Assembly: GCF_016863435.1 (NCBI RefSeq)
Contig: NZ_BOOW01000030.1
Location: 62,001-126,000, forward strand
Direction: 5' to 3'
Origin: Sinosporangium siamense
GTDB lineage: Bacteria; Actinomycetota; Actinomycetes; Streptosporangiales; Streptosporangiaceae
DNA length: 64,000 nucleotides
Part shown: positions 1 through 64,000 of the stretch, in pieces
Numbering within the stretch: position 1 is the stretch's first letter
How the letters are laid out: every line of letters begins with the position of its first letter
Translations under genes and position numbers: made by a program
Notes under the pieces: generated by a model
What the model saw: only the letters and a program-made list of their open reading frames with translations
What the model was told of the DNA's origin: nothing
Databases searched by the model: none

Positions 1-648
1 GAGGAAACGCATGAAGTGAACCGCTGGTGTGCCCTCCTGGACTGGCACGGCGTTCCTGCCGATCCACAGGAGCTGGCTCTTATCCCCCCACCGCCGTGGC
101 GGTCGGCCGGCCATGTGGTCATCCATCCGGGAGCGGCATATGCGGCCAGGCGCTGGCCCGCAGAACGATTCGCGGAGGTCGCCACTGCCCTGCACGCGCG
201 ATACGGAACAGCGATCTTGATCACCGGGTCGTCGACAGAGCACCACATCGGATCCTCCGTCGCCGATCTGGCCGGACTGCCGCGACAGTGCGTGATGGCG
301 GGCTTGACGGATCTCACGACCCTGGCGGCAATCGTCGGATCGGCATCGCTTGTTATCTGCGGGGATACCGGAGTGGCGCACCTCGCCTCCGCACTCGGCG
401 TGCCGTCGGTAGTGCTCTTCGGTCCGGTCTCGCCCTCCCGGTGGGGACCGCCTCCCGGCGGGCCCCACCGCGCATTGTGGGCGGGAAAGCAGGGTGACCC
501 CCACGGGAAATACATCGACGAGGGTCTACTGCGCATTGATGTGGAGGAGGTGATGGCCGCGGCATCGGAACTCATGGAACCTCGATGTACGGCACTGCCC
601 CGTGAGAGGCGCCGCCGCACGTCGAGCGGGATCAACCGTCCAGCCTGA
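1..648 (+). CDS. Glycosyltransferase family 9 (heptosyltransferase-like), 3' part
   Basis: This is the C-terminal half of a GT9 (ADP-heptose:LPS heptosyltransferase-like) enzyme, which transfers a sugar from a nucleotide donor. The frame is open to the first base and reads '[10 protein letters not shown]' before the first possible start (GTG at 16). That segment is typical of the middle of GT9 proteins (about 350 residues), so the gene begins outside the window. Visible family features are the strand-loop '[14 protein letters not shown]', the 'ITGSSTE' segment and the donor-site motif '[23 protein letters not shown]'-like region. The epimerase gene starts 16 bases later, so the two are probably co-transcribed for a sugar conjugate. 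The true substrate cannot be read from the sequence. Confidence 0.85.
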
Positions 649-664
649 CGACGAGGGGGAGCTT

Positions 665-1639
665 ATGAGGGCCGTCGTGACCGGAGGAGCCGGTTTCCTG
701 GGATCGTATCTATGCGAGAGCCTGGTCGAGCGCGGTGCCGAAGTGATCTGCATGGACAGTCTTCTGACCGGGTCGCCGCACAACGTCGAACATCTGCTGC
801 GCCTCCCAAGTTTTCAGCTTCTGGAATGCGACCTTACGGGCTTCGTCCATGTCCCTGGGGACGTGGACTTGGTGATGCACTTCGCCTCTGCGGCCTCTCC
901 CCTCGATTACCAGCGCTACCCCATAGAAACCCTGAAGGTCGGCAGCATAGGCACGTTGCACGCGCTGGGGCTCGCCAGAGAGAAGGGAGCCAGATTCGTC
1001 CTGGCTTCGACCAGCGAGGTGTACGGTGATCCGCTGGAACATCCTCAGCGCGAGACATATTGGGGCAACGTTAACCCTATCGGACCTCGCAGCATGTATG
1101 ACGAGGCCAAGCGCTTCGCGGAATCGCTGACCACGGCATATCGCAACTCCCACGGCGTCGACACGGGCATTGTGCGGATCTTCAACACCTACGGTCCTCG
1201 AATGCGTCCGCACGATGGGAGAGCTATCCCGACCTTCATCAATCAGGCCCTCGCCAACGAGCCGATCACAGTTGCCGGCGACGGACGGCAGACTCGTTCC
1301 ATCTGCCATGTCGACGATACAGCCGCCGGAATTCTCGCTCTAGTCGACAGCGATGTCTCCGGACCGGTCAATATCGGCAATCCCACGGAAGTCTCCATGA
1401 TCGAACTTGCGACGATCATTAGGGAATTGGCGGAATCGTCCTCGCCCATACGGTTCGTCGAACGCCCTGTCGACGATCCGGCGGTACGCCGTCCGGATAC
1501 CACGCTGGCGGAGACGCTACTCGGATGGCGGCCTAAGGTAGATCCCATTACCGGGCTTCGCCGTACGATCCGCTGGTTCGCCGAGGAGGCGGCGGGCGTG
1601 GAGGCAAAGCCAACATGGAGCACGTCAACGGCCTTTTAG
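665..1639 (+). CDS. NAD-dependent epimerase/dehydratase, UDP-glucuronate decarboxylase-like
   Basis: This is an extended short-chain dehydrogenase of 324 residues. It has the N-terminal Rossmann motif GGAGFLGS, the catalytic Tyr/Lys pair in 'YDEAKR', and the segment '[14 protein letters not shown]' with 'GDGRQTRS', which is characteristic of UDP-glucuronate decarboxylases (UDP-xylose synthases). Expected chemistry is oxidation at C4 of a nucleotide sugar with decarboxylation or epimerisation, in the cytoplasm. The start at ATG 665 is chosen because a GA-rich ribosome site (650-660) precedes it and the Rossmann motif follows directly. It is linked to the upstream glycosyltransferase. Other members of the family (dTDP-glucose 4,6-dehydratase, GDP-mannose epimerase) are less likely. 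Confidence 0.85.
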
Positions 1640-1772
1640 GAACGAGGAGCAGCGGCCCGTAGGTGTCTTCGCGAATTAGGTGGGACGGAACCTCTTCGAC
1701 GCTGCCGGGCGCCACTCCAGTTTTGCCCTGCCTCCCACATCCTTAGGGCCGGAGGGGCTAAACTCGCAAATA

Positions 1773-1805
1773 GTGAGCTCCGTCCGGGCTGCGAACGGAG
1801 CTCAC
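1773..1805. terminator. Stem-loop after the sugar operon
   Basis: An 11-bp perfect inverted repeat (GTGAGCTCCGT / ACGGAGCTCAC) with an 11-base loop lies 134 bases after the epimerase stop. There is no T tract, as is usual for actinomycete hairpin terminators. The rest of the 336-base gap 1640-1975 holds nothing I recognise. Confidence 0.5.
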
Positions 1806-1975
1806 GCTCCATGAGCGACTCGACGAGCACCGGCGCCGATTCCGCGCTATCGGCGAAATGGACGGTGGCGGCTACCCTGGCAGCCCGTCCGACCTAATAG
1901 TTTGATGTTCACAGCGATCTGCATGAGATTGATATTGACGAGACAGCACACCAGTGATTAATGGGACATTAGCCG

Positions 1976-2308
1976 CTACCAGTCCAAAGTGGTGACCAAT
2001 TCGGTGCCCGGCCCGCTTCCGTTTCTTCGATCGAACTCCAGCAGCCTCTTCAATGACCCGTGGGCGAAAGCCAGCGAGAGCCCGCCACCGGCGACCTCTG
2101 CGCGCCGATGCATAGCAGCCAGCAGGGCGGTCCCCTGATAGTCGCAGGAGTCGAGATTGGCGGCGTCCACCACGATTCGACTGCTGTGTTCCAGCGCCTC
2201 CTCCACCACCAGAGAAAGTATGGGCGCCGACAGCTCCTCCAGGTCGCCTCGTAGCACCAGCAGGCAGAATCCCGGATAATAAGCTATCTTAACTCCCAAT
2301 GCTTTCAT
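1976..2308 (-). CDS. STAS-domain protein (anti-sigma factor antagonist-like)
   Basis: A 110-residue single STAS domain. The core pattern 'RIVVDAANLDSCDYQGTALL' resembles the strand-loop-helix of anti-anti-sigma factors, where a Ser/Thr after the Asp is phosphorylated by a partner kinase. Here the Asp-Ser-Cys-Asp sequence offers Ser as the candidate site. The open frame extends upstream, but ATG at 2308 is preceded by GGAG at 7-base spacing and gives a domain-sized product. No anti-sigma kinase lies next to it, so its partner must be encoded elsewhere. The role in the general stress cascade is inferred from the fold only. Confidence 0.7.
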   Translation of the reverse strand: MKALGVKIAYYPGFCLLVLRGDLEELSAPILSLVVEEALEHSSRIVVDAANLDSCDYQGTALLAAMHRRAEVAGGGLSLAFAHGSLKRLLEFDRRNGSGPGTELVTTLDW

Positions 2309-2458
2309 CAGAATCTCCGCAGAAGAGCGCGCATCTTCCACTCTGCTTGGAGCCGGTGGCCCTCCACATCCCACTGCGCGGGCGACTGCAACACTGCACC
2401 TCCACATGGACCCTTCGCGATCCGGTTTACGTGGCGAATTACGTGAGGGCATGCATTC

Positions 2459-3472
2459 TCAAGTACGGCCCAGCAGTCGGATGACGGCTCGTTCGGCTTC
2501 GCCGTGAGTGGCCATGACTCCGCCGGGGACGTCCTTGCCGAGCTTGGGCAGTATCGCCGCTATCGTGCGGCCCTCCTCGTATAGGTCGATCAGCCGGGGA
2601 TCCACATATGACGCCCGGGCCAGGGCAGGTGTGTTACCCAGGTAGTCGGCGACCTCCGCCATGACCCGGGCGACGGCGCGCTTGCGCGTCCGGGGCGAGT
2701 CGGCGGGCGAGGAGACCGCCAGCCCTACCGCGGCGAGCACGGTCGCGTGCCAGGTCCGGAAGTCCTTGGCCGTGACCTCCTCGCCGAACAGGTCCTGCAG
2801 GTAGGCGTTGATGTCGTCGCTGCGCACGTCGTGCCATTTGCGATGAGACCAGTAGCGCAGCAGCCCGGCGCGGGCGGGTCCGCGTCGGCGGAGCGATCGG
2901 ATGATCTGGCACACCACGGGGTCGGAGATCACCTGGACCCGCTTACGGCCGCCCTTGGCGGGATAGGTGAAGACCACTTCCCCTTGGCTGCAGCGGGCGT
3001 GTTCACAGCGCAGTGTGGCCAGGCCGTAGGTGTCGTTGTCGTCGGCGTAGCGCTCACCGCCGATGCGGAAGGATCCCAGGTCAAGCAGTCTGACCGCCGT
3101 TGACAGCACCCGGTCGCGACTCAGGCCCCGGCCGCGCATGCGCTCGGCGAGCACGCGCCGGATACGCGGAAGGCGGGTGGCCATGTCGCGGACGTGCTCG
3201 TACTTCGCCAGATCCCGCTTTCTGCGCCATTCGTCGTGGTAGCGGTACTGCAGGCGGCCGGCTTGGTCGTATCCGACGGCCTGGATGTGGCCTCGAGGAG
3301 ACGGGCAGATCCACACCGAGGTCCAGGCGGGCGGAATCACCAGGTCCTTGACACGCTGGAGGTCCTCGGGGTCGGTGAGTGTCTGCCCCGAGGGAGTCGT
3401 GTAGCTGAACCCGTGACCGCGGCGGTGGCGGGTGATGCCCGGCGCCGATCGGTCGCTACGTGTGAGTCGCAT
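2459..3472 (-). CDS. DNA topoisomerase IB (eukaryotic/poxvirus type)
   Basis: A type IB topoisomerase relaxes supercoils through a 3'-phosphotyrosine intermediate. The 337-residue protein has the N-terminal beta-rich domain ('DLVIPPAWTSVWICPSPRGHIQAVGYD'-like region), the catalytic domain with 'FRIGGERYADDNDTYGLATLR', 'KDFRTWHAT' and the active-site tyrosine in 'SYVDPRLIDLYEEG' (about residue 289). Conserved Arg/Lys/His residues of the tyrosine-recombinase-like pocket are present. The start at ATG 3472 removes an unconserved 58-residue upstream extension, but its ribosome site is weak. Such enzymes are common accessory genes in actinomycetes, usually stand-alone, as here. Confidence 0.9.
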   Translation of the reverse strand: MRLTRSDRSAPGITRHRRGHGFSYTTPSGQTLTDPEDLQRVKDLVIPPAWTSVWICPSPRGHIQAVGYDQAGRLQYRYHDEWRRKRDLAKYEHVRDMATRLPRIRRVLAERMRGRGLSRDRVLSTAVRLLDLGSFRIGGERYADDNDTYGLATLRCEHARCSQGEVVFTYPAKGGRKRVQVISDPVVCQIIRSLRRRGPARAGLLRYWSHRKWHDVRSDDINAYLQDLFGEEVTAKDFRTWHATVLAAVGLAVSSPADSPRTRKRAVARVMAEVADYLGNTPALARASYVDPRLIDLYEEGRTIAAILPKLGKDVPGGVMATHGEAERAVIRLLGRT

Positions 3473-3543
3473 GATCAAACCCGGATATGGCGGCGGGTTC
3501 TTCCCTCCGTTTGATTGCGCCCAGTTCTCGGTCCATGCCGTTT

Positions 3544-3670
3544 TCAGGTCTTGCCACGGCCGCTCATCGCGTCCCGCATGCGGTCCACCAGGCCGCTGGG
3601 CCTTTCGTCGGCCACGCCGACGCGTCCTCGCAGGCCAGATGGCCATACCCGCCGCACTTGGCGGAAAAAC
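3544..3670 (-). pseudogene. Deletion remnant of a hemerythrin-domain gene
   Basis: On the minus strand the last 18 codons before the stop (at 3544) read 'SGLVDRMRDAMSGRGKT'. This is nearly identical in protein and DNA to the C-terminus of the intact hemerythrin gene at 33861-34430 ('TGLVDRMRDTISGRGKD'). Upstream, 3625-3670 matches the promoter region of that gene (GGTTTTTC, then GGGTATGGCCATCTG). Promoter and tail are now about 20 bases apart instead of about 690, so the bulk of the gene has been removed by an internal deletion. The tail may still sit in some reading frame, but no hemerythrin fold remains. Confidence 0.7.
3645..3670 (-). promoter_or_regulatory. Sigma-B/SigF-type promoter of the deleted hemerythrin paralogue
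   Basis: The minus strand reads GTTT (3670-3667), 16 bases, then GGGTAT (3650-3645). This matches the actinobacterial sigma-B/SigF-family consensus GTTT-N14-16-GGGTA. The same arrangement occurs before the intact paralogue at 33675. Confidence 0.6.
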
Positions 3671-3704
3671 CGCGCTTCCGCATCTGTTGGGGGGCCGGCG
3701 GCGA

Positions 3705-3854
3705 TCAGGTGTCGAAGGCGCTCAGCGCGCCCGGCCCGGCGAGCAGGACGAGCCCGACCAGCGCGGCCCCTCGCAGGCGGCGATCGCCGCCCCGCGCGAT
3801 CACCGTGTAGACGCCGCCGACGACCAGAAAGACGATCCATAACAGAGTTCCCAT
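3705..3854 (-). CDS. Small two-helix membrane protein
   Basis: A 49-codon frame starting at ATG 3854. It encodes two hydrophobic stretches ('LLWIVFLVVGGVYTVIA' and 'GAALVGLVLLAGPGALSA') separated by a basic loop RGGDRRLR, ending AFDT. This is the layout of small actinomycete membrane proteins of unknown function. There is no clear ribosome-binding site, so the start is uncertain. I do not recognise the family. Confidence 0.4.
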   Translation of the reverse strand: MGTLLWIVFLVVGGVYTVIARGGDRRLRGAALVGLVLLAGPGALSAFDT

Positions 3855-4143
3855 ACTGGGCCCATGCCCACAAACCTCTCATACATTCAAAGCCACTTCA
3901 GCACCCATCAAACCGGCGGTAGGGGGGCCCGAGCCGTGTGAGGGCCGCCCGAGCGGGTAGGCGGCCATGAGCGAGGCGTCCCTCCGCTCCTTGCGGCCGG
4001 GCAGCAGCCCGATGCCTGGGCGGCGGAGACTTCGCCAAGACCACACCCGGCCCCGGCGCGGCGGCCCGCCCTTCATGCCCCGGTCCCGATAGGAAGAGAC
4101 CGGGGCCGCTTCTGGTCCCCCTCCCATCCGAAGGGCGCCCTTG

Positions 4144-4452
4144 ATGATCACACAGAGCGAACCGGACGAGCACGGGCTGGTCACCGTCGTGTTCACGCTG
4201 CCGGCCGGCACGAGCGGCCATGTATCAGTGGTCGGCGACTTCAACAACTGGGACCCGCACACCGACCCCATGGGGCCAGGCCCCGGCGACCGGCCCACCG
4301 CCGTCGTGCAGATCCCCTACGGCAGCACCGTCGTTTTCCGCTACCTGGCCGAAGGCGGCCTGTGGTTCGACGACCCCGAGGCCGACTCCCACGACGAGCG
4401 CGGCGGCGTCCTGCTCGTCGGCGCCGCCCCCCAGGCGGGACCCGTCTGGTAG
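4144..4452 (+). CDS. Glycogen-binding (CBM48/AMPK-beta-like) domain protein
   Basis: A 102-residue single-domain protein of the isoamylase-N/AMPK-beta carbohydrate-binding type. Diagnostic pieces are 'VSVVGDFNNWDPHTDPMGP', 'VVQIPYGSTVVFRYLAEGGLWFDDPEADSH', with the WD and aromatic residues that contact alpha-glucans. In larger enzymes this domain precedes a glycoside hydrolase; here it stands alone, as in several actinomycete 'isoamylase early set' proteins. TTG at 4141 directly before ATG 4144 is an alternative start. AAGGG at about 4129 serves either. Confidence 0.75.
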   Translation: MITQSEPDEHGLVTVVFTLPAGTSGHVSVVGDFNNWDPHTDPMGPGPGDRPTAVVQIPYGSTVVFRYLAEGGLWFDDPEADSHDERGGVLLVGAAPQAGPVW

Positions 4453-4466
4453 GTCACCTGCCCTGA

Positions 4467-4695
4467 GCGCCCGCTGGAGGGCCCGGTTTCCCGCCCGACC
4501 TGCTCGCGGACCTGCGCGACGGACAAGCGCAGCGCTTCCGCACCGGACGGACCGAACGCGGCCGAGGGCACGGACTCGGCCTGACCACCGCGCTCGGCCA
4601 TGCCCGCATCATCGGCGCCGCCCTCCAGTTCGCCAACCCCCCGTGACGGCGGCGCGAGCGTCACTATCACCCTGCCCGGCACACCACCCGGCACC
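4467..4695 (+). pseudogene. C-terminal fragment of a sensor histidine kinase, frameshifted
   Basis: The frame after the stop at 4464-4466 reads 'GPGFPPDLL', then 'RFRTGRTERGRGHGLGLTTA', then 'IIGAALQFANPP'. These correspond to the G1 box, the linker, the GHGLGL G2 box and the last strand of a HATPase_c domain. A run of six C (about 4635) then puts the ending 'DGGASVTITLP' into the next frame. The kinase N-terminus, phospho-acceptor His and N box are missing. This is gene debris, not a functional kinase. Confidence 0.6.
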
Positions 4696-4794
4696 GGACC
4701 AATAGCCCGCCGCGGGATTCACGGCACGTGCGCTGAATATGGCTCCCCAGGCACCCCTGCCGGTCGCGGCCCCATCGCCGTATTCTTTCCGGGC

Positions 4795-5538
4795 ATGACC
4801 TTTCGTGGCACCCCCCGGCCGCGTCCACGTTGGCACCATGCGCAGACCGAGCTGGACGACTTCGCGATCGTCAGCTACCGGGTGCCCGCCGATGCGCTCG
4901 CCCGGCACCTGCCCACCGGGTTCGCCCCGATGAAATTCGCCTTCGACGACGGCCAGGACGCTCTTGTCTCCGCCGTCGTCTTCCGGGACCGGGACTTTCA
5001 TTTCCGGTTCTGCCCACCGGCGGCCATCACATGCGGACAGATCAACTACCGCGCCTATGTCACCGCGTACGGTGACCCAGGCGTGTGGTTCTTCGGCACC
5101 AGCCTGGATCACCCCCTGGTCGCGATCCCGCGGCACCTGTGGGGCATGCCCTGGAGGCGCGACCGCATCCACATCGAGGCCGATTGGAACGGCACCCCGG
5201 CACGCTGGCGATTGAACGCCGGGGGCGCCACCTGCGAGGCGAAGGAGCTTTCCGAGCCGCCCGCGAAGCTTCCCGGTTTCACCGGCCAGTCACACTGGAT
5301 GGAACTGCTCACCCACCCCACCCGGGGCTGGTACCGCCGCCGGAACAGGCAGGTGGGCACCTATAGCATCTGGCATCCGCCGATGCGCCCACGGCATTTC
5401 ACGGCCGGCTCCGCGCGTTTTCCGGTTTTCGAGCGCCTCGGCTTGACCACCTCGGAAACGCCGGCGCACTCGGTCCTGATCCAGCCCCGACTGCACTTCG
5501 ACATCCACACCCCGCCCCGCCGCTTCCGCCCGGCTTAG
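4795..5538 (+). CDS. DUF2071 (YqjF-type) family protein
   Basis: A 247-residue cytoplasmic protein of the DUF2071 family, whose biochemical role is not established. Family features are the opening 'WHHAQTELDDFAIVSYRVPADALARHLPTGF', the central 'NYRAYVTAYGDPGVWFFGTSLDHPL' and the distal 'IWHPPMRPRHFTAGSARFPVFERLGL'. The start at ATG 4795 is chosen because the family homology begins there. The same frame is open upstream but contains the histidine-kinase debris. It converges on map, with 47 bases between the two stops. Confidence 0.75.
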   Translation: MTFRGTPRPRPRWHHAQTELDDFAIVSYRVPADALARHLPTGFAPMKFAFDDGQDALVSAVVFRDRDFHFRFCPPAAITCGQINYRAYVTAYGDPGVWFFGTSLDHPLVAIPRHLWGMPWRRDRIHIEADWNGTPARWRLNAGGATCEAKELSEPPAKLPGFTGQSHWMELLTHPTRGWYRRRNRQVGTYSIWHPPMRPRHFTAGSARFPVFERLGLTTSETPAHSVLIQPRLHFDIHTPPRRFRPA

Positions 5539-5585
5539 AGCCTGTGACGAGAGGTCGCCAGACCGTCGGCATTTGCCGGCGATGG

Positions 5586-6371
5586 CTACTCGACAGTGTT
5601 CTCCGATTCACGGCGGGTGAGCACCAAGGGGGCGTCCTCGGTGATGGCGATCGTGTGCTCGGAGTGGGCCGTGCGTGAGCCGTCCGCCGACCGGATGGTC
5701 CAGCCGTCGGGGTCGTAGACGATCCGGTCGGTCGTGCGGGCGAACCAGGGTTCGAGCGCGAGGGTCAGGCCCGGCCGGAGCGGATAGCCGCGCCCTGCCT
5801 TGCCCTTGTTGGGAACGTGGAGATCCTCGTGCATGGTGCGGCCGATGCCGTGGCCGCCGAACTCGGTGTTGACGGGATAGCCGTAGTCGCGGGCCACCGC
5901 CCAGATGGCCGCCGAGATGTCACCCAGGCGGTTGCCCGGACGGGCCGCCTCGATCGCCGCCTCCAGTGCTTCCTCGGTGGCGCGAATGATCCGCAGGTCC
6001 TCCTCGGCGGCGGTGCCGACGACGACCGTGCGGGCCGAGTCGGCCACCCAGCCGTCGATGCCGACCGCGATGTCCGCACTGAGCACGTCGCCGTCGCGCA
6101 GTTTGTAGTCGTGGGGCAGGCCGTGCAGGACGGCGTCGTTGACCGACAGGCAGATGACGTTGCGGAACGGGCCGCGTCCGAAGGAAGGGGCGTAGTCCCA
6201 GTAGCACGACTCCGCTCCGCGCCGTTTGATCATGCCGCGCACGTGGTGCTCCAGGTCCAGGAGGTTGACGCCCACGTCGGCGAGCCGGCCGACCTCGGAG
6301 AGCACCTCGGCGACGAAACGCCCGGCCACGTGCATGCGTTGGATCTCCGCAGGTGTCTTCAGTTCGATCAC
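5586..6371 (-). CDS. map: Type I methionine aminopeptidase
   Basis: It removes the initiator methionine from nascent proteins, using two metal ions in a pita-bread fold. The 261-residue length fits type Ia enzymes. Metal ligands are visible in 'DGDVLSADIAVGIDGWVADSART' (two Asp), 'FGGHGIGRTMHEDL' (His) and the C-terminal Glu residues in 'LALEPWF' and 'SEHTI'. There is no N-terminal zinc-finger extension. It is transcribed away from an XRE regulator, and paired palindromes lie between the two starts. Actinomycetes usually carry several map copies, so this one is probably an accessory, locally regulated paralogue. Confidence 0.93.
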   Translation of the reverse strand: MIELKTPAEIQRMHVAGRFVAEVLSEVGRLADVGVNLLDLEHHVRGMIKRRGAESCYWDYAPSFGRGPFRNVICLSVNDAVLHGLPHDYKLRDGDVLSADIAVGIDGWVADSARTVVVGTAAEEDLRIIRATEEALEAAIEAARPGNRLGDISAAIWAVARDYGYPVNTEFGGHGIGRTMHEDLHVPNKGKAGRGYPLRPGLTLALEPWFARTTDRIVYDPDGWTIRSADGSRTAHSEHTIAITEDAPLVLTRRESENTVE

Positions 6372-6394
6372 GAATACCTCGCATCACAGGGTGT

Positions 6395-6442
6395 TGGTAT
6401 AGTTATACCAGCAACCTAACGCTTGCCGGTAAAGTAATACCA
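6395..6442. promoter_or_regulatory. Paired operators between map and the XRE gene
   Basis: TGGTATAGTTATACCA (6395-6410) is a perfect palindrome with a 2-base centre. A second, imperfect copy, CGGTAAAGTAATACCA, lies at 6427-6442. Their centres are 32 bp apart, about three helical turns, so a dimer on each could interact on one DNA face. They sit 16 bases before the XRE start and 24 bases before map, which suggests control of both genes by the adjacent regulator. Confidence 0.6.
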
Positions 6443-6458
6443 GCCCTATCCTGGGCGC

Positions 6459-6728
6459 ATGGTCCGCCAACCGCTCACACCTGAGCAGATCGAAGCCGGC
6501 AGGCGTCTCGGCGCCCTGCTGCGCCGCGCACGAGCAGGACGCGACCTAGCGGAAGTCGCGCACGCGGCCGGCATCTCACCGGAAACCCTGCGCAAGATCG
6601 AGACCGGACGGCTGCCCTCCCCCGGATTCGGCACGATCGTCTGCCTCGGCGAGGCACTCGACGTGCCGGTTGAGGAGTTGGCGGCCATCTGGCGCGGCAA
6701 CGACCTGCCGCTGGAAGCCGTCTCGTAG
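6459..6728 (+). CDS. XRE-family helix-turn-helix regulator
   Basis: An 89-residue protein consisting almost only of a lambda-Cro/CI-type HTH. 'LGALLRRARAGRDLAEVAHAAGISPETLRKIETGRLPSPGFGTIVCLGEALDV' holds the five helices, with the recognition helix at SPETLRKIE. It is short, with no ligand-binding domain, so it probably acts as a simple dimeric repressor on the twin palindromes just upstream and on divergent map. The last codons adjoin an alpha/beta-hydrolase remnant on the other strand. Confidence 0.85.
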   Translation: MVRQPLTPEQIEAGRRLGALLRRARAGRDLAEVAHAAGISPETLRKIETGRLPSPGFGTIVCLGEALDVPVEELAAIWRGNDLPLEAVS

Positions 6729-6765
6729 CGGCTGCCGCGCCCGCTCGCGGAGTCCCGGCGGACAC

Positions 6766-6915
6766 CCGCAGCCCGTGGCCCGCGATGTCCACGGCGAGGG
6801 CCGTGCGCCCGGAGCCCGTCACCCGGGTCAGCACCTCGCTTCAGCACCACGTGCCGTGCCAGAAACCGTGCAGAAAGAGGACAGGGGTAGATCTTCCTTC
6901 CGTCACTCCGAACAT
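6766..6915 (-). pseudogene. Alpha/beta-hydrolase N-terminal stub with in-frame stop
   Basis: From ATG 6915 the minus strand reads 'TPVLFLHGFWHGTWC', a TGA, then 'SEVLTRVTGSGRTALAVDIAGHGLR'. Both parts match the start of an alpha/beta hydrolase (strand-HG oxyanion loop, then the D.xGHG segment). The TGA stands where Trp is expected (TGG to TGA). Homology ends near 6766, so nucleophile and acid-base residues are absent. Upstream TTGGAGC resembles a ribosome site, implying a once-real gene. Confidence 0.6.
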
Positions 6916-6941
6916 GCTCCAACTCAAGGCGCAGGGTGTCC

Positions 6942-7529
6942 TCACTGCGCCTTCCGGCTCGAACGATGCTGACGGTAGTGGCGGGCGGCTCTGGCACGGT
7001 TGCCGCAGGCGACTGAGCACCACTCCTGCCGATGATGTTCCTTGACGAAATAGAGCACGCAGCGGGGAGCCTGGCAGGCGCGCAACTCGGCCAGGTCCGG
7101 CCCGGTGAGGAAGTCGATCGCCGCCGTGGCCAAGACCGCGCGCAGCCGTACACCCGCGCCGGGCCGCCCCGCCGCGACCGTGCGCCGCTCCGGCCGCCCC
7201 TCCGCGGGCCAGTCGAGCTGCCTGGCCCAGGGGGCGGCGAGGGCGGCCTCGTTGACCAGCGCGAGCGCCTCGCGGGCGGGCGGCAGGCTGTCGGCATCAG
7301 CGCTGCTCGGCGGCGCGGGCGCCACCGCACGGGCGAACAGCGCCCGTACGGCCCGGCGCAGCTCGACCACCTCCAGGCGGACGAACTCGGTCACATCAAC
7401 CCGGTCGACGGCGGCCTCGGCGGCATGCTCAAGCACCCACCGGGCCAGACCATCCGAATCCGCCAGAGTGTCGACGAGACCGCTGGAATCGGCTCTGACA
7501 GTGCTGACGAACTCCAGCGCGATGGACAT
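6942..7529 (-). CDS. CGNR zinc-finger (ABATE domain) protein, putative regulator
   Basis: A 195-residue protein with an N-terminal ABATE-type helical domain (start 'MSIALEFVSTVRADSSGLVDTLAD') and a C-terminal CGNR zinc finger. The finger is 'CQAPRCVLYFV', then 'WCSVACGNRARAARHYRQH', supplying four Cys and the name-giving CGNR. Members are considered stress-related transcription regulators that may bind a small ligand in ABATE. It lies 44 bases downstream of the HPP gene in the same direction, so it could be the last gene of that operon. A weak inverted repeat ACACT/AGTGT (7553-7571) precedes it. Confidence 0.8.
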   Translation of the reverse strand: MSIALEFVSTVRADSSGLVDTLADSDGLARWVLEHAAEAAVDRVDVTEFVRLEVVELRRAVRALFARAVAPAPPSSADADSLPPAREALALVNEAALAAPWARQLDWPAEGRPERRTVAAGRPGAGVRLRAVLATAAIDFLTGPDLAELRACQAPRCVLYFVKEHHRQEWCSVACGNRARAARHYRQHRSSRKAQ

Positions 7530-7573
7530 CCTCCAATCCTAACGCATATATGACACTTTCCCCGTTAGTGTGC

Positions 7574-8083
7574 TCACCAGTAGACGGGGTACCGGGCCCC
7601 TCGCCCGCGAGCCCCCACGATGCCGACCGCCACGAGCACGACCGAGGCGGCCATCAGCAGGGCCAGGAACGACAGGATCGGCGGCGAGGTCAGCACCACG
7701 AGCACCGCACTGGCGGCGGCGGGCGAGTGCGGCACACGCACGAGCTGCATCACGCCCAGCGCCAACCCCCCGGCCAGCGCGGCGGCCCACATCGACCCGC
7801 CGAGCACGGTGAGTACGGCGAAGCCCGTCAGCGCCGAAACGAACTGCCCGCCGACCACGCTGCGCGGCTGGGCCAGCGGCAACGCGGGGGCGCCGGCGAC
7901 CAGGGCCATGCTCGCCGCCAGCGGCGGGACCAGCAGGACCTGGTCGAACAGCACCCCCAAACCGGCCAGAACCGTCAACGCGAGCGTACTGGTGAGCGTG
8001 GCCGCGCCGATTTCCCATATCGGGGGACGCGGCGGGGCCACACGATCCTCCCTCCCCGCGCGTGAACGCGCCGACGGCCTCAC
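7574..8083 (-). CDS. HPP-family membrane protein
   Basis: A 169-residue integral membrane protein with four or five hydrophobic segments. The HPP-family signature (HPPAGA in reference members) appears as 'PHSPAAAS'. The family is implicated in nitrite or anion movement in plastids and cyanobacteria, but the bacterial role is open. Its start overlaps the ferredoxin stop by four bases (ATGA), so translation is coupled. The operon context (VOC, PPOX flavoprotein, ferredoxin) suggests membrane-linked redox or detoxification work rather than a lone transporter. Confidence 0.75.
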   Translation of the reverse strand: MRPSARSRAGREDRVAPPRPPIWEIGAATLTSTLALTVLAGLGVLFDQVLLVPPLAASMALVAGAPALPLAQPRSVVGGQFVSALTGFAVLTVLGGSMWAAALAGGLALGVMQLVRVPHSPAAASAVLVVLTSPPILSFLALLMAASVVLVAVGIVGARGRGARYPVYW

Positions 8084-8277
8084 GAATGCTCCTCGTCAAG
8101 GAAGATCGCCTGGACCGGGCAGGCGTTCGCCGCGAACTCCACCTCCCGCCTGAACGATTCGTCCGGCTCCGCAACGTAGATCAGTTCGTCGTCGTCACCG
8201 AGCTCGAAAACCTCGGGGACCGCGAATACGCACTGTGCGTGCACCTGACACAGAGCCCTGTCCACTCGGACATGCAT
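8080..8277 (-). CDS. Ferredoxin, single cluster with His in the ligand motif
   Basis: A 65-residue ferredoxin with the pattern C10-x2-H13-x2-C16 and a distal CP near residue 52. His replaces the second Cys of the usual CxxCxxC, as in actinomycete 3Fe-4S (or unusual 4Fe-4S) ferredoxins that feed cytochrome P450s or flavoenzymes. The body is acidic. It follows the PPOX gene by three bases and overlaps HPP. A partner role for the FMN protein upstream is inferred from the operon. Confidence 0.88.
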   Translation of the reverse strand: MHVRVDRALCQVHAQCVFAVPEVFELGDDDELIYVAEPDESFRREVEFAANACPVQAIFLDEEHS

Positions 8278-8280
8278 TTC

Positions 8281-9156
8281 TTACTCCTGTGGGTTGAAGC
8301 GCGAGTAGCGGTCCAGGCTCCACCGCAACGGAACGGCCCCCTCGATCTGGACCACCCGGTCGATCTCAAACTCGACCAGCCGCTGTGCCCCCGCCACGCC
8401 GCGGGGTTCCCAGTCGGTCCTGGCCCGTCCGGTCAGGTGCAGAGCCGTCCCCGCTTCCCAGTCGAGAAAGAACAGCCCCGCACGCGCATCCAGTGCGAGG
8501 TTGCCCAGGGTCATGTACATCGAGTTCCCGGCATAGTCCGGCCAGACCAGCTGGTTCGGCCCGGTTACCGAGACGAAGCCCGGGTTGCCGCCCCGGTGGG
8601 ACACGTCGGCGCCCTGACCGCGTGCGTAAGTGGCGACGAAGAACGTGTCGGCGCGTTCGATCCACCCCCGTTGCGCGCGGTCGAGCCCGGCCGTCGTCCT
8701 GGCCGGCCCACGCCCGGCCGGGCCGTCCGGAGCGGGCCGACGGGTGGTGATGTACTTGGGACAGTTGGCGTATACCTGATCGGTCGTCACAACCGTTTTC
8801 CCGCCGACCATCCGTGCCCGGCCGTTGACCCGCATCCTGCGACGGGTCTGCGGTTCGATCGCGAGGATGCCGACGTCACGATCGTGGTCGAGCAAGCCGT
8901 ACAGCGGATCTCCCTCTCCCGGAAGGGCGTCGACCACGATGACCCGTTCGTTCTCGGGCTCGGCGAACCCCGCCTGCCCAGACAGCACGGTCACCCACAC
9001 CCGGCCGTCGTCGCCGGCCGCACCGACGACGAGCATCCGCTGAAGGCGCAGGAACTCCGCCGCCGGAGGCGGGATCGACGCGTTCACCCCTGCCGAGCCG
9101 TATCCCTCGGCCCGCACGCCCGCACGCCGCTGGACCGCCAGCTCCCCCGGGTGCAT
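8281..9156 (-). CDS. Pyridoxamine-5'-phosphate-oxidase-related FMN-binding protein
   Basis: A 291-residue split-barrel flavoprotein of the PPOX-like class. Landmarks are 'DGRVWVTVLSGQAGFAEPENERVIVVDALP', 'PLYGLLDHDRDVGILAIEPQTRRRMRVNG' and, in the second half, 'ADTFFVATYARGQGADVSHRGGNPGFV', 'NSMYMTLGNLALDARAGLFFLDWEAG' and 'LHLTGRARTDW'. The two similar halves suggest an internal duplication of the barrel. Such proteins reduce or oxidise small molecules with FMN or F420. Start ATG 9156 lies one base after the VOC stop. The substrate is unknown. Confidence 0.75.
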   Translation of the reverse strand: MHPGELAVQRRAGVRAEGYGSAGVNASIPPPAAEFLRLQRMLVVGAAGDDGRVWVTVLSGQAGFAEPENERVIVVDALPGEGDPLYGLLDHDRDVGILAIEPQTRRRMRVNGRARMVGGKTVVTTDQVYANCPKYITTRRPAPDGPAGRGPARTTAGLDRAQRGWIERADTFFVATYARGQGADVSHRGGNPGFVSVTGPNQLVWPDYAGNSMYMTLGNLALDARAGLFFLDWEAGTALHLTGRARTDWEPRGVAGAQRLVEFEIDRVVQIEGAVPLRWSLDRYSRFNPQE

Positions 9157-9157
9157 T

Positions 9158-9601
9158 TTAGAAGAATCCGCAGGTGGGGGCACCGGAGGTGGGAGCCGGA
9201 GCGACGTCGGCACCGCTCGGTGCGTAGATCTCCAGCCGGATCCCGTCGGGGTCGGCGAAGAAGATTCCACCCGAGGACGCGCCCTCCCCGTGCGGCACCA
9301 CGCCATCGTGGAAGAGCGTGGCACCGATCTCGCGCAGGGTCGCCTCGGCGTCACGCACCTCGTCGATGCCCGGCACCTGGAAGGACAGGTGGTGCAGCCC
9401 CGGCCGCTCGGCGGGGAAGCGGCCCTCGCTCTGCTGCCACAGGGTCAGTACGAGCCTGCCGTCCTGCCCGAGGAACACATAACGCCGCTCGTCCTGGCCC
9501 GACTCCCCGAGCACCTCGAAGCGGAACACCTGCCGATAGAAGTCCCTGGAGGTGCCGAGATCAGTGACATTCAGACCAACGTGCCCAGTCTCAAATGACA
9601 T
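9158..9601 (-). CDS. VOC (glyoxalase/dioxygenase superfamily) protein
   Basis: A 147-residue double beta-alpha-beta-beta-beta protein. It starts 'MSFETGHVGLNVTDLGTSRDFY' (His metal ligand), continues with 'GLHHLSFQVPGIDEV' (second ligand position) and ends 'GIFFADPDGIRLEIYAPSGAD' (Glu ligand). This fits metal-dependent lyases or dioxygenases. It leads the minus-strand operon VOC-PPOX-ferredoxin-HPP. ATG 9601 has GAAAGG nine bases upstream and follows a strong inverted repeat, so the operon is probably repressor-controlled. Confidence 0.85.
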   Translation of the reverse strand: MSFETGHVGLNVTDLGTSRDFYRQVFRFEVLGESGQDERRYVFLGQDGRLVLTLWQQSEGRFPAERPGLHHLSFQVPGIDEVRDAEATLREIGATLFHDGVVPHGEGASSGGIFFADPDGIRLEIYAPSGADVAPAPTSGAPTCGFF

Positions 9602-9614
9602 GTGAAACAACCTT

Positions 9615-9645
9615 TCTAACGGATAGAATCGATCCATCCGTTAGA
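9615..9645. promoter_or_regulatory. Operator-like inverted repeat of the VOC operon
   Basis: Perfect 10-bp arms TCTAACGGAT and ATCCGTTAGA are separated by 11 bases, immediately upstream of the VOC ribosome site. The size and symmetry suit a TetR- or MarR-type repressor. No such regulator gene adjoins, so it would act from elsewhere. Confidence 0.55.
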
Positions 9646-9689
9646 GGATGACACACACTACTCACGGAGAGAACTATTCAGTGGCGTTA

Positions 9690-9705
9690 TGTGACTCATG
9701 TCACC
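9690..9705. promoter_or_regulatory. CRP/FNR-family binding-site candidate
   Basis: TGTGA-N6-TCACC (centre between 9697 and 9698) differs by one base from the CRP/FNR consensus TGTGA-N6-TCACA. It lies between the VOC operon (minus) and the alkylation-repair gene (plus), about 90 bases from the former and 210 from the latter. Confidence 0.4.
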
Positions 9706-9915
9706 CAAAACTGTCCTAAGTGCACAGCGCGAGCCGCAGGCCGCACAGGCGCATTCGCCGGCGCATCTCGATGACGTAGTGGTCGTCTCCGGCCCCCGCT
9801 CTCACCTGATCCACCGGGGGATTTCGTGCAAGTTCGCTGCCGTCGAACCGGTGTGTACGGCAGGGGCCGGCTCCGACGTAGGCTGAGTCTCGCGCGTGAT
9901 GTACAGGAGGCTGAG

Positions 9916-10602
9916 GTGGCCGAGACGACGCCGACCGGCACGACGGTGGCCGAGGTGATGGCCGAGTTGGCCCAGCTCGAAGACCCGAAAGCACGCAAGG
10001 TGAACGAGAAGCACGGTGACGATCACGGTGTGAACCTCGGCAAGCTGCGTGCGCTCGCGAAGCGGCTGAAGACGCAGCAGGAGCTCGCGGGCCGGCTTTG
10101 GGAGACGGGTGACACCGCGGCGAGGCTGCTGGCGATCCTGATCTGCCGCCCGAAGGCGTTCAATCAGGACGAATTAGACGTCATGGTGCGCGAGGCGCGC
10201 ACTCCCAAGGTGCACGACTGGCTCGTGAACTACGTGGTGAAGAAGAACCCGCACGCCGAAGAACTGCGCCTGCTCTGGTTCGCCGCGCCGGATCCGGCGG
10301 TCGCGAGCGCCGGCTGGGCCTTGACCACCGAACGCGTGGCCAGGAAGCCCGAGGGCCTCGACCTCGCGGGGCTGCTCGACGTCATCGAGGCGGAGATGAA
10401 GGACGCCCCGGCTCGCCTGCAGTGGGCGATGAACCACTGCCTGGCGCAGATCGGGATCGAGCATGCCAGGCACCGCGCCCGCGCGATCGACATCGGTGAG
10501 CGCCTGGAGGTGCTCAAGGACTACCCGACTCCCCCGGGCTGCACGTCTCCTTTCGCACCCATCTGGATCAACGAGATGGTGCGCCGCCGGCACGACAAGT
10601 AG
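9916..10602 (+). CDS. DNA alkylation repair (AlkD-like, HEAT-repeat) protein
   Basis: A 228-residue all-helical protein of the AlkC/AlkD-like class, which excises or senses alkylated bases using a curved HEAT-repeat surface. Recognisable stretches are 'VNLGKLRALAKRLKTQQELAGRLW', 'KVHDWLVNYVVKK', 'WFAAPDPAVASAGWALTTERVARK' and 'QWAMNHCLAQIGIEHARHRARAIDIGERLEV'. GTG 9916 is preferred because AGGAGG lies five bases before it. Frames extending upstream lack such a site. It is a single-gene unit. Confidence 0.8.
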   Translation: MAETTPTGTTVAEVMAELAQLEDPKARKVNEKHGDDHGVNLGKLRALAKRLKTQQELAGRLWETGDTAARLLAILICRPKAFNQDELDVMVREARTPKVHDWLVNYVVKKNPHAEELRLLWFAAPDPAVASAGWALTTERVARKPEGLDLAGLLDVIEAEMKDAPARLQWAMNHCLAQIGIEHARHRARAIDIGERLEVLKDYPTPPGCTSPFAPIWINEMVRRRHDK

Positions 10603-10727
10603 GAGCACCTCACACCCCCCGTACGGCAGAGCCACCCGCTGACCAGCCGATTCCTTGACGCTTCGCTGGCGGTGCCCACAAGCGGCACCGGGCATCCAAC
10701 CCGACGTACGGTCACCAAGGGGGACGG

Positions 10728-10793
10728 ATGCCGGGCAAACAGCGGGTCCTGCGGCTGCTGGCGATGCACTCTGAATCAGGGCAAACCCCATGA
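10728..10793 (+). CDS. 21-residue leader peptide overlapping fdhA
   Basis: ATG 10728 follows AAGGGGGAC at ideal spacing and encodes a 21-residue basic, leucine-containing peptide. Its TGA overlaps the fdhA ATG (ATGA at 10790-10793). fdhA itself has only a weak ribosome site, so ribosomes finishing the leader may start fdhA by coupling. No homologue is known to me. The rest of 10603-10727 shows no obvious element apart from an isolated TTGACG at 10653. Confidence 0.45.
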   Translation: MPGKQRVLRLLAMHSESGQTP

Positions 10794-13700
10794 AAGCGCG
10801 TTGGCCGGTGTTGTTGCGCCAGATCATCGGTCCCGACCGGCTGGGAAGGGGAGCGGCGGTCAAGTCGCGGCGCAGTGAGGAGTTGACCGCGCGCACCGCG
10901 TCCGCCGACCGTGTGGTCAAGTCCGTGTGCCCCTATTGCGCCGTCGGCTGCGCCCAGAATGTCTACGTCCGCGATGAGAAGGTAGTGCAGATCGAGGGTG
11001 ACCCCGACTCCCCGGTCAGCCGGGGACGGCTGTGTCCCAAGGGGGCCGCCAGCCTCCAGCTCACCACCGGCTCCATGCGCCGTCACACGGTTATGCACCG
11101 GGCACCGTACGCGCTCGACTGGCAGGAGATCGGGCTCGACGAGGCGATGGAGATGGTCGCCGACCGGATCATCGAGACGCGGCGGGCCACCTGGGAGTGG
11201 GAGCAGGACGGCAGGCGCACCGCCAGGACCATGGGCATCGCCTCTCTCGGCGGGGCCACCCTGGACAACGAGGAGAACTACCTGATCAAGAAGCTGCTGA
11301 CCGCGCTCGGGGTGGTGCAGATCGAGAACCAGGCTCGGGTGTGTCACAGTTCGACCGTGGTGGGTCTCGGCTCCTCCTTCGGCAGGGGCGGCGCCACGAC
11401 CTTCATGCAGGATCTCCAGCACTCCGACTGCATCATCATCGAAGGCTCCAACTTCGCCGAGGCGCACCCGGTGGGTTTCCAGTGGGTGATGGAGGCCAAG
11501 GCGCGCGGTGCCGTCGTGATCCACGTGGACCCTCGGTATACACGCACCAGTGCCCTGGCCGACCTGCACGTGCCGATCCGCGCCGGCTCCGACGTGGCCT
11601 TCCTCGGCGGGATCATCCATCACGTGCTGGAGAACGAGCTCTACTTCCGCGAATACGTGCTCAACTACACCAACGCCGCCACGCTGGTCACCGACGAGTA
11701 TCGCGACACCGAGGACCTCGACGGGTTGTTCTCCGGCTTCAACCCCGACAGCCGCCACTACGACTTCGATACCTGGCAATACCAGGGCATGCGGGTCGTG
11801 GCCGCGGCCGGCGACCGGGACGAGGACTATGAGCTTCGCGGTCAGAGCAGGCAATCCGTTCGTTCCGCCGGGCGGGGTGAGATGCACGGCGCCGGTGGAG
11901 TGGCACTGGAGGGCACGCCGCGCACCGATCCGACATTGCGTGATCCGCAGTGTGTCTTGCAGATCCTAAAACGGCACTACGCGCGATACAGCCCCGAGAT
12001 GGTCGAGCGCATCTGCGGCATCCCGCCGGAGCTGTTCGCGCGGGTGTGCCGCGACCTGACGGAGAACTCCGGCCCCGAGCGCACCTCGGCCTTCGCCTAC
12101 GCGGTCGGCTGGACTCAGCACTCCGACGGCTCCCAGTTCATCCGAGCCGCGAGCATTCTGCAGCTCCTGCTGGGCAACATCGGCCGTCCGGGCGGCGGCA
12201 TCCAGGCGTTGCGCGGGCACGCCAGCATCCAGGGCTCCAGCGACATCCCCACGCTGTTCAACCTCCTGCCCGGCTACATCCCGATGCCGCACGCGCACGA
12301 GCATGAGCACCTGAACGACTTCGTCCGCTCCGACGCGCCGAGCAAGGGCTACTGGGGCGAGATGCGCGCCTACATGGTCAGCCTCTTGAAGGCATGGTGG
12401 GGAAGCGCCGCCACGCCCGACAACGACTTCTGCTTCGGGCATCTGCCACGTCTCACCGGCAGCCACAGCACCTACGACACTGTTATGGCTCAGCTCGACG
12501 GCACCTGCAAGGGCTACATCCTGCTCGGCGAGAACCCGGCTGTCGGGTCGGCCAACACCAAGATGCAGCGGATGGGGATGGCCAACCTCGACTGGCTGGT
12601 CGTGCGCGACTTCTCCTTGATCGAGAGCGCCACCTGGTGGCTGGACGGCCCGGAGATCCAGAGCGGGGAGCTCACCCCGCAGGGCATCGGCACCGAGGTG
12701 TTCTTCTTCCCCGCCGCCGCCCACACCGAGAAGAGCGGGAGCTTCACCAACACCAACCGGATGCTGCAGTGGCATCACCAGGCGGTCGATCCGTCCGGCG
12801 ACGCTCGCAGCGACCTCTGGTTCATGTACCACCTCGGCCGGATCATCCGCCGCAAGCTCGCCGGGTCCACCGACCCCATGGACGCCCCGATCCTGGATCT
12901 CACGTGGGACTATCCGACCGAGGGGCCGCTCATGGAGCCGGTCGCCGAGGCCGTGCTCGCCGAGATCAACGGCTGGGATTCCGAGGGCCGGCCCTTGTCC
13001 GGGTATACCGCGCTGAAGGACGACGGTTCGACGGCGTGCGGCTGCTGGATCTACTGCGGAGTGTACGCCGACGGCGTCAACCAGGCCGCTCGCCGCAAAC
13101 CGGCCGAGGAGCAGGACTGGATCGCCGCCGAGTGGGCCTGGTCCTGGCCCGCCAACCGCCGCGTGCTCTACAACCGGGCCTCCGCCGATCCAGAAGGCCG
13201 CCCGTGGAGCGAGCGTAAGCGGCTGGTCTGGTGGGATGAGGCCGCGCGCAAGTGGACCGGCCACGACGTCCCCGATTTCGACGCCGCCAAGAGCCCGAGT
13301 TATCAGCCGCCCCGCGACGCGAAGGGCGCGGAGGCCTTGTCGGGCATCGATCCGTTCATCATGCAGGCCGACGGCAAGGGGTGGTTGTTCGCGCCCGCGG
13401 GCGTGGTGGACGGTCCGCTGCCGACCCACTTCGAGCCGCAGGACTCCCCTGTGCCCAACCCGCTGTACGGCAGGCAGCGCAACCCCGCCCGCATGGTCTA
13501 TCCGCACGAGCACAACCGCTATCACCCGTCGCCCGGCGAGCCGGGCGCGGCCGTCTTCCCCTACGTCGTCACGACCTACCGGCTGACCGAGCACTTCACC
13601 GCGGGCGGGATGAGCCGCAGCACGCCCTACCTCGCCGAGTTGCAGCCGGAGCTGTTCTGTGAGGTGTCGCCCGAGCTGGCCGCCGAACGCGGCCTGGTGC

Positions 13701-14032
13701 ACGGGGGCTGGGCCACGATCGTGACCGCACGCAACGCCATCGAGGCCAGGGTCCTCGTCACCGAACGGATCACGCCGTTGCGGCTCGACGGCCGGGTCGT
13801 GCACCAGATCGGCGTGCCGTTCCACTGGGGCCCGAACGGGCAGAGCCGCGGCGACGCGGCCAACGAGCTGAGCTCGATCAGCCTTGATCCCAACTCCCAC
13901 ATCCAGGAGGTCAAGGCGTTGTCCGCCGATATACGCCCCGGGCGGCGCCCGCGGGGCCCGGCGCTGCCCGAACTCGTCCGCGACTACCGGGCGCGGGCCG
14001 GCATCACCGATTCGACCGGCACGGAGGTGTGA
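10790..14032 (+). CDS. fdhA: Formate dehydrogenase, molybdopterin catalytic subunit (Cys type)
   Basis: It oxidises formate to CO2 at a Mo/W-bis-MGD centre. The 1,080-residue protein begins with a conserved actinobacterial N-terminus ('WPVLLRQI', 'GRGAAVKS') and no Tat signal. A 4Fe-4S site follows, formed by C47, C50, C54 and C82. The active-site region is 'NQARVCHSSTVVGLGSSFGRGG', with Cys185 (TGT at 11342) where E. coli FdnG/FdhF have selenocysteine, followed by the catalytic His186. The segment 'SNFAEAHPVGFQWVMEAK' and the C-terminal cofactor domain ('FHWGPNGQSRGDAANELS') are typical. It is first in the operon with an Fe-S subunit and an NrfD-like anchor. Electrons probably go to quinone. 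Confidence 0.93.
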   Translation: MKARWPVLLRQIIGPDRLGRGAAVKSRRSEELTARTASADRVVKSVCPYCAVGCAQNVYVRDEKVVQIEGDPDSPVSRGRLCPKGAASLQLTTGSMRRHTVMHRAPYALDWQEIGLDEAMEMVADRIIETRRATWEWEQDGRRTARTMGIASLGGATLDNEENYLIKKLLTALGVVQIENQARVCHSSTVVGLGSSFGRGGATTFMQDLQHSDCIIIEGSNFAEAHPVGFQWVMEAKARGAVVIHVDPRYTRTSALADLHVPIRAGSDVAFLGGIIHHVLENELYFREYVLNYTNAATLVTDEYRDTEDLDGLFSGFNPDSRHYDFDTWQYQGMRVVAAAGDRDEDYELRGQSRQSVRSAGRGEMHGAGGVALEGTPRTDPTLRDPQCVLQILKRHYARYSPEMVERICGIPPELFARVCRDLTENSGPERTSAFAYAVGWTQHSDGSQFIRAASILQLLLGNIGRPGGGIQALRGHASIQGSSDIPTLFNLLPGYIPMPHAHEHEHLNDFVRSDAPSKGYWGEMRAYMVSLLKAWWGSAATPDNDFCFGHLPRLTGSHSTYDTVMAQLDGTCKGYILLGENPAVGSANTKMQRMGMANLDWLVVRDFSLIESATWWLDGPEIQSGELTPQGIGTEVFFFPAAAHTEKSGSFTNTNRMLQWHHQAVDPSGDARSDLWFMYHLGRIIRRKLAGSTDPMDAPILDLTWDYPTEGPLMEPVAEAVLAEINGWDSEGRPLSGYTALKDDGSTACGCWIYCGVYADGVNQAARRKPAEEQDWIAAEWAWSWPANRRVLYNRASADPEGRPWSERKRLVWWDEAARKWTGHDVPDFDAAKSPSYQPPRDAKGAEALSGIDPFIMQADGKGWLFAPAGVVDGPLPTHFEPQDSPVPNPLYGRQRNPARMVYPHEHNRYHPSPGEPGAAVFPYVVTTYRLTEHFTAGGMSRSTPYLAELQPELFCEVSPELAAERGLVHGGWATIVTARNAIEARVLVTERITPLRLDGRVVHQIGVPFHWGPNGQSRGDAANELSSISLDPNSHIQEVKALSADIRPGRRPRGPALPELVRDYRARAGITDSTGTEV

Positions 14033-14036
14033 GGCC

Positions 14037-14885
14037 GTGGCCTTCGACCTGGACCTCGCTCTGGCTGCGCCGTACGATCCGGCGAGCGCGAGCGGTTACC
14101 GCGAACATCCCGAGCGGATGGGCTTTTTCACCGACACCAGTGTCTGTATCGGCTGTAAGGCGTGTGAGGTCGCCTGCAAGGAGTGGAACGCGATTCCCGA
14201 CCACCCACTCGGCTTCACCGGCATGTCCTATGACAACACCGGCGGTCTGGGTGCCTCCACCTGGCGGCACGTCGCGTTCATCGAGCAGCCGGGGCGTACG
14301 GCGGGGGCCGACGGCGCCGAGTTCCGCTGGCTGATGGCCTCCGACGTGTGCAAACACTGCACGCACGCCGCCTGCCTGGACGTCTGCCCCACCGGATCGC
14401 TGTTCCGCACCGAGTTCGGCACCGTGGTCGTACAGGAGGACATCTGCAACGGATGCGGCTACTGCGTGCCCGCGTGTCCTTACGGGGTGATCGCCCGCCG
14501 GGAGGAGGACGGCCGGGTCTGGAAGTGCACCATGTGCTACGACCGGCTCGGCGTCGGTCAGGAACCGGCGTGCGCCAAGAGTTGCCCGACCGACTCCATC
14601 CAGTTCGGCGAGTTGACCGAGTTGCGGACGCGCGCCGAGCGCAGGCTTGAGCAGTTGCATGAGGCCGGTGTGGGTTCGGCGCAACTGTACGGCCACGATC
14701 CCGGTGACGGCGTCGGCGGAACGGGCGCGTTCTTTTTGCTGCTGGACGAGCCGGAGGTTTACGGCCTGCCGCCCGACCCCGTGGTCACCACCCGGGACCT
14801 GCCCGCCATGTGGCGGCAGGTCGCCCTGGCCGCCACGGCGCTGCTCGCCGCCGTCGCCGTCACGGCCCTGGGAGCGCGTTCATGA
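14037..14885 (+). CDS. fdhB: Formate dehydrogenase iron-sulfur subunit
   Basis: A 282-residue electron-transfer subunit with four 4Fe-4S motifs. They are CIGCKACEVAC (C37, C40, C43, C47), CKHCTHAACLDVCP, CNGCGYCVPACP, and CTMCYDRL with a following CAKSCP. One membrane helix lies at the C-terminus ('VALAATALLAAVAVTALGA'), as in FdnH/FdoH. GTG 14037 sits four bases after the fdhA stop, with GGAGG about nine bases before. Its stop overlaps the next start (ATGA). It should pass electrons from FdhA to the membrane NrfD-like subunit. Confidence 0.92.
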   Translation: MAFDLDLALAAPYDPASASGYREHPERMGFFTDTSVCIGCKACEVACKEWNAIPDHPLGFTGMSYDNTGGLGASTWRHVAFIEQPGRTAGADGAEFRWLMASDVCKHCTHAACLDVCPTGSLFRTEFGTVVVQEDICNGCGYCVPACPYGVIARREEDGRVWKCTMCYDRLGVGQEPACAKSCPTDSIQFGELTELRTRAERRLEQLHEAGVGSAQLYGHDPGDGVGGTGAFFLLLDEPEVYGLPPDPVVTTRDLPAMWRQVALAATALLAAVAVTALGARS

Positions 14886-15907
14886 GCCGGACGAGCCAGA
14901 CCGACGTGCGCCTGGACGGCACCCGCGACCTGCGGCCCGATCGGGAGGCGATCACCCGCCCCGGCGGCCCCCGGGCACGCGGTGAGCGTTTGATGGTGCC
15001 CAAGGCGGACTTCCGCTCCTACTACGGCCGCCCGGTCCTGCAACCGACCCCGTGGAGCGACCACGACATCGCCGGCTATCTCTTCCTCGGCGGGCTGGCC
15101 GGGGCCTCCTCCACGCTGGCCGCCGCCGCCGATCTGATGGGGAGGCCGCACCTGGCCCGGGCGGCCAAGGCCGGTGCCGCCTGCGCGCTCGGCGGCTCCC
15201 TCTACTGCCTCATCCACGATCTCGGCCGTCCGGCGCGGTTCCTCAACATGCTCCGGGTGTTCAAGGTCACCTCGCCGATGAGCATGGGGACCTGGATTCT
15301 CAGTGCATATGGCCCGCCGGCCGGCCTCGCCGCGCTGACCGCCGTCACCTGCCGTTTCCCGCGGGCGGGGCGCGCGGCGACCGTCACCGCCGGACTGATC
15401 GGTCCCGCCGTCGCCACCTACACCGCCGCGCTGATCTCCGACACCGCCGTGCCGGTGTGGCACGACGCGTATCGCGAGATGCCCTTCGTGTTCGCGGGCT
15501 CCGCCGCCGCCTCGGCCGGCGGTCTCGGGATCCTGGCGGCTCCCGTCACCGAGGCGGGTCCGGCCCGCAGCCTCGCACTGATCGGCGCGCTGACCGAATA
15601 CACCGCTGTGCGGCGCATGGAGCGACGGCTGGGCATGGTCGCCCGCCCGCTTAAGAAGGGGCGGGGCGGCGTGCTGATGCGTCTGGGCAAGGCATTGACG
15701 CTGACCGGGGCAGTGGCCGCGCAGACCGTCGCCCGCCGCGACAGGACCGCCGCGGTCGCCGCAGGAGCGGCCCTGCTGGCCGGGGCCCTCTGCACCCGTT
15801 TCGGCATCTTCCACGCGGGCCTGCAATCGTCCCGCGATCCGCGATACACCGTCCAACCGCAACGCGCCCGCCTGGAGAAGGCGGAAGGCGAGGGGAGCAG
15901 GTCGTGA
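14882..15907 (+). CDS. NrfD/PsrC-like membrane subunit of formate dehydrogenase
   Basis: A 341-residue polytopic membrane protein of the NrfD family, which binds quinone without haem. A 40-residue hydrophilic leader precedes eight or so helices. Family segments are 'YYGRPVLQPTPWSDHDIAGYLFLGGLAGASS', 'CLIHDLGRPARFLNMLRVFKVTSPMSMGTW' and 'DTAVPVWHDAYREMPFVFAGSAAAS'. In this operon it replaces the cytochrome b gamma subunit of FdnGHI-type enzymes. It overlaps fdhB by four bases and the following mini-ORF by four (GTGA). Confidence 0.9.
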   Translation: MSRTSQTDVRLDGTRDLRPDREAITRPGGPRARGERLMVPKADFRSYYGRPVLQPTPWSDHDIAGYLFLGGLAGASSTLAAAADLMGRPHLARAAKAGAACALGGSLYCLIHDLGRPARFLNMLRVFKVTSPMSMGTWILSAYGPPAGLAALTAVTCRFPRAGRAATVTAGLIGPAVATYTAALISDTAVPVWHDAYREMPFVFAGSAAASAGGLGILAAPVTEAGPARSLALIGALTEYTAVRRMERRLGMVARPLKKGRGGVLMRLGKALTLTGAVAAQTVARRDRTAAVAAGAALLAGALCTRFGIFHAGLQSSRDPRYTVQPQRARLEKAEGEGSRS

Positions 15908-16008
15908 AACGGTTGACGTCCTATCTGCCGCTGACCTTCATCGTCCTTGTCACCTGCGGCGCGGCTTGGTGGGCCGGCCACCGTCCGGTACGGCGAAGCC
16001 GCCCCTAA
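15904..16008 (+). CDS. 34-residue single-helix membrane peptide ending the fdh operon
   Basis: GTG 15904 overlaps the NrfD stop (GTGA) and encodes 34 residues: MKRLTSYLP, one hydrophobic helix (LTFIVLVTCGAAWW), and a basic tail RPVRRSRP. The topology resembles tiny accessory subunits of respiratory complexes (CydX, CcoQ, CcmD). The coupling argues for real translation. It ends 23 bases before the convergent mrp-like gene, leaving no visible terminator. Function unknown. Confidence 0.5.
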   Translation: MKRLTSYLPLTFIVLVTCGAAWWAGHRPVRRSRP

Positions 16009-16031
16009 GCCCGGCCGCCCGCAACGGCGGC

Positions 16032-17789
16032 TCACCGCGTCACGACGGTCAGCACGGCGAACAACGCGATCCCGGCCAGCACCCAGGCGATGTAGTCGCC
16101 GACGTGCCCAGAGTGCAGGCCGCGCAGCACCGTCCCCAGCCTGGCCGGCTGCGGCAGGCGGCCACCCCAGACGCCCAGGGCCGCCACGGCCAGGGCGGCC
16201 ACTATTCCCGCCAGGCCGCTCGCGACCCCGGAGAACGTCCAGGGGCTTGGGGGACGGCCGGCCGGTGCTACCGAGGCTTCGCCGTACAGGACGGCTTCGG
16301 TGTAGCCGGTGGTGAACACCTCCGCGCCGCCCGCCACGGCCGACGCCGGCAACACGACGGTGAGCAGTCCGCCGCCGAGCAGCAGCACGCCGGGAACCAG
16401 CATCGGCAGGGGCTTGCGCGGTGTCGGCTCCGCCGTCTCCGCGTCCTCGTGCTCGACCGGATGGCGGGTGGGCGCCGCACCGGCGCCGTGAAAGACACGC
16501 AGCCACACCCGGAGCACCGCGCCGCCCGTCAACCCCGCGGCCAGCAGGCCGAGCACGGTGAACCACCACCACCCGTACGGCTCGGCCGCCCGCTCGGCCA
16601 AGACCTTGCCGAGCCACATGCCGCCGGGCGGCAGCCCCGCCAGGCCGAGTCCGCCGAGCAGGAAGAGGCATGATGTGACCCGCATGCCCCGGGCGCGGCC
16701 GTGCAGTTCGGTCTCGTCCACCGTCTGGAACCGGTTGAGGAGCATGCCCGCCCCGATGAAGAGGGCGCTCTTTACTCCGGCGTGGCCGAGCAGGTAGAAC
16801 GCGGCCCCCGTCAGCGCGTCGGCGCGCATCAGGGCCACGCAGGTGAGCAGCAGCCCCACGTGGCTGATCGTGGAATACGCCAGCAGGCGCTTGATATGCG
16901 GTTGGAGCACGCACATCACGCCGCCCAGCAGCATGGTGACCGCGCCGAAGCCGGCCAGCACGGCATCGGCGGTGCCGCCGAGGATCGTCCAGTGCGCGCG
17001 GGCGACCGCGTAGACGCCCAGCTCGACCATGATCCCCGAGAAGAGCACGCAAACGGGTGTGGGCGCCACCGCGTGCGCGTCGGCCAGCCAGAAGTGGAAC
17101 GGCACAGCCGCGGCCTTCACCAGGAACCCGGTGCAAAGCAGGGTAAACGCCACAAGCAGCCCGGCGTCCGGCTCGCCCGCCGCCCGCACACGCTCCCCGA
17201 TGGCAGCGAACCCGAGTTCGCCGGTGCGGCCGTACATCAGCGCGATGCCGGTCAGCGTGAGGTAGGCGCCTATGGAGTTGACGACACCGAAGTTCAGCGC
17301 GCCGTGCACGGTACGCGCCTCCTCGGCGCGGTAGCCGGTCAGCACGTAGGCCACGGTGCTCATCAGCTCGAAGAAGACGAAGGCGTCGAACACATCGCCG
17401 GTGAGCGCGAAGGCGCACATGGCGCCCAAGAACATCAGCATCAGAACGTGGAAGATGGCCTGCACCTCGGTGAAGTACCGCCAGGAGAACATCAGCGCCG
17501 CCACGGTCAGCACTGCCACGACCAGGGCCAGGCCCGCCGCGAACGGGTCGGCGACCAGCGGGATGCCGTTGCTTATCCCGCCGTGCGGCCCCCAGCCGCC
17601 GAGCCAGACGACGACCGTGCCGTGCCGTACGGCCCGCCACAGCACCACGCCGAGCAGGCCGATCACGGTCAGCGCGGCCGCCATGGCGACGGCGTCCACG
17701 ACCACCCGGGGCAACCACCGCCCGGCCGCGGCGAGCACCATCGCCGTGACGAACGGCACCGCGAGGGCCAGTTCGACCGCGGAGAGCAC
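16032..17789 (-). CDS. Mrp/Mbh-type ion-translocating subunit D (NuoM/N-like)
   Basis: A 585-residue, about 14-helix antiporter-like subunit of the complex I/Mrp family that moves H+ or Na+ across the membrane. Key charged residues are E142 in 'FFELMSTVAYVLTGY' and K225 in 'GFLVKAAAVPFHFWLADAH', equivalent to NuoM E144 and K234. The TM8 Lys of 'K-x-G-x-Y' is Glu here (E256 in 'SGIMVELGVY'). It is the last gene of an E-F-G-DUF4040-B-C-D module, equivalent to MbhH. GTG start, three bases after subunit C. About 20 more C-terminal helical residues end at 'LFAVLTVVTR'. Confidence 0.9.
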   Translation of the reverse strand: MLSAVELALAVPFVTAMVLAAAGRWLPRVVVDAVAMAAALTVIGLLGVVLWRAVRHGTVVVWLGGWGPHGGISNGIPLVADPFAAGLALVVAVLTVAALMFSWRYFTEVQAIFHVLMLMFLGAMCAFALTGDVFDAFVFFELMSTVAYVLTGYRAEEARTVHGALNFGVVNSIGAYLTLTGIALMYGRTGELGFAAIGERVRAAGEPDAGLLVAFTLLCTGFLVKAAAVPFHFWLADAHAVAPTPVCVLFSGIMVELGVYAVARAHWTILGGTADAVLAGFGAVTMLLGGVMCVLQPHIKRLLAYSTISHVGLLLTCVALMRADALTGAAFYLLGHAGVKSALFIGAGMLLNRFQTVDETELHGRARGMRVTSCLFLLGGLGLAGLPPGGMWLGKVLAERAAEPYGWWWFTVLGLLAAGLTGGAVLRVWLRVFHGAGAAPTRHPVEHEDAETAEPTPRKPLPMLVPGVLLLGGGLLTVVLPASAVAGGAEVFTTGYTEAVLYGEASVAPAGRPPSPWTFSGVASGLAGIVAALAVAALGVWGGRLPQPARLGTVLRGLHSGHVGDYIAWVLAGIALFAVLTVVTR

Positions 17790-17792
17790 GGC

Positions 17793-18137
17793 TCACTCTT
17801 CCAAGGTGCGCAACGCGTCCGGGTCGACCGTGCCGCGCCGTTTGGACACCTGCACCGTGAGCGCCAGCAGTAGCGCCGTCACCGTCGCTCCCACCACGAC
17901 ATCGGTGAGCGTCATGGCCTGCACCACGGGATCGACGACCGGCCGCCCCGGCCGGATGTCGGAGAACACCGGCGCGGTCGCTCCCCATCGGTAGCCGACG
18001 GACAGCAGGAGCAGGTATGTCGCGGACTGCGCGACCGACAGGCACACCACGACGTGCACCAGGTTGCGGCTGGTGACGATGCCGTAGAAGCCGGCGAGCA
18101 CGATCCAGCCCGCCGTGAGGTATGCCGCCCAGGCCAT
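17793..18137 (-). CDS. Mrp/Mbh-type subunit C (NuoK-like)
   Basis: A 114-residue three-helix protein homologous to NuoK/MrpC. The helices are 'YLTAGWIVLAGFYGIVTSRNLVHVVVCLSVAQSATYLLLLSVGY' and 'VQAMTLTDVVVGATVTALLLALTVQV', with the family motif DPVVQAMTLTDVVVG. ATG 18137 overlaps the stop of subunit B (ATGA), and the frame upstream of it is not conserved. It belongs to the membrane ion-pumping module and corresponds to MbhG. Confidence 0.9.
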   Translation of the reverse strand: MAWAAYLTAGWIVLAGFYGIVTSRNLVHVVVCLSVAQSATYLLLLSVGYRWGATAPVFSDIRPGRPVVDPVVQAMTLTDVVVGATVTALLLALTVQVSKRRGTVDPDALRTLEE

Positions 18138-18835
18138 CAGCCGGTCTCCCGTACGAGCAGCGCCTGCTCGAAGAACTTGGCGAGCACGAGGATGAACGCA
18201 CACCCGACCTCCACACCGACGACCGCGTTCATCGGGATGATCAAGCCCGCGAAAGCCAGCGCCAGGACCACGAACGCCGCCGCCGCGACCGCCTCGCCGC
18301 CCTCGAACAGAGGGACAGGGCGGATCCGGTCAAGCGCCCGGTAGTCGCCGGTCAGGTAGAGCACGTGCACCGCGGTGCCGAGCACGACTCCGCCCTGGAA
18401 GCCGCCCCCGGGGCTGAGCTGCCCGTGCGCCACGACGTAGACGCCGACGAGTACGGTGACCGGGAGCAGCGCGTAGCCGGTGACCCGCAGGGCCTCGAAC
18501 ACGTCGGCGGGGCCATATCTGTGCCGCCCGGGCTCGTCCTCCTCCTCACGGCGCACCATGCGCAGCAGCACCACCACGGCGAGGGCGGAGGCCACCAGGA
18601 TGAGTTCCTCACCGAGTGTGTCCAGGGCCCGCTGATCGAAATTCACCGACGACACGGTGTTGGGGGTGCCGCGCAGCAGCGAGGCCCGCACGGCCCGGTC
18701 GCCGTATGGATGGACATCGCCGCCGAACGGCTGAAGCCCGAGCACGGCAAGTGTGAACACGGCGGCGAAGCCGAGCGCCCCCGCCGCCATCAGGCACAGT
18801 CGCAACCGTCGCACACCGTTCACACCCTTGCTCAC
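18137..18835 (-). CDS. Fused MbhE-like/MrpB subunit
   Basis: A 232-residue protein joining two parts. Residues 1-100 carry one helix and the signature 'VNFDQRALDTLGEELILVASALAVVVLL', the C-terminal piece of MrpA, which is separate MbhE in archaeal hydrogenases. Residues 105-232 are MrpB (MnhB) with four helices, including 'GQLSPGGGFQGGVVLGTA' and 'PMNAVVGVEVGCAFILVLAKFF'. GTG 18835 overlaps the DUF4040 stop. The fusion and gene order match the Mbh E-F position. It lacks the large MrpA antiporter body. Confidence 0.85.
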   Translation of the reverse strand: MSKGVNGVRRLRLCLMAAGALGFAAVFTLAVLGLQPFGGDVHPYGDRAVRASLLRGTPNTVSSVNFDQRALDTLGEELILVASALAVVVLLRMVRREEEDEPGRHRYGPADVFEALRVTGYALLPVTVLVGVYVVAHGQLSPGGGFQGGVVLGTAVHVLYLTGDYRALDRIRPVPLFEGGEAVAAAAFVVLALAFAGLIIPMNAVVGVEVGCAFILVLAKFFEQALLVRETG

Positions 18836-19086
18836 GGCGGCTCCTCACGCTGGTGCCGCCGGATCGCCGCGACGGCGAGAATCACCATCAGCGGCACCAT
18901 GACCGTGCCCACCGCCAGTTGTGCCATGGCCACGTCGGGCGCCTGGAGTGTCACGAACAGGACACCCAGGCTCAAGCCGTACCCGGACAGCACGATCGCC
19001 TGGCGCACGGGATCGCGGGTCAGCACTACAGCGGTCGCCAGCAGCGCCGCCAGCGCGAACGCCCCCGCCAGCAGCGCCTCACCCAT
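18832..19086 (-). CDS. DUF4040/MbhD-like subunit
   Basis: An 84-residue, two- or three-helix protein: 'GEALLAGAFALAALLATAVVLTRDPVRQAIVLSGYGLSLGVLFVTLQAPDVAMAQLAVG'. It corresponds to the domain found at MrpA's C-terminus (DUF4040), which stands alone as MbhD in hydrogenase-type modules. The motif 'APDVAMAQLAVG' is diagnostic. It overlaps subunit G by eight bases and subunit B by four. Confidence 0.87.
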   Translation of the reverse strand: MGEALLAGAFALAALLATAVVLTRDPVRQAIVLSGYGLSLGVLFVTLQAPDVAMAQLAVGTVMVPLMVILAVAAIRRHQREEPP

Positions 19087-19351
19087 CGGGGTTCCTCATC
19101 GCGCGGGCGGCCGCGACGACGGTCGCCGGACCGGTCGCGACGAGCAGCAGGCCGATGACCGCAAGCTTGAGTGCGTCCGGCACGGCCGCCGCGCCGGCCA
19201 TGAGGCCCGCCACGACCAGCGGAACGCCGCACGTGGTGATCGCGGCGACGAAGTGCAGACGGCGGGTGCCCGCGGTGGTCAGCAGTCCGGTCGCCGCAGC
19301 CACGGTCACCGCCACCCCGGTCCACACGAGGACCTGGGCCAGTGTGGTCAC
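19079..19351 (-). CDS. Mrp/Mbh-type subunit G
   Basis: A 90-residue MnhG/PhaG-type protein with three helices. The hallmark is 'AGTRRLHFVAAITTCGVPLVVAG' followed by 'LKLAVIGLLLVATGPATVVAAARAM'. GTG 19351 overlaps the subunit F stop (GTGA). The sequence upstream in the same frame is the other-frame product of subunit F and is not part of the gene. It is an accessory membrane subunit for assembly of the antiporter module. Confidence 0.87.
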   Translation of the reverse strand: MTTLAQVLVWTGVAVTVAAATGLLTTAGTRRLHFVAAITTCGVPLVVAGLMAGAAAVPDALKLAVIGLLLVATGPATVVAAARAMRNPDG

Positions 19352-19593
19352 AGGGTGCGTCCCAGGAAGCGGGCGTAGACGAGCGACCCGGCGCACGACA
19401 GGAGGGCGGCGAGCAGGGCCACATCGACATAGGCGGTCCTGCCGTACGCGGCGGCCAGGAGCAGCAGCACCAGTGCGGACACGGGCCCGGTGGCCACCAG
19501 TCCGATCAGCCGCTCGGACGGCTCCCCGCGCGTGGTCGCGAGCAGGCACGGCAGCATCGCGCCGACCATCATGACCAGGGCGGCGGCGCTCAT
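19348..19593 (-). CDS. Mrp/Mbh-type subunit F
   Basis: An 81-residue MnhF-type protein with three helices ('SAAALVMMVGAMLPCLLATTRG', 'GLVATGPVSALVLLLLAAAYG', 'VDVALLAALLSCAGSLVYARF'). The pattern of a small polar loop after helix 1 and a 'Y.D.ALL' third helix is family-typical. It overlaps E and G by four bases each. Equivalent to MbhB. Confidence 0.85.
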   Translation of the reverse strand: MSAAALVMMVGAMLPCLLATTRGEPSERLIGLVATGPVSALVLLLLAAAYGRTAYVDVALLAALLSCAGSLVYARFLGRTL

Positions 19594-20054
19594 CGGCGCA
19601 TCATCCGGGTCAGGCCGGCGGTCTTTCCCAACCGGTGCACGATGAGCTTGTCAGGGCGTCCGGTGCGCACCCGGATGACATAAGTGCCGGGCGAGAACGA
19701 CAAGGCCAGCGTGGCCAGCGCGTGCCAGGCGGTTGTGCGCTTCTCGCCGCCCGTTTCAGGGCAGGGCACTTCGTCGAAGCCGGTGGGCACATCGCGGCGG
19801 GCCAGCACCCGGGCCAGAGTCCACAGGTCGGGAGGGACTCGCGCGAGCATCGGCGGCACCCAGCGCAGCCACGCCGCCCGCGGCCGGAAGCGCAACCGCT
19901 CCGCCCGCCGCGTGAGTGCCGCCAGCCACGCGCAAACCGCCGCCGTGACCGCACCCACCGCCAGTTCGACGGGCGGATAGGAGCTGACGAGGGCGAGGTA
20001 GCAGCCGAACAACAGCAGCCACCACACGGCGAACTCCACAACCGATCCCCGCAC
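19590..20054 (-). CDS. Mrp/Mbh-type subunit E
   Basis: A 154-residue MnhE-type protein. Two N-terminal helices ('VVEFAVWWLLLFGCYLALVSS', 'PVELAVGAVTAAVCAWLAALT') are followed by a cytoplasmic domain with 'WHALATLALSFSPGTYVIRV' and 'LIVHRLGKTAG', close to the family 'SLTPGT' and 'LYVHxL' motifs. It is the first gene of the module. A 54-base gap with a 17-bp-period direct repeat separates it from ccmH in the same direction, so it may have its own promoter or read through from ccm. Confidence 0.87.
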   Translation of the reverse strand: MRGSVVEFAVWWLLLFGCYLALVSSYPPVELAVGAVTAAVCAWLAALTRRAERLRFRPRAAWLRWVPPMLARVPPDLWTLARVLARRDVPTGFDEVPCPETGGEKRTTAWHALATLALSFSPGTYVIRVRTGRPDKLIVHRLGKTAGLTRMMRR

Positions 20055-20066
20055 GACCGCCCCCGA

Positions 20067-20093
20067 TCACCTACCCCAAAGGGTCACCTACCC
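20067..20093. repeat. Direct repeat in the ccmH-mrpE gap
   Basis: On the minus strand GGGTAGGTGA occurs twice, 17 bases apart (20093-20084 and 20076-20067). A related TAGGTAAG lies in the ccmH stop region. Closely spaced direct copies like these are typical of response-regulator or activator sites. It could control the Mrp-like module. Confidence 0.35.
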
Positions 20094-20108
20094 GACACGA
20101 ATGCTTAC

Positions 20109-20978
20109 CTAACGTGACCGTCCTTTCGGGTTGTGACCTTGCTCAAGCAGTTGCCCCACCTGGGCGCGGGCCGGGTGGCCTGGCGGGGCCGCCGCAAGGA
20201 ACCGCCGCAGCGTACGGCGCCCGTGCTCCGGGTCGAGTGCGTAGCGGGCCGAGCCGAGGACCAGCAACACGTCGGGATCGTCCGGAGAGCGGCGGATCAG
20301 CGGGCGCAATGCGGCCACGGCCTCGGCCGGGAGTCCCGCCTTCAGCAGCGCGAACGCGAGCAGGCAGCGCGCCGTACGGTGACCGGGACGGTCCTGGACG
20401 GCCTGCCGGAACACCTCTATCGCCCCGTGCAGGTCTCCGCGCTCCTGAAGTGCGCGCCCACGGGTCAAGGGATCCACGGCTCCCGCGGAAGCCGGCATGG
20501 GGGGCGCCGGAGTGCGGGTGAGCATCACGGTGAAGCCGCCGCCGGCGACGGCGAGGACCACCAGGACCGTGAGGCCGGCGCCCCGCGCCGGTGCGGAGGC
20601 GACGGCTCGGGGCCGGTAGACGCGCACCACGATCAGGCCGGCGACCAGCAGGGCGAGCACCGGCGCCAGCCACACCAGCAGCGCGATGCCGGAGGCACGC
20701 GGCGTGAGCAGGATCCAGTCTCCGTAGCGCCCGCGGAAATACTCGCGTATCTCCTCTGCGTCCTGCCCCTGGGCGAAGCGGCGGGCGATCTCGGTGCGCA
20801 TCGCGCCGGCCATTTCACTGCGGGACTCGGCGGCCGAGGCGGCCTGGCAGTCGGGGCAGCGCAAGGTCGCGGCGATCTCCAGCACACCCTCTTCGGGTTC
20901 TGCCGCCGAGTGCCAGATCGCCAGTCCGGCGAGAAGCGCCAGCAGGGCGGACGCCGCGCCTCGGACCGCCGTCTTCAC
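20109..20978 (-). CDS. ccmH: Cytochrome c maturation protein CcmH with C-terminal TPR (CcmI-like)
   Basis: A 289-residue membrane thiol-redox component that presents reduced apocytochrome c for haem ligation. It has an N-terminal signal anchor, then the redox motif LRCPDCQ (LRCxxCQ), 'REYFRGRYGDWILLTP', a second helix, a third helix near residue 160, and TPR-like repeats ('GRALQERGDLHGAIEVFRQAV'). This is the CcmH-CcmI fusion known from E. coli. GTG 20978 overlaps the ccmG stop (GTGA). It is the last gene of ccmCDEFGH. Confidence 0.9.
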   Translation of the reverse strand: MKTAVRGAASALLALLAGLAIWHSAAEPEEGVLEIAATLRCPDCQAASAAESRSEMAGAMRTEIARRFAQGQDAEEIREYFRGRYGDWILLTPRASGIALLVWLAPVLALLVAGLIVVRVYRPRAVASAPARGAGLTVLVVLAVAGGGFTVMLTRTPAPPMPASAGAVDPLTRGRALQERGDLHGAIEVFRQAVQDRPGHRTARCLLAFALLKAGLPAEAVAALRPLIRRSPDDPDVLLVLGSARYALDPEHGRRTLRRFLAAAPPGHPARAQVGQLLEQGHNPKGRSR

Positions 20979-21511
20979 CGGGCCAGCCGCGGCAGCAGAT
21001 GGCGGTCGAGCCATTCGGCGTCCACCGGGCCCACTCCTCGCCGCGCCACCGTGCCGTCGCGATCGAGCACGTAGGTCTCCGGCACGCCGAAGACGCCCAG
21101 TTCCAGGGCCAGCCGTCCGTCGGGGTCGGTCAGGTGCGGGAAGGCGTCCGAGATCCCGATCTCGCGCAGAAAGGCCTCCGCCACCCGGGGCGAGTCGCGG
21201 ATGTTCAGGCCGACGACCCGCAAGCCGCGTGGCCGAAGCCGCCGCGCGAGGTCGGCCAGCATCGGGAGTTCCTGCCGGCAGGTCCCGCACCAGGACGCCC
21301 AGACGGTTACCAGCACGACATGACCCCGCAGGCCGGCGAGGGCGAACCGCTCACCTCCGAGGGTGGTGCCGGACACGTTCGGCGCCGTGGCCCGAGCAGG
21401 CACGACGGGCGTCGCCGCGCCGTCACGGAGGAGTCCCTGGGCCAGCACGGCGGCGAGCCCGCAGGCGCCCAGCGCCACGGCCCCGGCCACCAGGTATGGA
21501 CGCGCGGTCAT
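20975..21511 (-). CDS. ccmG: CcmG/DsbE thioredoxin-like protein
   Basis: A 178-residue membrane-anchored thioredoxin that keeps the CxxCH thiols of apocytochromes reduced. It has one N-terminal helix ('VAGAVALGACGLAAVLAQGLL'), then 'VTVWASWCGTCRQELPML' with the WCGTC active site, and 'YVLDRDGTVARRGVGPVD', which contains the loop near the cis-Pro region ('GVPETYV'). GTGA overlaps on both sides. The role follows from the System I operon. Confidence 0.92.
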   Translation of the reverse strand: MTARPYLVAGAVALGACGLAAVLAQGLLRDGAATPVVPARATAPNVSGTTLGGERFALAGLRGHVVLVTVWASWCGTCRQELPMLADLARRLRPRGLRVVGLNIRDSPRVAEAFLREIGISDAFPHLTDPDGRLALELGVFGVPETYVLDRDGTVARRGVGPVDAEWLDRHLLPRLAR

Positions 21512-23457
21512 CGCGCCGCCGTCTCCGCCGGCAGGCGGGCGGGCTCCCGCTCCGCCGGGACGGGCCCTCGCCGCCGGGCGGGGACCTGAAGACAGAGCAG
21601 GCCGCCGAGGACAAGAGCGCCGGCAGCGGTCCAGAGCACGGCCATCATCGGGTTGACCGCCGCGCGCAGCACCACCGAGTCACCGATCTCCGACACCGCG
21701 ACGTACAGGTCGGCGAGCGGTGTCATGTGCACGTCGGGTGAGGCCACAGGCGGTGCTCCCGACCGGGTGTAGAAGGTGAGCCCCGGGCGCAGGAGCCCGA
21801 CCGGCGTCCCCTCGCGGTAGACCGTCAGCCGGGCCGCGGTGCCCATGTTGTCCTCCGTGCGCGTGCGTTCCACGCCGTCCAGCCGCAGGACGTAACCGTG
21901 GACGGGCATCGACTCGCCGACGCGCAGCCGGGCCTCGACCGCGTCCGCCGCGCCGGCGGAGGCCGCGATCGCCACCGCTGCCACCGCGACCCCGGCATGC
22001 GCGATCACCCCGCCCAACCGGCGCCTGGGCTCCGCCCGCGCCAGGACCCTGATCCCATGCAGGCCGATCAACCCGGCGGCACGGGTCGCGACGGCCCCCA
22101 AGGCGAAGGCGCCGATCCCATACGCGAGCAGGGACGGCACGGAATGACGCCCGGTGACACCGAGCACGATCACGGTCAGCGCCCCGAGCACGGCGGGCCG
22201 GGCGAGGCGGCGGGCCAGCACGCCCGGTTCGGACCGGCTCCATGCCGCGAACGGCGCAGCCGCCATGAGCACGAGCAGCGTGAACCCGAACGGTGGAGTC
22301 ACACGGTCGAAGTACGGTGGCCCGACGGAGACCCGCTCACCGCGTGCGAGCTCGGCGAGGAGCGGGAACAGGGTGCCGAGCAGCACGGTGAAGGCGAGGG
22401 CGGCGAGTAGCACAACGCCGCCCAGCAGCAGCGACTCCCGCGACAGGCCGCGGATCACCGCGCGGTCCGCGCCGACGCGGCCGGCCCGCCAGACCACCAG
22501 GCCTCCGGCTCCGATCAGCGCCGCGGTGAAGACGCCCAGCAGCACCGGGCCCGCCGCCGAGCCGGTGAAGGAGTGCACGCTCGCCACCGCCCCACCGCGG
22601 GTGAGGAAGACGCCGAGGAGCACAAGCAGGAACGCGGTCACCGCGAGGGTGAGGCTGAAGGTCCCAAGGACGCCTCGCCGCTCCCGCGCGGCCAGGGAGT
22701 GCAGTAGCGCGGTGGCGACGAGCCACGGCATCAGGGAGGCGTTCTCGACCGGGTCCCACTCCCAGTAGCCGCCCCAGCCCAGCACGCCGTACGACCAGGC
22801 CGCGCCCAGCGCGATGCCCGCGGTGAGGGGGATCCAGGCCACCAGCGTCCAGTGCCGCATCACCCGGGCCGCCTCCTTGCCCGTGCGCCCGGTCACGAGT
22901 CCGGCGACGCCGTAGGCGAACGGCACGACGAGCCCGGCGGTGCCGAGATAGAGCAGCGGCGGGTGAACGCCCATCAGGGGGTGGCCGCGCAGCAGCGGGT
23001 CGGGGCCCGGGCCGTCGGCCGGGACGGGATCTGCGGGCCGGAACGGGTCGGCGGCGAACAACGTGAGGGCGAAGAATACCGCGCACACCACGCTGACGAC
23101 CGCCATGGCGATCCCGTGCTCGGCGCCTGGGCCGCTTTTGGCGGCGCAGGCCAGGGCGAGTCCGGCACTGACCAGCACCCACAGGACCAGCGAACCCTCC
23201 ATGCCCGACCACAGGCTGGTGAACGTGTAATACGGGGGGACGTGCCGGCCTCCGTGCGCCGCCACGAACCCGACCCTGAAGTCGTGGCTCAGCAGCGCCC
23301 ATTCCAGCAGCGCGAACGCCGCCACAGCGGCCCCGCACGCGACTGCCGTGAGCCTGGCGGCATGACGGCGTGTGCCGGGGAAGGTCCAGGCGGGGGCGGC
23401 GACCGAGGCCGCCACCAGGCCCGTCGCCAGGGACGACGAGCCGAGAGCGGAGATCAC
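21508..23457 (-). CDS. ccmF: Cytochrome c haem lyase CcmF
   Basis: A 649-residue, about 15-helix haem lyase that joins haem from CcmE to apocytochromes. The tryptophan-rich WWD domain is 'WSYGVLGWGGYWEWDPVENASLMPW'-like around residues 220-245. Flanking His-containing segments are 'GHPLMGVHPPLLYLG' and 'FTSLWSGMEGSLVLWVL'. The periplasmic C-terminal part ('VHGYVLRLDGVERTRTEDN') matches CcmF. Length is usual for the family. It overlaps ccmE and ccmG by four bases. Confidence 0.94.
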   Translation of the reverse strand: MISALGSSSLATGLVAASVAAPAWTFPGTRRHAARLTAVACGAAVAAFALLEWALLSHDFRVGFVAAHGGRHVPPYYTFTSLWSGMEGSLVLWVLVSAGLALACAAKSGPGAEHGIAMAVVSVVCAVFFALTLFAADPFRPADPVPADGPGPDPLLRGHPLMGVHPPLLYLGTAGLVVPFAYGVAGLVTGRTGKEAARVMRHWTLVAWIPLTAGIALGAAWSYGVLGWGGYWEWDPVENASLMPWLVATALLHSLAARERRGVLGTFSLTLAVTAFLLVLLGVFLTRGGAVASVHSFTGSAAGPVLLGVFTAALIGAGGLVVWRAGRVGADRAVIRGLSRESLLLGGVVLLAALAFTVLLGTLFPLLAELARGERVSVGPPYFDRVTPPFGFTLLVLMAAAPFAAWSRSEPGVLARRLARPAVLGALTVIVLGVTGRHSVPSLLAYGIGAFALGAVATRAAGLIGLHGIRVLARAEPRRRLGGVIAHAGVAVAAVAIAASAGAADAVEARLRVGESMPVHGYVLRLDGVERTRTEDNMGTAARLTVYREGTPVGLLRPGLTFYTRSGAPPVASPDVHMTPLADLYVAVSEIGDSVVLRAAVNPMMAVLWTAAGALVLGGLLCLQVPARRRGPVPAEREPARLPAETAAR

Positions 23458-23837
23458 CGCGATCCGTCCGCAGCGCGGTATTCCTCGGAATGTTTGACCA
23501 TCAGCCGATCGGAGCGGAACCTGCCGTCCGCGCCGAGCACACCCTCGGCCACGACGCCTTGCCCCTCGCGGAACACGGGCGGCCGGTATCCGGTGTGCAC
23601 CACATCGATGGTCTTGGTGCCGTCGGTGAGGGAGAAGTGCAACTCCCGGCCGTCGGGGTGCGCCGTGCCGGGAACGACGAGGCCGCCGAGGCGCACGTGC
23701 TCACCGCCGGCCGGGCGGAGTTCGCTGGGAGTGCGGTAGTAGGTCAGGCCCTCACCCAGGCCAGTGCAGGCCAGAGGGGTCATGGCGAGGGCCGTGACCG
23801 CGACGAGCAGGAGCGGCAGCCTGCCGCCGGGGCTCAT
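23454..23837 (-). CDS. ccmE: Haem chaperone CcmE
   Basis: A 127-residue membrane-anchored OB-fold protein. A short N-terminal hydrophobic segment ('LPLLLVAVTALAMTPLA') is followed by 'YYRTPSEL', 'VRLGGLVVPGT' and the C-terminal haem-binding motif 'LMVKHSEEY', which carries the covalent-haem His of KHDExY-type CcmE (not the archaeal Cys variant). ATG 23837 overlaps the ccmD stop (ATGA). The longer upstream frame is the other-frame product of ccmD and ccmC. Confidence 0.92.
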   Translation of the reverse strand: MSPGGRLPLLLVAVTALAMTPLACTGLGEGLTYYRTPSELRPAGGEHVRLGGLVVPGTAHPDGRELHFSLTDGTKTIDVVHTGYRPPVFREGQGVVAEGVLGADGRFRSDRLMVKHSEEYRAADGSR

Positions 23838-23926
23838 GTGCGCCGCCTTCCCGACCACAGTGCGTATGAAGCCCAGGTGGCGGCGGTGAGCAGGTAGCCG
23901 GCCACCACCCAGCCCCACCCGTTCAC
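23834..23926 (-). CDS. ccmD: CcmD-like single-helix peptide
   Basis: A 30-residue peptide: one helix ('GWGWVVAGYLLTAATWASYALW') then SGRRRT. The Tyr in the helix and basic end are typical of CcmD, which helps release holo-CcmE from CcmC. GTG 23926 overlaps the ccmC stop, and its TGA overlaps the ccmE ATG. Position and size, rather than similarity, support the call. Confidence 0.8.
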   Translation of the reverse strand: MNGWGWVVAGYLLTAATWASYALWSGRRRT

Positions 23927-24675
23927 GCGGCACTCCGCACCAGCACGCGCCCGCACGATTCCCCGGCGGGCTCGGCGGCACGGGCCGGAGCCGGCTCCAG
24001 GTCGCGGACGCGGCGCAGGACCACCCAGGCGCCCATGAGGGCGAACGCCACCGCGGCGGCGATCAGGGCGGCGAACATCGCCGGGTGGACCGGCACCTGT
24101 CCGGGCGGGCGCAGGAAGGTGGGCGGCTGGTGCAGCGTGCGCCACCACAGCACCGAGAAGTGCACGACCGGCACGACGGCGAAGCCGGCGACGCCGGTCG
24201 CCGCGGTGAGGCGGGCTCTGCGCACCGGGTCGCCCCCCGGCCAGTACGGCAGCGCGAGGTAGGCGAGAAGGACCAGCAGCATGGCCGCCGTCGCCGTCAG
24301 CCGCGGATCCCAGGTCCACCACACGCCCCACACCGGACGTCCCCACAGGGAGCCGAGCGCGATGGTCAGGGCCGTCATGCCGGCCCCGAGCTCCGCCGCG
24401 GCCCGGCCGAGCCGCTCCCACACCCCTTCGCCCCGCCACAGCCGCATGGCGCCCGCTCCCGACACGGCGGCGAAGGCCGCGAAGGCCGCCCAGGCGGCGG
24501 GGACGTGGACATACATCAGGCGCTGGGTCTCGCCTTGCAGCGCGTCGGGAGGCGCGATCACGAGCCCGAGCGCCAGGGCCGCGGCACACGCGGCCAGCGC
24601 GCCCGTCCCCAAGCACCGCTCCAGCCTCCGCCTTCCGGCTGCCACAGCATCGTTGCCGGCCAACTCATCCCCCAC
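23923..24675 (-). CDS. ccmC: Haem-handling membrane protein CcmC
   Basis: A 250-residue, six-helix protein that loads haem onto CcmE. The WWD motif is 'WGRPVWGVWWTWDPRLT', with conserved His in 'YVHVPAAW' and 'FSVLWWRTLHQPPTF'. It is first in the ccmCDEFGH operon (GTG 24675). The operon has no ccmA or ccmB (the ABC transporter that releases holo-CcmE in proteobacteria) within the window. Divergent from ctaC; the 265-base gap between them holds a GGCCCC/GGGGCC hairpin (24788-24805) and an isolated TTGACG (24882). Confidence 0.93.
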   Translation of the reverse strand: MGDELAGNDAVAAGRRRLERCLGTGALAACAAALALGLVIAPPDALQGETQRLMYVHVPAAWAAFAAFAAVSGAGAMRLWRGEGVWERLGRAAAELGAGMTALTIALGSLWGRPVWGVWWTWDPRLTATAAMLLVLLAYLALPYWPGGDPVRRARLTAATGVAGFAVVPVVHFSVLWWRTLHQPPTFLRPPGQVPVHPAMFAALIAAAVAFALMGAWVVLRRVRDLEPAPARAAEPAGESCGRVLVRSAA

Positions 24676-24940
24676 GAAGCTGTCGTCCGCGAATCACTTG
24701 TCCAGTACCTAAGCGGCAGGCGTGACGCAGCCGCCGGAGGCGACGGCGAGGTTGCGTCGATGAGGCGGCAAAAAAATCATGACGCCCGGCCCCGCCGACG
24801 GGGCCTGCCGAAATGGGCCCGCCACCCGCGACGGGCTTTCACCTCGGTAAAGACCTGCGCCGGCCCGCGTGGCGGCGATGTTTGACGTGATCATGCTTCG
24901 GTAACCATGGAGCCCTGACGCTGTGGCGATCGGGAGGCCG

Positions 24941-25975
24941 ATGAGCACATCTCGGCGCCGCGTTCCGGCGGCGCGAACGAGGACCGCAACCGCCCGCGTG
25001 GCACGCATATGCTGCGCGGGCCTCCTCGTGCTGGTCGCCTCCTGCAGCGGCCGGAGCCCGTCCACGCTGTCTCCGGCCGGGCCCGGGGCGAGGCGTGTCG
25101 CGGGGCTGTGGTGGCTGCTGTTCGGCATCTCCGCCGTCGTGTCGGTCGTCGTGACGCTGCTCTTGCTGTGGGCGATGATCCGCCGCCGCGGGCCCGGCGT
25201 CGTGCCGCACCCCGGCTCCGGCACACGGTTCGTGGTGTCACTGGGGGTGATCGTCCCGGCGATCGTGCTCACGTTCGTCTATGCCATAGGCCTGCGCGAC
25301 ATGCGCGCCCTGGAGGCGCCGCGCGGTGCGGACTCCCTGGTGGTGGAAGTGACCGGCCACCAATGGTGGTGGGAGGTCCGCTATCCCGCCCACGGCGCGG
25401 TGACGGCCAACGAGATCCACATCCCGGCCGGACGCCCCGTGCTGCTTCGGCTGCGGACCGCCGACGTCAACCACAGCTTCTGGGTCCCGCAGCTCATGGT
25501 GAAGACCGACATGATCGCCGGCCGCACCACACAGATGTGGCTGCAGGCCGACCGCCCGGGGACCTACCGGGGCCAGTGCGCCGAATACTGCGGGCTGCAG
25601 CACGGCCGCATGGCCTTCCACGTGGTCGCCGACCCACCGGCGGCGTTCACGTCCTGGCTCGCGAACCAGGCCCGCCCCGCCGCCGAACCGCGTGAGGCCA
25701 TGGCCGCCCGGGGGCGGCAGGTGATCCAGTCGGCGTCCTGCGCGTCCTGCCACACTGTGCGCGGCACCTCCGCGGCGGGCCGGCGCGGTCCGGACCTGAC
25801 CCATCTCGCGAGCCGCCGCCATCTCGGCGCCGGGACGGTGCCGAACACCCCCGGTCACCTGGGCGGCTGGATCGCCGACTCCCAGGCCGTCAAGCCGGGC
25901 AACCAGATGCCGCCGCAGCCTCTTTCACCCGAGGACCTGCGCTCCCTGATCGCCTACCTGGGCACGCTGCGTTAG
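24941..25975 (+). CDS. ctaC: Cytochrome c oxidase subunit II with fused cytochrome c (caa3 type)
   Basis: A 344-residue lipoprotein subunit II. The lipobox ends at Cys35 ('LLVLVASC'). Two helices ('WLLFGISAVVSVVVTLLLLW', 'LGVIVPAIVLTFVYAIGL') are followed by the CuA cupredoxin with 'GHQWWW', His in 'VNHSFWVP' and 'GQCAEYCGLQHGRM'. A C-terminal class I cytochrome c follows, with CASCH and the axial Met in 'GNQMPPQPL'. Such fusion defines caa3 oxidases. ATG 24941 has GGAGG only three bases upstream; GTG 24923 is an alternative. It is first in the oxidase/bc1 operon. Confidence 0.92.
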   Translation: MSTSRRRVPAARTRTATARVARICCAGLLVLVASCSGRSPSTLSPAGPGARRVAGLWWLLFGISAVVSVVVTLLLLWAMIRRRGPGVVPHPGSGTRFVVSLGVIVPAIVLTFVYAIGLRDMRALEAPRGADSLVVEVTGHQWWWEVRYPAHGAVTANEIHIPAGRPVLLRLRTADVNHSFWVPQLMVKTDMIAGRTTQMWLQADRPGTYRGQCAEYCGLQHGRMAFHVVADPPAAFTSWLANQARPAAEPREAMAARGRQVIQSASCASCHTVRGTSAAGRRGPDLTHLASRRHLGAGTVPNTPGHLGGWIADSQAVKPGNQMPPQPLSPEDLRSLIAYLGTLR

Positions 25976-25984
25976 GAGACGGGA

Positions 25985-27925
25985 GTGCAGGTCATCGATG
26001 CCAACGAGGCACACGCCGCCGCGCAAAGCAGCGCCGGGGACAGGGTCGCCGCCAAGTGGCCGGAAGAGGGCGGTCTGAAGGGCTGGATCTGCACCGTCGA
26101 CCACAAGCGCATCGGACGCCGCTACATGGTGACCGCCAGCGTGTATTTCACCCTGGCGGGGCTGCAGGCGCTGGTCATGCGCATTCAGCTCGCGGTGCCC
26201 AACGCCGGGGTGGTCACGCCCGATCGTTACAACCAGCTGTTCAGCCTGCACGGCACGGCGATGATCTTCCTGTTCGCCACCCCGATGCTGTTCGGGTTCG
26301 GCAACTTCCTGTTCCCGCTCATGCTCGGCACCCGCGACATGGCCTTCCCGCGGCTCAACGCCTTCGGCTACTGGATCTTCGCCGGGGCCGGGCTGATCAT
26401 GTTCGCCAGCCTGCTGTTCGACGCCGCGCCCAATGGCGGCTGGTTCGCATACGTGCCGCTGACCGGGCCCCGGTACTCCGAGGGGGCCAACCTTGACGTA
26501 TATACGCTCGGCCTTCTGTTCCTCGGTGTGTCCACCACAGCAGGAGCGATCAACTTCATCGCGACCGCGCTGAAACTACGGGCGCCGGGGATGGCATTGA
26601 ACCGTATGCCGGTCTTCGTCTGGACGCTGGTGGCCACGTCGTTCATGGTGGTCTTCGCGCTGCCGCCGCTGAACACCGCCAACGCGATGCTGTTCATGGA
26701 CCGCCGGTTCGGCACACACTTCTTCCAGGCGCCCGCCGGGGGCGACACCTTGCTGTGGCAGCACCTGTTCTGGCTGTTCGGTCACCCGGACGTGTACATC
26801 ATCGTGCTGCCCGCTCTGGGCATCGTCTCGGCGATCGTGCCCACGTTCAGCCGGCGCCCGATCGCCGCCTACCCGCTGGTCGTGCTGGCCACTGTCGCGA
26901 CCGCCGTCATCGGCTTCGGCGTGTGGGTGCACCACATGTTCGCGGTGGGGCTGCCGCAGCTGTCGCTGGCGTTCTTCTCCGCCGCCAGCGTGGTGATCAC
27001 GATCCCGGCCGGAATCCAGATCTTCTCCTGGCTGGCCACGATGCTGACCGGACGGGTGGTGCTCTCCGTGCCGCTGCTGTGGGTGGCGGGCTTCATCGTG
27101 CTGTTCGTGCTGGGCGGGGTGACCGGTGTGATGTTCGCCATGGTGCCCTTCGACCAGCAGGTCACCGACTCCTACTTCGTCGTGGCGCATTTCCACTATG
27201 TGCTGGTCGGCGGCGCCGTGTTCCCGATCCTCGGGGGCCTCTTCTATTGGTGGCCGAAGTTCTCCGGCCGTATGACCAGTCCGCGTGCGGGGCGGTGGGC
27301 GTTCGCGATCACGTTCATAGGGTTCAACCTGGCGTTCTTCCCGATGCACATCTCGGGTCTGCTCGGCATGCCACGCCGGATCTACTCCTATCCCGAGGAC
27401 CTCGGCTGGGACGCGTGGGCGCTGCTGTCCACGATCGGGGTGCATGTGCTGACGCTCGGGCTTCTGATCACGCTGGCCACGTTGCTGATCAGCCTGCGGC
27501 GCGGGGCGCCGGCGCCGCCGGACCCGTGGGGCGGCGAGACGCTGGAGTGGGCGACGTCGTCACCGCCGCCCACCTACGACTTCGCGGTCATCCCCAGGGT
27601 GCACGGCCTGGCCGCGGCGTGGGACACCCGCACGCTCGAATCCCTCGTGGACGCGGACGAGGACCGGGTACTGGCCGACGGGCACAAGGTGCTGCGCACG
27701 TCCGAGCTCGACGGGGAACGGGAGCGCGCCATGGAGATGCCCGAGGACACACCGGTGCCGTTCGTCGCGGCGGTCTTCCTCTTCCTCGCCGTGGTGGGAC
27801 TGCTTCTGGACTGGATGTTCCTCGCCGTCGTCGCCTTCGCCGCAGCCGCCCTGACGTTCGCCTGGTGGCTTTGGCCACGCGGGGCACCACCGCGGCGGAG
27901 CCGGGCGGAAGGAGCGTCGGCATGA
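25985..27925 (+). CDS. ctaD: Cytochrome c oxidase subunit I, caa3, with C-terminal extension
   Basis: A 646-residue haem-copper subunit. It has the low-spin haem His in 'LHGTAMIF', CuB/Tyr region 'GHPDVYIIVLP', 'VHHMF' and the haem a3/a ligands in '[16 protein letters not shown]'. The position of the D-channel Glu (HPEVY in most A-type oxidases) is Asp269 (HPDVY). About 100 residues beyond the usual end are hydrophilic and then form two helices ('FVAAVFLFLAVVGLLLDWMFLAVVAFAAAALTF'-like), resembling a fused small subunit IV. GTG 25985 follows GGAG. A second, standard ctaD lies at 36274. Confidence 0.93.
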   Translation: MQVIDANEAHAAAQSSAGDRVAAKWPEEGGLKGWICTVDHKRIGRRYMVTASVYFTLAGLQALVMRIQLAVPNAGVVTPDRYNQLFSLHGTAMIFLFATPMLFGFGNFLFPLMLGTRDMAFPRLNAFGYWIFAGAGLIMFASLLFDAAPNGGWFAYVPLTGPRYSEGANLDVYTLGLLFLGVSTTAGAINFIATALKLRAPGMALNRMPVFVWTLVATSFMVVFALPPLNTANAMLFMDRRFGTHFFQAPAGGDTLLWQHLFWLFGHPDVYIIVLPALGIVSAIVPTFSRRPIAAYPLVVLATVATAVIGFGVWVHHMFAVGLPQLSLAFFSAASVVITIPAGIQIFSWLATMLTGRVVLSVPLLWVAGFIVLFVLGGVTGVMFAMVPFDQQVTDSYFVVAHFHYVLVGGAVFPILGGLFYWWPKFSGRMTSPRAGRWAFAITFIGFNLAFFPMHISGLLGMPRRIYSYPEDLGWDAWALLSTIGVHVLTLGLLITLATLLISLRRGAPAPPDPWGGETLEWATSSPPPTYDFAVIPRVHGLAAAWDTRTLESLVDADEDRVLADGHKVLRTSELDGERERAMEMPEDTPVPFVAAVFLFLAVVGLLLDWMFLAVVAFAAAALTFAWWLWPRGAPPRRSRAEGASA

Positions 27926-28548
27926 CCGAAGCAATGGGGCGTACGCTGCGCGAGGCCGTCGAGCCCCCCGCCGTGTCGAGCCGGGCGTTCGGGCGCACCC
28001 CCGCCTGGTGGGGCATGGTGCTGTTCGTCGCCACCGAGGCGACGTTGTTCGCTTGCCTGCTGGCCTCCTACTTCTATATCCGGTTCTCCACCGGCGGCGA
28101 ATGGCCGCCCGGCGGCATCAAGGACCCCGAGTTGTCCAAGCCGCTGATCATGACGGCGGTGCTGCTGAGCAGCAGCGGCCCCATGGTGTGGGCCGACTGG
28201 GCGGTGCGCCGAGGGCGCATCGGGCAACTGAAGGCCGGCCTGCTGCTCACCCTGGCACTGGGTGCGGCGTTCCTCGGTCTCCAGGCCACCGAATACTCCA
28301 CCAAGCTGGAGGAGTTCACCTGGAACACCAACACCTACGGGTCGCTGTTCTACGTCATCACGGGTTTCCACGGCACGCACGTGGCCGTGGGCCTGGTGAT
28401 GCTGGTCTTCATCGCGATCGCGGCGTTCGGCGGGAAGTTCAGCGGCCGGCGCCACATGCGGGTGAGGCTGGTCGGGTTCTATTGGCACTTCGTGGACGCG
28501 ATTTGGCTGGCCATCCTCTTCACGATCTATCTCAGCCCACACCTGTGA
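27922..28548 (+). CDS. ctaE: Cytochrome c oxidase subunit III
   Basis: A 208-residue, five-helix subunit III. Family features are 'WWGMVLFVATEATLFACLLASYFYIRF', 'LGLQATEY', 'YVITGFHGTHVAVGLVML' and 'VGFYWHFVDAIWLAIL'. Glu in 'ATEATLF' corresponds to the conserved helix III carboxylate. ATG 27922 overlaps the ctaD stop (ATGA). It stabilises subunit I in the membrane. Confidence 0.93.
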   Translation: MTEAMGRTLREAVEPPAVSSRAFGRTPAWWGMVLFVATEATLFACLLASYFYIRFSTGGEWPPGGIKDPELSKPLIMTAVLLSSSGPMVWADWAVRRGRIGQLKAGLLLTLALGAAFLGLQATEYSTKLEEFTWNTNTYGSLFYVITGFHGTHVAVGLVMLVFIAIAAFGGKFSGRRHMRVRLVGFYWHFVDAIWLAILFTIYLSPHL

Positions 28549-28555
28549 GGACGCC

Positions 28556-28978
28556 TTGAACGCGAACGACAGTTCCACGGCTCCGAACGCCCGGGGGACC
28601 GGGCCGCCGTCACCCCAGGCCGCCAAGATCGGCCGCTGGCTGCTCGCCTTCGCCGTCGGCGGTGGAATCATCTCCTGGGCCGTGCACCTTCTCGTGGCCT
28701 GGGCCGTGGTGGAGGTGACCTGCGCGCGCAACCGGACCTACGTGGGTGGTCTGCCGCTCTACGTGGTGGTCATCCTGGCGACCGCGGTGCCCGCCGCCGT
28801 CGCGGCGGCCTCTGCGGCGACCGCGTGGCGGTTGCGCCGCTCCCTGCGCGACGCGAGCGGACGGCGTGAGATCCGCGCCCGTTTCCTGGCGCAGCTCGGC
28901 CTGTGGCTGGACGGACTGTCGCTGATGATGATCGCCTTCGGCGCGGCAGCGGTGGTGGTGTTCCGGCCATGCGCCTGA
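28556..28978 (+). CDS. Three-helix membrane protein of the oxidase operon
   Basis: A 140-residue protein with TTG start eight bases after ctaE and GAGG upstream. Hydrophobic helices lie at about residues 28-50, 68-88 and 113-134, with a basic loop (WRLRRSLRDASGRREIRARF) between helices 2 and 3. I recognise no family. Its place between ctaE and ctaG, and its 10-base overlap with ctaG, suggest an oxidase-associated or assembly protein. Confidence 0.65.
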   Translation: MNANDSSTAPNARGTGPPSPQAAKIGRWLLAFAVGGGIISWAVHLLVAWAVVEVTCARNRTYVGGLPLYVVVILATAVPAAVAAASAATAWRLRRSLRDASGRREIRARFLAQLGLWLDGLSLMMIAFGAAAVVVFRPCA

Positions 28979-29829
28979 TCGCGTTCCTGGCGCACGGCGG
29001 AGACCACGCGGGTCTCGAACCGGCGACCCTGTTGACGGCAGCGGGGCTTGTCCTGGCCGGCGGCGGCTACCTCGCGGGGCTGCGTGTGCTCGCGGGCGGG
29101 GACCAGAACACCGTCCGCCAGGGGGCGCGCAGGTTGGGCACGCACCGCGCATATGCCTTCGCCTGCGGCATGCTCGCGGTCGCGGTCGCGCTGCTGCCGC
29201 CGTTCGAGCCGATCGCCGACCAGCGTTTCTCGACGCACATGGTCCAGCACATGCTGCTGATCGCGGTCGCGGCCCCGCTGCTGGCCCTGGGCGCCGCCGA
29301 GGTGGTGATCCCGCTGGCGCTGCCGGTGCGCGCACGCCGCCGCCTGGCGGCGCTGACCCACGCGAGCCGCACCTTGCCGCTGCTGCGGCTGCTGTGGCTG
29401 CCGGTCACCGCCTGGCTGGCCCACCTCGCCGTGTTGTGGTTCTGGCACCTGCCAGGCCCCTACGACCTCGCCCTGAAGTCCGACCCCGTTCACGCTCTGG
29501 AGCACCTGACCTTCCTCGCCGGCGCGTGGCTGCTGTGGTGGCACGTGACCACACCCACCGCCCGCAAGCTGAGTGCCCCGGTGGCGCTGCTGTACATGTT
29601 CGTCACCGCGGTGCCCAGTGCCGCCCTCGGCGCGGTGCTCACTCTGGCCCCCACCCCGCTGTTTCCTGTTCAGGCCGGAGCCGCGGCCCGGTCGGGCGTC
29701 GATCCACTGGCGGACCAGCAGCTCGCCGGGCTGGTCATGTGGGTGCCCGCCGACGTCGTCTACCTCATCTCCTTCGTGATTCTTTTCCTGCTCTGGATGC
29801 GGCCCACCTCCACGGAGGCGCAGCGATGA
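28969..29829 (+). CDS. ctaG: Cytochrome c oxidase assembly factor CtaG (caa3-type)
   Basis: A 286-residue, seven-helix membrane protein of the caa3_CtaG family, needed for copper or caa3 assembly in Bacillus. Diagnostic segments are 'RFSTHMVQHMLLIAVAAPLLALGA', 'LAVLWFWHLPGPYDLAL', 'LEHLTFLAGAWLLWWHV' and 'ADQQLAGLVMWVPADVVYL', with the conserved His residues. ATG 28969 lies inside the previous gene's end. Its stop overlaps the following cytochrome gene (ATGA). Confidence 0.88.
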   Translation: MRLIAFLAHGGDHAGLEPATLLTAAGLVLAGGGYLAGLRVLAGGDQNTVRQGARRLGTHRAYAFACGMLAVAVALLPPFEPIADQRFSTHMVQHMLLIAVAAPLLALGAAEVVIPLALPVRARRRLAALTHASRTLPLLRLLWLPVTAWLAHLAVLWFWHLPGPYDLALKSDPVHALEHLTFLAGAWLLWWHVTTPTARKLSAPVALLYMFVTAVPSAALGAVLTLAPTPLFPVQAGAAARSGVDPLADQQLAGLVMWVPADVVYLISFVILFLLWMRPTSTEAQR

Positions 29830-30203
29830 GCCCTGCCGCCATGCGGCTCCCGGCCGCCTGCGCATTGGTGTTCGCGCTCGCCGCATGCGGCCCCGCCCTC
29901 ACCACCCCCGGGCCGGTCCCGTACGGCCGCCCGGAGCGCGGCCAGGCGCTGATCAACCAGTACGGCTGCGCCTCATGCCACACCGTGCCCGGTGTGCGCG
30001 AAGCCGACGCCCTGGTCGGCCCGCCGCTGAACTCCTTCGCCCGGCGCGGCTACATCGCCGGGGAGCTGGTGAACAACGCGGGCAACCTGGTCCGCTGGAT
30101 CCGCCATCCCCAGGCGGTCGAACCCGGAACCGCGATGCCCGACCTCGGCGTCACCGAGCAGGACGCGCGGGACATCGCCGCCTACCTGCTCACCTTGGAG
30201 TGA
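29826..30203 (+). CDS. Lipoprotein class I cytochrome c
   Basis: A 125-residue monohaem cytochrome. The lipobox 'VFALAAC' gives Cys21 as the acylation site. The haem is bound at CASCH, with the axial Met in 'GTAMPDLGV'. It is a membrane-tethered electron carrier, probably linking bc1 (genes immediately downstream) to caa3 (upstream). ATGA overlap with ctaG. Its own maturation would need the adjacent Ccm proteins. Confidence 0.9.
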   Translation: MSPAAMRLPAACALVFALAACGPALTTPGPVPYGRPERGQALINQYGCASCHTVPGVREADALVGPPLNSFARRGYIAGELVNNAGNLVRWIRHPQAVEPGTAMPDLGVTEQDARDIAAYLLTLE

Positions 30204-30214
30204 GGCCGGTGGAC

Positions 30215-30940
30215 ATGCGCAGACCGACGCCCGCCGTGTGCCTCGCGCTCGCGGCCTTCGCCCTGACCGCCGTCGCGGGCCTGGCCGCCGCGAATCCGGC
30301 ACACGATCCGGTCGAACGCGGCAGGCAGCTCTACGGCGCGAGCTGCGCGGGCTGCCACGGCCAGTCGGGCGAGGGATTCATGACCAGCCCCAGCCTGCGC
30401 GGGGTGGGCGCCGCCTCGGCCGACTTCCAGCTCTCCACCGGTCGTATGCCCCTGTCCGCACCGGACGCCCGGCCTCATCCGCGCGAGCCGGCCTTCGACC
30501 ACCAGGACATCGCCGCGCTCACCGCCTTCGTCGCCTCCCTGGGCGGCGGGCCGCAGGTCCCGGCGGTCGGGCCGGGCGACCCACGCAAGGGGCGCACGCT
30601 CTACCTCGCGAGCTGCGCCTCCTGCCACTCCGCCTCAGGGGTGGGCGCGGCCCTTCCGGGGGGTGGGGCGGCCCCGTCGCTGCTGAACACCAAACCGACC
30701 CAGGTGGCCGAGGCCGTCCGCCTCGGGCCGGGCGCCATGCCGGCCTTCGACACCAAGACGCTGACCGAGGCCGAGGTGAACTCGATCATCGCCTACATCG
30801 GCACGGTCCGCGACGAGTTCCGGCACGGCGGAGCCGCGATCGGCGGCGCCGGTCCCGTCCCGGAGGGACTCGTGGCCTGGGTCATCGGACTCGGAGTGCT
30901 GATCCTGGTCATCCTGTTCCTCGGCAGGAGGGCATCGTGA
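30215..30940 (+). CDS. qcrC: Dihaem cytochrome c subunit of cytochrome bcc complex (QcrC)
   Basis: A 241-residue actinobacterial-type cytochrome cc. An N-terminal signal helix ('VCLALAAFALTAVAGLAAA') is followed by two class I haem domains with CAGCH and CASCH and axial Met regions 'GRMPLSAP' and 'GAMPAFD', then a C-terminal anchor ('GLVAWVIGLGVLILVILFLG'). It replaces cytochrome c1. ATG 30215 is preferred for spacing to TGAGG; GTG 30209 is possible. GTGA overlap with qcrA. Confidence 0.92.
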   Translation: MRRPTPAVCLALAAFALTAVAGLAAANPAHDPVERGRQLYGASCAGCHGQSGEGFMTSPSLRGVGAASADFQLSTGRMPLSAPDARPHPREPAFDHQDIAALTAFVASLGGGPQVPAVGPGDPRKGRTLYLASCASCHSASGVGAALPGGGAAPSLLNTKPTQVAEAVRLGPGAMPAFDTKTLTEAEVNSIIAYIGTVRDEFRHGGAAIGGAGPVPEGLVAWVIGLGVLILVILFLGRRAS

Positions 30941-31791
30941 TCACGGCTCGACGGAGGGCCGAGCGGGGGGCCGCGGCGGCGTTCGGCCTCACCGCCGTCG
31001 CCGGTGTGTTCATCGGAGTGGTTTACGTCATGGGCGGCAACACCGCGCTGCTGGGCATCGGTCTCGCCGTTGCCTTCGCCTCACTCGCGGTGGGACTCGC
31101 CCTGTGGGCACAGCATCTGCTGCCCGAGCGAGCTTACGTCGAGGAGCGCGAGCCCGCGCCCTCACCTCCCCGGCTGCGCGAAGCGCTCGCCGCCGAGCTG
31201 AACCGGGACGACCGCCCACTCGCCCAGGCCCCCCTGCCCCGGCGGATGTTGATGCTCGCGCTCGCCGTACTCGCCGTGGTCGCGGTGTTTCCAGTCCGCT
31301 CGCTGCTGTTCAGGGTGCGCGACCCCGCACGTGCTCTGGCCGAGACACCCTGGCGGGCGGGCGCACGCGTGGTGGACGACACGGGCCGCAGGCTTCGCCC
31401 CGCCGACATCCCGCCGGGCGGCATGGTGACCGTCTATCCCGACGGGCACGTGGGCGCCGCGGACGCGATGGCGGTGCTCGTCCGGGTCGACCCCGCACTG
31501 CTCGCGCTGCCCGCCGGCCGCGAGGGATGGAACGTGGACGGCCTGGTGTGCTACTCCAAGCTGTGCACCCATGCCGGCTGCCCGGTCGGCCTGTTCGTGC
31601 AGACCACATCCCAGCTCGCCTGCCCGTGCCACCAATCCGCCTTCGACGTGCTGCGCGGCGCCGTCCCCGTCGCCGGCCCCGCCGCCCGCCCGCTGCCCCA
31701 GCTCCCGCTCGGTGTCGGCGCCGACGGCCTGCTGGTGGCTCGCGGGGGCTTCACCGCCCCCGTCGGCGCAGGCTACTGGAGGCGGAAATGA
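30937..31791 (+). CDS. qcrA: Rieske iron-sulfur subunit of cytochrome bcc complex (QcrA)
   Basis: A 284-residue actinobacterial Rieske protein with two N-terminal helices and a third before the cluster domain ('MLALAVLAVVAVFPVRSLLF'). 2Fe-2S ligands are in 'YSKLCTHAGCPVGLF' and 'LACPCHQSAFDVLRG'. It is shorter than the 350-400 residues common in Mycobacterium and Streptomyces. The end 'PVGAGYWRRK' runs into qcrB with an ATGA overlap. Confidence 0.92.
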   Translation: MITARRRAERGAAAAFGLTAVAGVFIGVVYVMGGNTALLGIGLAVAFASLAVGLALWAQHLLPERAYVEEREPAPSPPRLREALAAELNRDDRPLAQAPLPRRMLMLALAVLAVVAVFPVRSLLFRVRDPARALAETPWRAGARVVDDTGRRLRPADIPPGGMVTVYPDGHVGAADAMAVLVRVDPALLALPAGREGWNVDGLVCYSKLCTHAGCPVGLFVQTTSQLACPCHQSAFDVLRGAVPVAGPAARPLPQLPLGVGADGLLVARGGFTAPVGAGYWRRK

Positions 31792-33206
31792 TCGCTCGCT
31801 GGGTGAGGCGCAAACTCGAAGAGAAGCTGCGGGTCAGTCGCTGGGGGCTACGCAAGCTCGATGAACGGCTGCGGATCGCCTCCGTGGTGCGCGAAGCGGT
31901 GGCGAAGGTCTTCCCGGACCACTGGTCGTTCATGCTGGGCGAGATCGCGCTCTACGCCTTCGTCAGTCTGCTCCTCACCGGCACCTTCCTGGCCTTCTTC
32001 TTCGACCCGAGCAGCGGTGAACGGATCTACGCGGGCGACTACGCGGGGCTGCACAACTCGCGGGTCTCGGCGGCATACGCATCGGCGGTCGAGTTGAGCT
32101 TCGACGTCCGAGGCGGGCTGCTGGTTCGCCAGACCCACCACTGGGCCGCACTGATCTTCGTCGCGGCGATCGTCACGCACATGCTGCGCAACTTCTTCAC
32201 CGGCGCGTTCCGCCGACCGCGCGAGCTCAACTGGATCATCGGCGTGACCCTGCTCGTGCTGGCGATCGCCAACGGCTTCGCCGGCTATTCGCTGCCCGAC
32301 GATCTGCTCTCAGGCACCGGTCTGCGGATCGCGAACTCCATCGCCCTGTCGATGCCCATAGTGGGGACGTGGGCGGCTTTCCTGCTGTTCGGTGGCGAGT
32401 TCCCCGGGGAGTCGATCATTCCCCGGTTGTACATCCTGCATGTTTTGCTCCTGCCCGGCCTCATCGCCGCGCTCATCGGGGCGCACATGGGGATCCTGAT
32501 CCGGCAGAAGCACACGCACTTCGCCGGCCCCGGGCGCAACGACCACAATGTGGTCGGCTCGAAGATGTGGCCGACCTACGCGTTCCGCTCTTTCGCCCTG
32601 CTGAGTGCTCTGTTCGCGGTGACGTTCGCGCTGGGCGGCCTGGTGCAGATCAACCCGGTGTGGTTGTGGGGGCCCTTCGATCCGGGCACGGCCAGCGCCC
32701 CGGCACAGCCCGACTGGTTCATGGGCTGGCTCGAAGGCGCGCTGCGGCTCTACCCCCCGATCGAGTTCACCGTGTTCGGCTATCTCGTCCCGGCTCCTTT
32801 TGTGCCAGGGGTGCTGCTGCCAGGTCTCACGTTCGCGATCATGTATGTCTGGCCGTGGCTGGACCGCCTGATCACGAAGGACCGCGCGGCCCACCACCTG
32901 CTCGACCGTCCACGCCACTCCCCGGCCCGGATGGCCGTCGGCGTATGGGCTCTGTCCTTCTACGGCCTCCTGCTGCTCGCGGGCAGCGACGACGTGCTGG
33001 CCGACCTGATGGGCCTTCCGGTGTTGACCGTCATGAAGACCATGCGCATTGTGGTGATCGTCGTCCCGTTCCTCTTCGCGGCAGCCGCTTATGCCCTCGC
33101 CCGCGCGCTGCGGGCCAACCCGGAGCAGCGGTTGTCGGGCCTGCGGTGGAAACAGATCCGCAAGAGCGACGTCGTGGAGGAGGAGACGCGCCATGGAGGG
33201 TCCTGA
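31788..33206 (+). CDS. qcrB: Cytochrome b subunit of cytochrome bcc complex (QcrB)
   Basis: A 472-residue cytochrome b. Haem His pairs are in 'RQTHHWAALIFVAAIVTHMLRNFF' and 'LHVLLLPGLIAALIGAHMGIL'. The Qo motif is PDW ('AQPDWFMGWLEGALRLYPP'), the actinobacterial form of PEW. It is about 70 residues shorter than usual actinobacterial QcrB. The N-terminus is a basic amphipathic helix. It oxidises quinol and feeds QcrA and QcrC, and overlaps the following small gene by 14 bases. Confidence 0.93.
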   Translation: MIARWVRRKLEEKLRVSRWGLRKLDERLRIASVVREAVAKVFPDHWSFMLGEIALYAFVSLLLTGTFLAFFFDPSSGERIYAGDYAGLHNSRVSAAYASAVELSFDVRGGLLVRQTHHWAALIFVAAIVTHMLRNFFTGAFRRPRELNWIIGVTLLVLAIANGFAGYSLPDDLLSGTGLRIANSIALSMPIVGTWAAFLLFGGEFPGESIIPRLYILHVLLLPGLIAALIGAHMGILIRQKHTHFAGPGRNDHNVVGSKMWPTYAFRSFALLSALFAVTFALGGLVQINPVWLWGPFDPGTASAPAQPDWFMGWLEGALRLYPPIEFTVFGYLVPAPFVPGVLLPGLTFAIMYVWPWLDRLITKDRAAHHLLDRPRHSPARMAVGVWALSFYGLLLLAGSDDVLADLMGLPVLTVMKTMRIVVIVVPFLFAAAAYALARALRANPEQRLSGLRWKQIRKSDVVEEETRHGGS

Positions 33207-33504
33207 GCGCGTGGAGGTCTGGCCGACCGAGGAAGGCCGCTGGCGGTGGCGATATGTCGGACATGTCGTCTTGTTGAGCAACATGGACTACTTGAGCGTG
33301 GAGGAGTGCGAGCACAGCGCGCGCACCGCATACCCGGACCTTCCGCTCAAACACCTGGACGGAGAAAGGCCCTCGCAGAGCGGGAAACCCTCGCGGGCCA
33401 CACGCGTCTTCCACCGCGTCTACCGGCTGCTGCGGTTTGGCATGCTCTGCTATGTCCTACTCCAACTGCTGAAACGTGGGCTGCGGTCAAGCCGGCGGAT
33501 ATGA
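33193..33504 (+). CDS. 103-residue protein at the end of the bcc operon
   Basis: ATG 33193 lies inside the qcrB end, behind GAGGAGGAGACG. The protein opens with a Trp/Arg-rich beta segment ('VWPTEEGRWRWRYVGHVVLLSNMDYLSVEECEHSAR'). This loosely recalls the DUF1508 fold (G.WRWR.V, then residues with a Ser and a Cys-containing helix). It ends with a helix 'VYRLLRFGMLCYVLLQLL' and a basic tail, so it is probably membrane-anchored. I do not recognise a function. Coupling to qcrB suggests a link to the complex. Confidence 0.6.
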   Translation: MEGPERVEVWPTEEGRWRWRYVGHVVLLSNMDYLSVEECEHSARTAYPDLPLKHLDGERPSQSGKPSRATRVFHRVYRLLRFGMLCYVLLQLLKRGLRSSRRI

Positions 33505-33651
33505 GGCACCGGTCAGCAGGCGGGCCACATGCGCGGAGTTGGCCGCGAGCGTCTTCTTGACCTTGCCGGTGGTGTCAGGCTTCGGACCGGCCTGGTCGTT
33601 GAGTTTCCCCGACGCCAGCTTAAATCTTGCTTTTCTGGATGCGTCGGCCAT
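33487..33651 (-). CDS. Small lysine-rich protein (uncertain)
   Basis: A 54-codon frame from ATG 33651: 'MADASRKARFKLASGKLND' with a following 'GKVKKTLAANSAHVARLLTGAS'. It is basic and probably helical, and its 3' half has the high-GC third-position bias of real genes. It overlaps the end of the preceding plus-strand gene by 18 bases and lacks a good ribosome site. It is divergent from the hemerythrin promoter. It could be a small DNA-binding or stress protein, or chance. Confidence 0.35.
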   Translation of the reverse strand: MADASRKARFKLASGKLNDQAGPKPDTTGKVKKTLAANSAHVARLLTGASYPPA

Positions 33652-33674
33652 GCCGTACACCGGTGTGACCTGGG

Positions 33675-33699
33675 GTTTTTCATGGGGAAAGGGGGGTAT
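33675..33699 (+). promoter_or_regulatory. Sigma-B/SigF-type promoter of the hemerythrin gene
   Basis: GTTT (33675-33678), 15 bases, GGGTAT (33694-33699): a full match to the actinobacterial general-stress promoter GTTT-N14-16-GGGTAT. It lies 162 bases before the hemerythrin ATG. The same block, with a 16-base spacer, occurs at 3670-3645 before the deleted paralogue. Confidence 0.7.
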
Positions 33700-33860
33700 G
33701 GCCATCTGCCTGTGAGGGCGGAGAGTGTGGCCGGGAGATTTCCGCGCCATTGAATGCGCTGCCGGTCGCGGCTGTGGAAGCGGAACCGTGGAAGCGGCTC
33801 GCGAGCAAGAAGGCCATAGCCGCGCGCCCCAAGAAAACACGTGCGAAAGGAAGATTTTCC

Positions 33861-34430
33861 ATGACCACACCCCACGACACCGATCTGATCTCGGTCCTGA
33901 CCCAGGACCACCGGGAAGTCGAGGAGATGTTCGCCGAGCTGGAGCGGATAGGCACCGGCGACCTCGAACGCCGGCAGAAGCTCACCGAGAAGGTCATCAT
34001 CGAACTGGTCCGCCACTCGGTCGCCGAGGAAGCGTACCTCTACCCTGCGGCCCGCGAGCTGCTACCCGACGGCGACGAGATCGCCGATCGGGAACTGGCG
34101 GAACACGCCGAGGCCGAGAAGACGATGAAGCACTTGGAGGAGATCGACGTCAAGGACGCCGAGCACGTCACGGCCCTGAACCGGCTGATGCGCGAGGTCC
34201 GCCAGCATGTGCAGGAGGAGGAGTTCGAGCTGTTCCCGCAGTTGCGCCGGCACGCGACTTCTGAACGGCTGGCCGAGCTCGGCGAGAAGGTCGAGGCGAT
34301 AAAGGACCTCGCCCCCACCCGACCGCATCCCGCCACGCCGCAGAGCCCGACGGCCCAGAAACTTCTCGGCCCGCTCACCGGCCTGGTGGACCGCATGCGT
34401 GACACGATCAGCGGCCGCGGCAAGGACTGA
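33861..34430 (+). CDS. Hemerythrin HHE-domain protein
   Basis: A 189-residue protein with a four-helix di-iron hemerythrin domain in residues 8-140. Iron ligand candidates are 'LTQDHREVEEMF', 'ELVRHSVAEEAYLYP', 'ELAEHAEAEKTMKHL' and 'MREVRQHVQEEEFELFPQL'. A linker rich in Pro/Thr and a conserved tail 'LLGPLTGLVDRMRDTISGRGKD' follow. Such proteins bind O2, NO or peroxide or store iron under stress. ATG 33861 has AAAGGAAG before it. A sigma-B-like promoter upstream suggests stress induction. The tail is duplicated at 3544-3600. Confidence 0.88.
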   Translation: MTTPHDTDLISVLTQDHREVEEMFAELERIGTGDLERRQKLTEKVIIELVRHSVAEEAYLYPAARELLPDGDEIADRELAEHAEAEKTMKHLEEIDVKDAEHVTALNRLMREVRQHVQEEEFELFPQLRRHATSERLAELGEKVEAIKDLAPTRPHPATPQSPTAQKLLGPLTGLVDRMRDTISGRGKD

Positions 34431-34539
34431 ACGTTCTCTACGACGGTCCAGGAATCGGCCCTCAAGGGGCGGGTACCGGGGTTCGTCATAACCGATGCGG
34501 CATTCGCGGCATCGGACAAGCGAGAGGAGAGGGGCACCC

Positions 34540-35004
34540 ATGAGCACCATCACCCAATCCGTCGACGTCGCCGTCCCCGTGCGCACCGCATACAACCAGT
34601 GGACCCAGTTCGAGTCCTTCCCAGAGTTCATGGAGGGCGTGGAGTCGATCAGACAAGAGTCCGACACCATGACCCATTGGAAGATCAAGGTCGGTCCTGC
34701 GGAGCGCGAGTTCGACGCCCGCATCACCGAGCAGCACCCCGACGAGCGCATCGCGTGGTCCTCGGTCGAGGGGCCCAAGCACGCCGGCGTGGTCACCTTC
34801 CACCGGCTCGACGAGGGCCACACCCGCGTCAACCTGCAACTCGACACCGATCCCGAGGGATTCGTGGAGAACGTGGCGGACGCCACAGGCATCCTGTCAC
34901 GCCGCGTCAAAGGCGATCTCAAGCGATTCGCGGAGTTCATCGAGCAGCGTGGCGAGGAAAGCGGTAGCTGGCGGGGCGACGTTCCGCCCTCGCCTACCCT
35001 GTGA
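34540..35004 (+). CDS. SRPBCC (START-like, cyclase/dehydrase) family protein
   Basis: A 154-residue hydrophobic-cavity protein. Family features are the start 'ITQSVDVAVPVRTAYNQWTQFESFPEFMEGVESIRQ', the central 'ARITEQHPDERIAWSSVEG' and the C-terminal long helix 'VKGDLKRFAEFIEQRG'. Single SRPBCC proteins of this kind occur in actinomycete stress clusters near hemerythrin and CsbD genes, and ligands are unknown. GAGAGGAGAGGGG precedes ATG 34540. The following 268 bases hold no feature I recognise. Confidence 0.8.
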   Translation: MSTITQSVDVAVPVRTAYNQWTQFESFPEFMEGVESIRQESDTMTHWKIKVGPAEREFDARITEQHPDERIAWSSVEGPKHAGVVTFHRLDEGHTRVNLQLDTDPEGFVENVADATGILSRRVKGDLKRFAEFIEQRGEESGSWRGDVPPSPTL

Positions 35005-35272
35005 GACCTGATCACGCGACAGGTTCGGCCTGGGGAGCGGATCCGCGACAAGTTCAGCCAGAGGGCGGAACATCCGGATCCGGCTGTCGGCCCTGGCACC
35101 GTCGGGCTTGGTCATCTCTATGACCTGGCCCGGCAGGTAGCCGTTGGAGGCCCCAGTCAATGACTCAATGCTCTCTGGGGCTTATACCTGCACAAAAGGG
35201 GCATGGCATGACTTGTCGGGCTGGCAGATGCGGTCTCACGACGGGCCCTTCTGCGGACGATCGGAGGTTGAG

Positions 35273-35527
35273 ATGGAGGAGCGGGCACCTCGACGCCGCG
35301 CCCAAGCCACAGCCACCCCGCGCGATGTGGCGCATGTGCGACTGGGGTCTTTCGCACTGGTGTTCCTGTTCGCCTTCGGGCTGTTGTCTATCTTGATCAG
35401 GCAATGGTGGTTGACCGCCATCATGGGGGTGCTCATCTTGGCGGTGAGCGTCGACATCGCTCTCGCCGTACGCCGCCAGGGCCGTCTTGACGATCCCTCC
35501 TCGCCGGACGAGGAAGGCGAGGTGTGA
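35273..35527 (+). CDS. Small two-helix membrane protein
   Basis: An 84-residue protein. A basic N-terminus (ERAPRRRAQATATPRDVAHVR) is followed by two helices ('LGSFALVFLFAFGLLSILI' and 'WWLTAIMGVLILAVSVDIALAV') and an acidic tail (DPSSPDEEGEV). The layout resembles DUF6343-type actinobacterial proteins, but that is a guess from topology. CGGAGG lies just before ATG 35273. Confidence 0.6.
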   Translation: MEERAPRRRAQATATPRDVAHVRLGSFALVFLFAFGLLSILIRQWWLTAIMGVLILAVSVDIALAVRRQGRLDDPSSPDEEGEV

Positions 35528-35627
35528 AAACCGGATAGGGCCTTGACCGCAGGCGCCGTTTCGCCTCCCCGGCGCCGGGCAGGTCCCATGGTCAGGGGCC
35601 GCAGCACCGAACACAGGGGGATTTATC

Positions 35628-35921
35628 ATGATCGGCATGCTACGCAAATGCGGAGTGACATCGCAGATGATGTACACCGCCGGAATGGCCTCGATCGGCC
35701 TTTCGGGGCTCGCCTGGCTGGCCTCTCGGACAATGGAGGAAGCCGGCCAGGGCCGGGCCGACCGGTGGGGGATCTTCATCGGCGAATGGGTCCCCGCTCT
35801 GTTCGCGATCGGGGTGGCGCTGCGCCTCGAGGAGATACAGGGCACACCTGTCGAGCGGCGCGCCAAGCACCCGCATAAGGCCGAAGAGCCGCAGGAGGCC
35901 GCCGTCCACGCCGGCGTCTAA
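35628..35921 (+). CDS. 97-residue membrane-associated protein
   Basis: ATG 35628 follows GGGGG at eight bases. The product has two moderately hydrophobic helices ('SQMMYTAGMASIGLSGLAWLAS' and 'GEWVPALFAIGVALRL') separated by a charged loop, then a His/Glu-rich tail (KHPHKAEEPQEAAVHAGV). I recognise no family. The context is a run of small stress-type membrane genes. Confidence 0.55.
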   Translation: MIGMLRKCGVTSQMMYTAGMASIGLSGLAWLASRTMEEAGQGRADRWGIFIGEWVPALFAIGVALRLEEIQGTPVERRAKHPHKAEEPQEAAVHAGV

Positions 35922-36273
35922 CCGGAAACCGGACGCCGGAATCCGGCGGCGGTGCTCGCCCCAGGGCATTTCCGGGGAACAACTGCGGTCGGGGCGGCTC
36001 TGCGACGTTTCAGCCCCTTGCCCAGAAGAAGGACTCAGATTTCACCTGAAACACCGCAGGCCAGCTTTTGGCGGGCTCCATACCCGACCCATACATAGCG
36101 CATGCATCGTCGCTGATCTGCGGGGTAGCCCTACGCATGATCGCGGGTGACCGCGCACGCGTCACCGGAACTCGCCGTGAGCGGTCGGGCTGGCTCGCCG
36201 CGGCGCGGGCGGCCGGGGCCTGGACGGGATGCCCTCCTCGGCATCGCATTGTGAGCATTGAAGGGAAGATGCG
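35922..36273. other. 352-base gap before the second ctaD
   Basis: No gene recognised. A short CGCCGG/CCGGCG stem at 35934-35948 may end the preceding transcript. GAAGGGAAG just before 36274 is the ctaD ribosome site. No convincing -35/-10 pair was seen. Confidence 0.4.
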
Positions 36274-37959
36274 ATGACCGGCGTGCGCCCGTCGCCTCCC
36301 CCCACCGCGCCGACCGGCAGGGCGACCGGAGGCCGGCTGGCCTCGGTGTTGTCCACCACTGACCACAAGGTCATCGGCTACATGTACCTCATCGCCTCGT
36401 TCGTGTTCTTCCTCATAGCCGGCTTGATGGCGATGGCGATGCGGGCCGAGCTGGCCCATCCGGGACTCCAGCTCGTCAGCGCCGAGCAGTACAACCAGCT
36501 CTTCACCATGCACGGCGCGATCATGATGCTGCTGTTCGCCACCCCGTTGTTCGCCGGCTTCGCCAACGTGATCATGCCTCTGCAGATCGGGTCTCCCGAT
36601 GTGGCCTTCCCTCGGCTGAACATGGTCAGTTTCTGGCTTTTCCTATTCGGGGGGCTGATCGCGGTGGCCGGGTTCGCCACTCCGCACGGGGCGGCGTCTT
36701 TCGGCTGGTTCGCCTACACGCCGCTGTCGACCGCGGCTTTCTCGCCCTCGATCGGCGGGGATCTGTGGATCATGGGCCTGGCGATGGCGGGCGTGGGGAC
36801 GGTCCTCGGGTCGGTCAACTTCATCACCACGATCATCTGCCTGCGTGCGCCCGGGATGACCATGTTCCGGATGCCGATCTTCACCTGGAACACCCTGCTC
36901 ACCGCGGTTCTGGTGCTACTGGCCTTTCCCGTGCTGACCGCGGCGCTGATGGCGCTCGTGCTCGACCGCAAGGTCGGCACGCACATCTACCACCCCGGCA
37001 CAGGAGGGGCGTTGCTGTGGCAGCACCTGTTCTGGTTCTTCGGGCACCCGGAGGTCTACATCATCGCGTTGCCCTTCTTCGGCATCGTGACCGAGGTGCT
37101 GCCCGTGTTCAGCCGCAAACCGCTGTTCGGCTATCTCGGCCTGGTCGCCGCCACCATCGCGATCGCGGGGCTGTCGATGACCGTGTGGGCGCACCATATG
37201 TTCGCCACCGGTCATGTGCTTCTGCCGTTCTTCTCGTTCATGACCTTTCTGATCGCGGTGCCGACCGGGGTGAAGTTCTTCAACTGGATCGGCACCATAT
37301 GGCGGGGGCACCTGAGCTTTGAGACGGCCATGCTGTTCTCGATCGGATTTCTGATCACCTTCCTGCTGGGCGGGCTGACCGGGGTCATCCTCGCCTCGCC
37401 GCCGCTGGACTTCCCCATCACCGACACCTATTTCGTGGTGGCCCACTTCCACTACGTGGTTTTCGGCACGGTGGTGTTCGCGATGTTCGCGGGGTTCTAC
37501 TTCTGGTGGCCGAAGATGACCGGCAAGATGCTCAACGAGCCGCTGGGCAAGGTGCACTTCTGGATGTTGTTCATCGGTTTCCACACCACGTTCCTCGTGC
37601 ACCACTGGCTCGGCGTCATCGGATTTCCGCGCCGCTATGCCGATTACAGCCCGGTGGACGGGTTCACCGGGCTCAACCTTCTCTCCTCGATCGGCGCGGC
37701 GGTTCTGGGGTTGTCCACGCTGCCGTTCCTCTACAACGTGTGGCACACCGCCAGGAAGGGGAAGCGGGTGGAGGTGGACGATCCGTGGGGGTTCGGCAAT
37801 TCGCTGGAGTGGGCGACGTCATGCCCGCCGCCCCGGCACAATTTCACCTCGATCCCGCGCATCCGCTCCGAGCGCCCCGCCTTTGATCTGCACCACCCCT
37901 ATTACACGGCCGCCCCGCCGTCCCGCAGACACCCCGAGGAGCCGGAACCCGGCCGGTAG
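36274..37959 (+). CDS. ctaD: Cytochrome c oxidase subunit I (stand-alone aa3 type)
   Basis: A 561-residue subunit I of usual actinobacterial length. It has '[12 protein letters not shown]' (low-spin haem His), '[14 protein letters not shown]' (CuB His, D-channel Glu present), 'WAHHMF' and '[18 protein letters not shown]'. It is not flanked by other oxidase genes, as is common for the housekeeping aa3 ctaD of actinomycetes whose partners lie with qcrCAB elsewhere. It differs from the caa3 copy at 25985 in lacking the C-terminal extension. Confidence 0.94.
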
Positions 37960-37977
37960 TCCTCCGGCGTACTCCCG

Positions 37978-38586
37978 TTACACGCGCAATGCCTGGGAGA
38001 CGCCGTCGACGGCACGCAGGATGCGGTGGCGTGCCCGATCGGAGTCCGGTTGTCCCGCATCAAGCCAGGCCATGATGCCCTCGATCGCCACCGTGGTCCC
38101 CAGGTTCGCCGCCCAGTCCACCCAAGCCGGACTCTCGGACTCGGTGGCCATGTGCGGGCGCAGCATCTCGACCATATTCGCCCGGAGACGGTCGATGTCC
38201 ACCCGGAAGCCGGGCTCCCGGGCGGCGTGGCGGAACAGCAGCCGGAAGCCGTCGGGGTCCTCTCCGGCCCACCTCATCATGCCCGGCACGCTCTCCTCGC
38301 CCAGGTCACCCTCCGCCGTGGCCGAGGCGTAAAGCCGCTCGGCCGCGCGGTCGATCACCGCCTGGTAGAGCTCGGTCTTCGAGGCGAAGTGCCGGTAAAG
38401 GATCATCTTGGTGACACCGGCCTCCGCGGCGACGTCGTCGAGACTCGTCGTGTTGAAGCCCCCTGAGCGGGTGAACGCCTTGGTCGCCGCCGCCAGGATC
38501 TGTTCGCGACGCTCCTCCCGCCGCATGCGCCGGACGGGCGGCGCGGCGGCACCCGTGGCCGGTTGCTCGGGGCGGTTCTGCGGCAT
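37978..38586 (-). CDS. TetR-family transcriptional repressor
   Basis: A 202-residue TetR-type regulator. The N-terminal HTH is 'REQILAAATKAFTRSGGFNTTSLDDVAAEAGVTKMILYRHFASKTELYQAV'. The C-terminal helical ligand domain is family-variable. ATG 38586 is chosen because GAGG lies at good spacing; ATG 38598 is possible. It is divergent from a DrrAB-type exporter, with an inverted repeat in between, so it probably represses that exporter and itself. Confidence 0.88.
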   Translation of the reverse strand: MPQNRPEQPATGAAAPPVRRMRREERREQILAAATKAFTRSGGFNTTSLDDVAAEAGVTKMILYRHFASKTELYQAVIDRAAERLYASATAEGDLGEESVPGMMRWAGEDPDGFRLLFRHAAREPGFRVDIDRLRANMVEMLRPHMATESESPAWVDWAANLGTTVAIEGIMAWLDAGQPDSDRARHRILRAVDGVSQALRV

Positions 38587-38654
38587 CTCTTCCCTCATGG
38601 CCGACGGCGAGGAACGCGACTTGAGTCTAGGTGATGCGGTCAGAAGGCCATCCC

Positions 38655-38687
38655 TCAAGTAAGTATACTTTGTGATATATAACTTGA
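38655..38687. promoter_or_regulatory. Operator-like inverted repeat between tetR and the ABC exporter
   Basis: TCAAGT (38655-38660) and ACTTGA (38682-38687) flank an AT-rich 21-base centre with further partial symmetry. The AT-rich patch stands out from the GC-rich surroundings and probably contains the -10 regions of both genes. Confidence 0.5.
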
Positions 38688-38725
38688 AGTAGACATAGGA
38701 AGCCTCGTTGAGAGGGCGTCATGAC

Positions 38726-39718
38726 ATGACACTCGCCACGCAGCACCGACCGCTGCGCGAATCCACCGACCTGGCCGTCCGCGTCGAGGGACTCGGCAAA
38801 CGCTACGGAGACACCGCCGCCCTCGACGGCTTCGATCTCGCGGTCCCCCGGGGCACCGTATGCGGCCTGCTCGGCCCCAACGGCGCGGGGAAGTCCACCG
38901 CCATCCGCATCCTGTGCACCCTTCTGCGGCCCGACTCCGGACGGGCCGAGGTCGACGGGTTCGACGTGGTGCGGCAGCCCATGCACGTGCGATACCGGAT
39001 CGGACTCGTCGGCCAGAACTCCGCGGTGGACGAGGTCCTCAGCACCCGCGCCAACCTGGAGATGTTCGGCCGGCTTTACCATCTGAGCCCCCGCGCGGCC
39101 CGTCGGCGGGCCGACGAGTTGCTGGCGCAGTTCGCACTCACGGAGCACGCCGATCAGTCGCCGCGTAAGTTCTCGGGTGGCATGCGCAGGCGGCTGGACC
39201 TCGCCGCCGGCATCATCATGTCCCCACCGGTGCTCTTCCTCGACGAGCCGACCGCCGCGCTGGACCCCGTCCACCGCAGCGACGTCTGGGCGGGGGTGCG
39301 CTCACTGGTGGCGCAGGGCACCACAGTGCTGCTTACCACCCACTACCTGGACGAGGCCGACCAGCTCGCCGATCACATCTCGGTCATCGACCACGGGCGC
39401 GTCATCGCCGAAGGCACCCCCGACGAGTTGAAGACGGCGCTCGGCGGCGACCAGCTGGACATCGTGCCGGCCGAATCCGCCGACCTGGGTGCGGCACGGG
39501 ACGTCCTGGCCCGTGTCACCGGCACCGAACCACAGGTGCACGAGGCCGCCCGCCGCCTCACCGTGCCGGTCCGCAACCGGGTGAACGCACTGACCGAGAC
39601 ATTGCGTGAGATGGAGTCGGCCGGACTGGCCGTCCATGACGTCGCCCTGCGCCGCCCGACGCTGGACGAGGTGTTCGTCCGGCTCACCGGGAACGCGCCC
39701 AGCCATGAATCCCCGTGA
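38726..39718 (+). CDS. DrrA-type drug exporter ATP-binding protein
   Basis: A 330-residue ABC ATPase. Walker A is GPNGAGKST, the Q-loop is in 'GLVGQNSAVDEVLS', the signature is 'KFSGGMRRRLD', Walker B 'VLFLDEPTAALD', H-loop 'LLTTHYLDEAD'. A DrrA C-terminal domain follows ('LREMESAGLAVHDVALRRPTLDEVFVRLTG'). Such proteins drive export of anthracyclines or lipids together with a DrrB permease, which follows 13 bases later. ATG 38726 is preferred over TTG 38708. Confidence 0.92.
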   Translation: MTLATQHRPLRESTDLAVRVEGLGKRYGDTAALDGFDLAVPRGTVCGLLGPNGAGKSTAIRILCTLLRPDSGRAEVDGFDVVRQPMHVRYRIGLVGQNSAVDEVLSTRANLEMFGRLYHLSPRAARRRADELLAQFALTEHADQSPRKFSGGMRRRLDLAAGIIMSPPVLFLDEPTAALDPVHRSDVWAGVRSLVAQGTTVLLTTHYLDEADQLADHISVIDHGRVIAEGTPDELKTALGGDQLDIVPAESADLGAARDVLARVTGTEPQVHEAARRLTVPVRNRVNALTETLREMESAGLAVHDVALRRPTLDEVFVRLTGNAPSHESP

Positions 39719-39731
39719 GGAAGTGCTCGCC

Positions 39732-40562
39732 ATGACGACCCTTTCCGTCAAACAACCGCCCACCGACCTCGCCGGCCGGCTGAGCCGGGCAGTGCTCGAC
39801 AGCGCGACCATGACACGACGCAACCTCATCTACTGGCTGCGCTCCCCTGACGAGGTCGTCGGCGGACTGGCCTTTCCGATCGTTTCGGTGCTGCTGTTCG
39901 GTTTCGTCTTCGGCAGCGCGATGACCGTGCCGGGCGGCGGCGACTACCGCGAGTTCCTGATGCCGGGCCTGTTCGGCATGACGATGGTCTTCGGGCTCGT
40001 GGTCACCGCCACGGCCATGGTCTCCGACACCTCCCGAGGGGTGACCGACCGGTTCCGCTCGATGCCGATCGCACCGTCAGCCGTGGTCGCCGGGCGCAGC
40101 CTCGCGGACATGATCCGGGCCTGCGCCGACCTGGCCGCACTCATCGGCTGCGGCCTCCTGGTCGGCTGGCGCGCCCGGGGCGGCGTGCTGGAGTTCGCCG
40201 CCGCGCTCGGTCTGCTGCTTCTGCTGCGCTTCGCCCTGATCTGGGTTGGCATCTACATCGGACTGCTGTTGCGCAGCCAGGAAGGTGTGAGCGTCCTGTT
40301 CCCCATGGTGCTGCCGTTCGCGATGATCGCCAACACCTTCGTCTCCCCGACGATGATGCCAAACTGGCTGGGGTTCATCGCCGACCTGAACCCCATGTCT
40401 GCCACCGTCGCCGCAATCCGCGAGCTATTTGGCAACCCGGGTCTGGGCGGGGAGACATGGCTCGCCCAGAACGCCATCTTGCTGGCCGCGGCATGGCCAC
40501 TGGCCATCATCGCGATCTTCTTCCCCCTATCGGTGCACCGCTACCGCCACCTGAGCCGCTAA
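39732..40562 (+). CDS. DrrB-type ABC-2 permease
   Basis: A 276-residue ABC-2 membrane protein with six helices. Typical segments are 'TRRNLIYWLRSPDEVVGGLAFPIVSVLLFGFVFG', 'YREFLMPGLFGMTMVFG', 'TDRFRSMPIAPSAVVAGRSLADM' and 'IADLNPMSATVAAIRELFG'. It pairs with the ATPase upstream. An in-frame ATG at 39705 inside the ATPase end is an alternative start, but GAGG before 39732 fits better. A strong hairpin follows. Confidence 0.9.
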   Translation: MTTLSVKQPPTDLAGRLSRAVLDSATMTRRNLIYWLRSPDEVVGGLAFPIVSVLLFGFVFGSAMTVPGGGDYREFLMPGLFGMTMVFGLVVTATAMVSDTSRGVTDRFRSMPIAPSAVVAGRSLADMIRACADLAALIGCGLLVGWRARGGVLEFAAALGLLLLLRFALIWVGIYIGLLLRSQEGVSVLFPMVLPFAMIANTFVSPTMMPNWLGFIADLNPMSATVAAIRELFGNPGLGGETWLAQNAILLAAAWPLAIIAIFFPLSVHRYRHLSR

Positions 40563-40587
40563 GCGAACTCGTACGGAGCGATCCCCA

Positions 40588-40638
40588 AGAGCCGCCGTCG
40601 CAGCCTCTTGTGCCCGGCAGGCTGCGACGACCGGCTCT
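40588..40638. terminator. Bidirectional terminator hairpin
   Basis: Arms of 19 and 20 bases (AGAGCCGCCGTCGCAGCCT; its partner has a 1-base internal-loop difference) are separated by 12 bases between the convergent exporter and serine-hydrolase genes. No T tract. Confidence 0.7.
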
Positions 40639-40642
40639 CTGC

Positions 40643-41593
40643 TCAGCCGAGGATGTTGTAGACGGCGGCTATGGCGAGATAGGCAATTGCGGCGAGTGTC
40701 ACGGTGGTGAGGTGGATTCGCCCGAAGCGGGTCCACCATTTCCGGCGCCATGCGAGCACCGTGGTGACCGCCGCTCCGGCGGTGGCTATGGCGGCCAGGA
40801 GCGGCACTGTCTGGATGACCGCGAGAAGCGGGGAACCGCCCAGGAAGTAGGCCGCCTGGTTCGCCGCGAAGTTTGCGAACAGGGCCACCAGGGATGCGGT
40901 GGTCACCGCGGCAAGGGTCGCCGCCGTCCAGCCGGGCAGGCCGGCAAGGTGTGGGGCACGGGCGGGGCGGCGGCGGTTGGTGCGTACGGCGAAGGCCACC
41001 GGCCAGGCCAGCGCCGAGAGCAGGAGGACGGCCAGGCTCACGGCGAGCACGCCCAGGTGCAGGGCAGGGAGTTCGTACCAGGCGAGACGTTGCAGGGGAC
41101 CGGCCGGGTTCTCCGAGGCCAGCAGGCCGTCTTCGCGGAAGTGGATCGTGCGGTAGCCGTCCTTCTCCTGGAAGACGCCAGGGGTGATCTGTAGCCATTG
41201 ACGAGGCTTGGCCGGACCGTGGGTGACCGCACCGGTTGTCGTCAGGGTTCCGTCAGTAGCGGCGGTGACGGTGGTGGCGGTGATGAGCTTGCCGATGGAG
41301 GCGGGGGCGAACACCGTCTGCTCCGCGTCCACCGGGCGGCGCGTGGCCACATCGGCTACGCCATACCCCTTAGTGAAGATCTGCTTGTCCTTGGTGACCA
41401 CCGCCACCGCGGCGCCCGGAATCCGGTGGCGGGCGAGTTGCGCGGGGAGGTGTTCGTCGGCGAATGCGCCGACCTCTTGGGGGAGATCGGGTGACGTCGC
41501 ATATGCGGGGAAGCCCGATCCGAGGACCAGGGCGACCGCCACCGGCCAGCCGGCGAGGGCACGCCGGACGGCCGGTTTGCATTTGAGCAGCAT
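40643..41593 (-). CDS. Serine hydrolase (beta-lactamase family) with internal deletion and membrane domain
   Basis: A 316-residue protein. A signal peptide (cleavage near AYA-T) is followed by the start of a class C beta-lactamase/D-alanyl-carboxypeptidase-like domain, with the catalytic SxxK as S99-IGK ('FAPASIGKLITAT'). From about residue 112 it jumps to the end of the family ('QWLQITPGVFQEKDGYRTIHFRED') and a four-helix C-terminal membrane domain. Relatives carry some 250 more residues with the Tyr and HxG/KTG motifs, which are missing. The frame is intact, so a shortened membrane protein could be made, but hydrolysis is unlikely. Confidence 0.7.
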   Translation of the reverse strand: MLLKCKPAVRRALAGWPVAVALVLGSGFPAYATSPDLPQEVGAFADEHLPAQLARHRIPGAAVAVVTKDKQIFTKGYGVADVATRRPVDAEQTVFAPASIGKLITATTVTAATDGTLTTTGAVTHGPAKPRQWLQITPGVFQEKDGYRTIHFREDGLLASENPAGPLQRLAWYELPALHLGVLAVSLAVLLLSALAWPVAFAVRTNRRRPARAPHLAGLPGWTAATLAAVTTASLVALFANFAANQAAYFLGGSPLLAVIQTVPLLAAIATAGAAVTTVLAWRRKWWTRFGRIHLTTVTLAAIAYLAIAAVYNILG

Positions 41594-41711
41594 GAGCTGC
41601 TCTCCTTTCCATGGAAGCACGTATGCGTGAAGACACGCCGCTCGCGGCGTGGTCGTGCGGTTTCCACTCCGGGGGTGAGTTGCCGCTCACCCCCGGAGAA
41701 CTTCACAACGG

Positions 41712-41960
41712 TCAGCCGACGTTGCGCAGCAACTGCTCCAGTGCCGCGACTCGCCCGGTCAACTCGGCGATCTGGGCCTGGCTCCGCTCCTGCTGCCGCA
41801 CAGCCCGCTCGGCCTGCTCGCGGTTTTTCGCCAGCTCGGCGGTCAGCACTTCGGTGCGGTGCCGTTCATAGCGAAAGTAGAAGCGGATGCAGGCCGTGAC
41901 GCCGCCCACCAGCAGCAGCATGATCACGATGGGAATCACGGCTGAGTTGATGTCAGTCAC
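41712..41960 (-). CDS. Small membrane-anchored coiled-coil protein
   Basis: An 82-residue protein. One helix ('VIPIVIMLLLVGGVTACIRFYF') is followed by a charged coiled coil ('ELAKNREQAERAVRQQERSQAQIAELTGRVAALEQLL'). GTG 41960 lies behind AGGAG at six bases and overlaps the ArsR stop by eight bases, so the two are translated as a unit. Similar pairs (ArsR-like regulator plus coiled-coil membrane protein) occur in actinomycetes. Function not known. Confidence 0.7.
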   Translation of the reverse strand: MTDINSAVIPIVIMLLLVGGVTACIRFYFRYERHRTEVLTAELAKNREQAERAVRQQERSQAQIAELTGRVAALEQLLRNVG

Positions 41961-42282
41961 TGCGCTCTCCTGAACTGGGCTGTTCACTCTCCCGATCGGC
42001 TTGGAGAGCCGCCAGGATCGTCGGGACGGTCAGGGTCAACTGGAACGGCTTCAGCTCGATGTATTTCATCGACTTGCCATCGTGGGACAGCTCCAGGTGA
42101 CCTTCGACGAGTCCTGCCTTCTCCAGCCGTTCGAGATGCATGTAAAGCAGGGGACGGGACACGCCGACCCGGCGGGCCAGCTCGCTCACATGCACTCTCT
42201 CGGCGGCCAGTGCGGCGATGATCTGCAGTCGCAGCGGATGCCCAAGCGCGGCCAGCACGGTCAGCAGTTCTTCGCTCGTCAA
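41953..42282 (-). CDS. ArsR-type winged-helix regulator
   Basis: A 109-residue winged HTH. 'LAALGHPLRLQIIAALAAERVHVSELARRVGVSRPLLYMHLERLEKAGLVEGHLEL' contains the HPLR motif of ArsR/HTH_20 proteins. There are no Cys residues for metal sensing, so a metal effector is unlikely. The start appears to be TTG 42282 with GAGGA upstream. It is coupled to the coiled-coil membrane protein, which might be its signal input or target. Confidence 0.85.
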   Translation of the reverse strand: MTSEELLTVLAALGHPLRLQIIAALAAERVHVSELARRVGVSRPLLYMHLERLEKAGLVEGHLELSHDGKSMKYIELKPFQLTLTVPTILAALQADRESEQPSSGERSD

Positions 42283-42412
42283 GGCTTGCTAGTCCTCTAT
42301 TTGTTTCACCTGTCAGCTTGACCTTACAGGTGAATTACGGCGAACACCAAAACCCCCTGCCGAGACTCGGGCGCCGGTCCGCCTGACGTGATCGCCTCGA
42401 CGAGGGTGCGGC

Positions 42413-42886
42413 CTAGGCGTCCTTCAACGCCTGGCGAATCTTCTCGGCGAATGTTTCCGCCGGGCTCGTCGCGGTGTAAGGGTGCCGGGGGCCGAGCCAG
42501 ATGCGCAGCCCGTCCTTCTTCCGCCGCGGAATGATATGCACATGGAGGTGGGGCACCGACTGGCTGATCACGTTGTTGATGAGAATCATCGAGCCGTCGG
42601 CCTCAAGCCCCGTCTCGACGGCCCGTTCGAGGCGTTGAGCCTCGGTGAAGAAGCCCGCGACGCGTTCGGCGGGCAGGTCGCTCATCAATTGCACGTGAAT
42701 CTTCGGCACGAGAAGCGTGTGACCGTGGAAGAGCGGGCGGTGGTCCAGGAACGAGATGAGATCGCCGGTCTCCCGGATCACCGTCGCCTCGACCTCGCCA
42801 CGAATGATCTTGCAGAACGCGCAGGCACGGCCTTCCGCGACCTCGCCCCGCCGGAAAAGGCTCTCCTGCCGACCGCCTTCGGCCAT
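42413..42886 (-). CDS. HIT-family hydrolase/nucleotidyltransferase
   Basis: A 157-residue histidine-triad protein. It has 'CAFCKIIRGEVEATVIRETGDLISFLDHRPLFHGHTLLVPKIHV' (CxxC and the substrate loop) and the catalytic triad 'HLHVHIIPRRKKDG'. It hydrolyses nucleoside phosphoramidates or dinucleotides in the cytoplasm. The C-terminus 'TFAEKIRQAL' is family-typical. Single gene. Confidence 0.9.
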   Translation of the reverse strand: MAEGGRQESLFRRGEVAEGRACAFCKIIRGEVEATVIRETGDLISFLDHRPLFHGHTLLVPKIHVQLMSDLPAERVAGFFTEAQRLERAVETGLEADGSMILINNVISQSVPHLHVHIIPRRKKDGLRIWLGPRHPYTATSPAETFAEKIRQALKDA

Positions 42887-42933
42887 GGTCGCTGCTCCCG
42901 ATCTTCACGCGGCCCCAACCGGCGCCGCTCCCG

Positions 42934-43119
42934 GTGAACGGAAGCCCAACCTACCCCCGCCCGGCGACGGTAACCCGCCGTCGCGACACGGCACAGGCAG
43001 AACTACTGGACCTTGGGCTCCTTCTGCACCGCCTATATCCGCACCCTCACCACTCCCACCTCGCCTACGAGGAGGACGAGCTCGTCGAGCCACTCGACCG
43101 GCTCAACATCCACGCCTGA
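42934..43119 (+). CDS. Doubtful 61-codon frame
   Basis: GTG 42934 opens a frame whose second half ('LLDLGLLLHRLYPHPHHSHLAYEEDELVEPLDRL') looks like a natural His/Glu helix rather than chance. There is no ribosome site, and the first part is low-complexity. It may be a fragment of a lost gene. Listed only so that the gap 42887-43190 is described. Confidence 0.2.
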   Translation: MNGSPTYPRPATVTRRRDTAQAELLDLGLLLHRLYPHPHHSHLAYEEDELVEPLDRLNIHA

Positions 43120-43190
43120 CGCGACGGTCAGAGTTCTGCCCCCACCAGCCGGGAAGTACTCGCGAAGAAGCGGCTCCGCCGTACAAGGGC

Positions 43191-43490
43191 CTAATCCAGC
43201 GAGCTCTGCCGCCGGCGTTCCCCCAGTTCCAGGGCGATGAACGCGTCGATCATAGCTCGCCACACCGCCTCGGCCACCTCGGGCGCGAGGCCGGCGACCG
43301 CCGCCTTGGCCTTCGCCGCCGCGACGACCCGCTCCACGCGGTCCGGGGCGCGGACGGCCTGTTCGTCCTTCTTGAACCCCGCTGCCGCCCGCACCAGCTC
43401 CTGTCGCCGCGCGAGCAGGTCGACCAGTTCGGCGTCGATCGCGTCGATGCCTGCACGGACGTCGTCAAGGGAGCGAGGGCTGGTAGACAT
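43191..43490 (-). CDS. Chorismate mutase (AroQ class II)
   Basis: A 99-residue all-helical chorismate mutase, which converts chorismate to prephenate for Phe/Tyr synthesis. 'SLDDVRAGIDAIDAELVDLLARRQELVRAAAGFKKDEQAVRAPDRVERVV' holds the active-site Arg, Lys ('GFKKD') and the R in 'APDRVERV', followed by 'VWRAMIDAFIALEL'. ATG 43490 is chosen. The frame extends upstream without conservation. Confidence 0.9.
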   Translation of the reverse strand: MSTSPRSLDDVRAGIDAIDAELVDLLARRQELVRAAAGFKKDEQAVRAPDRVERVVAAAKAKAAVAGLAPEVAEAVWRAMIDAFIALELGERRRQSSLD

Positions 43491-43647
43491 ACCGCATATC
43501 GTCCCATAAAGCTCGCAAAATCTCGGGAATCCACTCCCCCTGTCGAACCGGCGGCACGGTCCGGCGGATTCCCGCTCCCAAGGCCGACCTGCCCACCCGG
43601 CCCCATCGGTATTAAACTGTGATGTGGCACCGCGATAAGCGGCCGCC

Positions 43648-43742
43648 CCGGACGAGGAGTGAGCGCCGTACCCGGACGAGTCAGACGACGCTCTAGGGCT
43701 GGCTGGTGTGGTGCCGTCTCGCCTTAGTTCTCGGGCTTTTTT
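43648..43742 (+). promoter_or_regulatory. Guanidine-III (ykkC-III) riboswitch with expression platform
   Basis: The aptamer (43648-43693) follows the ykkC-III consensus. CCGGACGAGG opens it, its CCGG (43648-43651) pairs with CCGG at 43672-43675, and GCGCCGTACCCGG lies in the centre. The second helix pairs GAGCGcCGT (43661-43669) with ACGaCGCTC (43685-43693), in line with compensatory change from the Thermobifida fusca version as I recall it. Downstream, CTCGGGC and a six-T run (43737-43742) can form a terminator by pairing with CCCG(gac)GAG at 43671-43680. Guanidine binding would hold that strand and allow read-through. The gene 80 bases on is a GdmH-like hydrolase. Confidence 0.82.
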
Positions 43743-43824
43743 ATACGCTTGGTTCTCAGGCTTTCTGACGAAATCGCATCGGCTCCCGGTCAGACGCACA
43801 TCTCTACGGGAGAGGAAGCCGACG

Positions 43825-44964
43825 ATGACCGAACCGTTCGCCCAGGGAGCCTGGGCGCAGCGCGCCGAGGCCGAGCTACCCGAGCGGCGGCACAGGGAGG
43901 AGATCGAGCGAGCGCTCGATCTCGGTCTCCCCGCCGCAGAGTCGATCAAAGACCGCACCATCCCGACGTTCTCCCGCGGCGAGTTGCCGCATTTCGCGGG
44001 TGAGCGGGGCACTTTCCTCAAAGCACCGTTCATGGAGAACGTTCACGATGTCGGGGACGCCGAGGTCGCCATCTTCGGCGCCCCGCTCGACGCCGGCACG
44101 ACCTACCGTCCAGGCACCAGGTTCGGCCCACAGGGCATCCGGCGTGCCACCAACCTGTTCGGCACCTACTCGTTCGAGCTCGGGGTCGATCTGCGCGAGC
44201 AGCTCAACCTTGTGGACATCGGCGATGTGGTGACCATCCCCGCCAACATCGAGAAATCGTTCGACCAGATCAGCAGGGCCATCAGCCATGTGGCGGCGGC
44301 GGGCGCGATGCCGGTGGTGCTCGGCGGCGATCACTCCATCGGCTACCCGACCATTCGCGGCCTGGCCCCGCACATCGATGGAAACATCGGCATCATCCAC
44401 TTCGACCGTCATGTCGACACGCAGGAAACCGACCTGGACGAGCGGATGCACACCACGCCGTGGTTCCACGCGACCAACATCAAAAACGCCCCCGCCGTCA
44501 ACCTGGTGCAGATCGGCATCGGCGGCTGGCAGTCGCCGCGCGCCGGGGTGAAGGTGGGGCGAGGCCGCGGGACGACCATCATGACCGTGGGCGACGTCGA
44601 GCGCGTCGGCATCGAGAAGATCGCTGAGACCGCGCTTGAGATCGCGTGGAAGGACGCCAAGGCGGTCTACCTGTCGTTCGACATCGACGTCATCGACGCC
44701 GGGTTCGTGCCGGGGACCGGCTGGCCGGAGCCGGGCGGCCTGCTGCCCCGGGAGGCACTGGGCCTGATCCGGCTGGTGTCCGAGCCGGGGCTGGCCGGCA
44801 TCGAGGTCGTGGAGTGTTCGCCTCCCTACGACTGGGCCGAGCAGTCGTCGCTGATCAGCGCCAGGGTGGTGCTGGACTCGCTGGCCACCATGATCAAGGC
44901 CGGCAAGCTGGGCAAACGCCCGGCTGCCGGGAAACGTCAGGCTTGGGGACCGTACCCCGCCTAA
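43825..44964 (+). CDS. Agmatinase-family enzyme, predicted guanidine hydrolase (GdmH-like)
   Basis: A 379-residue ureohydrolase, longer than usual agmatinases (about 310) and near GdmH size (about 390). Metal ligands are in 'GGDHSIGYPTIRG', 'HFDRHVDTQETDLDERMHTTPWFHATN' and 'SFDIDVIDAGFVPGTGWPEPGG'. The 'FDRHVD' (Arg instead of Ala) and 'ERMHTTPWF' segments are those of the guanidine-hydrolase branch rather than SpeB. The expected reaction is guanidine to urea and ammonia, with nickel in characterised homologues. The riboswitch in front supports guanidine as the inducer. ATG 43825 has GGGAGAGGAAG upstream. Confidence 0.85.
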   Translation: MTEPFAQGAWAQRAEAELPERRHREEIERALDLGLPAAESIKDRTIPTFSRGELPHFAGERGTFLKAPFMENVHDVGDAEVAIFGAPLDAGTTYRPGTRFGPQGIRRATNLFGTYSFELGVDLREQLNLVDIGDVVTIPANIEKSFDQISRAISHVAAAGAMPVVLGGDHSIGYPTIRGLAPHIDGNIGIIHFDRHVDTQETDLDERMHTTPWFHATNIKNAPAVNLVQIGIGGWQSPRAGVKVGRGRGTTIMTVGDVERVGIEKIAETALEIAWKDAKAVYLSFDIDVIDAGFVPGTGWPEPGGLLPREALGLIRLVSEPGLAGIEVVECSPPYDWAEQSSLISARVVLDSLATMIKAGKLGKRPAAGKRQAWGPYPA

Positions 44965-44985
44965 ACAAGCCCGCCTAGACGAGAA

Positions 44986-45021
44986 GGAAGCCGCCGGGTG
45001 CGCAGCCGCCCGGCGGCTTCC
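44986..45021. terminator. Strong hairpin terminator after the guanidine hydrolase
   Basis: A perfect 13-bp stem (GGAAGCCGCCGGG / CCCGGCGGCTTCC) with a 10-base loop begins 22 bases after the stop. There is no T tract, as often in actinomycetes. Confidence 0.8.
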
Positions 45022-45083
45022 CCTGCCCCGGAGAGTTCTTTTCCGGGAAATCCCATGACGGCAGTCGAGGCGATAGAGATGGT

Positions 45084-45689
45084 GTGCGACTTTTCAGCAA
45101 CAAAGACCCCTCCGGCGGCCCGCCAGAGACGAACGCCAATGATGCCGAGTTACTGGCCGCCCTCACCGACGGGCATGTCGAGGCGTTGCGGCTGCTTCAC
45201 CTGCGGCATGCCACGTGGCTGAGGGAACGCCTGGCCAGGCGTTGCGCGGATCCGGACATCGTGGACGCCGCCGTACAGGACACCTTTGTGGCGATCTGGA
45301 AGGGCTCCGGTAGGTATAGACGGCGGGGTCCCCTGCATGAGGACGGGGACGCGGGCGCGTGGATCTGGACGATCGCGATCCGCAAACTCATCTCGCTCCT
45401 CCGCGCCCAAGGTGCACGAAGGGGCACGCTGATCGAGATGCCGGGGTACGGCGAGGGCCTGCCCGGCCAGGCCGCGTCCGCCGAAGAGCTTGTGCTGGTC
45501 GGGGTCGAGCACGGGGATCTCGGCCAGGCGTTGCAGAAGCTGGCTCCGGAACTCCGCGCGGTGATTCAGGCGACGGTGCTCGACGGCCTCACCGCCAAGG
45601 AGACATCCGTACTTCTCGGCATCCCTGAAGGAACGGTCAAAACCCGCGTGCGGCGTGCGAAAGCCCAGCTTCGGGAGCAGCTCACATGA
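45084..45689 (+). CDS. ECF-type RNA polymerase sigma factor
   Basis: A 201-residue extracytoplasmic-function sigma factor. Region 2 spans 'EALRLLHLRHATWLRERLARRCADPDIVDAAVQDTFVAIWKG', and region 4 'LAPELRAVIQATVLDGLTAKETSVLLGIPEGTVKTRVRRAKAQLREQL'. An insertion between them carries a Gly-rich loop. GTG 45084 is used, but the ribosome site is poor. It is coupled by ATGA to a zinc-finger anti-sigma factor and then an ABC ATPase, the layout of envelope-stress operons. Confidence 0.9.
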   Translation: MRLFSNKDPSGGPPETNANDAELLAALTDGHVEALRLLHLRHATWLRERLARRCADPDIVDAAVQDTFVAIWKGSGRYRRRGPLHEDGDAGAWIWTIAIRKLISLLRAQGARRGTLIEMPGYGEGLPGQAASAEELVLVGVEHGDLGQALQKLAPELRAVIQATVLDGLTAKETSVLLGIPEGTVKTRVRRAKAQLREQLT

Positions 45690-46501
45690 AAACCGGATGG
45701 CACCTCGCCAATCAGCAAATCGCCGCCTATGTCGGAGGTTCGCTTGCTCCCTCCGACGTCATGTCGGTCGAGGCGCATTTGGAGCGTTGCGGGGAGTGCC
45801 GCACCAGGCTCCCCGCAGATGAGCAGTGGCTCGCCACGAGCTGGACGGGGATCGCGGACGTCGTGATGCGCCCGCGCCGGGGAGTGCCGGAGCGGATCGT
45901 GGAGCGGATGGGTGTCCCCGGGCACCTGGCCAGGCTCTTGGTAGCCACACCGGCGTTGAGCCGGGCGTGGTTGAGCGCGGTAGTCGTGGTGCTGGTGTTC
46001 GCGGTGGGCGCCACCCGGATGCCGATGCTCGACGCGTATAGCGCGGTGCCGATGACACTGGTGGCGCCCGTGCTTCCTCTCGCCGGGATCGCACTCGCAT
46101 ATGGCAGGCGCGTCGATCCGGCGCACGAGCTCGTCGTGGCCACGCCGTACGCCGGTGCCCGCCTTCTGCTGGTGCGGGCGATCGCGGTGCTGGTGACCGC
46201 CGTGGCACTGGCGGCGTGCACGATGCCGTTCGTGGCCGGCCCGCCGCTGCCGGCGTGGTTGTTGCCCGCGCTGGCCCTGACGTCGGCGTGCCTGGCGCTG
46301 TCGACGCGGGTGAGCGTGTTACGGAGTGCCGTCTCCCTGGCGGCGGCCTGGACGGCACTGGTCGCCGGCGCGGCGCTTGTGCACTGGCAGGACCTGATCG
46401 CCGCGCACCCCCTCGCCCAGGCGTTCTACGGCTCGGCCACCTTCGCGCTCGCGCTCGTCACCTATCTCCGGCGCCACCGCCTCGACACGGGAGAATCATG
46501 A
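45686..46501 (+). CDS. Zinc-finger anti-sigma factor, membrane-spanning
   Basis: A 271-residue partner of the upstream sigma factor. The N-terminal zinc-binding anti-sigma domain has His and two Cys in 'EAHLERCGECR' (HxxxCxxC) plus the upstream His in 'GWHLANQQIAAYVGG'. Six helices follow ('LSAVVVVLVFAVGAT' onward). It should hold the sigma factor at the membrane until a signal arrives. It overlaps the sigma gene and the ABC pseudogene by four bases each. Confidence 0.88.
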   Translation: MKTGWHLANQQIAAYVGGSLAPSDVMSVEAHLERCGECRTRLPADEQWLATSWTGIADVVMRPRRGVPERIVERMGVPGHLARLLVATPALSRAWLSAVVVVLVFAVGATRMPMLDAYSAVPMTLVAPVLPLAGIALAYGRRVDPAHELVVATPYAGARLLLVRAIAVLVTAVALAACTMPFVAGPPLPAWLLPALALTSACLALSTRVSVLRSAVSLAAAWTALVAGAALVHWQDLIAAHPLAQAFYGSATFALALVTYLRRHRLDTGES

Positions 46502-47391
46502 CCACCGTCAGCGTGCGCGCACTGTGCAAGAAGTACGGCAGGAGCCTCGCGCTCGATCACCTCGATCTCGACCTGGCCCCGGGCGTCACAGGGCTGCTCG
46601 GCCCCCACGGAGCCGGCAAGAGCACGCTGCTGCGCTGCCTGGCCACCACCCTCGCCCCGGACACCGGCACGGTCCGGGCTTTGGGGCTGGATCCCGCTGA
46701 CAGCCGGCAGCGTACGGCGCTGCGCCGCAGGTTGGGCTATCTCCCGCAGAACCCAGGTTTCTAAGGGCATTTCACGGTCTTTGAGCTGGTCGACTACGTC
46801 GCGATTCTCAAAGAGATGACGGATCGCGGCAAGCGGCACGCGGAGGTGCGCCGGGTGCTGGACGACGTGCACCTGAGCGATCGCGCCACGGCGAAGGTCC
46901 GCACGCTGTCCGGCGGCATGTTGCAGCGGCTCGCGTTCGCCCAGGCGTTGCTGGGCGACCCCGACCTGCTGATCCTCGACGAGCCGACGGTGGGTCTCGA
47001 CCCCGCGCAGCGCATGCGTTTCCGCACGCTGGTGTCCACACTGGGGGAAAGCCGCACCGTCCTCCTGTCCACCCACCAGACCGAAGACATCGCCGCCCTC
47101 TGCGAGCGGGTGGTGGTGATCAACCGGGGGTCCGTCCTGTTCACGGGCACGCCGCGGGAACTGGCGGAGACGGCGGCGGGACACGTCTGGCTCGCGGAGC
47201 AGCCGCCCCCGGGCTCGCGGGCGTCGTGGCGGACGGCCGAGGGCAGCTACCGGGTGCTCGGCGCACGGCCCGCGCGGGGGCAGGCGGTGGCGCCGGCCGT
47301 GGAGGACGGCTATCTCCTGCTGCTCGACGGCGGCGACGGTGACGGCGAAAGGACCGCCGTAGCGGAGGAGGGCGTCTGCGGGACGAGGTGA
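46498..47391 (+). pseudogene. ABC transporter ATP-binding protein interrupted by an in-frame TAA
   Basis: The frame reads Walker A 'GPHGAGKST' and 'LGYLPQNPGF', then TAA (46762-46764). It resumes without shift as 'GHFTVFELVDYVAILKEM', signature 'LSGGMLQRLA', Walker B 'LLILDEPTVGLD' and H-loop 'LLSTHQTED'. A Tyr (TAC/TAT) or Pro is expected at the stop. The intact protein would have 297 residues. The truncated N-part (88 residues) cannot hydrolyse ATP. No permease gene follows, although the operon type normally has one, so the transporter appears lost. A sequencing error is the alternative. Confidence 0.8.
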
Positions 47392-47419
47392 TACACCGAT
47401 CGGGGTGCGTACGGCTGGG

Positions 47420-47878
47420 CTATCCCACGATCTTCTGCAGGGCGGCGCTATAGCGTTCCGCCTGCTCCTCGCTGAACAAGGGCGACAGGCGCAGGACGAC
47501 GTTGTCCCAGATGTAGTAATACTCCGTCTGCTTGGAGGCGTTCAGCTTCGCCTTGATCGCGTCGATGCGCGCGGACGCCTCGGAGGAGCCGGGGAAGACC
47601 TCGACGATGCCGCCCTCGCGAATGTCGCCCTTTTTCGCGCCGCCGGCCTTCTTCATGGCGCGCTCGTCTTGAAAGGCCACCTTGCTCTCATAGCCGTCGT
47701 CCGCGCCGAGCAGTTTCTCGGGGTCGTTTTCCGCGGTGTAGGTGACGGATGTGTGGACCGGCAATCCTTCTTTCCCGAGCCCGGCCGCGATGGTGCCCGC
47801 GTCGGTGGACGCCCCACCACACCCGGCGACGCCGACGAGGGCGGCCAACACGAGGGGGGCAAGCCGCATGGTTCTCAT
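47420..47878 (-). CDS. Secreted lipoprotein of unknown function
   Basis: A 152-residue lipoprotein. The signal is 'LAPLVLAALVGVAGC' with the acylated Cys at 20, followed by a mature domain with 'VTYTAENDPEKLLG', 'YESKVAFQDERA', 'GGIVEVFPGSSEASARIDAI' and 'YYYIWDNVVLRLSPLFSEEQAERY'. This looks like the compact alpha/beta domain of actinomycete proteins that police membrane potential or substrate binding, but I cannot name it. ATG 47878 has GGAG at eight bases, and ATG 47884 is too close. Confidence 0.7.
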   Translation of the reverse strand: MRTMRLAPLVLAALVGVAGCGGASTDAGTIAAGLGKEGLPVHTSVTYTAENDPEKLLGADDGYESKVAFQDERAMKKAGGAKKGDIREGGIVEVFPGSSEASARIDAIKAKLNASKQTEYYYIWDNVVLRLSPLFSEEQAERYSAALQKIVG

Positions 47879-48075
47879 TGCCATTGCTCCAAAATGTTGC
47901 GAATTCCTGCGATCTTGCCGCACAGGTAGAGGATCCGCATCCTTATTGGGCAAATTTCCGGCACGCCGTATAGCCTGACCGATCACTGAAGGGGGTGTTC
48001 CGGGCCCGGCGGAGGCCCGGAACAAGTCCCGTTAATCACCCGAGGTGATTCACTCCACCCCGTGGACGTGCGCTA

Positions 48076-48369
48076 TTAACGGGAATACGAAAGGCCATCG
48101 CCGAAACGGAAGTGGGGATCCGCCGTGTCGAAGGGCAAGTCGGGCGGGCCGCCTCTACGGCGTCCATGGAGGACGGCAGGTCGAAGGGAAGCCTCCCCGC
48201 GGGGCCAAACCGCCCGGTGAGCACGTCGAGCACGGCCTCGTCGCAGGCGCCGAACTCGACCACGAGGCCCGCGCAGGCGGCGGCGAGTTCGGGCATGACG
48301 GCCGGGCGGTCCATTTGCACGATGAGCTCCGTGGGACGCGTCTCGGCGATCGCGGTGACCCGGGGACGC
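48076..48369 (-). pseudogene. C-terminal fragment of a glycoside hydrolase family 3 enzyme
   Basis: Minus-strand codons read 'RVTAIAETRPTELIVQMDRPAVMPEL', 'EFGACDEAVLDVLTGRFGPAGRLPFDLPSSMDAV' and, after a one-base frame change, 'DLPFDTADPHFRFGDGLSYSR' to a TAA at 48076. These are the last ~100 residues of a bacterial GH3 beta-glucosidase/xylosidase. The catalytic domains are absent, and the fragment begins abruptly at the stop of the next gene. It is non-functional debris. Confidence 0.7.
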
Positions 48370-48611
48370 TAGGCGTCGGTGCTCCTGAGCGCCCACGCGA
48401 CCGTGACCGCCGCCGCCCCCATAATCGCCAGACTGCCGTTGGCGACGATCTCCCAGCCGGTGAAGGACCCCCACTCGTGCACCACCAGCCGGTTGTAGTG
48501 GTCGAACAGGCGGAAGACGAAAAACGGCGGGCCGCCCATCGCCTGGTTCACAACCCCGGTGACCCCTTCGAGGATCAGGAACACCCCAAAGAATCGAAGG
48601 ACTCTGTGCAT
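48369..48611 (-). CDS. Small two-helix membrane protein, paralogue of the gene at 49587
   Basis: An 80-residue protein with two helices ('RVLRFFGVFLILEGVTGVVNQAM' and 'EIVANGSLAIMGAAAVTVAWAL') joined by 'FRLFDHYNRLVVHEWGSFTGW'. It shares the pattern G-[VI]-[TS]-G-V-x-[ND]-Q, NRLVV and [WY]-E-x-x-AN-x-x-LA with the 74-residue protein at 49587-49811. The two genes flank an orphan response regulator. No known family is recognised. Confidence 0.7.
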   Translation of the reverse strand: MHRVLRFFGVFLILEGVTGVVNQAMGGPPFFVFRLFDHYNRLVVHEWGSFTGWEIVANGSLAIMGAAAVTVAWALRSTDA

Positions 48612-48669
48612 GATCCAACCCTAGGAAGGAGCGCGCCGCGCCACATCGTCCATCCGCACGAGGCGGGTA

Positions 48670-48758
48670 GCCGGAAGTCGTCGAAGCCGAAGCCGTGGGG
48701 CGAACGCCCCGAACCCACCGGAGTGCCGAGTGGCCGGAAGTCGTTGAGGCCGAAGCCG
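48670..48758. repeat. Two near-identical 26-bp direct repeats
   Basis: Copies at 48670-48695 and 48733-48758 differ at two positions, with start points 63 bp apart (21 codons, so any frame is kept). On the minus strand each could encode a GFGxxDFR-like peptide. No open gene contains them with confidence. The gap 48612-48894 is otherwise empty. Confidence 0.5.
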
Positions 48759-48894
48759 CCGGCGACGAAAATATCTCCCGTTCCCTCTTAAGTTCCGGTC
48801 TCCACCGGCCCCGCCGGCGGCGCCGTACACCGCGCGAATCCAAGGCCGCGGAACCGGGTGGCCGGCGGGTTACGGCGAAGCTAGCGTGGCCCTC

Positions 48895-49578
48895 ATGACG
48901 ACATCGGAGCGGCCGGTCATCGACGTGCTCATCGCCGGCGACGACCCTCTGGTCCGCGTCGGCCTGGCCACCGTGCTGGGCGGTGCCGCCGACATCCGCG
49001 TGGTGGCCGAGGCAGGCGACGGGTCGCAGGCGCTGGCGATGGTCGCCAGGCACACCCCTCACGTGGTGCTGATGGACATCAGGATGCCCCGTATGGACGG
49101 CCTGTCGGCCACCGAGGCGCTGCGTGCCAGGGAGGACGCGCCCGAGGTGATCGTGCTGACCACCTTCGACGCCGACGAGCACGTGCTCCGCGCGCTGCGT
49201 GCGGGCGCCGCCGGTTTCCTGCTCAAGGACACTCCCCCGCACGAGATCGTCGACGCGGTGCGCCTCGTGGCCGCGGGCCGCCCGGTGTTGTCGCCGTCGG
49301 TGACCCGGAGGCTGATCGACCGGGTCGCCGACCCGGCGGGGCACGCCCGGCGGGCCCGCGCGGCGAGCCGCCTGGCCCTGCTCAACGAGCGTGAGCGCGA
49401 TGTGGCCCTCGCGGTGGGACGTGGCAGGTCGAACGCGGAGATCGGAGCCGCGCTCCACCTCAGCCTGCCCACGGTGAAGACGCACGTGTCCAGCATCCTC
49501 ACCAAGCTCGGCCTCAACAACCGGGTGCAGATCGCACTGATGACCTACGAGTCGGGGCTGCTCGACGGGGCCACATGA
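48895..49578 (+). CDS. NarL/LuxR-type response regulator (orphan)
   Basis: A 227-residue regulator. The receiver domain has acidic residues in 'IAGDDPLVRVGL', phospho-Asp in 'HVVLMDIRMPRMDG', Thr in 'IVLTTFDADEHVL' and Lys in 'FLLKDTPP'. The GerE-type HTH is 'LALLNERERDVALAVGRGRSNAEIGAALHLSLPTVKTHVSSILTKLGLNNRVQIA'. In 'IAGDDPL' the first acidic pair is shifted from the usual 'DDQ'. No histidine kinase is adjacent. ATG 48895 is used; GTG 48886 is possible. It is flanked by two paralogous membrane genes. Confidence 0.9.
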   Translation: MTTSERPVIDVLIAGDDPLVRVGLATVLGGAADIRVVAEAGDGSQALAMVARHTPHVVLMDIRMPRMDGLSATEALRAREDAPEVIVLTTFDADEHVLRALRAGAAGFLLKDTPPHEIVDAVRLVAAGRPVLSPSVTRRLIDRVADPAGHARRARAASRLALLNERERDVALAVGRGRSNAEIGAALHLSLPTVKTHVSSILTKLGLNNRVQIALMTYESGLLDGAT

Positions 49579-49586
49579 CAGCGGCG

Positions 49587-49811
49587 CTATCTCACCCTCT
49601 GCGCGGCCAACGCGACGACGCCCCCGGCGAGGGCCAGAGCCAGGTTCGCGAAAACCTCGTAGCCCGCGAGGAAATCCACCTGGTTCACAACGAGCCGGTT
49701 GAAGGCGTTGAGCACGATGCCCAAAAAGGGTTGCACGGCGATCTGATCGAGCACTCCGCTGATGCCGGAGAGAACCATTAACAGTGCTAGTGCCAGCAGA
49801 ATTCTGCGCAT
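49587..49811 (-). CDS. Small two-helix membrane protein, paralogue of the gene at 48369
   Basis: A 74-residue protein with helices 'ILLALALLMVLSGISGVLDQI' and 'YEVFANLALALAGGVVALAA' and the shared middle 'FNRLVVNQVDFLAGYE'. It is convergent with the response regulator (eight bases apart). See the paralogue at 48369-48611 for the common pattern. Function unknown. A role as a partner or target of the regulator is inferred only from position. Confidence 0.7.
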   Translation of the reverse strand: MRRILLALALLMVLSGISGVLDQIAVQPFLGIVLNAFNRLVVNQVDFLAGYEVFANLALALAGGVVALAAQRVR

Positions 49812-50022
49812 GACCCCAGGCTAGAAATCGGCCCCGCCGCGAGAATCGCCCATCGGGCTTCCTGCGCGCGACCGAAGTCTCCGCCCCCCTTCCATCCGAA
49901 GTACGGCGAAGCCCCGACTTTGGTCGCCTGCCCGCCGACACGCTTCGCGCGCCCCGCCAGGATTGAGCGGAGGCGTCTGACTAGGCTCTTATCGAACGAC
50001 TGTTGAGTTGGAAGGAATGGGT

Positions 50023-50703
50023 GTGACCTCGGTTTCCTACGCGGAGTGGAGCAAGTCGGCCGCCGATCCGCTGTTCAGTGAGTGGCTGCGTTCGTCGTCC
50101 GAGCCCGACTGGACGGCGGCGGTGACCCACCCGTTCGCGATGGCGATCACCCGGGGCGAGGTCGCCGGCGCCGACATGCGGCGCTACCTGGAGCAGGACT
50201 TCCAGTTCGTGGACAGCTTCACCGCCCTGCTGGGCGCGGGCGTGGCGTGCGCGGACTCCTTCGAGGCGCGGGTGCCGTTCGGGCGTTTCCTCGGGCAGAT
50301 CGCGACGGACACCGAGCGCAGCTACTTCCACCGCGCCCTCGCCGCCCTCGGCGGCGACCTTGCTCCGCCGCTTGAGCCGGTGACCGCCGAGTTCCAGGCG
50401 CTGATGGCGCAGGCCAGGCTGAGCCTGGACTACACGCTCATCCTCGCGGTGCTGTGTGTGGCCGAGTGGTCCTACCTCGGCTGGGCGAGCCGGGCCGAGC
50501 CGCCGCTGCCGGACAACTTCCTCTACCGGGAGTGGATCGACCTGCACGAGGGCGAGCACTTCCGGGCCTGGGTCGGTTTCCTCCGTGCCGAACTCGACCG
50601 TCTCGGGCCGGAGCTGAGCGAGGAGCGCCAGGAGCTCGTCCGGGACTTCTTCCAGCGCGCCACCGGCTTGGAGCGGCGCTTCTTCGACATGGCCCAGGGC
50701 TGA
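50023..50703 (+). CDS. TenA/thiaminase-II family protein
   Basis: A 226-residue helical protein of the TenA/PQQC-like superfamily, which hydrolyses or salvages thiamin pyrimidine in reference members. Features are 'THPFAMAITRGEVAGADMRRYLEQDFQFVDSFTALL' (active-site Asp/Tyr region), 'TDTERSYFHRALAALG', 'LAVLCVAEWSYLGWA' with a Cys near the TenA nucleophile position, and 'EWIDLHEGEHFRAWVGFLRAELDRLG' near the catalytic Glu. GTG 50023 has AGGA at five bases. ATG 50017 is too near the ribosome site. No thiamin riboswitch or thi gene is adjacent. Confidence 0.85.
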   Translation: MTSVSYAEWSKSAADPLFSEWLRSSSEPDWTAAVTHPFAMAITRGEVAGADMRRYLEQDFQFVDSFTALLGAGVACADSFEARVPFGRFLGQIATDTERSYFHRALAALGGDLAPPLEPVTAEFQALMAQARLSLDYTLILAVLCVAEWSYLGWASRAEPPLPDNFLYREWIDLHEGEHFRAWVGFLRAELDRLGPELSEERQELVRDFFQRATGLERRFFDMAQG

Positions 50704-50720
50704 TATCGCCCTTAGCCCAG

Positions 50721-50754
50721 GAAGGCCCGGGAAGGCCCGGGAAGGCCCGGGAAG
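50721..50754. repeat. Tandem 10-bp repeat
   Basis: GAAGGCCCGG occurs three times in a row (50721-50750), followed by a partial GAAG, just after the tenA stop. It can also form a small CCCGGG-based hairpin. No gene is recognised in 50704-50937. Confidence 0.8.
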
Positions 50755-50937
50755 ACGGGGAAGGTTGCCAACACCCGCGCGATGTTGGGGACCGCTTTTA
50801 ACGGCATAAACGGATGTAAATCCCTTTGCCTGCCTCGGGATAGGGGAGCGGTTGGTTTAATCGATTCCGCTCGCCCTCGTCGGCGTCGAGCCTCTGAGAG
50901 CGCTCGTGTAAGACCGGCATCGCCCTGGGATGTGAAG

Positions 50938-51438
50938 ATGCACAACCGCTCAGACACCGGCACCGCCACACCCGAGGCCCGCACCCGCGTGAAATGGCCC
51001 CTGGCGTCGGCGCAAATCGTGCTGTTCCCGCTGTTCACGTGGTATGTCAGCTACCTGGCGTACCCCACCCTCATGTTCATGCATGTGGGCGACCCCCTGT
51101 GGAGCATCGTTTCCACCGTGGTCATAGCGAGCACTCTCGCTCTGCCGGTCCTCTACATCATCGGGTCGATCAGGTCGGGCCTGTTTCCCATGACCCACCG
51201 CCGGCTCCACCGCCTGTACTGGTCCGCGGCGGTGCTGGTGCAGGGCCCGGCGTTCACCTTGGTCTACATCGCCCACGTCCACAACCACGTCGTGGACCAC
51301 TCCTTCCTGTGGCCCCTGTCGTACGTGGGCGCGATGTTCGCCTTCCTCGGCCCCGCCCTCGTGTCCTCCACGCCCCGGCGGGCGGCGGTTATCACGGCGG
51401 TGGCCGTCGGGCTCGCCGTGGTGGACTACGTCCTCTGA
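50938..51438 (+). CDS. Four- or five-helix membrane protein of unknown function
   Basis: A 166-residue protein. A short polar N-terminus is followed by 'IVLFPLFTWYVSYLAYPTLMFM', 'LWSIVSTVVIASTLALPVLYIIG', 'LYWSAAVLVQGPAFTLVYIAHVHNHVVDHSFLWPLSYVGAMFAFLGPALV' and 'AAVITAVAVGLAVVDYVL'. The loop 'HVHNHVVDH' clusters four His between helices and could bind metal or haem. I do not recognise a family. The start ATG 50938 is provisional; GTG 50932 is also possible. Confidence 0.6.
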   Translation: MHNRSDTGTATPEARTRVKWPLASAQIVLFPLFTWYVSYLAYPTLMFMHVGDPLWSIVSTVVIASTLALPVLYIIGSIRSGLFPMTHRRLHRLYWSAAVLVQGPAFTLVYIAHVHNHVVDHSFLWPLSYVGAMFAFLGPALVSSTPRRAAVITAVAVGLAVVDYVL

Positions 51439-51537
51439 GCCCGGTGCGGGGACGGCCGCCGAGCGGAGGGATCTCGGCGGGCGGCCCCGCTCACGGGTGG
51501 ACCTCGACCTGCCAGCGTAGGGCGCGAGCGGGGGGCG

Positions 51538-53025
51538 CTACGAACGAACCTGCAGGTTGACCGCCTTGAGACGGGTGTAGGCGTCCACGCCGGTGCGGGA
51601 GTGGCCGCTGGACTTGCGGGGTTCGCCGCGGCCGCCGTTCATGTCGGGGGCGAAGTGGCAGTTGATGTTGACCTCACCGCAGTCGAGCTCGTCGGCGACG
51701 CGGAAGGCGCGCTCGATGTCGCGGGTGAAGACGGTGCCGTTGAGGCCGTAGGACGTGCCGTTGGCCAGGCGAAGCGCCTCCCGCTCCGACGCGAACGGCA
51801 TGGCCGCGAGCACGGGGCCGAACACCTCGCGCTGCTCGATCTCACTGCCCTGCCGTACCCGGTCGAGGACGGTCGGCGGCACGAACGTCGGGCGGCTGCT
51901 GCACGGCACGGACGGGGAACCGATGACCTTGGCGTCGCCCGCCGAGACGGCACGGGAGACGAAACCACGCACGCGGGTGGCGTGGGCCTCGTCGATGAGG
52001 GGCCCGACGAAGGTCGCCGGGTCGAGCGCGTCGCCGACGGGCAGGGCGGCGGCGGCAGCGGCGACGCCCTTGACGACGTCGTCGTAGACGGACTCCTCGA
52101 TGAGGAGCCTGCTGCCTGCGACGCACACCTCGCCCATGTTGACGAAGGCCGCCATCATCGCCCAGCCAACGGCCTGGTCGAGATCGGCGTCCGCGAAGAC
52201 GACCACGGGGGACTTGCCGCCGAGCTCCAGGTGCACGGGGGTGAGGTTGCGGGCGGCGAGGGTCACGACGCGGCGGCCGGTGTCTGTGCCGCCGGTGAGG
52301 CTGACGAGATCGACGCGCGGGTCGGTGACGAGTTGTTCGCCGACGGTCTCGCCCGTGCCGAGCAGGATGTTGAGCACTCCGGCGGGCAGACCGGCGCGGG
52401 TGAGGATGCGGCCGAGCTCGACGAGGGTGACGACGGCCTGTTCCGGCGCCTTGGCGACAATGGAGCAGCCGGCGGCGAGGGCCATGGCGATGCGCTGGCT
52501 GCCCGTCATGAGGGGGCCGTTCCAGGGGAGGAGTTCGGCGACGACACCTGCGGGTTCGCGCAGGCGCATGGTGAGCAGGCCGGGCCCGCCGCCGGGGAGC
52601 AGTTCGGGCGGGAAGGCGCTGCGCCGCACGTCGCCGTGGAGGGTGCGCGCGACGGCGGCGGCGTAGGAGAAAGCGTTGGCGGCCTCGTAGACGTCGTTGG
52701 TGAGTGCGCCGCCGACGGCCTTGCCGGTGTCGAGGGCCTCCAGGGTCGCCAGGCGGCGGGCGTCGGCCCGGATGGCAGCGGCGGCGGCGTCGAGGAGTTC
52801 CGCTTTGCGCGCGCCGGGCATGCGCCGCCATTCGCCGCCGTCGCAGGTGCGGCGCGCGGCGGCCAGAGCGGCTTCGACCTCACGAGGGGTGGCCTCGACG
52901 TAGGTCGCGGGCGTCTCACCGGTGGAGGGGTCGAGCACCGGGCGGGTGCTGCCTTCGCGGGATTCGCGACCGTCGATGAGCTGCGGAAGCGGATCCGAGT
53001 CCAGCCAGCTTGGGTCATAGCGCAT
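51538..53025 (-). CDS. NAD(P)-dependent aldehyde dehydrogenase
   Basis: A 495-residue ALDH-superfamily enzyme. Cofactor and catalytic motifs are 'LLPWNGPLMTGSQRIAMALAAGCSIVAKAPEQA', 'SLTGGTDTGR', the general-base Glu in 'LELGGKSPVVVFADADLD' and the nucleophile in 'MGEVCVAGSRLLI'. The end 'KSSGHSRTGVDAYTRLKAVNLQV' is family-typical. Proline expected after 'PWN' and 'KP.E' is Ala in 'AKAPEQA'. It is divergent from amidohydrolase, dehydrogenase and kinase genes, with which it probably forms one catabolic locus. The substrate is unknown. Confidence 0.9.
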   Translation of the reverse strand: MRYDPSWLDSDPLPQLIDGRESREGSTRPVLDPSTGETPATYVEATPREVEAALAAARRTCDGGEWRRMPGARKAELLDAAAAAIRADARRLATLEALDTGKAVGGALTNDVYEAANAFSYAAAVARTLHGDVRRSAFPPELLPGGGPGLLTMRLREPAGVVAELLPWNGPLMTGSQRIAMALAAGCSIVAKAPEQAVVTLVELGRILTRAGLPAGVLNILLGTGETVGEQLVTDPRVDLVSLTGGTDTGRRVVTLAARNLTPVHLELGGKSPVVVFADADLDQAVGWAMMAAFVNMGEVCVAGSRLLIEESVYDDVVKGVAAAAAALPVGDALDPATFVGPLIDEAHATRVRGFVSRAVSAGDAKVIGSPSVPCSSRPTFVPPTVLDRVRQGSEIEQREVFGPVLAAMPFASEREALRLANGTSYGLNGTVFTRDIERAFRVADELDCGEVNINCHFAPDMNGGRGEPRKSSGHSRTGVDAYTRLKAVNLQVRS

Positions 53026-53145
53026 GGGCTCAGCCTGTCTCCGGGGTCGGGTAGGGACATTGTGTCCGCGGCATGGGATAAGCCCCACTTGTTGTGCTGA
53101 GGAATCGGTGACCGGCCTTAGGGATGGAACTTAGCGTTCGATCCC

Positions 53146-54546
53146 ATGGCGTCGATTCCCGGTGACGTCACCCCGGCTTTCCTGCTGACCGGTGGTGACG
53201 TGGTCACGATGAACACCCGCCGCGAGGTCCTCGTGGGGGGCGCGGTGGCGGTCGCCGGTGACCGGGTCGTCGCCGTAGGCGCCACTGGCCGGCTGCGTGC
53301 ACGCTGGCCCGCGGCGCCGCGGATCGACGCGACCGACTGCGTGGTGACGCCGGGGTTGATCAACGCCCACCAGCACCTGACGGGCGACCCGCTGGCCCGC
53401 GCCTGCATCCCCGACGACATCACGTCCGACGAGGCGATCTTCGGCTGGTCGGTGCCGCTGCACGAGGCCCACACCGGCGACGACGACGAACTGTCGGCCC
53501 TGCTGGCGTGCGTCGAGAGTCTCCGCAACGGGGTGACGACGGTGGTGGAGGCCGGTACGGTGGCCCACCCGAGACGTGTCGCGAAGGCGATGACCAAAGC
53601 CGGGATTCGAGGCACCATCGGAACATGGGGATGGGATGTCGCCGACGCCCCTTATGCCGCTCCGGCCGCGGAGGTGCTCGACCGCCAGCGCGAGCTGATC
53701 GCGTCTTACCCCGCGGGCGGGCGGGTCCAGGCGTGGGTGACGCTGGTGGGCCACGGCCTGGCCTCCGACGAGCTGCTCGCCGGAGCGGCGGACCTGGCGC
53801 GCACCGCAGGCGCGGGCATGACCATGCACATGTCGCCAGGCCCCGGCGACACCGAACACTACCGGGAACGTTCTGGCCGCCCTCCCCTGCTCCACCTGGC
53901 CGGCCTCGGCGTGCTCGGCCCGCATCTGCTGCTGGCGCACGGCGTGTGGCTCGACGACCGGGAGATCGACGCGCTGCTCGCCAGCCGTACGGCACTGGCC
54001 TACTGCCCTTGGGCGTACCTCCGGCTGGGCCAGGGGGTGACGCGGGCGGGACGGCACGGCGAGATCTACCGCAGAGGCGGCAGGGTCGCGCTCGGCTGCG
54101 ACGCGGGCAACGCCGGTGACAGCGCCGACATCCTGCGCGCCGCCGCGCTCGCCGCCGGGCTCGCCAAGGACACCACGCTCGACCCTCGGGCCGTCGGCGC
54201 CCCCGAGGCGATCGAGATGGCCACCGTCGCCGGGGCCGAGGCCATCGGGATGGCGGCCTCGATCGGCTCGATCGAGCCGGGCAAACTCGCCGACCTCGTC
54301 GTGCACGACGCGACCGGGCCGCAGTGGACGCCGCGCGGCGACGTGGCGCAGCAGCTGGTGTGGTCGGTGGACGGCCGTTCGGTCCGCGACGTGTTCGTGG
54401 GCGGGCGGCGGGTCGTCGCGGACGGCCGCTGCGTGACCGTCGACGAGCGCGAACTCAGGCACCAGGCACAACAAGCATCAGCCGCCCTGCTCGGCAGGGC
54501 GGGCATCGTCCCACGCCGGCACTGGCCCCACGTTGAGGAGTCCTAG
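53146..54546 (+). CDS. Amidohydrolase-family (cytosine deaminase/chlorohydrolase-like) enzyme
   Basis: A 466-residue metal-dependent hydrolase. Metal and catalytic residues are 'TPGLINAHQHLTGDPLAR' (HxH), 'GAGMTMHMSPGPGDTEHY' (His), 'LLAHGVWLDDREID' (His) and 'VALGCDAGNAGDSADIL' (Asp). The C-terminal 'GSIEPGKLADLVVHD' closes the composite beta-domain. This is the SsnA/TrzN/8-oxoguanine-deaminase branch, where an aminated or amidated ring is deaminated. ATG 53146 is first in a three-gene operon; the next gene begins at the base after its stop. Confidence 0.85.
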   Translation: MASIPGDVTPAFLLTGGDVVTMNTRREVLVGGAVAVAGDRVVAVGATGRLRARWPAAPRIDATDCVVTPGLINAHQHLTGDPLARACIPDDITSDEAIFGWSVPLHEAHTGDDDELSALLACVESLRNGVTTVVEAGTVAHPRRVAKAMTKAGIRGTIGTWGWDVADAPYAAPAAEVLDRQRELIASYPAGGRVQAWVTLVGHGLASDELLAGAADLARTAGAGMTMHMSPGPGDTEHYRERSGRPPLLHLAGLGVLGPHLLLAHGVWLDDREIDALLASRTALAYCPWAYLRLGQGVTRAGRHGEIYRRGGRVALGCDAGNAGDSADILRAAALAAGLAKDTTLDPRAVGAPEAIEMATVAGAEAIGMAASIGSIEPGKLADLVVHDATGPQWTPRGDVAQQLVWSVDGRSVRDVFVGGRRVVADGRCVTVDERELRHQAQQASAALLGRAGIVPRRHWPHVEES

Positions 54547-55575
54547 ATGAGAGTTGCCGTGGTCACCGCCCCCGAGTCCGTGGAACTGCGCGACGAGCCG
54601 ATCCCCGCGGCGGGGCCCGGCGACGTGGTTGTGCGGGTCGGGGCCTGCGGCCTGTGCACGATGGAACGCCGCCTCTTCCTCGGGGAGAAGCGCTTCTACC
54701 CGGTCGCCCCCGGCCACGAGGTGGCGGGCACGGTCGTGGAGGTCGGCGCGGCGGTGGACGGCCTGCCCGGTTCGCCGAAGGCCGGCGACGTCGTCACGGT
54801 CGACCTGCTCACCCGCTGCGGCACCTGCGGGCCGTGCCGGCGGGGTCGCAGCGCGTTGTGCAAGCGGCCTCAGGGCGGCACGTTGTCGGACGGCACGGTG
54901 TCGTTCGGCGCGGGCCTGTCGGACCTGGTCGTGGTGAAGGCCGCGCAGGCCTACGTGACCGGCGACGCGCCCATCGAGCACGCGGCCATGGGCGAGCCGG
55001 TGGCCTGCGTCGTGCACTCGCTGCGGCTCGGCGGGCTGCGTGCAGGGGACCGGGTCGCGGTGATCGGCGCGGGCTACATGGGACGGCTGCACATGTCTGT
55101 GGCCCGGCTCAAGGGCGCGTTCTCCGTCGGCATGGTCGACGTGAGCGAGGAGCGCCTGACCGAGGCGAGTACGGCGGGAGCCGGCTGGACCGCCACCCCG
55201 GACCGCGCGGCCGAGACGGGCGGCAAGCAGGACCTCGTCTTCGTGACGGCCGGTGCGCCAGGGGCGCTGGAGACGGCGATCTCGCTGTGCGACGACGGCG
55301 GCACGGTCGTGCTCTACGGCGCGTTCCCCAAGGACCTGTCGGTCGGGGTGAACCCCGACGCGATCCACCACCACGAGTTGTCGATCGTCGGCGTCTACAG
55401 CCAGGAGCCTGAGGACTGGCGGGAGGCCGCCGGCCTCATCGCCTCCGGCCGCCTCGCGGACGACCTGTCCGCCCTGGTCACAGCCCGTTTCGCGCTCGAC
55501 GACGTGGGTGAGGCGCTCAAGCTGGCCGCCACGACGCCCGTGTACCGCGTCCTGGTCGGAGGGATCGATGGGTGA
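54547..55575 (+). CDS. Zinc-dependent medium-chain alcohol/polyol dehydrogenase
   Basis: A 342-residue MDR enzyme. Catalytic zinc region is 'GACGLCTMERRLFLG' and 'PGHEVAGTVVEVG'; structural zinc is 'CGTCGPCRRGRSALCKR'; the Rossmann motif is 'VAVIGAGYMGRLHMSVARLKG'. 'PVACVVHSLRLGGLRAGD' is like sorbitol/threonine dehydrogenases. ATG 54547 directly follows the amidohydrolase stop, and its end overlaps the kinase start by eight bases. It probably oxidises a hydroxyl of the same catabolite. Confidence 0.88.
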   Translation: MRVAVVTAPESVELRDEPIPAAGPGDVVVRVGACGLCTMERRLFLGEKRFYPVAPGHEVAGTVVEVGAAVDGLPGSPKAGDVVTVDLLTRCGTCGPCRRGRSALCKRPQGGTLSDGTVSFGAGLSDLVVVKAAQAYVTGDAPIEHAAMGEPVACVVHSLRLGGLRAGDRVAVIGAGYMGRLHMSVARLKGAFSVGMVDVSEERLTEASTAGAGWTATPDRAAETGGKQDLVFVTAGAPGALETAISLCDDGGTVVLYGAFPKDLSVGVNPDAIHHHELSIVGVYSQEPEDWREAAGLIASGRLADDLSALVTARFALDDVGEALKLAATTPVYRVLVGGIDG

Positions 55576-56866
55576 TGTCGTCATAGGTGTCGACTTAGGA
55601 AGCAATTCGGCACGTGCGGTGGCGGTCGATCCGTCGGGCGCGGTGCTCGGGTCGGCCACGGGCGCCTACCCGGGCGCCGACGGCTGGCCGGAAGGCCGGG
55701 CCGACCCCGCCGGGTGGCTGACGGGTGTGACCACGGCGGTCGCCGACCTGCTGGCCGCCGGGCCGGGGCACCCCTTGGCCATCTGCGTCGGCGGGCAGAG
55801 CCCGACGACCGTGCCGCACGACGGCGGCCTGGCCGTCACCTGCCGCCACCCGGCGGGTGTGACCGGCAGCCCCGTCGAGCAGCACTACGCCCAGCGGGAG
55901 GTCATCGGGTTTCACGTGAAACCACGCCAGGTCTACGACTGGCTGACGGCTCGGCTCGGCGCCCCCGACCGCCAGTCGCGCTGGCCGGGCGACCCGGACC
56001 TCGTGGACTACGGCCCGCGCGCCGGCACAGGCGAGGTCGTCGGCCTGACCGACGGTGGCCTCGGTCTGCCGGCCGGCGTGCCCCTCGTCGCCGGTGCACA
56101 AGACGCCTATTTGGCGTTCTGGGCCGGTGGCGTCGACGTGCCGGGCCGCGGCCTCGACCCCGGCGGCAGGACCGGCGGGCTCGCCGTGGCCATCGCCGCC
56201 GACTCCGCCCACGGCGACCTCTACTCCCTGAACAGTCCCGCGACCGGTGTCGACATCGTCGGCGGCCCGGTCAGCGGCCATGGGCTGACCCTCGAATGGC
56301 TCACCGGGCTCACCGGGCGCTCGGTGCCCGAACTGCTCGCCCTCGCCGCCGCCGTGCCGCCCGGGGCCGGCGGGGTCACCGTACTCCCCTACCTCGAAGG
56401 CGAACGTGCCCCCCGGTGGAACCGGGAGCTGCGCGCCGAGATCGTCGGCCTCACCTCGGAACACGGCCCCGGGCACGTGGCGCGCGCCGCTCTTGAAGGC
56501 GCGGCCTACGGGCTGCGGCACATCGCCGACTCGCTGCCCGTGGCGCTGAACGTGCTGGTCTGCGCGGGTTCGCCGGCCCGCAGCCCCCTGTGGTGCCAGA
56601 TCAAGGCCGACGTGCTCGGGGTGCCGGTGGAGGTGCCGGCCGAGACGAACCTCGCGGCGTACGGCGCGGCCCTGTCGGCCGGTGCGGGCGCCGGCTGGTG
56701 GCCCCGGCCCGGCGCCGCGGGCGGCGGCTCGTGGCCGCGCCCCGAGGCCCGCGTGGTCGGACCGTCCGCGCACGCGGCCTACGAGGAGGGCTACCGGCGC
56801 TTCGTGTCCCTGGGCGATGCCGCCGAATCCCGGCTCCGGCAGGCCGCTTTGACCAGTCTCCCCTAA
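55568..56866 (+). CDS. FGGY-family carbohydrate kinase (short form)
   Basis: A 432-residue sugar kinase of the xylulokinase/glycerol-kinase family, shorter than the usual 480-510. The ATP-phosphate loop is 'GVDLGSNSARAVAVD', the catalytic Asp is in 'PLVAGAQDAYLAFWAGG', and 'GVTVLPYLEGERAPRWNRELRAEIVGLTSEHGPGHVARAALEGAAYGLRH' is the C-terminal signature. The region between about residues 105 and 150 is compressed compared with relatives. ATG 55568 overlaps the dehydrogenase. It would phosphorylate a polyol or ketose intermediate. Confidence 0.85.
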   Translation: MGDVVIGVDLGSNSARAVAVDPSGAVLGSATGAYPGADGWPEGRADPAGWLTGVTTAVADLLAAGPGHPLAICVGGQSPTTVPHDGGLAVTCRHPAGVTGSPVEQHYAQREVIGFHVKPRQVYDWLTARLGAPDRQSRWPGDPDLVDYGPRAGTGEVVGLTDGGLGLPAGVPLVAGAQDAYLAFWAGGVDVPGRGLDPGGRTGGLAVAIAADSAHGDLYSLNSPATGVDIVGGPVSGHGLTLEWLTGLTGRSVPELLALAAAVPPGAGGVTVLPYLEGERAPRWNRELRAEIVGLTSEHGPGHVARAALEGAAYGLRHIADSLPVALNVLVCAGSPARSPLWCQIKADVLGVPVEVPAETNLAAYGAALSAGAGAGWWPRPGAAGGGSWPRPEARVVGPSAHAAYEEGYRRFVSLGDAAESRLRQAALTSLP

Positions 56867-56920
56867 TGCCTGTCCCGCGAAAGCAGTGCTTGTCCCGCGA
56901 AAGACCTACTGAAGAGGAAA

Positions 56921-57295
56921 ATGCTCGTGCCGAACCCCGTCATCTTCGTCGACTTCCCAACGCCTGACCCGGAAGCCATGTCGGACTTCTACGAGAAGCT
57001 GTTCGGCTGGCAGATCAACCGCCGTCCCGCGGGTGAGTTCCACGAGGTGCTGCCGGGCGTCAAGCCCAACCTCGGCATCCACCGCGAGGAGACCCCCGTC
57101 AGCGGTCCCGTGCCGCGGGTGTACGTGATGGTCGGCGAACCGCCCGCCCTCCTCGCCCAGGCCGTCGAGCTCGGCGCCACCGTGTTGTGGGAGGAGACGT
57201 ACTGGGAGGAGTTCGACGGGCGCCACGCCGCGTTCCGCGACCCGTGGGGCAACGAGATCGTGCTCTGGCGGGACAAGGGCACCTATTACAAGTGA
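56921..57295 (+). CDS. VOC-family protein A
   Basis: A 124-residue VOC protein. The opening 'VIFVDFPTPDPEAMSDFYEKLFGWQI' and the end 'HAAFRDPWGNEIVLWRDK' are close to those of the next gene, so the two are tandem duplicates. The metal-ligand pattern is reduced (Asp/Gly positions), as in the antibiotic-binding or regulatory VOC subclass. AAGAGG precedes ATG 56921. It lies 55 bases after the kinase gene and may be co-transcribed. Confidence 0.8.
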   Translation: MLVPNPVIFVDFPTPDPEAMSDFYEKLFGWQINRRPAGEFHEVLPGVKPNLGIHREETPVSGPVPRVYVMVGEPPALLAQAVELGATVLWEETYWEEFDGRHAAFRDPWGNEIVLWRDKGTYYK

Positions 57296-57397
57296 CCGCG
57301 CAGTCCTCGGCTCCGGTCTCGCTGGATCGGCCGGGTTTCCTGGCTTCCGCCGTACAGAGCGGGGCTGGGGACGATCGGTCAGGAAAGGAACACAAGA

Positions 57398-57793
57398 GTG
57401 ACCAACACCCTAGTCTTCGTCGATCTCCCGACGCCTGACATCGAGGCCACCTCGGCCTTCTATCAGGAGCTGTTCGGCTGGAAGATCAACGGCAAGCCGT
57501 GGGGCTCCTTCCACCAGGTCGTGCCCGGCGAGGGCCTCCACCTCGGCCTGTGGACCGAACAGGAGCAGATCCCCGACCCGGCCCCTCGCCCCCCGCAGCC
57601 CCGCTCCGGCCTGCAACCCCGCACCTACATCCTGGTCGACGCCCCACCCGGCGAATATCTAAACAAGGCCGTCATCCTCGGCGCCACAGCCCTCTGGGAA
57701 CAGTCGTACTGGGAGGAGTTCGACGGCCACCACGCCTCCTTCCTCGACCCCTGGGGCAACCAGATCGTCATGTGGTGGAAACCCGCCTCCTGA
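57398..57793 (+). CDS. VOC-family protein B, tandem paralogue
   Basis: A 131-residue VOC protein ('LVFVDLPTPDIEATSAFYQELFGWKI' and 'EEFDGHHASFLDPWGNQIVMWW'). It is similar throughout to the preceding gene but has a Pro-rich insertion 'DPAPRPPQPRSGLQPR' in the middle loop. GTG 57398 with AAAGGA upstream. A perfect terminator follows its stop. Confidence 0.8.
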   Translation: MTNTLVFVDLPTPDIEATSAFYQELFGWKINGKPWGSFHQVVPGEGLHLGLWTEQEQIPDPAPRPPQPRSGLQPRTYILVDAPPGEYLNKAVILGATALWEQSYWEEFDGHHASFLDPWGNQIVMWWKPAS

Positions 57794-57798
57794 CTTCC

Positions 57799-57829
57799 CC
57801 CGGCCCCCGACCTCAGGTCGGGGGCCGGG
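57799..57829. terminator. Perfect bidirectional terminator hairpin
   Basis: A 14-bp perfect stem (CCCGGCCCCCGACC / its complement) with a three-base loop TCA lies between the convergent VOC and aarF genes. Confidence 0.85.
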
Positions 57830-57859
57830 CCTTAGGTGTTGTCCCGTGGCGGGAGCGGA

Positions 57860-59827
57860 TCAGTCCGGTGGGGAGCGGAAGGCCAGGGCGATGGAGCGGA
57901 GGGCGAGGGTGAAGCCGACGAGAAGGAGGGTCCAGCCGAGGAAATGGTAGACGCCGATGTCCTCGGTCAGCTTGGGGCCGCTTGTGCTGGTCATGAGGAG
58001 GATGGCGGCCAGGGTCGCGGTGGCGGCCATGACGGTGACGACGACGCGGTGGACGAGGTCGGTGAGGAAGCGCCGGTCGCGGGGGTCGGCGAGGGGGCGG
58101 ATGTTGATGGACAGGCGGCCCTGCTCGATGTCCTCGGTGATCTTGTTGATGCGCCGGGGCAGGCGTTGCAGCACGGGGAGGAAGGCCGCGAGGCGGTCTT
58201 CGAGGTCCGCGCGCACGGCTTCGGGGCTGGTGGATGCGCGCATCATCTCACGCCCCTGCTCGCGGGCGAGGGCGACGACGTCGATGTCGGGGCTGATCAT
58301 CGTGAGAGTGCCGTCGAGGGCCGCGAGGGCGCGGAAGGCGGCGGCGATCTGCGGCGGGATGGCGAAGCGGAAGTCGTTGATGAGCGCGAACAGCCCGCCG
58401 AACATCCCGGCGCTCCCCATACGCCCAAAGCCCGCCCGGTAACGCAGCATGAGCTGTCCGATGGCACGCTCCAAGTCACGTTCGACAAGGCTTTCCGGCC
58501 GGTCGAGCATCTCGATCAGGGCGTCCGCGGCGGCGATGGAGTCGTCCCGGTCGATGGCGAGCAGCAGCATGCCGAGGGCCGTGCGGGTGGGTTCGTCGAG
58601 GCGGCCGACGGAGCCGAAGTCGAGCAGCCCGACCCGCCCGCCGGACGTGACGAAAATGTTCCCCGGGTGCAGGTCCGCGTGGAAGACGCCGGTGACGACG
58701 ATCCGGTTGAGCACCTCGCGCAGCAGCCGCCGCGCGATGTCGGCGCGTACGGCGGGAGCCAGCCCGGAAAGGCTCGAAGGCCCGACGGGTGCCCCTTCGA
58801 GGCGGTCCATCACCATGAGCGTGGGTCCGCAGAGGTTCTCGTGCGCCGTGGGGATGGTGATGGTGCTGCCGGGGTCTGCGGCGAGGCTTCCGGCGACGGC
58901 TCGCATGTTATCGAGTTCGACGGTGTAGTCGAGCTCTTCGTGGAGGGAGTCGGCGAACCCCTCGGCGAGGCGGTCCACCCGCAGAGACCTGCCCCAGGGG
59001 GTGGAGCGCGTAAGCCAGCGGGAAAGCCGGAGGATGATCTCCAGGTCGGCGGTGACCTGGGCCCGCGCCCCGGGGCGCTGGACCTTCACCACGACCTCCC
59101 TGCCGTCGGCCAGCGTCGCGCGGTGCACTTGGGCGACGGAGGCGGAGGCGAGCGGTGTTTCGTCGATGTGGGCGAAGACCTCGCCGACGGGCCGGCCGAG
59201 GGCGCCGGCGATCGCGGGTTCGATGCGTGACCAGGGCTCGGGCACGGCCTTGGTCTGCAACGTCGACAGTTGTGTGATGAAGGCGGGCGGCAGCAGGTCG
59301 GGCCGGGTGGAGAGCATCTGGCCGAGCTTGACGAAGGTGACGCCGCCCTCGTTGAGCGCGTCGCGGAGGGAGCGTGCCGTCTTGGAGCCGCTCTCCAGAC
59401 GGCGGCGCCCACGCATATAGCCGCCGAGGCCGTGCTTGACGGCGATCGCCATGATCTGGGCGTAGCGCTTGGAGCGACGGCGGCGTGCCTTCCAGCCGGT
59501 GAAGAGCGTTTTGACGCTGGGCAGCGTGCCGGTGGGGACGAGCACTTCGAGCAGGACCAGCACGGTGACGCCGAGCACGAACACCCACACGCCGACCAGG
59601 AGGAACAACAACGTGCCCGTGAAGAGCGACACGGTGAGCGCGTCGTCGCGGACGATGCCGATGGTCTCGGCCAGGAACACCCACACGTTGCCGAGGGTGA
59701 AGATCACCAGGAAGCCGACGGCGATCGAGCGCGGCCATCCCACGGGAACCCCGAGCAGGCGACGCCCCACGAGGGCGGCGAGCACGGCCCACGTGACCGT
59801 GCCGATCAGGGAGAAGAAGTCGAACAT
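57860..59827 (-). CDS. AarF/UbiB (ABC1) atypical kinase, membrane protein
   Basis: A 655-residue ADCK/UbiB-type atypical kinase. The KxGQ motif is 'FVKLGQMLSTRPDLLP', the Ala-rich nucleotide loop 'PLASASVAQVHRATLADGREVVVKVQRPG', the catalytic loop 'VFHADLHPGNIFV' and the metal loop 'LLDFGSVGRLD'. Three or four helices precede the kinase domain ('VTWAVLAALVGRRLLG' onward) and two end it, more than the usual C-terminal pair. Family members support quinone synthesis or lipid homeostasis. A PadR regulator gene precedes it in the same direction with a 16-base gap. Confidence 0.9.
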   Translation of the reverse strand: MFDFFSLIGTVTWAVLAALVGRRLLGVPVGWPRSIAVGFLVIFTLGNVWVFLAETIGIVRDDALTVSLFTGTLLFLLVGVWVFVLGVTVLVLLEVLVPTGTLPSVKTLFTGWKARRRRSKRYAQIMAIAVKHGLGGYMRGRRRLESGSKTARSLRDALNEGGVTFVKLGQMLSTRPDLLPPAFITQLSTLQTKAVPEPWSRIEPAIAGALGRPVGEVFAHIDETPLASASVAQVHRATLADGREVVVKVQRPGARAQVTADLEIILRLSRWLTRSTPWGRSLRVDRLAEGFADSLHEELDYTVELDNMRAVAGSLAADPGSTITIPTAHENLCGPTLMVMDRLEGAPVGPSSLSGLAPAVRADIARRLLREVLNRIVVTGVFHADLHPGNIFVTSGGRVGLLDFGSVGRLDEPTRTALGMLLLAIDRDDSIAAADALIEMLDRPESLVERDLERAIGQLMLRYRAGFGRMGSAGMFGGLFALINDFRFAIPPQIAAAFRALAALDGTLTMISPDIDVVALAREQGREMMRASTSPEAVRADLEDRLAAFLPVLQRLPRRINKITEDIEQGRLSINIRPLADPRDRRFLTDLVHRVVVTVMAATATLAAILLMTSTSGPKLTEDIGVYHFLGWTLLLVGFTLALRSIALAFRSPPD

Positions 59828-59843
59828 CTCTTACCTTCCGCGG

Positions 59844-60506
59844 TCAGCGTTCGCCCGCCGGGCCACCGGGCTCGTCTCGCGGTTCGTTCTTGTCATCGGG
59901 TTCGTCTTCCGGTGGTCCTGACGTTTGCTCGCGGAGGGCGGCGAGTACACGCTCCTCCTCCTGGTCGATCCAGCGCATCGTGGACTTGGTGAAGTGCTTT
60001 CCGTATCTGAACAGCAGCTCCGGTGCGCCGAGCGCCGCCGCCTGTTCGGCCTCGGGCAGGGTGTCGCCGGGGAGCACGGCGTCGATCACGCGCTCGAACT
60101 GGCTGAAGATGCGCTTGCGCTCCTCCAGAAGCCGTCCGACCATGTCGGGGCCGCTCTGCCCGGCGAAGAAGAGCTTCACGAGGTTTTCGTCGCGGATCTG
60201 CACGGGTGCGGAGAGGGACTCCATCCATGAGCGCAGCGCGGCGCTGCCCGCCTCGGTGATCTCCCAGCGCTGACGCGAGCGCGGGCCTTCGGCCTCGCCG
60301 ACGGGTCTGATGAGCCCGTGCTCGGCGAGGAACTTCAACTGGGGATACAACTGGCCGTTGCTGATGCCCCAGAAGGCCTCCATCGAACGCTTCGCGGCAC
60401 GCAGGATCTCGTAGCCGCTCTGCGCTTTGAGCGAGAGGAAGCCCAGGATCGCCCAGGCGGTGGGGGTCAACTCAACTTTCGGATGGTCTTCCGGGCTGTT
60501 CAGCAT
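59844..60506 (-). CDS. PadR-family transcriptional regulator
   Basis: A 220-residue winged-helix regulator. The N-terminal domain is 'LTPTAWAILGFLSLKAQSGYEILRAAKRSMEAFWGISNGQLYPQLKFLAEHGLIRPV', and the C-terminal Vir-like helical domain includes 'LFFAGQSGPDMVGRLLEERKRIFSQFERVI'. The acidic tail (PPEDEPDDKNEPRDEPGG) is unusual. ATG 60506 has AGGG at eight bases; GTG 60512 is possible. An ACAT/ATGT repeat upstream is its probable autoregulatory site. It probably controls aarF. Confidence 0.87.
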   Translation of the reverse strand: MLNSPEDHPKVELTPTAWAILGFLSLKAQSGYEILRAAKRSMEAFWGISNGQLYPQLKFLAEHGLIRPVGEAEGPRSRQRWEITEAGSAALRSWMESLSAPVQIRDENLVKLFFAGQSGPDMVGRLLEERKRIFSQFERVIDAVLPGDTLPEAEQAAALGAPELLFRYGKHFTKSTMRWIDQEEERVLAALREQTSGPPEDEPDDKNEPRDEPGGPAGER

Positions 60507-60520
60507 GCGCACACCCTAAT

Positions 60521-60550
60521 ACATCTGGGAGACATATATCGCGAGATGTC
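60521..60550. promoter_or_regulatory. PadR-type operator candidate
   Basis: GACAT (60531-60535) and ATGTC (60546-60550) form an inverted repeat 10 bases apart, the ATGT/ACAT geometry of PadR sites. An outer pair ACATCT/AGATGT (60521-60526, 60544-60549) shares one arm. Located 15-45 bases before the PadR start. Confidence 0.5.
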
Positions 60551-60628
60551 CCAACAGCAGCCACCTGCGAAAACGCCCGCCACCCCCGCCGAAACCGCGC
60601 CGCCGGGGTTCGCGGGAAGTGGGGGGAG

Positions 60629-60653
60629 AGCCCCGGCCACGTGGGCCGGGGCT
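60629..60653. terminator. Stem-loop in the PadR upstream region
   Basis: A perfect 10-bp stem AGCCCCGGCC / GGCCGGGGCT with a five-base loop. It has the look of a terminator, but no confident gene ends here. A Pro/Ala-rich frame from ATG 60546 on the plus strand runs through it and is probably not a gene. Confidence 0.45.
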
Positions 60654-61017
60654 CCGTGCCGTGCCCCTTGGGAAAGGGAGCACGTGTCCGCTCCGGGAAG
60701 AGTGGAGCGGGCCTCTCACGCGCGGGCCACAGGCCGCATCAGGGGAAGGTTGGGTGGGTCGATACGGCGAGGCCGGAGGGGGGAAGGACCTCTCGCGCGG
60801 TGAGATAAGCAGTTCCGTTCCACGCTTAGACATGCGCGCCCACTTGTGCTGAAACGGGCACCACAGCCCGAACGCACTGAACGGTTAAAGACTGCTCAAT
60901 ACAAACCCTAGCCGGACTGTCGGGATGTACTGGCCAGTAGCCGTAACCATGGCGTAACGCCCGGCTATCGGCGAGGTCTCATAAGTGTGCCGTGCACTGA
61001 GGGGCGGCCGGCCCAGC

Positions 61018-61118
61018 AAGGGTGTGAGCCCTCCGGGTGCCGGACCGGCCACCCTTTGCCCCTACATGTCACAACGAGACGGGGAGGCATCGACTGGATC
61101 GGAGGCCGATGCCGTCCC
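61018..61118. ncRNA. Two consecutive stem-loops; candidate structured RNA or element
   Basis: Stem 1 pairs AAGGGTG (61018-61024) with CACCCTT (61050-61056) and contains nested GCC/GGC and CCGG-gtg-CCGG helices. Stem 2 pairs GGGAGGCATCG (61082-61092) with CGATGCCGTCCC (61107-61118), one bulge. There is no T tract after either. They sit in a 1,019-base gene-free stretch (60507-61525). No known RNA family was recognised. Confidence 0.35.
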
Positions 61119-61129
61119 GCTTGGGCGCG

Positions 61130-61156
61130 GACAAGTTGTCTCATTTGTAGGGACAA
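61130..61156. promoter_or_regulatory. Palindromic protein-binding site candidate
   Basis: GACAAGTTGTC (61130-61140) is a perfect 11-base palindrome. Its TTGTC also pairs with GACAA at 61152-61156. Such TTGTC/GACAA clusters resemble GntR-type operators of actinomycetes. It is followed by an AT-richer stretch to 61225, where a promoter for the small genes downstream could lie. Confidence 0.35.
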
Positions 61157-61525
61157 TTGACTCTAGAGCCTACCGTTTCGGATGACCAGAACCTCCAGCC
61201 TTCGGTGACATATTGTGATTTAACCTGTCCAGAAGATCGCGTCCTGGCCATGGGGCGGAGCGCGTCACGGAGGCCTATGCCGTACGGGTCCGCATGGATT
61301 CCATTCTTGGTGTGGTCGTCGTACCGTTGTCGGAACATCCCGCCCTGACGCCCTCGTTCACCGTTCAGGACTGCCTGCCAAACCTGCGGAACGAGGTGCG
61401 CCCCGACGCGACAAGCCCCAGCAGAAAGTCCACCGACGACCACGCCTGCCCACAGGCAGGCACCAGGCGCCCAGCAGACACACGCCGGCACGCCCGCGAC
61501 GCCGGCCCAGGTGTGGAGGACACGC

Positions 61526-61675
61526 ATGGACAAACCACCGCCAGACTGCGGACACTGCGCCGGGACCGGCAAGATCACCTACGAACGCCCAAAACGCCAG
61601 GCGGACGGGTCGGTGATTTGGGTGAAGTCCGTGGAGAACTGCCACGTCTGCGGTGGGAGCGGCAAGTGCAAATAG
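61526..61675 (+). CDS. Mini zinc-binding protein A (two CxxC modules)
   Basis: A 49-residue protein. Two CxxCxGxGK modules ('CGHCAGTGKI' near residue 8 and 'CHVCGGSGKCK' at the end) are joined by a strand-like linker 'ERPKRQADGSVIWVKSVEN'. This is the DnaJ/anti-TRAP type zinc fold in its smallest form. GTGTGGAGGACACGC before ATG 61526 is a good ribosome site. It overlaps the next gene by ten bases. Confidence 0.7.
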   Translation: MDKPPPDCGHCAGTGKITYERPKRQADGSVIWVKSVENCHVCGGSGKCK

Positions 61676-61872
61676 CCGACGGCGCCCACCACTGCGACCT
61701 CCCCTGCCGATGGTGCCTCGGCAACAAGGTGTGGACACCGGAAAAACCCCACGTACGCGAGTCCGGCGAGGTCGTCTTCGTCCGCGTCACCGAAAAGTGC
61801 CGCATGTGCCTCGGCACCGGCGAGTGCATGCACGCCCACCCCGCCGACCGCCTCGAAGCCCCCGCCTCCTGA
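61666..61872 (+). CDS. Mini zinc-binding protein B (overlapping A)
   Basis: A 68-residue protein from GTG 61666, with GGGAG just upstream inside gene A. The modules are 'CDLPCRWCLGNK' and 'CRMCLGTGECMHAHP', with a linker 'EKPHVRESGEVVFVRVTEK' parallel to that of gene A. Thus B is a diverged copy of A with altered Gly positions in module 1. The 10-base overlap suggests coupled translation and perhaps a heteromer. It ends two bases before the convergent membrane-protein gene. Confidence 0.6.
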   Translation: MQIADGAHHCDLPCRWCLGNKVWTPEKPHVRESGEVVFVRVTEKCRMCLGTGECMHAHPADRLEAPAS

Positions 61873-61873
61873 C

Positions 61874-63205
61874 CTACTTGACGGCGACTACCACTGCCGC
61901 CCGCTGGCGGAGCAGCCGCTCACATAACGCGTCCAGCTCCGCGCGCATCTCGTCCGGGTCAAAGGCCTCAATGACCTCCTCGACCTGATTAAGGGCCCCG
62001 AACTCGGGTTCGGGGCCGACCACCCCGGTAAGCTCCGGCCGCACCCGCTCCCGCAGGGCGGTGCCGCGTTCGCCGGTGGAAAAGACGGGGGGCAGACTGC
62101 CTGCCTTCTCGTGAAAGCCTCGTGCGTACATCATGAATTGGTAGGCATTGCCGTACTTCTCGGATATTTGACTCACGAGGCTGTCCCGAAGTGCGCACAG
62201 GTCGCTCCAGGCCACCGTGTGCTCCTTGACTCGCATACCTGCCCGGCGCCGACGGCGGGCCACGCGCAGCCGGGCGAACCGCCCCCGCCAGCGGACGGCG
62301 AACTCCTCGCTGGCATAGGGGTCGTAGGCCGCGCACTTGACGGCAAGCGCGCACAACGTGAGAGTGGCGACAAGGACGGCCACGAACATCTCGGGGAGCG
62401 CCAGCTGAGTGACGCCGCCCGCCGCCTCCGCCATGGTGTCGAGGTTGGCCTCGCGAGCGCGGAACAGCGCCCACATCGCCGCGACCAGCAGCAGAAGAAT
62501 CGGCACGACCAGGCGCAACGCCCAGGGGCCGAGCCCGTAGAGGCGGTGCCTCCACCCCTTCCGGGTGGCCTGACGCTCGGCATGCAGACGAAGGGCTCGA
62601 TGTACGGAACTGCCCAGCGCCATGCCCCCAACCAATATGCCTGCCGTCAGGACAAGTCCGGGAAACAGCGTGACCACACCCTCCAGGGCAGAGATGTGGG
62701 CGTTGCCGAGGAACGATTGGAAGATGCCCTGGAAGTACCACGTGTCGAAGGCTCCGACTGCGAGGATGACGGGCCACACGATGACACGCAGCCACAACGG
62801 TCTGCGTGGCGTCCGCGTCCTGACGCGTTCCGCGGCGAGCCGGGACATGCCGTTGAGAGCGACGCCGACGGTGTTCGCCTCCACGCCCTCGCGGAAGGAG
62901 GCGAGCGCGGCACGGGCAGCGGATTCCGTGCCGATCAGCCGGTGTCTGCCTTTCTCCATCTCGTCGGCGTGTCGGCGGATCAACCGGGACGCCCCACTCT
63001 TGGCCTGAAGCAGCGCGTGAGACTCCAGGTTGTCCAACTGCTCCGACGTACGGACCGGGGTGGTCTCTATGTATCTGTCGAAGTTGCGCTGCCAGCAGTC
63101 GCAGCCGTGATGGCACAGGCGCACGGGAACGCCGTCGTTGGTGGACACGATCCGGCCGTGAAGCGCGTCGTCGCCGGAGGCCTGCTCTACAGTCATCTCA
63201 TCCAC
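61874..63205 (-). CDS. Four-helix membrane protein with cytoplasmic domains
   Basis: A 443-residue protein. An N-terminal soluble region has a His/Cys cluster 'RLCHHGCDCWQRNFDRYIE' followed by helical 'LESHALLQAKSGASRLIRRHADEMEKGRHRL'. Four helices lie between about residues 138 and 300 ('LRVIVWPVILAVGAFDTWYF', 'GVVTLFPGLVLTAGILVGGMALG', 'ALRLVVPILLLLVAAMWALF', 'MFVAVLVATLTLCALAVKCAAY'), then a basic and helical C-terminus. It is coupled to the OmpA-domain gene (GTG 63205 overlaps its stop; ATG 63196 is an alternative). I recognise no family. Confidence 0.7.
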   Translation of the reverse strand: MDEMTVEQASGDDALHGRIVSTNDGVPVRLCHHGCDCWQRNFDRYIETTPVRTSEQLDNLESHALLQAKSGASRLIRRHADEMEKGRHRLIGTESAARAALASFREGVEANTVGVALNGMSRLAAERVRTRTPRRPLWLRVIVWPVILAVGAFDTWYFQGIFQSFLGNAHISALEGVVTLFPGLVLTAGILVGGMALGSSVHRALRLHAERQATRKGWRHRLYGLGPWALRLVVPILLLLVAAMWALFRAREANLDTMAEAAGGVTQLALPEMFVAVLVATLTLCALAVKCAAYDPYASEEFAVRWRGRFARLRVARRRRRAGMRVKEHTVAWSDLCALRDSLVSQISEKYGNAYQFMMYARGFHEKAGSLPPVFSTGERGTALRERVRPELTGVVGPEPEFGALNQVEEVIEAFDPDEMRAELDALCERLLRQRAAVVVAVK

Positions 63206-64000
63206 GCACCTTGTACCTGATCTCTACCCTGCGGTTGCACTTGCGGTCCTCGGCGGTCCGGCCGGCACACTCGAGCTGGATCTCGCCCATGCCCCTCACC
63301 CGCACGCCCGAAAGGCCCGCCTCCGTCAGCACCCGTCGTACCGCTTCGGCCCGTCTGGCGGACAGGTCCTCGTTGTACGACGCATCCCCTTGATCGTCGG
63401 TGTGACCGATGACCTCCAGCCATTCCGGTGCCTTGGGCATCACCTCGTCGGCGAAACGTTTCAAGAGGGTGACGCCCTCGGCCGATACACGATCCGAGTC
63501 CGTAGCGAACAGGACGTCGCTTGAGAGCTTCTCCACAAAAATGGCATTGGGTCTCCGCTCCACATTGGCGAACGTGATCTCCGGATCCTCCGCCCCCTCG
63601 GCGGCACGTGCCGCCTCCCCTTGGAAGCGCGGCGGCTCCTCAGAGTCGACGACACAGTGCTCCGCCGCCCCCGCCGCCTTCGAGCACAGCCGCCTCCACA
63701 GCTCACGCAGCCACACCAAATGGGGTTCCTGGGGCTCGGGACGCCCCCCGCCAACACTCCCCACCCACGGCAACAGCACGGTCCACCCGCGCAAGTCCGG
63801 CAGCGCCCGCTGCGCCGCACATGCCTTGACGATCCGTTCGACGTGTGCAAGGTCGCGCATGGCGGTGGCCCGCAGATCCGCGCACCCCGTGGTGGACAGG
63901 CCGTCGGTGGCCACGACAAGCGTGCGCCGCGCCGCCTTCGTCTCCGCTCGCCCCGTCTGGAAGGCGGCCATGACGTTGGTGCCCTCGGCCACGGCGGGAG
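63198..64000 (-). CDS. OmpA-like peptidoglycan-binding domain protein, 5' end outside window
   Basis: The C-terminal 120 residues are an OmpA/MotB-type domain: 'SSDVLFATDSDRVSAEGVTLLKRFADEV', 'LEVIGHTDDQGDASYNEDLSARRAEAVRRVL' and 'RVRGMGEIQLECAGRTAEDRKCNRRVEIRYK'. It has the Asp and Arg that contact diaminopimelate. The N-terminal part ('GTNVMAAFQTG', 'RTLVVATDGLSTTGCADLRATAM', 'GWTVLLPWVGSVGGG') resembles a von Willebrand A-like fold. The frame is open to the window edge (GTG 63992 is only an internal possibility), so the gene is incomplete here. Coupled to the membrane protein downstream. Confidence 0.8.
   Translation of the reverse strand, partial: PAVAEGTNVMAAFQTGRAETKAARRTLVVATDGLSTTGCADLRATAMRDLAHVERIVKACAAQRALPDLRGWTVLLPWVGSVGGGRPEPQEPHLVWLRELWRRLCSKAAGAAEHCVVDSEEPPRFQGEAARAAEGAEDPEITFANVERRPNAIFVEKLSSDVLFATDSDRVSAEGVTLLKRFADEVMPKAPEWLEVIGHTDDQGDASYNEDLSARRAEAVRRVLTEAGLSGVRVRGMGEIQLECAGRTAEDRKCNRRVEIRYKVRG

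Follow-up and report, generated by a model that had tools for sequence, protein, structure and literature searches.

A System I cytochrome c maturation gene set without a detected CcmB beside a caa3/bcc gene cluster in Streptosporangiaceae

Genes of the ccm locus and the adjoining oxidase cluster

The window (the whole stretch of 64,000 nucleotides from Sinosporangium siamense that was analysed) contains a System I cytochrome c maturation operon, ccmC-D-E-F-G-H(TPR), which runs from position 24675 to position 20109 on the minus strand. Its genes are listed here in operon order.

23923..24675, minus strand: ccmC, 250 aa, heme-handling WWD protein (WGVWWTWDPRL), with P-His1 and P-His2 kept
23834..23926, minus strand: ccmD, 30 aa single-helix peptide, assigned by reading the sequence
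23454..23837, minus strand: ccmE, 127 aa heme chaperone of the His type (KHSEEY), PF03100 at 83 bits
21508..23457, minus strand: ccmF, 649 aa heme lyase (WGGYWEWDP)
20975..21511, minus strand: ccmG, 178 aa, thioredoxin-like (WCGTC), CcmG/DsbE-like
20109..20978, minus strand: ccmH fused to a CcmI-like TPR tail, 289 aa (LRCPDC)

All five junctions between these genes are 4-nt GTGA/ATGA overlaps. The initial annotation had described an operon of overlapping genes, ccmC-D-E-F-G-H(I), with a His-type CcmE (KHSEEY), two WWD proteins and a gap where ccmAB would be expected. The Pfam matches and the five overlaps agree with this description, the motifs are present in CcmE, CcmC and CcmF, and neither ccmA nor ccmB lies within the operon. 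The start of ccmH is likely the GTG at 20978, the open reading frame as given (20109-21290) being overlong.

The assignments are based on profile matches and on alignments with solved structures. CcmC matches PF01578 at 89 bits and TIGR01191 at 143 bits (below the cut-off of 186). Its alignment with the solved E. coli CcmC (7f02_C) shows counterparts of His60 and His184 and of the WWD loop, including Asp126 and Arg128, and the equivalents of H60, the W119-R128 region and H184 are found in every CcmC row of the carriers that covers them. CcmE keeps the heme-binding His and Tyr when aligned with the solved CcmE structures 1j6q, 8ce8 and 1sr3, and the motif KHS[EDN]EY is found at all nine carrier loci. 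CcmF has 115 bits to PF01578, 179 bits to the CcmF_C family PF16327 and 379 bits to TIGR00353 (cut-off 569, not reached), and aligns with the solved CcmF 6zmq along 620 residues. For CcmG the scores are 70 bits (Redoxin, PF08534) and 100 bits (NCBIfam DsbE, TIGR00385, below the cut-off of 123), and for CcmH they are 92 bits (PF03918) and 45 bits (TPR_16). A Pfam search with the ccmD frame, 23834-23926, gave no match; a similar short frame occupies the same place in all eight named relatives and in a sister lineage (locus L139). No extra domain that might stand in for CcmB was seen, and the lengths of CcmC and CcmF are ordinary.

Two features are particular to the locus of N. wenchangensis. Its CcmE has a C-terminal extension that is absent from the CcmE of the other carriers, and its CcmH motif reads VRCPDC.

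The operon adjoins a caa3/bcc gene cluster on the opposite strand.

24923..25975, plus strand: coxB, caa3-type subunit II with a C-terminal cytochrome c (PF00116 and PF00034), one CASCH
25985..27925, plus strand: coxA, oxidase subunit I, PF00115 at 500 bits
28008..28559, plus strand: coxC-like frame, named by position, no Pfam match, 51-63% identical frame in relatives
28556..28978, plus strand: small conserved frame of the oxidase cluster, start uncertain, no Pfam match, 43-67% identical in relatives
28903..29829, plus strand: ctaG, caa3 assembly factor, PF09678 at 182 bits
29826..30203, plus strand: monoheme cytochrome c, 125 aa, PF00034 at 43 bits, CASCH at 29967
30215..30940, plus strand: second qcrC with two CxxCH, NF050122 at 231 bits (above the cut-off of 200), start inferred inside the frame 29885-30940
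30238..31791, plus strand: second qcrA (Rieske), PF00355, NF050121 at 229 bits (below the cut-off of 275), conserved part from about residue 236
31104..33206, plus strand: second qcrB (cytochrome b), NF050120 at 593 bits (above the cut-off of 500), conserved part from about residue 252

The four CxxCH sites noted earlier for this cluster are located in CoxB (25739), the monoheme cytochrome (29967) and QcrC (30344 and 30614). The monoheme cytochrome is 68-74% identical in the loci of seven of the eight named relatives, including N. pusilla (L084); it was not found in N. wenchangensis (L081), nor, beyond the CoxB domain, at the damaged locus L082. The Mrp-type genes and the hemerythrin gene around the set in the window were not found at the other carrier loci, and formate dehydrogenase genes adjoin only the two Streptosporangium sets.

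Searches for CcmB and CcmA

The host genome (8.86 Mb in 84 contigs, 99% complete) has no match to the CcmB family at E≤1, nor at E≤10. CcmB also fails to score over its cut-off in any of the nine Streptosporangiaceae genomes that carry the ccm set, which are the host, seven others from the order sample and Sphaerisporangium fuscum. No CcmB match was obtained in S. fuscum, and the weak matches in the seven others have at most 24 bits, compared to up to 25 bits in CcmE-negative genomes. On the other hand, CcmB is present in 78 of 80 CcmE-bearing genomes from the rest of the phylum, where 169 such genomes were found and the first 80 of them searched. Among 46 genomes gathered through CcmF, CcmB is found in 36 of the 38 outside Streptosporangiaceae and in none of the eight inside, seven of which are the same organisms as in the order-sample search. 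The P value for the CcmB contrast is 9e-11, a value that ignores shared ancestry, and the loss is probably a single event. The CcmB of the sister lineage L139, although divergent, is still detected by the same profile at 49.5 bits.

The CcmE-positive controls without CcmB are G309 (86% complete) and G366, and the corresponding CcmF-bearing genomes outside the family are G705 and G711.

The result for CcmA is of a different kind. The CcmA profile gives 150 scored matches in the host genome at E≤1e-10. The presumed CcmA of L139 has 97 bits on this model, lower than many of the host ATPases, and therefore scores across the genome do not tell CcmA apart from the ATPases of other transporters. The top match in the host, an ATPase on contig C44, has 143 bits and is the only one over the CcmA cut-off, with the next at 117 bits. 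It was rejected as a hidden CcmA, as its partner gene encodes a DUF6297 permease and not CcmB. Near the island, no transporter or ABC gene turned up that the carrier loci have in common.

The genome-wide check for ccmA and ccmB thus gave no CcmB match, while CcmA remains unseparated by score from other ATPases. Three explanations of the gap had been proposed at the outset. A distant ccmB is unlikely, given the nine genomes without a CcmB match over the cut-off, and both a CcmAB-independent variant and help from another transporter still stand.

Distribution, origin and constraint of the set

CcmE was found in eight of the 297 genomes of the order, and the seven carriers other than the host all belong to its family. 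In the phylum, CcmE is present in 170 of 396 genomes. The view that System I is unusual for actinomycetes therefore holds for this order but is overstated for the phylum.

A tree of CcmF was calculated with 66 rows; L138 and L135 were left out, and no Deinococcota CcmF was among the rows. The nine Streptosporangiaceae rows form one side of a branch with support of 100/100, and their sister is L139, from another class of the same phylum (100/99). The Chloroflexi sequences L083 and L085 fall outside the actinomycetotal group to which the Streptosporangiaceae CcmF belong, and a Chloroflexi donor was rejected on this ground. A transfer from Chloroflexi or Deinococcota had been suggested; the tree instead places the set inside Actinomycetota, with Deinococcota judged only through the well-supported actinomycetotal sister.

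The operon of L139 has an ATPase frame (the presumed ccmA), ccmB and ccmC-D-E-F-G-H in one row. From these sequence relationships, the set is taken to be descended or acquired from an actinomycetotal System I that had ccmAB. The two genes would most simply have been lost once, on the family stem, because the genes of the nearest CcmF relative, L139, are arranged alike, with ccmA-ccmB preceding them. On plasmids of Pseudonocardia, a member of the host's class, ccmB and the CDEF genes occur with an ATPase gene next to ctaD, an oxidase gene, and this points to plasmid transfer as a possible route of System I between actinomycetes. The set on plasmid pFRP1-1 (L160) shares the order ccmC-D-E-F with the host and L139, and it is located near ctaD, as the set here is located near an oxidase. 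Both L139 and pFRP1-1 keep an ATPase gene and ccmB before ccmC, whereas the Streptosporangiaceae set is without them.

The set is also tied to one oxidase cluster. The island CoxB (E≤1e-40) and CcmE occur in exactly the same eight of 297 genomes of the order (P = 7e-16, again ignoring shared ancestry). The ccm and oxidase genes are adjacent at all nine loci, in a divergent or a convergent arrangement or in one that is split around the oxidase genes. The identical distribution of CcmE and CoxB bears out the dedicated role with the caa3/bcc cluster that had been proposed. A single ResB and CcsA were found in the search for the genes of System II, on contig C23, outside the window and unlinked to the ccm locus, at which neither is present. 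With this pair on another contig and a canonical QcrC elsewhere in the host (368 bits), System II presumably serves the standard respiratory chain. System II (CcsBA/ResBC) has not been replaced by the ccm set. Inherited together with a particular oxidase/bcc cluster in genomes where System II is resident, the ccm set is a clear case of dedicated maturation.

Seven of the nine carriers, which represent four genera or more, have all genes from ccmC to ccmH open. The comparison of Microtetraspora fusca with M. niveoalba gave dN/dS values of 0.12 for ccmC, 0.32 for ccmE, and 0.26 for both ccmF and ccmG. In this one species pair, the ccm genes are under purifying selection (0.12-0.32). The value for coxA is 0.15, and those for the bcc genes are 0.36-0.56 (0.52 for the island qcrC and 0.56 for qcrA), showing that constraint is not equally tight throughout the island. 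The Streptosporangium pair has diverged too little to give firm dN/dS values. Two loci are damaged. In M. glauca, a loss that begins within ccmF and ends within coxB has removed most of the island, ccmE is frameshifted and ccmH is lost. In S. sandarakinum, ccmH is truncated and several frames are split, which may reflect sequencing errors or decay.

A possible System I without CcmAB

The role of CcmB is a matter of active dispute. In E. coli, CcmCD is reported to move heme and form holo-CcmE without CcmAB, and only the release of holo-CcmE needs CcmAB (PMC12077264, PMC9616876, PMC13141917). Without CcmAB, holo-CcmE release and cytochrome c synthesis reportedly stop, and ATP hydrolysis by CcmA is required. 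As to the step across the membrane, one report describes CcmB as the heme mover of System I (PMC11868835), and another has heme moved at an ATP-driven CcmBC interface, with CcmE in contact with CcmB (PMC10457321). Two others have CcmCD moving heme without energy, with CcmAB acting only in the release of holo-CcmE (PMC9616876, PMC12077264). The evidence described in these translocase papers comes from E. coli and Shewanella, species that normally have CcmAB. The ccm set bears on this question. It keeps all parts for CcmCD-mediated loading, and it is without the CcmB needed by both other models.

Compared to the CcmABCDEFGH system of E. coli, the set has in common a CcmC with both His residues and the WWD motif, CcmD, a His-type CcmE, CcmF, CcmG and CcmH. 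It differs in that no CcmB was found and no ccmA is in the operon, in the 30 aa CcmD, and in the TPR tail on CcmH. The streamlined Ccm of Methanosarcina keeps CcmAB. It is without CcmD, the opposite loss to that in the Streptosporangiaceae set. Methanosarcina CcmABCEF is likewise described as a natural reduced System I (PMC9084895). A natural System I without CcmAB was not found, by title and abstract opening, in the literature searched, which takes in a minority of the subscription papers.

The best explanation of these observations, which we hold at about even chances, is a working, dedicated System I without CcmAB that serves a second, optional respiratory chain. This chain would consist of the caa3 oxidase and the second bcc complex, with its four c-heme sites matured by the ccm set. 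CcmC and CcmD would bring membrane heme to the WWD site and attach it to the CcmE histidine. Holo-CcmE would then leave CcmCD without an ATP-driven pull and give its heme to CcmF, while CcmG and CcmH-TPR would keep the apocytochrome reduced and presented. The stricter proposal, that System I is free of an ATPase here, with CcmCD alone translocating heme, CcmE release being spontaneous, ccmAB lost once and the rest selected, is put at slightly under even. If it is true, neither heme translocation by CcmB nor ATP-driven release is necessary to System I. This small group of soil actinomycetes, having inherited System I with an extra respiratory chain and with no CcmB found, would be a natural test of how heme crosses the membrane. 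In a lineage that would do without CcmAB while keeping CcmCDEFGH under selection, and with the AB-bearing operon of its sister to exchange parts with, the question of heme translocation becomes directly testable.

The alternatives differ in what they assume about the missing genes. An unlinked and unrelated ABC transporter of the host may have taken over the role of CcmAB, in holo-CcmE release or in heme flopping. The 150 matches to the CcmA profile offer many candidates, among which the C44 ATPase stands apart, but the permease that follows it is of the DUF6297 type, and no ABC gene near the island is shared by the carrier loci. Moreover, CcmB reportedly contacts CcmC tightly, through TM4/TM5, as well as CcmE, and such contacts would be hard to copy. 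This substitution is judged unlikely, but it keeps an appreciable share of the probability since no significant change in CcmC was found (see below). That ccmAB are present and were missed, in an assembly gap or through divergence past the profile, is highly improbable. The genomes are drafts and the L139 CcmB is already divergent; nonetheless, CcmB scores over the cut-off in none of nine genomes and has no match in the host even at E≤10, and CcmE-negative genomes give weak matches at least as strong as those of the relatives.

There is also little probability in a supply of heme to CcmC, CcmE or CcmF by another exporter, for example CcsBA of System II, which would make CcmAB dispensable. The ResB and CcsA on contig C23 could provide one, and an engineered E. 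coli CcmFH is reported to work without CcmABCDE. However, CcmC, CcmD and CcmE are kept with their heme-binding residues, a retention that would serve no purpose with heme supplied directly to CcmF, and the CcmAB-dependent step in E. coli is reported not to be heme supply (PMC12077264). A decaying set without function is most doubtful. It would fit the damaged loci of M. glauca and S. sandarakinum and the patchy distribution, but every ccm gene is open in seven of nine carriers from at least four genera, and ccmC and coxA have dN/dS of 0.12 and 0.15. The loss in M. glauca also removes the client oxidase, as expected for a coupled module.

As E. coli needs CcmAB for holo-CcmE release, a change in CcmC, CcmD or CcmE would be required in the carriers. 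Of the CcmC positions that the AB-bearing kin conserve, the carriers have lost 4 of 14 in TM4/TM5 (the helices in contact with CcmB, with limits estimated rather than taken from a structure) and 9 of 60 elsewhere (P = 0.25). There is thus no significant overall excess of lost positions, and relaxed contacts of CcmC with CcmB were rejected. The Pro-rich P-His2 loop was rejected as a peculiarity of the carriers, as the AB-bearing sister L139 has a similar loop.

Two observations on CcmC were chosen post hoc and are given no weight here. All four lost positions of TM4/TM5 (135, 139, 141 and 142) are located in TM4. In TM5, 12 of 13 AB-bearing kin have a polar residue at position 169; eight of the nine carriers have a hydrophobic one there, and the ninth has Thr.

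Gene sets flanking the ccm genes

The ccm set and its adjoining caa3 oxidase are accompanied in the window by the following genes.

10790-15907, formate dehydrogenase set: alpha (NF041513), iron-sulphur and NrfD-like membrane subunits
16032-20054, Mrp/MBH-type antiporter-like genes MnhD, MnhB, MbhD, MnhG and MnhE
36262-37959, additional oxidase subunit I (COX1, 522 bits)
38699-40562, DrrAB-type ABC pair

The Mrp/MBH-type genes are located immediately 3' of ccmH, and no counterparts were found at the ccm loci of the other carriers. The formate dehydrogenase set lies past them, downstream of ccm, and its alpha subunit is of the actinobacterial type (2010 bits). Formate dehydrogenase genes related to those of the window adjoin the ccm set in Streptosporangium pseudovulgare. 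The additional oxidase subunit I, which the DrrAB-type pair follows, shares roughly 44-47% identity with the coxA of the carriers and is distinct from that of the island.

CcmA-like ATPases and plasmid-borne System I genes

Elsewhere in the host genome, an ATPase (contig C44, 103078-103641; loci L002 and L018) scores above the curated CcmA cut-off, and its partner is a DUF6297 permease. ATPases of this kind, paired with such a permease, are a likely source of wrong CcmA annotation in actinomycetes.

A System I set is also found on Pseudonocardia plasmids.

L160 (pFRP1-1), 5340-16472, and L161: ccdA, ABC ATPase, ccmB, ccmC, ccmE, ccmF and others

The ccmC of this set is annotated as ccsA, and ctaD adjoins the set on these plasmids. 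In one of them, an IS256 transposase is located within 10 kb.

Altered ccm loci in other carriers

In Nonomuraea wenchangensis (L032, 9425-10387), CcmE is extended in frame at its C-terminus by about 95 residues. The extension has no match in a Pfam search but, with its Cys...His...Met ending, resembles a cupredoxin.

In Microtetraspora glauca (L033, L073), the middle of ccmF appears to be fused to the middle of coxB through a large deletion, which seems to have removed the oxidase, bcc and the rest of the ccm genes. The ccmE of this organism carries a frameshift.

Follow-up and report, generated by a model that had tools for sequence, protein, structure and literature searches.

A guanidine-III riboswitch aptamer in the leader of a gene for a putative GdmH-type guanidine hydrolase in Sinosporangium siamense

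We propose that a gene of S. siamense, transcribed by itself, has a guanidine-III riboswitch in its leader and that guanidinium, in all likelihood, turns on the GdmH-type guanidine hydrolase which it encodes. The analysis covered a window of 64,000 nucleotides (the whole stretch of DNA examined) together with the genome and its relatives, and establishes by computation what the RNA and the enzyme are, that the two are adjacent and that related genomes have the pairing too; guanidine binding and the ON direction are what the homologues lead us to expect. Binding of guanidinium would stabilise an H-type pseudoknot and so switch enzyme production on, and the enzyme would hydrolyse guanidine to urea and ammonium. 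Elsewhere in the genome, a further guanidine-III copy would turn on an SMR exporter, in which case one signal would drive both breakdown and export. The features of the locus, all on the + strand, are as follows.

43613-43618, +: -10-like hexamer TAAACT, recognised by motif only; the transcript would start at about 43625, at the 5' boundary of the structured leader
43624-43694, +: guanidine-III aptamer in its full Rfam extent (RF01763 and model R1)
43630-43642, +: 5' hairpin CCGC-GAUAA-GCGG ahead of the core (Rfam alignment, constrained fold)
43648-43651, +: 5' strand CCGG of the pseudoknot helix (P1 of the crystal structure, PMC5696562), with its partner at 43672-43675
43652-43655, +: ACGA with the ligand-contact bases C6 (43653) and G7 (43654), mapped onto the Thermobifida fusca structure (PMC5696562)
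43661-43693, +: P2 helix, 43661-43669 with 43685-43693, enclosing the CCGG at 43672-43675 (fold, covariation)
43682, +: CAGACG in place of AAGACG, roughly A32 of the crystal numbering (two alignments)
43696-43715, +: predicted switching strand, a hypothesis from single-sequence folding and a shuffle test
43721-43742, +: weak 4-bp hairpin followed by T6, a terminator candidate (fold)
43783-43812, +: hairpin CUCCCG/CGGGAG, predicted to sequester the Shine-Dalgarno region (free-state fold)
43808-43816, +: Shine-Dalgarno-like GGGAGAGGA, ending 8 nt 5' of the ATG (sequence)
43825-44964, +: gdmH-like gene of 379 aa, with its ATG at 43825 (PDB matches, tree, residues)
44986-45021, +: strong terminator-like hairpin 3' of the gdmH-like gene (fold)

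The aptamer and its changed core base

A preliminary description of this DNA had read a 46-base segment as a ykkC-III aptamer and had named the Rfam covariance model as a check. RF01763 (guanidine-III, ykkC-III) matches 43624-43694 on the + strand over model positions 1-67 of 67 with 33.1 bits, which is the best match in the 281 bases searched with permissive filters and is significant there (E = 1.7e-5) as well as over the 8.86-Mb genome (E = 1.3e-4), but falls 2.9 bits below the gathering score of 36; with gathering thresholds applied, Rfam reported nothing in the window. An independent covariance model, R1, built from 21 copies of related genomes with this aptamer left out, gave 46.2 bits on 43644-43694 (E = 2e-7 for 0.9 Mb), and the core pattern was found once in the window. 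The whole genome holds two RF01763 matches, this aptamer and a 53.4-bit copy on another contig. The reading as ykkC-III is borne out by both models, and the RNA is a guanidine-III riboswitch aptamer.

The structure by which guanidine-III is recognised, the H-type pseudoknot 43648-43651/43672-43675 together with P2, is present. The P2 strands GAGCGCCGU and ACGACGCUC form eight of nine pairs, the exception being a C.A mismatch that several sister copies also have. Among 33 distinct copies the 5' strand CCGG of the pseudoknot is invariant, and P2 covaries, as had been claimed from its changed bases: three pairs are changed on both sides, 99.2% of cells are paired, and the pairing far exceeds that of slid versions of the helix. 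The ligand-contact positions, which were mapped by hand in the numbering of the T. fusca crystal structure, include a third base, G17, at 43668; C6, G7, G17 and the CCGG/CCGG pseudoknot are all kept. The aptamer thus shares with that of T. fusca the pseudoknot, ACGA, CGUACCCGG, P2 and the three contact bases, but differs from it in one changed base of AAGACG and in a P2 extended to nine positions. AAGACG is invariant in the other aligned copies, whereas here one A at about 43682 is either replaced by C or deleted, the alignment being ambiguous, and this change is probably the cause of the score below the Rfam cut-off. As judged from the sequence, the ligand pocket appears to be retained despite the one changed, otherwise invariant core base, which provides a ready test of what guanidine-III tolerates.

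Such a change, together with the score below the cut-off and the lack of a riboswitch in the leaders of Streptosporangium canum and S. minutum, the closest relatives, might also indicate that the aptamer is a decaying remnant from an ancestor under guanidine-III control, its core damaged, its leader lengthened and its response to guanidine small or absent, the enzyme being constitutive or otherwise controlled. The ligand-contact bases, the pseudoknot and eight of the nine P2 pairs are nevertheless intact, and the fact that the core is kept while the surrounding leader DNA is unconserved argues for function; we regard a remnant as unlikely.

The long leader and its possible switching

The aptamer end is separated from the ribosome-binding site by 114 nt, compared with 16 nt in T. 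fusca, whose guanidine-III riboswitch is believed to work at the level of translation. In the fold computed without constraints (-81.1 kcal/mol) bases 43626-43633 pair with 43708-43715 and 43640-43648 with 43696-43705, the Shine-Dalgarno region being closed with a mean unpaired probability of 0.08. When the aptamer helices are forced (-74.2 kcal/mol, a value in which pseudoknot and ligand are not counted), 43701-43712 pair with 43773-43784 and the accessibility of the Shine-Dalgarno region is 0.45, a rise of 0.37 that was matched by none of 300 dinucleotide-shuffled linkers (mean -0.07, sd 0.16) in a test designed after the fold had been seen and applied to one sequence only. These folds can be read as an exchange of 43626-43648 with 43696-43715 against 43696-43712 with 43773-43787: without ligand, 43626-43633 and 43640-43648 would pair with 43696-43715 and the sequestering hairpin would cover the Shine-Dalgarno sequence, while with ligand the freed strand would pair with 43773-43787 and the Shine-Dalgarno sequence would open. 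Modelling of this kind points tentatively to translation as the regulated step. The aptamer ordinarily adjoins the ribosome-binding site; that a site 114 nt away is controlled by such a long-range helix exchange, with the ligand pocket kept despite the changed core base, is a possibility that we put forward with some doubt. The same test gave no consistent Shine-Dalgarno opening in slow-growing mycobacteria, the leaders of which also have a long linker, of a sequence different from that here; in Mycolicibacterium the ribosome-binding site lies directly 3' of the aptamer. A conserved switching linker was rejected, as the family genomes match the leader DNA over the aptamer only and the slow-growing mycobacteria were inconsistent.

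Termination of transcription at the T-run 43737-43742 would be another way for the switch to work. The T-run itself, noted in the preliminary description as part of a terminator candidate, is real, and in the predicted free state a GC-rich 4-bp stem (43721-43724/43733-43736) stands directly 5' of UUUUUU. At about -5 kcal/mol, however, this stem is very weak beside the hairpin 44986-45021, the terminator scan is blank there on the + strand, the stem and the aptamer are not mutually exclusive, and the guanidine-III switches described in the literature are believed to affect translation and the stability of the mRNA. We did not retain the T-run as an intrinsic terminator in view of the 4-bp stem and the blank scan; a weak one may be present, and a switch based on it is improbable.

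The enzyme and its genomic setting

The next gene is, as had been described, of the agmatinase type and contains the FDRHVD and ERMHTTPWF segments of guanidine hydrolases; generic family annotation places it in the arginase family (PF00491). Among solved structures its product is closest in sequence to the guanidinase of Nitrospira inopinata (PDB 9fek; 531 bits, 64% identity), followed by GdmH/Sll1077 of Synechocystis (PDB 7esr; 495 bits, 61% identity) and, far behind these two, by proclavaminate amidinohydrolase (166 bits). Residues T93, H209, W300 and E330 are kept; in the N. inopinata enzyme the guanidinase-defining residues are T105, H222, W313 and also E344 (PMC11410670), the PDB chain index being offset by 2 relative to the native numbering. 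The dinuclear metal ligands of the ureohydrolase fold, H170, D194, H196, D198, D286 and D288, are likewise kept. A maximum-likelihood tree places the protein in one clade with 9fek and 7esr (support 98/97) and apart from E. coli SpeB, guanidinobutyrase (GbuA), guanidinopropionase (GpuA) and proclavaminate amidinohydrolase (PAH); SpeB sits on a long branch, and the guanidinase split is obtained nonetheless. The nearest relative in the tree is the protein of S. canum (89% identical). The tree, which the preliminary description had proposed as a check, and the four defining residues support its assignment of the gene product as a GdmH-type guanidinase, for which dependence on nickel may be expected from the homologues.

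An agmatinase, or another hydrolase of guanidino compounds for which guanidine would be merely the signal, might be suspected from the generic arginase-family annotation and from the weak binding of agmatine by guanidine-III (PMC5696562). The specificity positions hold Trp300 and Thr93 where the compared agmatinase, guanidinobutyrase and proclavaminate enzymes have Thr and Ser, the scores for the two NCBIfam agmatinase models remain below their cut-offs (TIGR01230, 163.9 against 174.3 bits; NF002564, 202 against 302 bits), and the protein falls within the guanidinase clade; with cut-offs, residues and tree all contrary, we rejected the agmatinase identity and consider this whole class of explanation very improbable. 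A chance resemblance of the RNA, which the score under the gathering value might suggest, can be dismissed for practical purposes given the genome-wide E-value, the count of two matches in the genome, the position directly before a guanidinase gene and the E-value of the independent model.

The hairpin at 44986-45021 suggests that the gene is probably transcribed on its own. No nickel chaperone or guanidine importer is encoded among the inspected neighbours (chorismate mutase, HIT protein, ECF sigma factor), in agreement with the earlier remark that a nickel chaperone gene is not adjacent; this is not anomalous, because the N. inopinata guanidinase also lacks one nearby (PMC11410670). HypA is encoded elsewhere in the genome, in a hydrogenase-maturation cluster, and HypD and a hydrogenase maturation protease are also present in the genome (L191), whereas HypB was not found genome-wide, which implies that nickel would be loaded through HypA alone or by another route. 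Neither urease alpha nor beta was found in the genome, which is estimated to be 99% complete, with assembly gaps as a caveat, nor was a full-length urea carboxylase, so the pathway probably stops at urea. It would then amount to detoxification plus the gain of one nitrogen, as one ammonium, with urea left over. The second guanidine-III copy, a canonical one (L001, 53.4 bits), precedes an SMR exporter gene (PF00893), and no guanidine-I copy was detected elsewhere in the genome; the genome-wide checks were single family searches.

The two characterised guanidinases differ from this system in their control. Synechocystis GdmH (PMC8390497; PDB 7esr, 7oi1) has the same specificity residues and is also under guanidine-riboswitch control, but the riboswitch is guanidine-I and the operon includes HypA/HypB-like accessory proteins and an ABC importer, whereas here guanidine-III precedes a single gene. 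The N. inopinata enzyme (PMC11410670; PDB 9fek), again with the same residues, shares its guanidine-I control with a permease, and the organism has urease.

Separately, the GdmH proteins of L033, L116, L117, L119, L124 and L128 have His-rich N-terminal extensions (e.g. HSHGPGGHSHSDAF), which could possibly bind nickel within the enzyme itself and stand in for a chaperone.

Recurrence of the pairing and what it means

The preliminary description implied that a guanidine-III riboswitch before such a gene is rare, which does not hold: ykkC-III upstream of 'speB' genes, in 5' UTRs, was reported by Weinberg et al. in 2010 (PMC2864571), and the pairing is widespread in mycobacteria. The earlier report concerned the same kind of pairing with an agmatinase/arginase-family gene, but it predates knowledge of the ligand and of the true enzyme activity, whereas the gene here can be named a guanidinase. 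Wang et al. (2021) pointed out that 'agmatinases' are under the control of guanidine riboswitches and demonstrated that the protein from Synechocystis acts as a guanidinase (PMC8390497), and a 2025 review associates guanidine-III with efflux proteins and metabolic enzymes (PMC12186494). Because of the earlier reports on ykkC-III with 'speB' and on GdmH, the pairing is already known in kind.

Guanidine-III occurs in 27 of 60 relatives, and an SMR gene adjoins 24 of the 30 matching guanidine-III loci, including the second copy of this genome. When the 80 nearest named GdmH loci were inspected, 42 carried guanidine-III, in the same orientation, in their leaders, nearly all of them mycobacterial (Mycobacterium, Mycolicibacterium); in such loci, e.g. 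L098 and L062, the orthologous GdmH is about 80-84% identical. Within the same family one further locus (L144) has guanidine-III before GdmH, at 61.8 bits. In orthologues of 66-70% identity from the same family, Micromonosporaceae and Thermomonosporaceae, the riboswitch is guanidine-I (L034-L039, L145, L146, L148, L135, L137, L139). The nearest GdmH relatives, 88-89% identical, are those in which the riboswitch went undetected: neither Rfam nor the model found a guanidine riboswitch in the Streptosporangium leaders L061, L127, L141 and L142. Most simply, guanidine-III control would be an ancient trait of this GdmH clade that has eroded slightly here and been lost in Streptosporangium.

Several other leaders attracted attention in the course of this comparison. 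In two Streptosporangium loci (L061:4960-5003, L127:4960-5003) a conserved GC-rich element, GCCCCCCAGAG..TAGCGCGGCTA..AGGGGGACA, encloses the GdmH ribosome-binding site. GdmH leaders of Actinomycetospora, Streptomyces and Cellulomonas (L095:4901-4965, L104:4901-4965, L115:4764-4830, L119:1397-1464) have the pseudoknot CCGG/CCGG shortened to CCG/CGG, one base pair less through both strands, the remainder of the core being kept; their Rfam scores are 34-41.5, two of them below the cut-off, and a search for this short-pseudoknot variant in 396 genomes of the phylum returned scattered weak matches only. The GdmH leaders L107:4896-4956, L090:3215-3247 and L086:4908-4956 score very low in the model (16-20 bits); their guanidine-III-like cores are expanded or divergent, but some conserved parts remain. 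Guanidine-I is found on the opposite strand near GdmH at L090:2958-3075, L107:4652-4757, L095:7777-7885 and L104:7767-7867, and the presence of guanidine-I and a guanidine-III-like element at one locus suggests that at some loci the two classes serve one pathway. At L040 / L025 (G039:C13:53485-54566) GdmH is spread over two reading frames, through a frameshift or an assembly error, close to and convergent with a 41.5-bit guanidine-III copy.

The locus is a good further example of a pairing that is not new and is common in mycobacteria. What it adds is that guanidine sensing is tied to guanidine breakdown in a soil actinomycete apparently without urease, by which detoxification would be separated from full use of the nitrogen. 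Experiments would be most worthwhile on the changed core base and on the putative long-distance expression platform. Orthologous guanidinases have swapped riboswitch class, with guanidine-I in one clade, guanidine-III in another and none in the nearest genus, which makes the GdmH leaders a natural series for riboswitch gain, replacement and loss.
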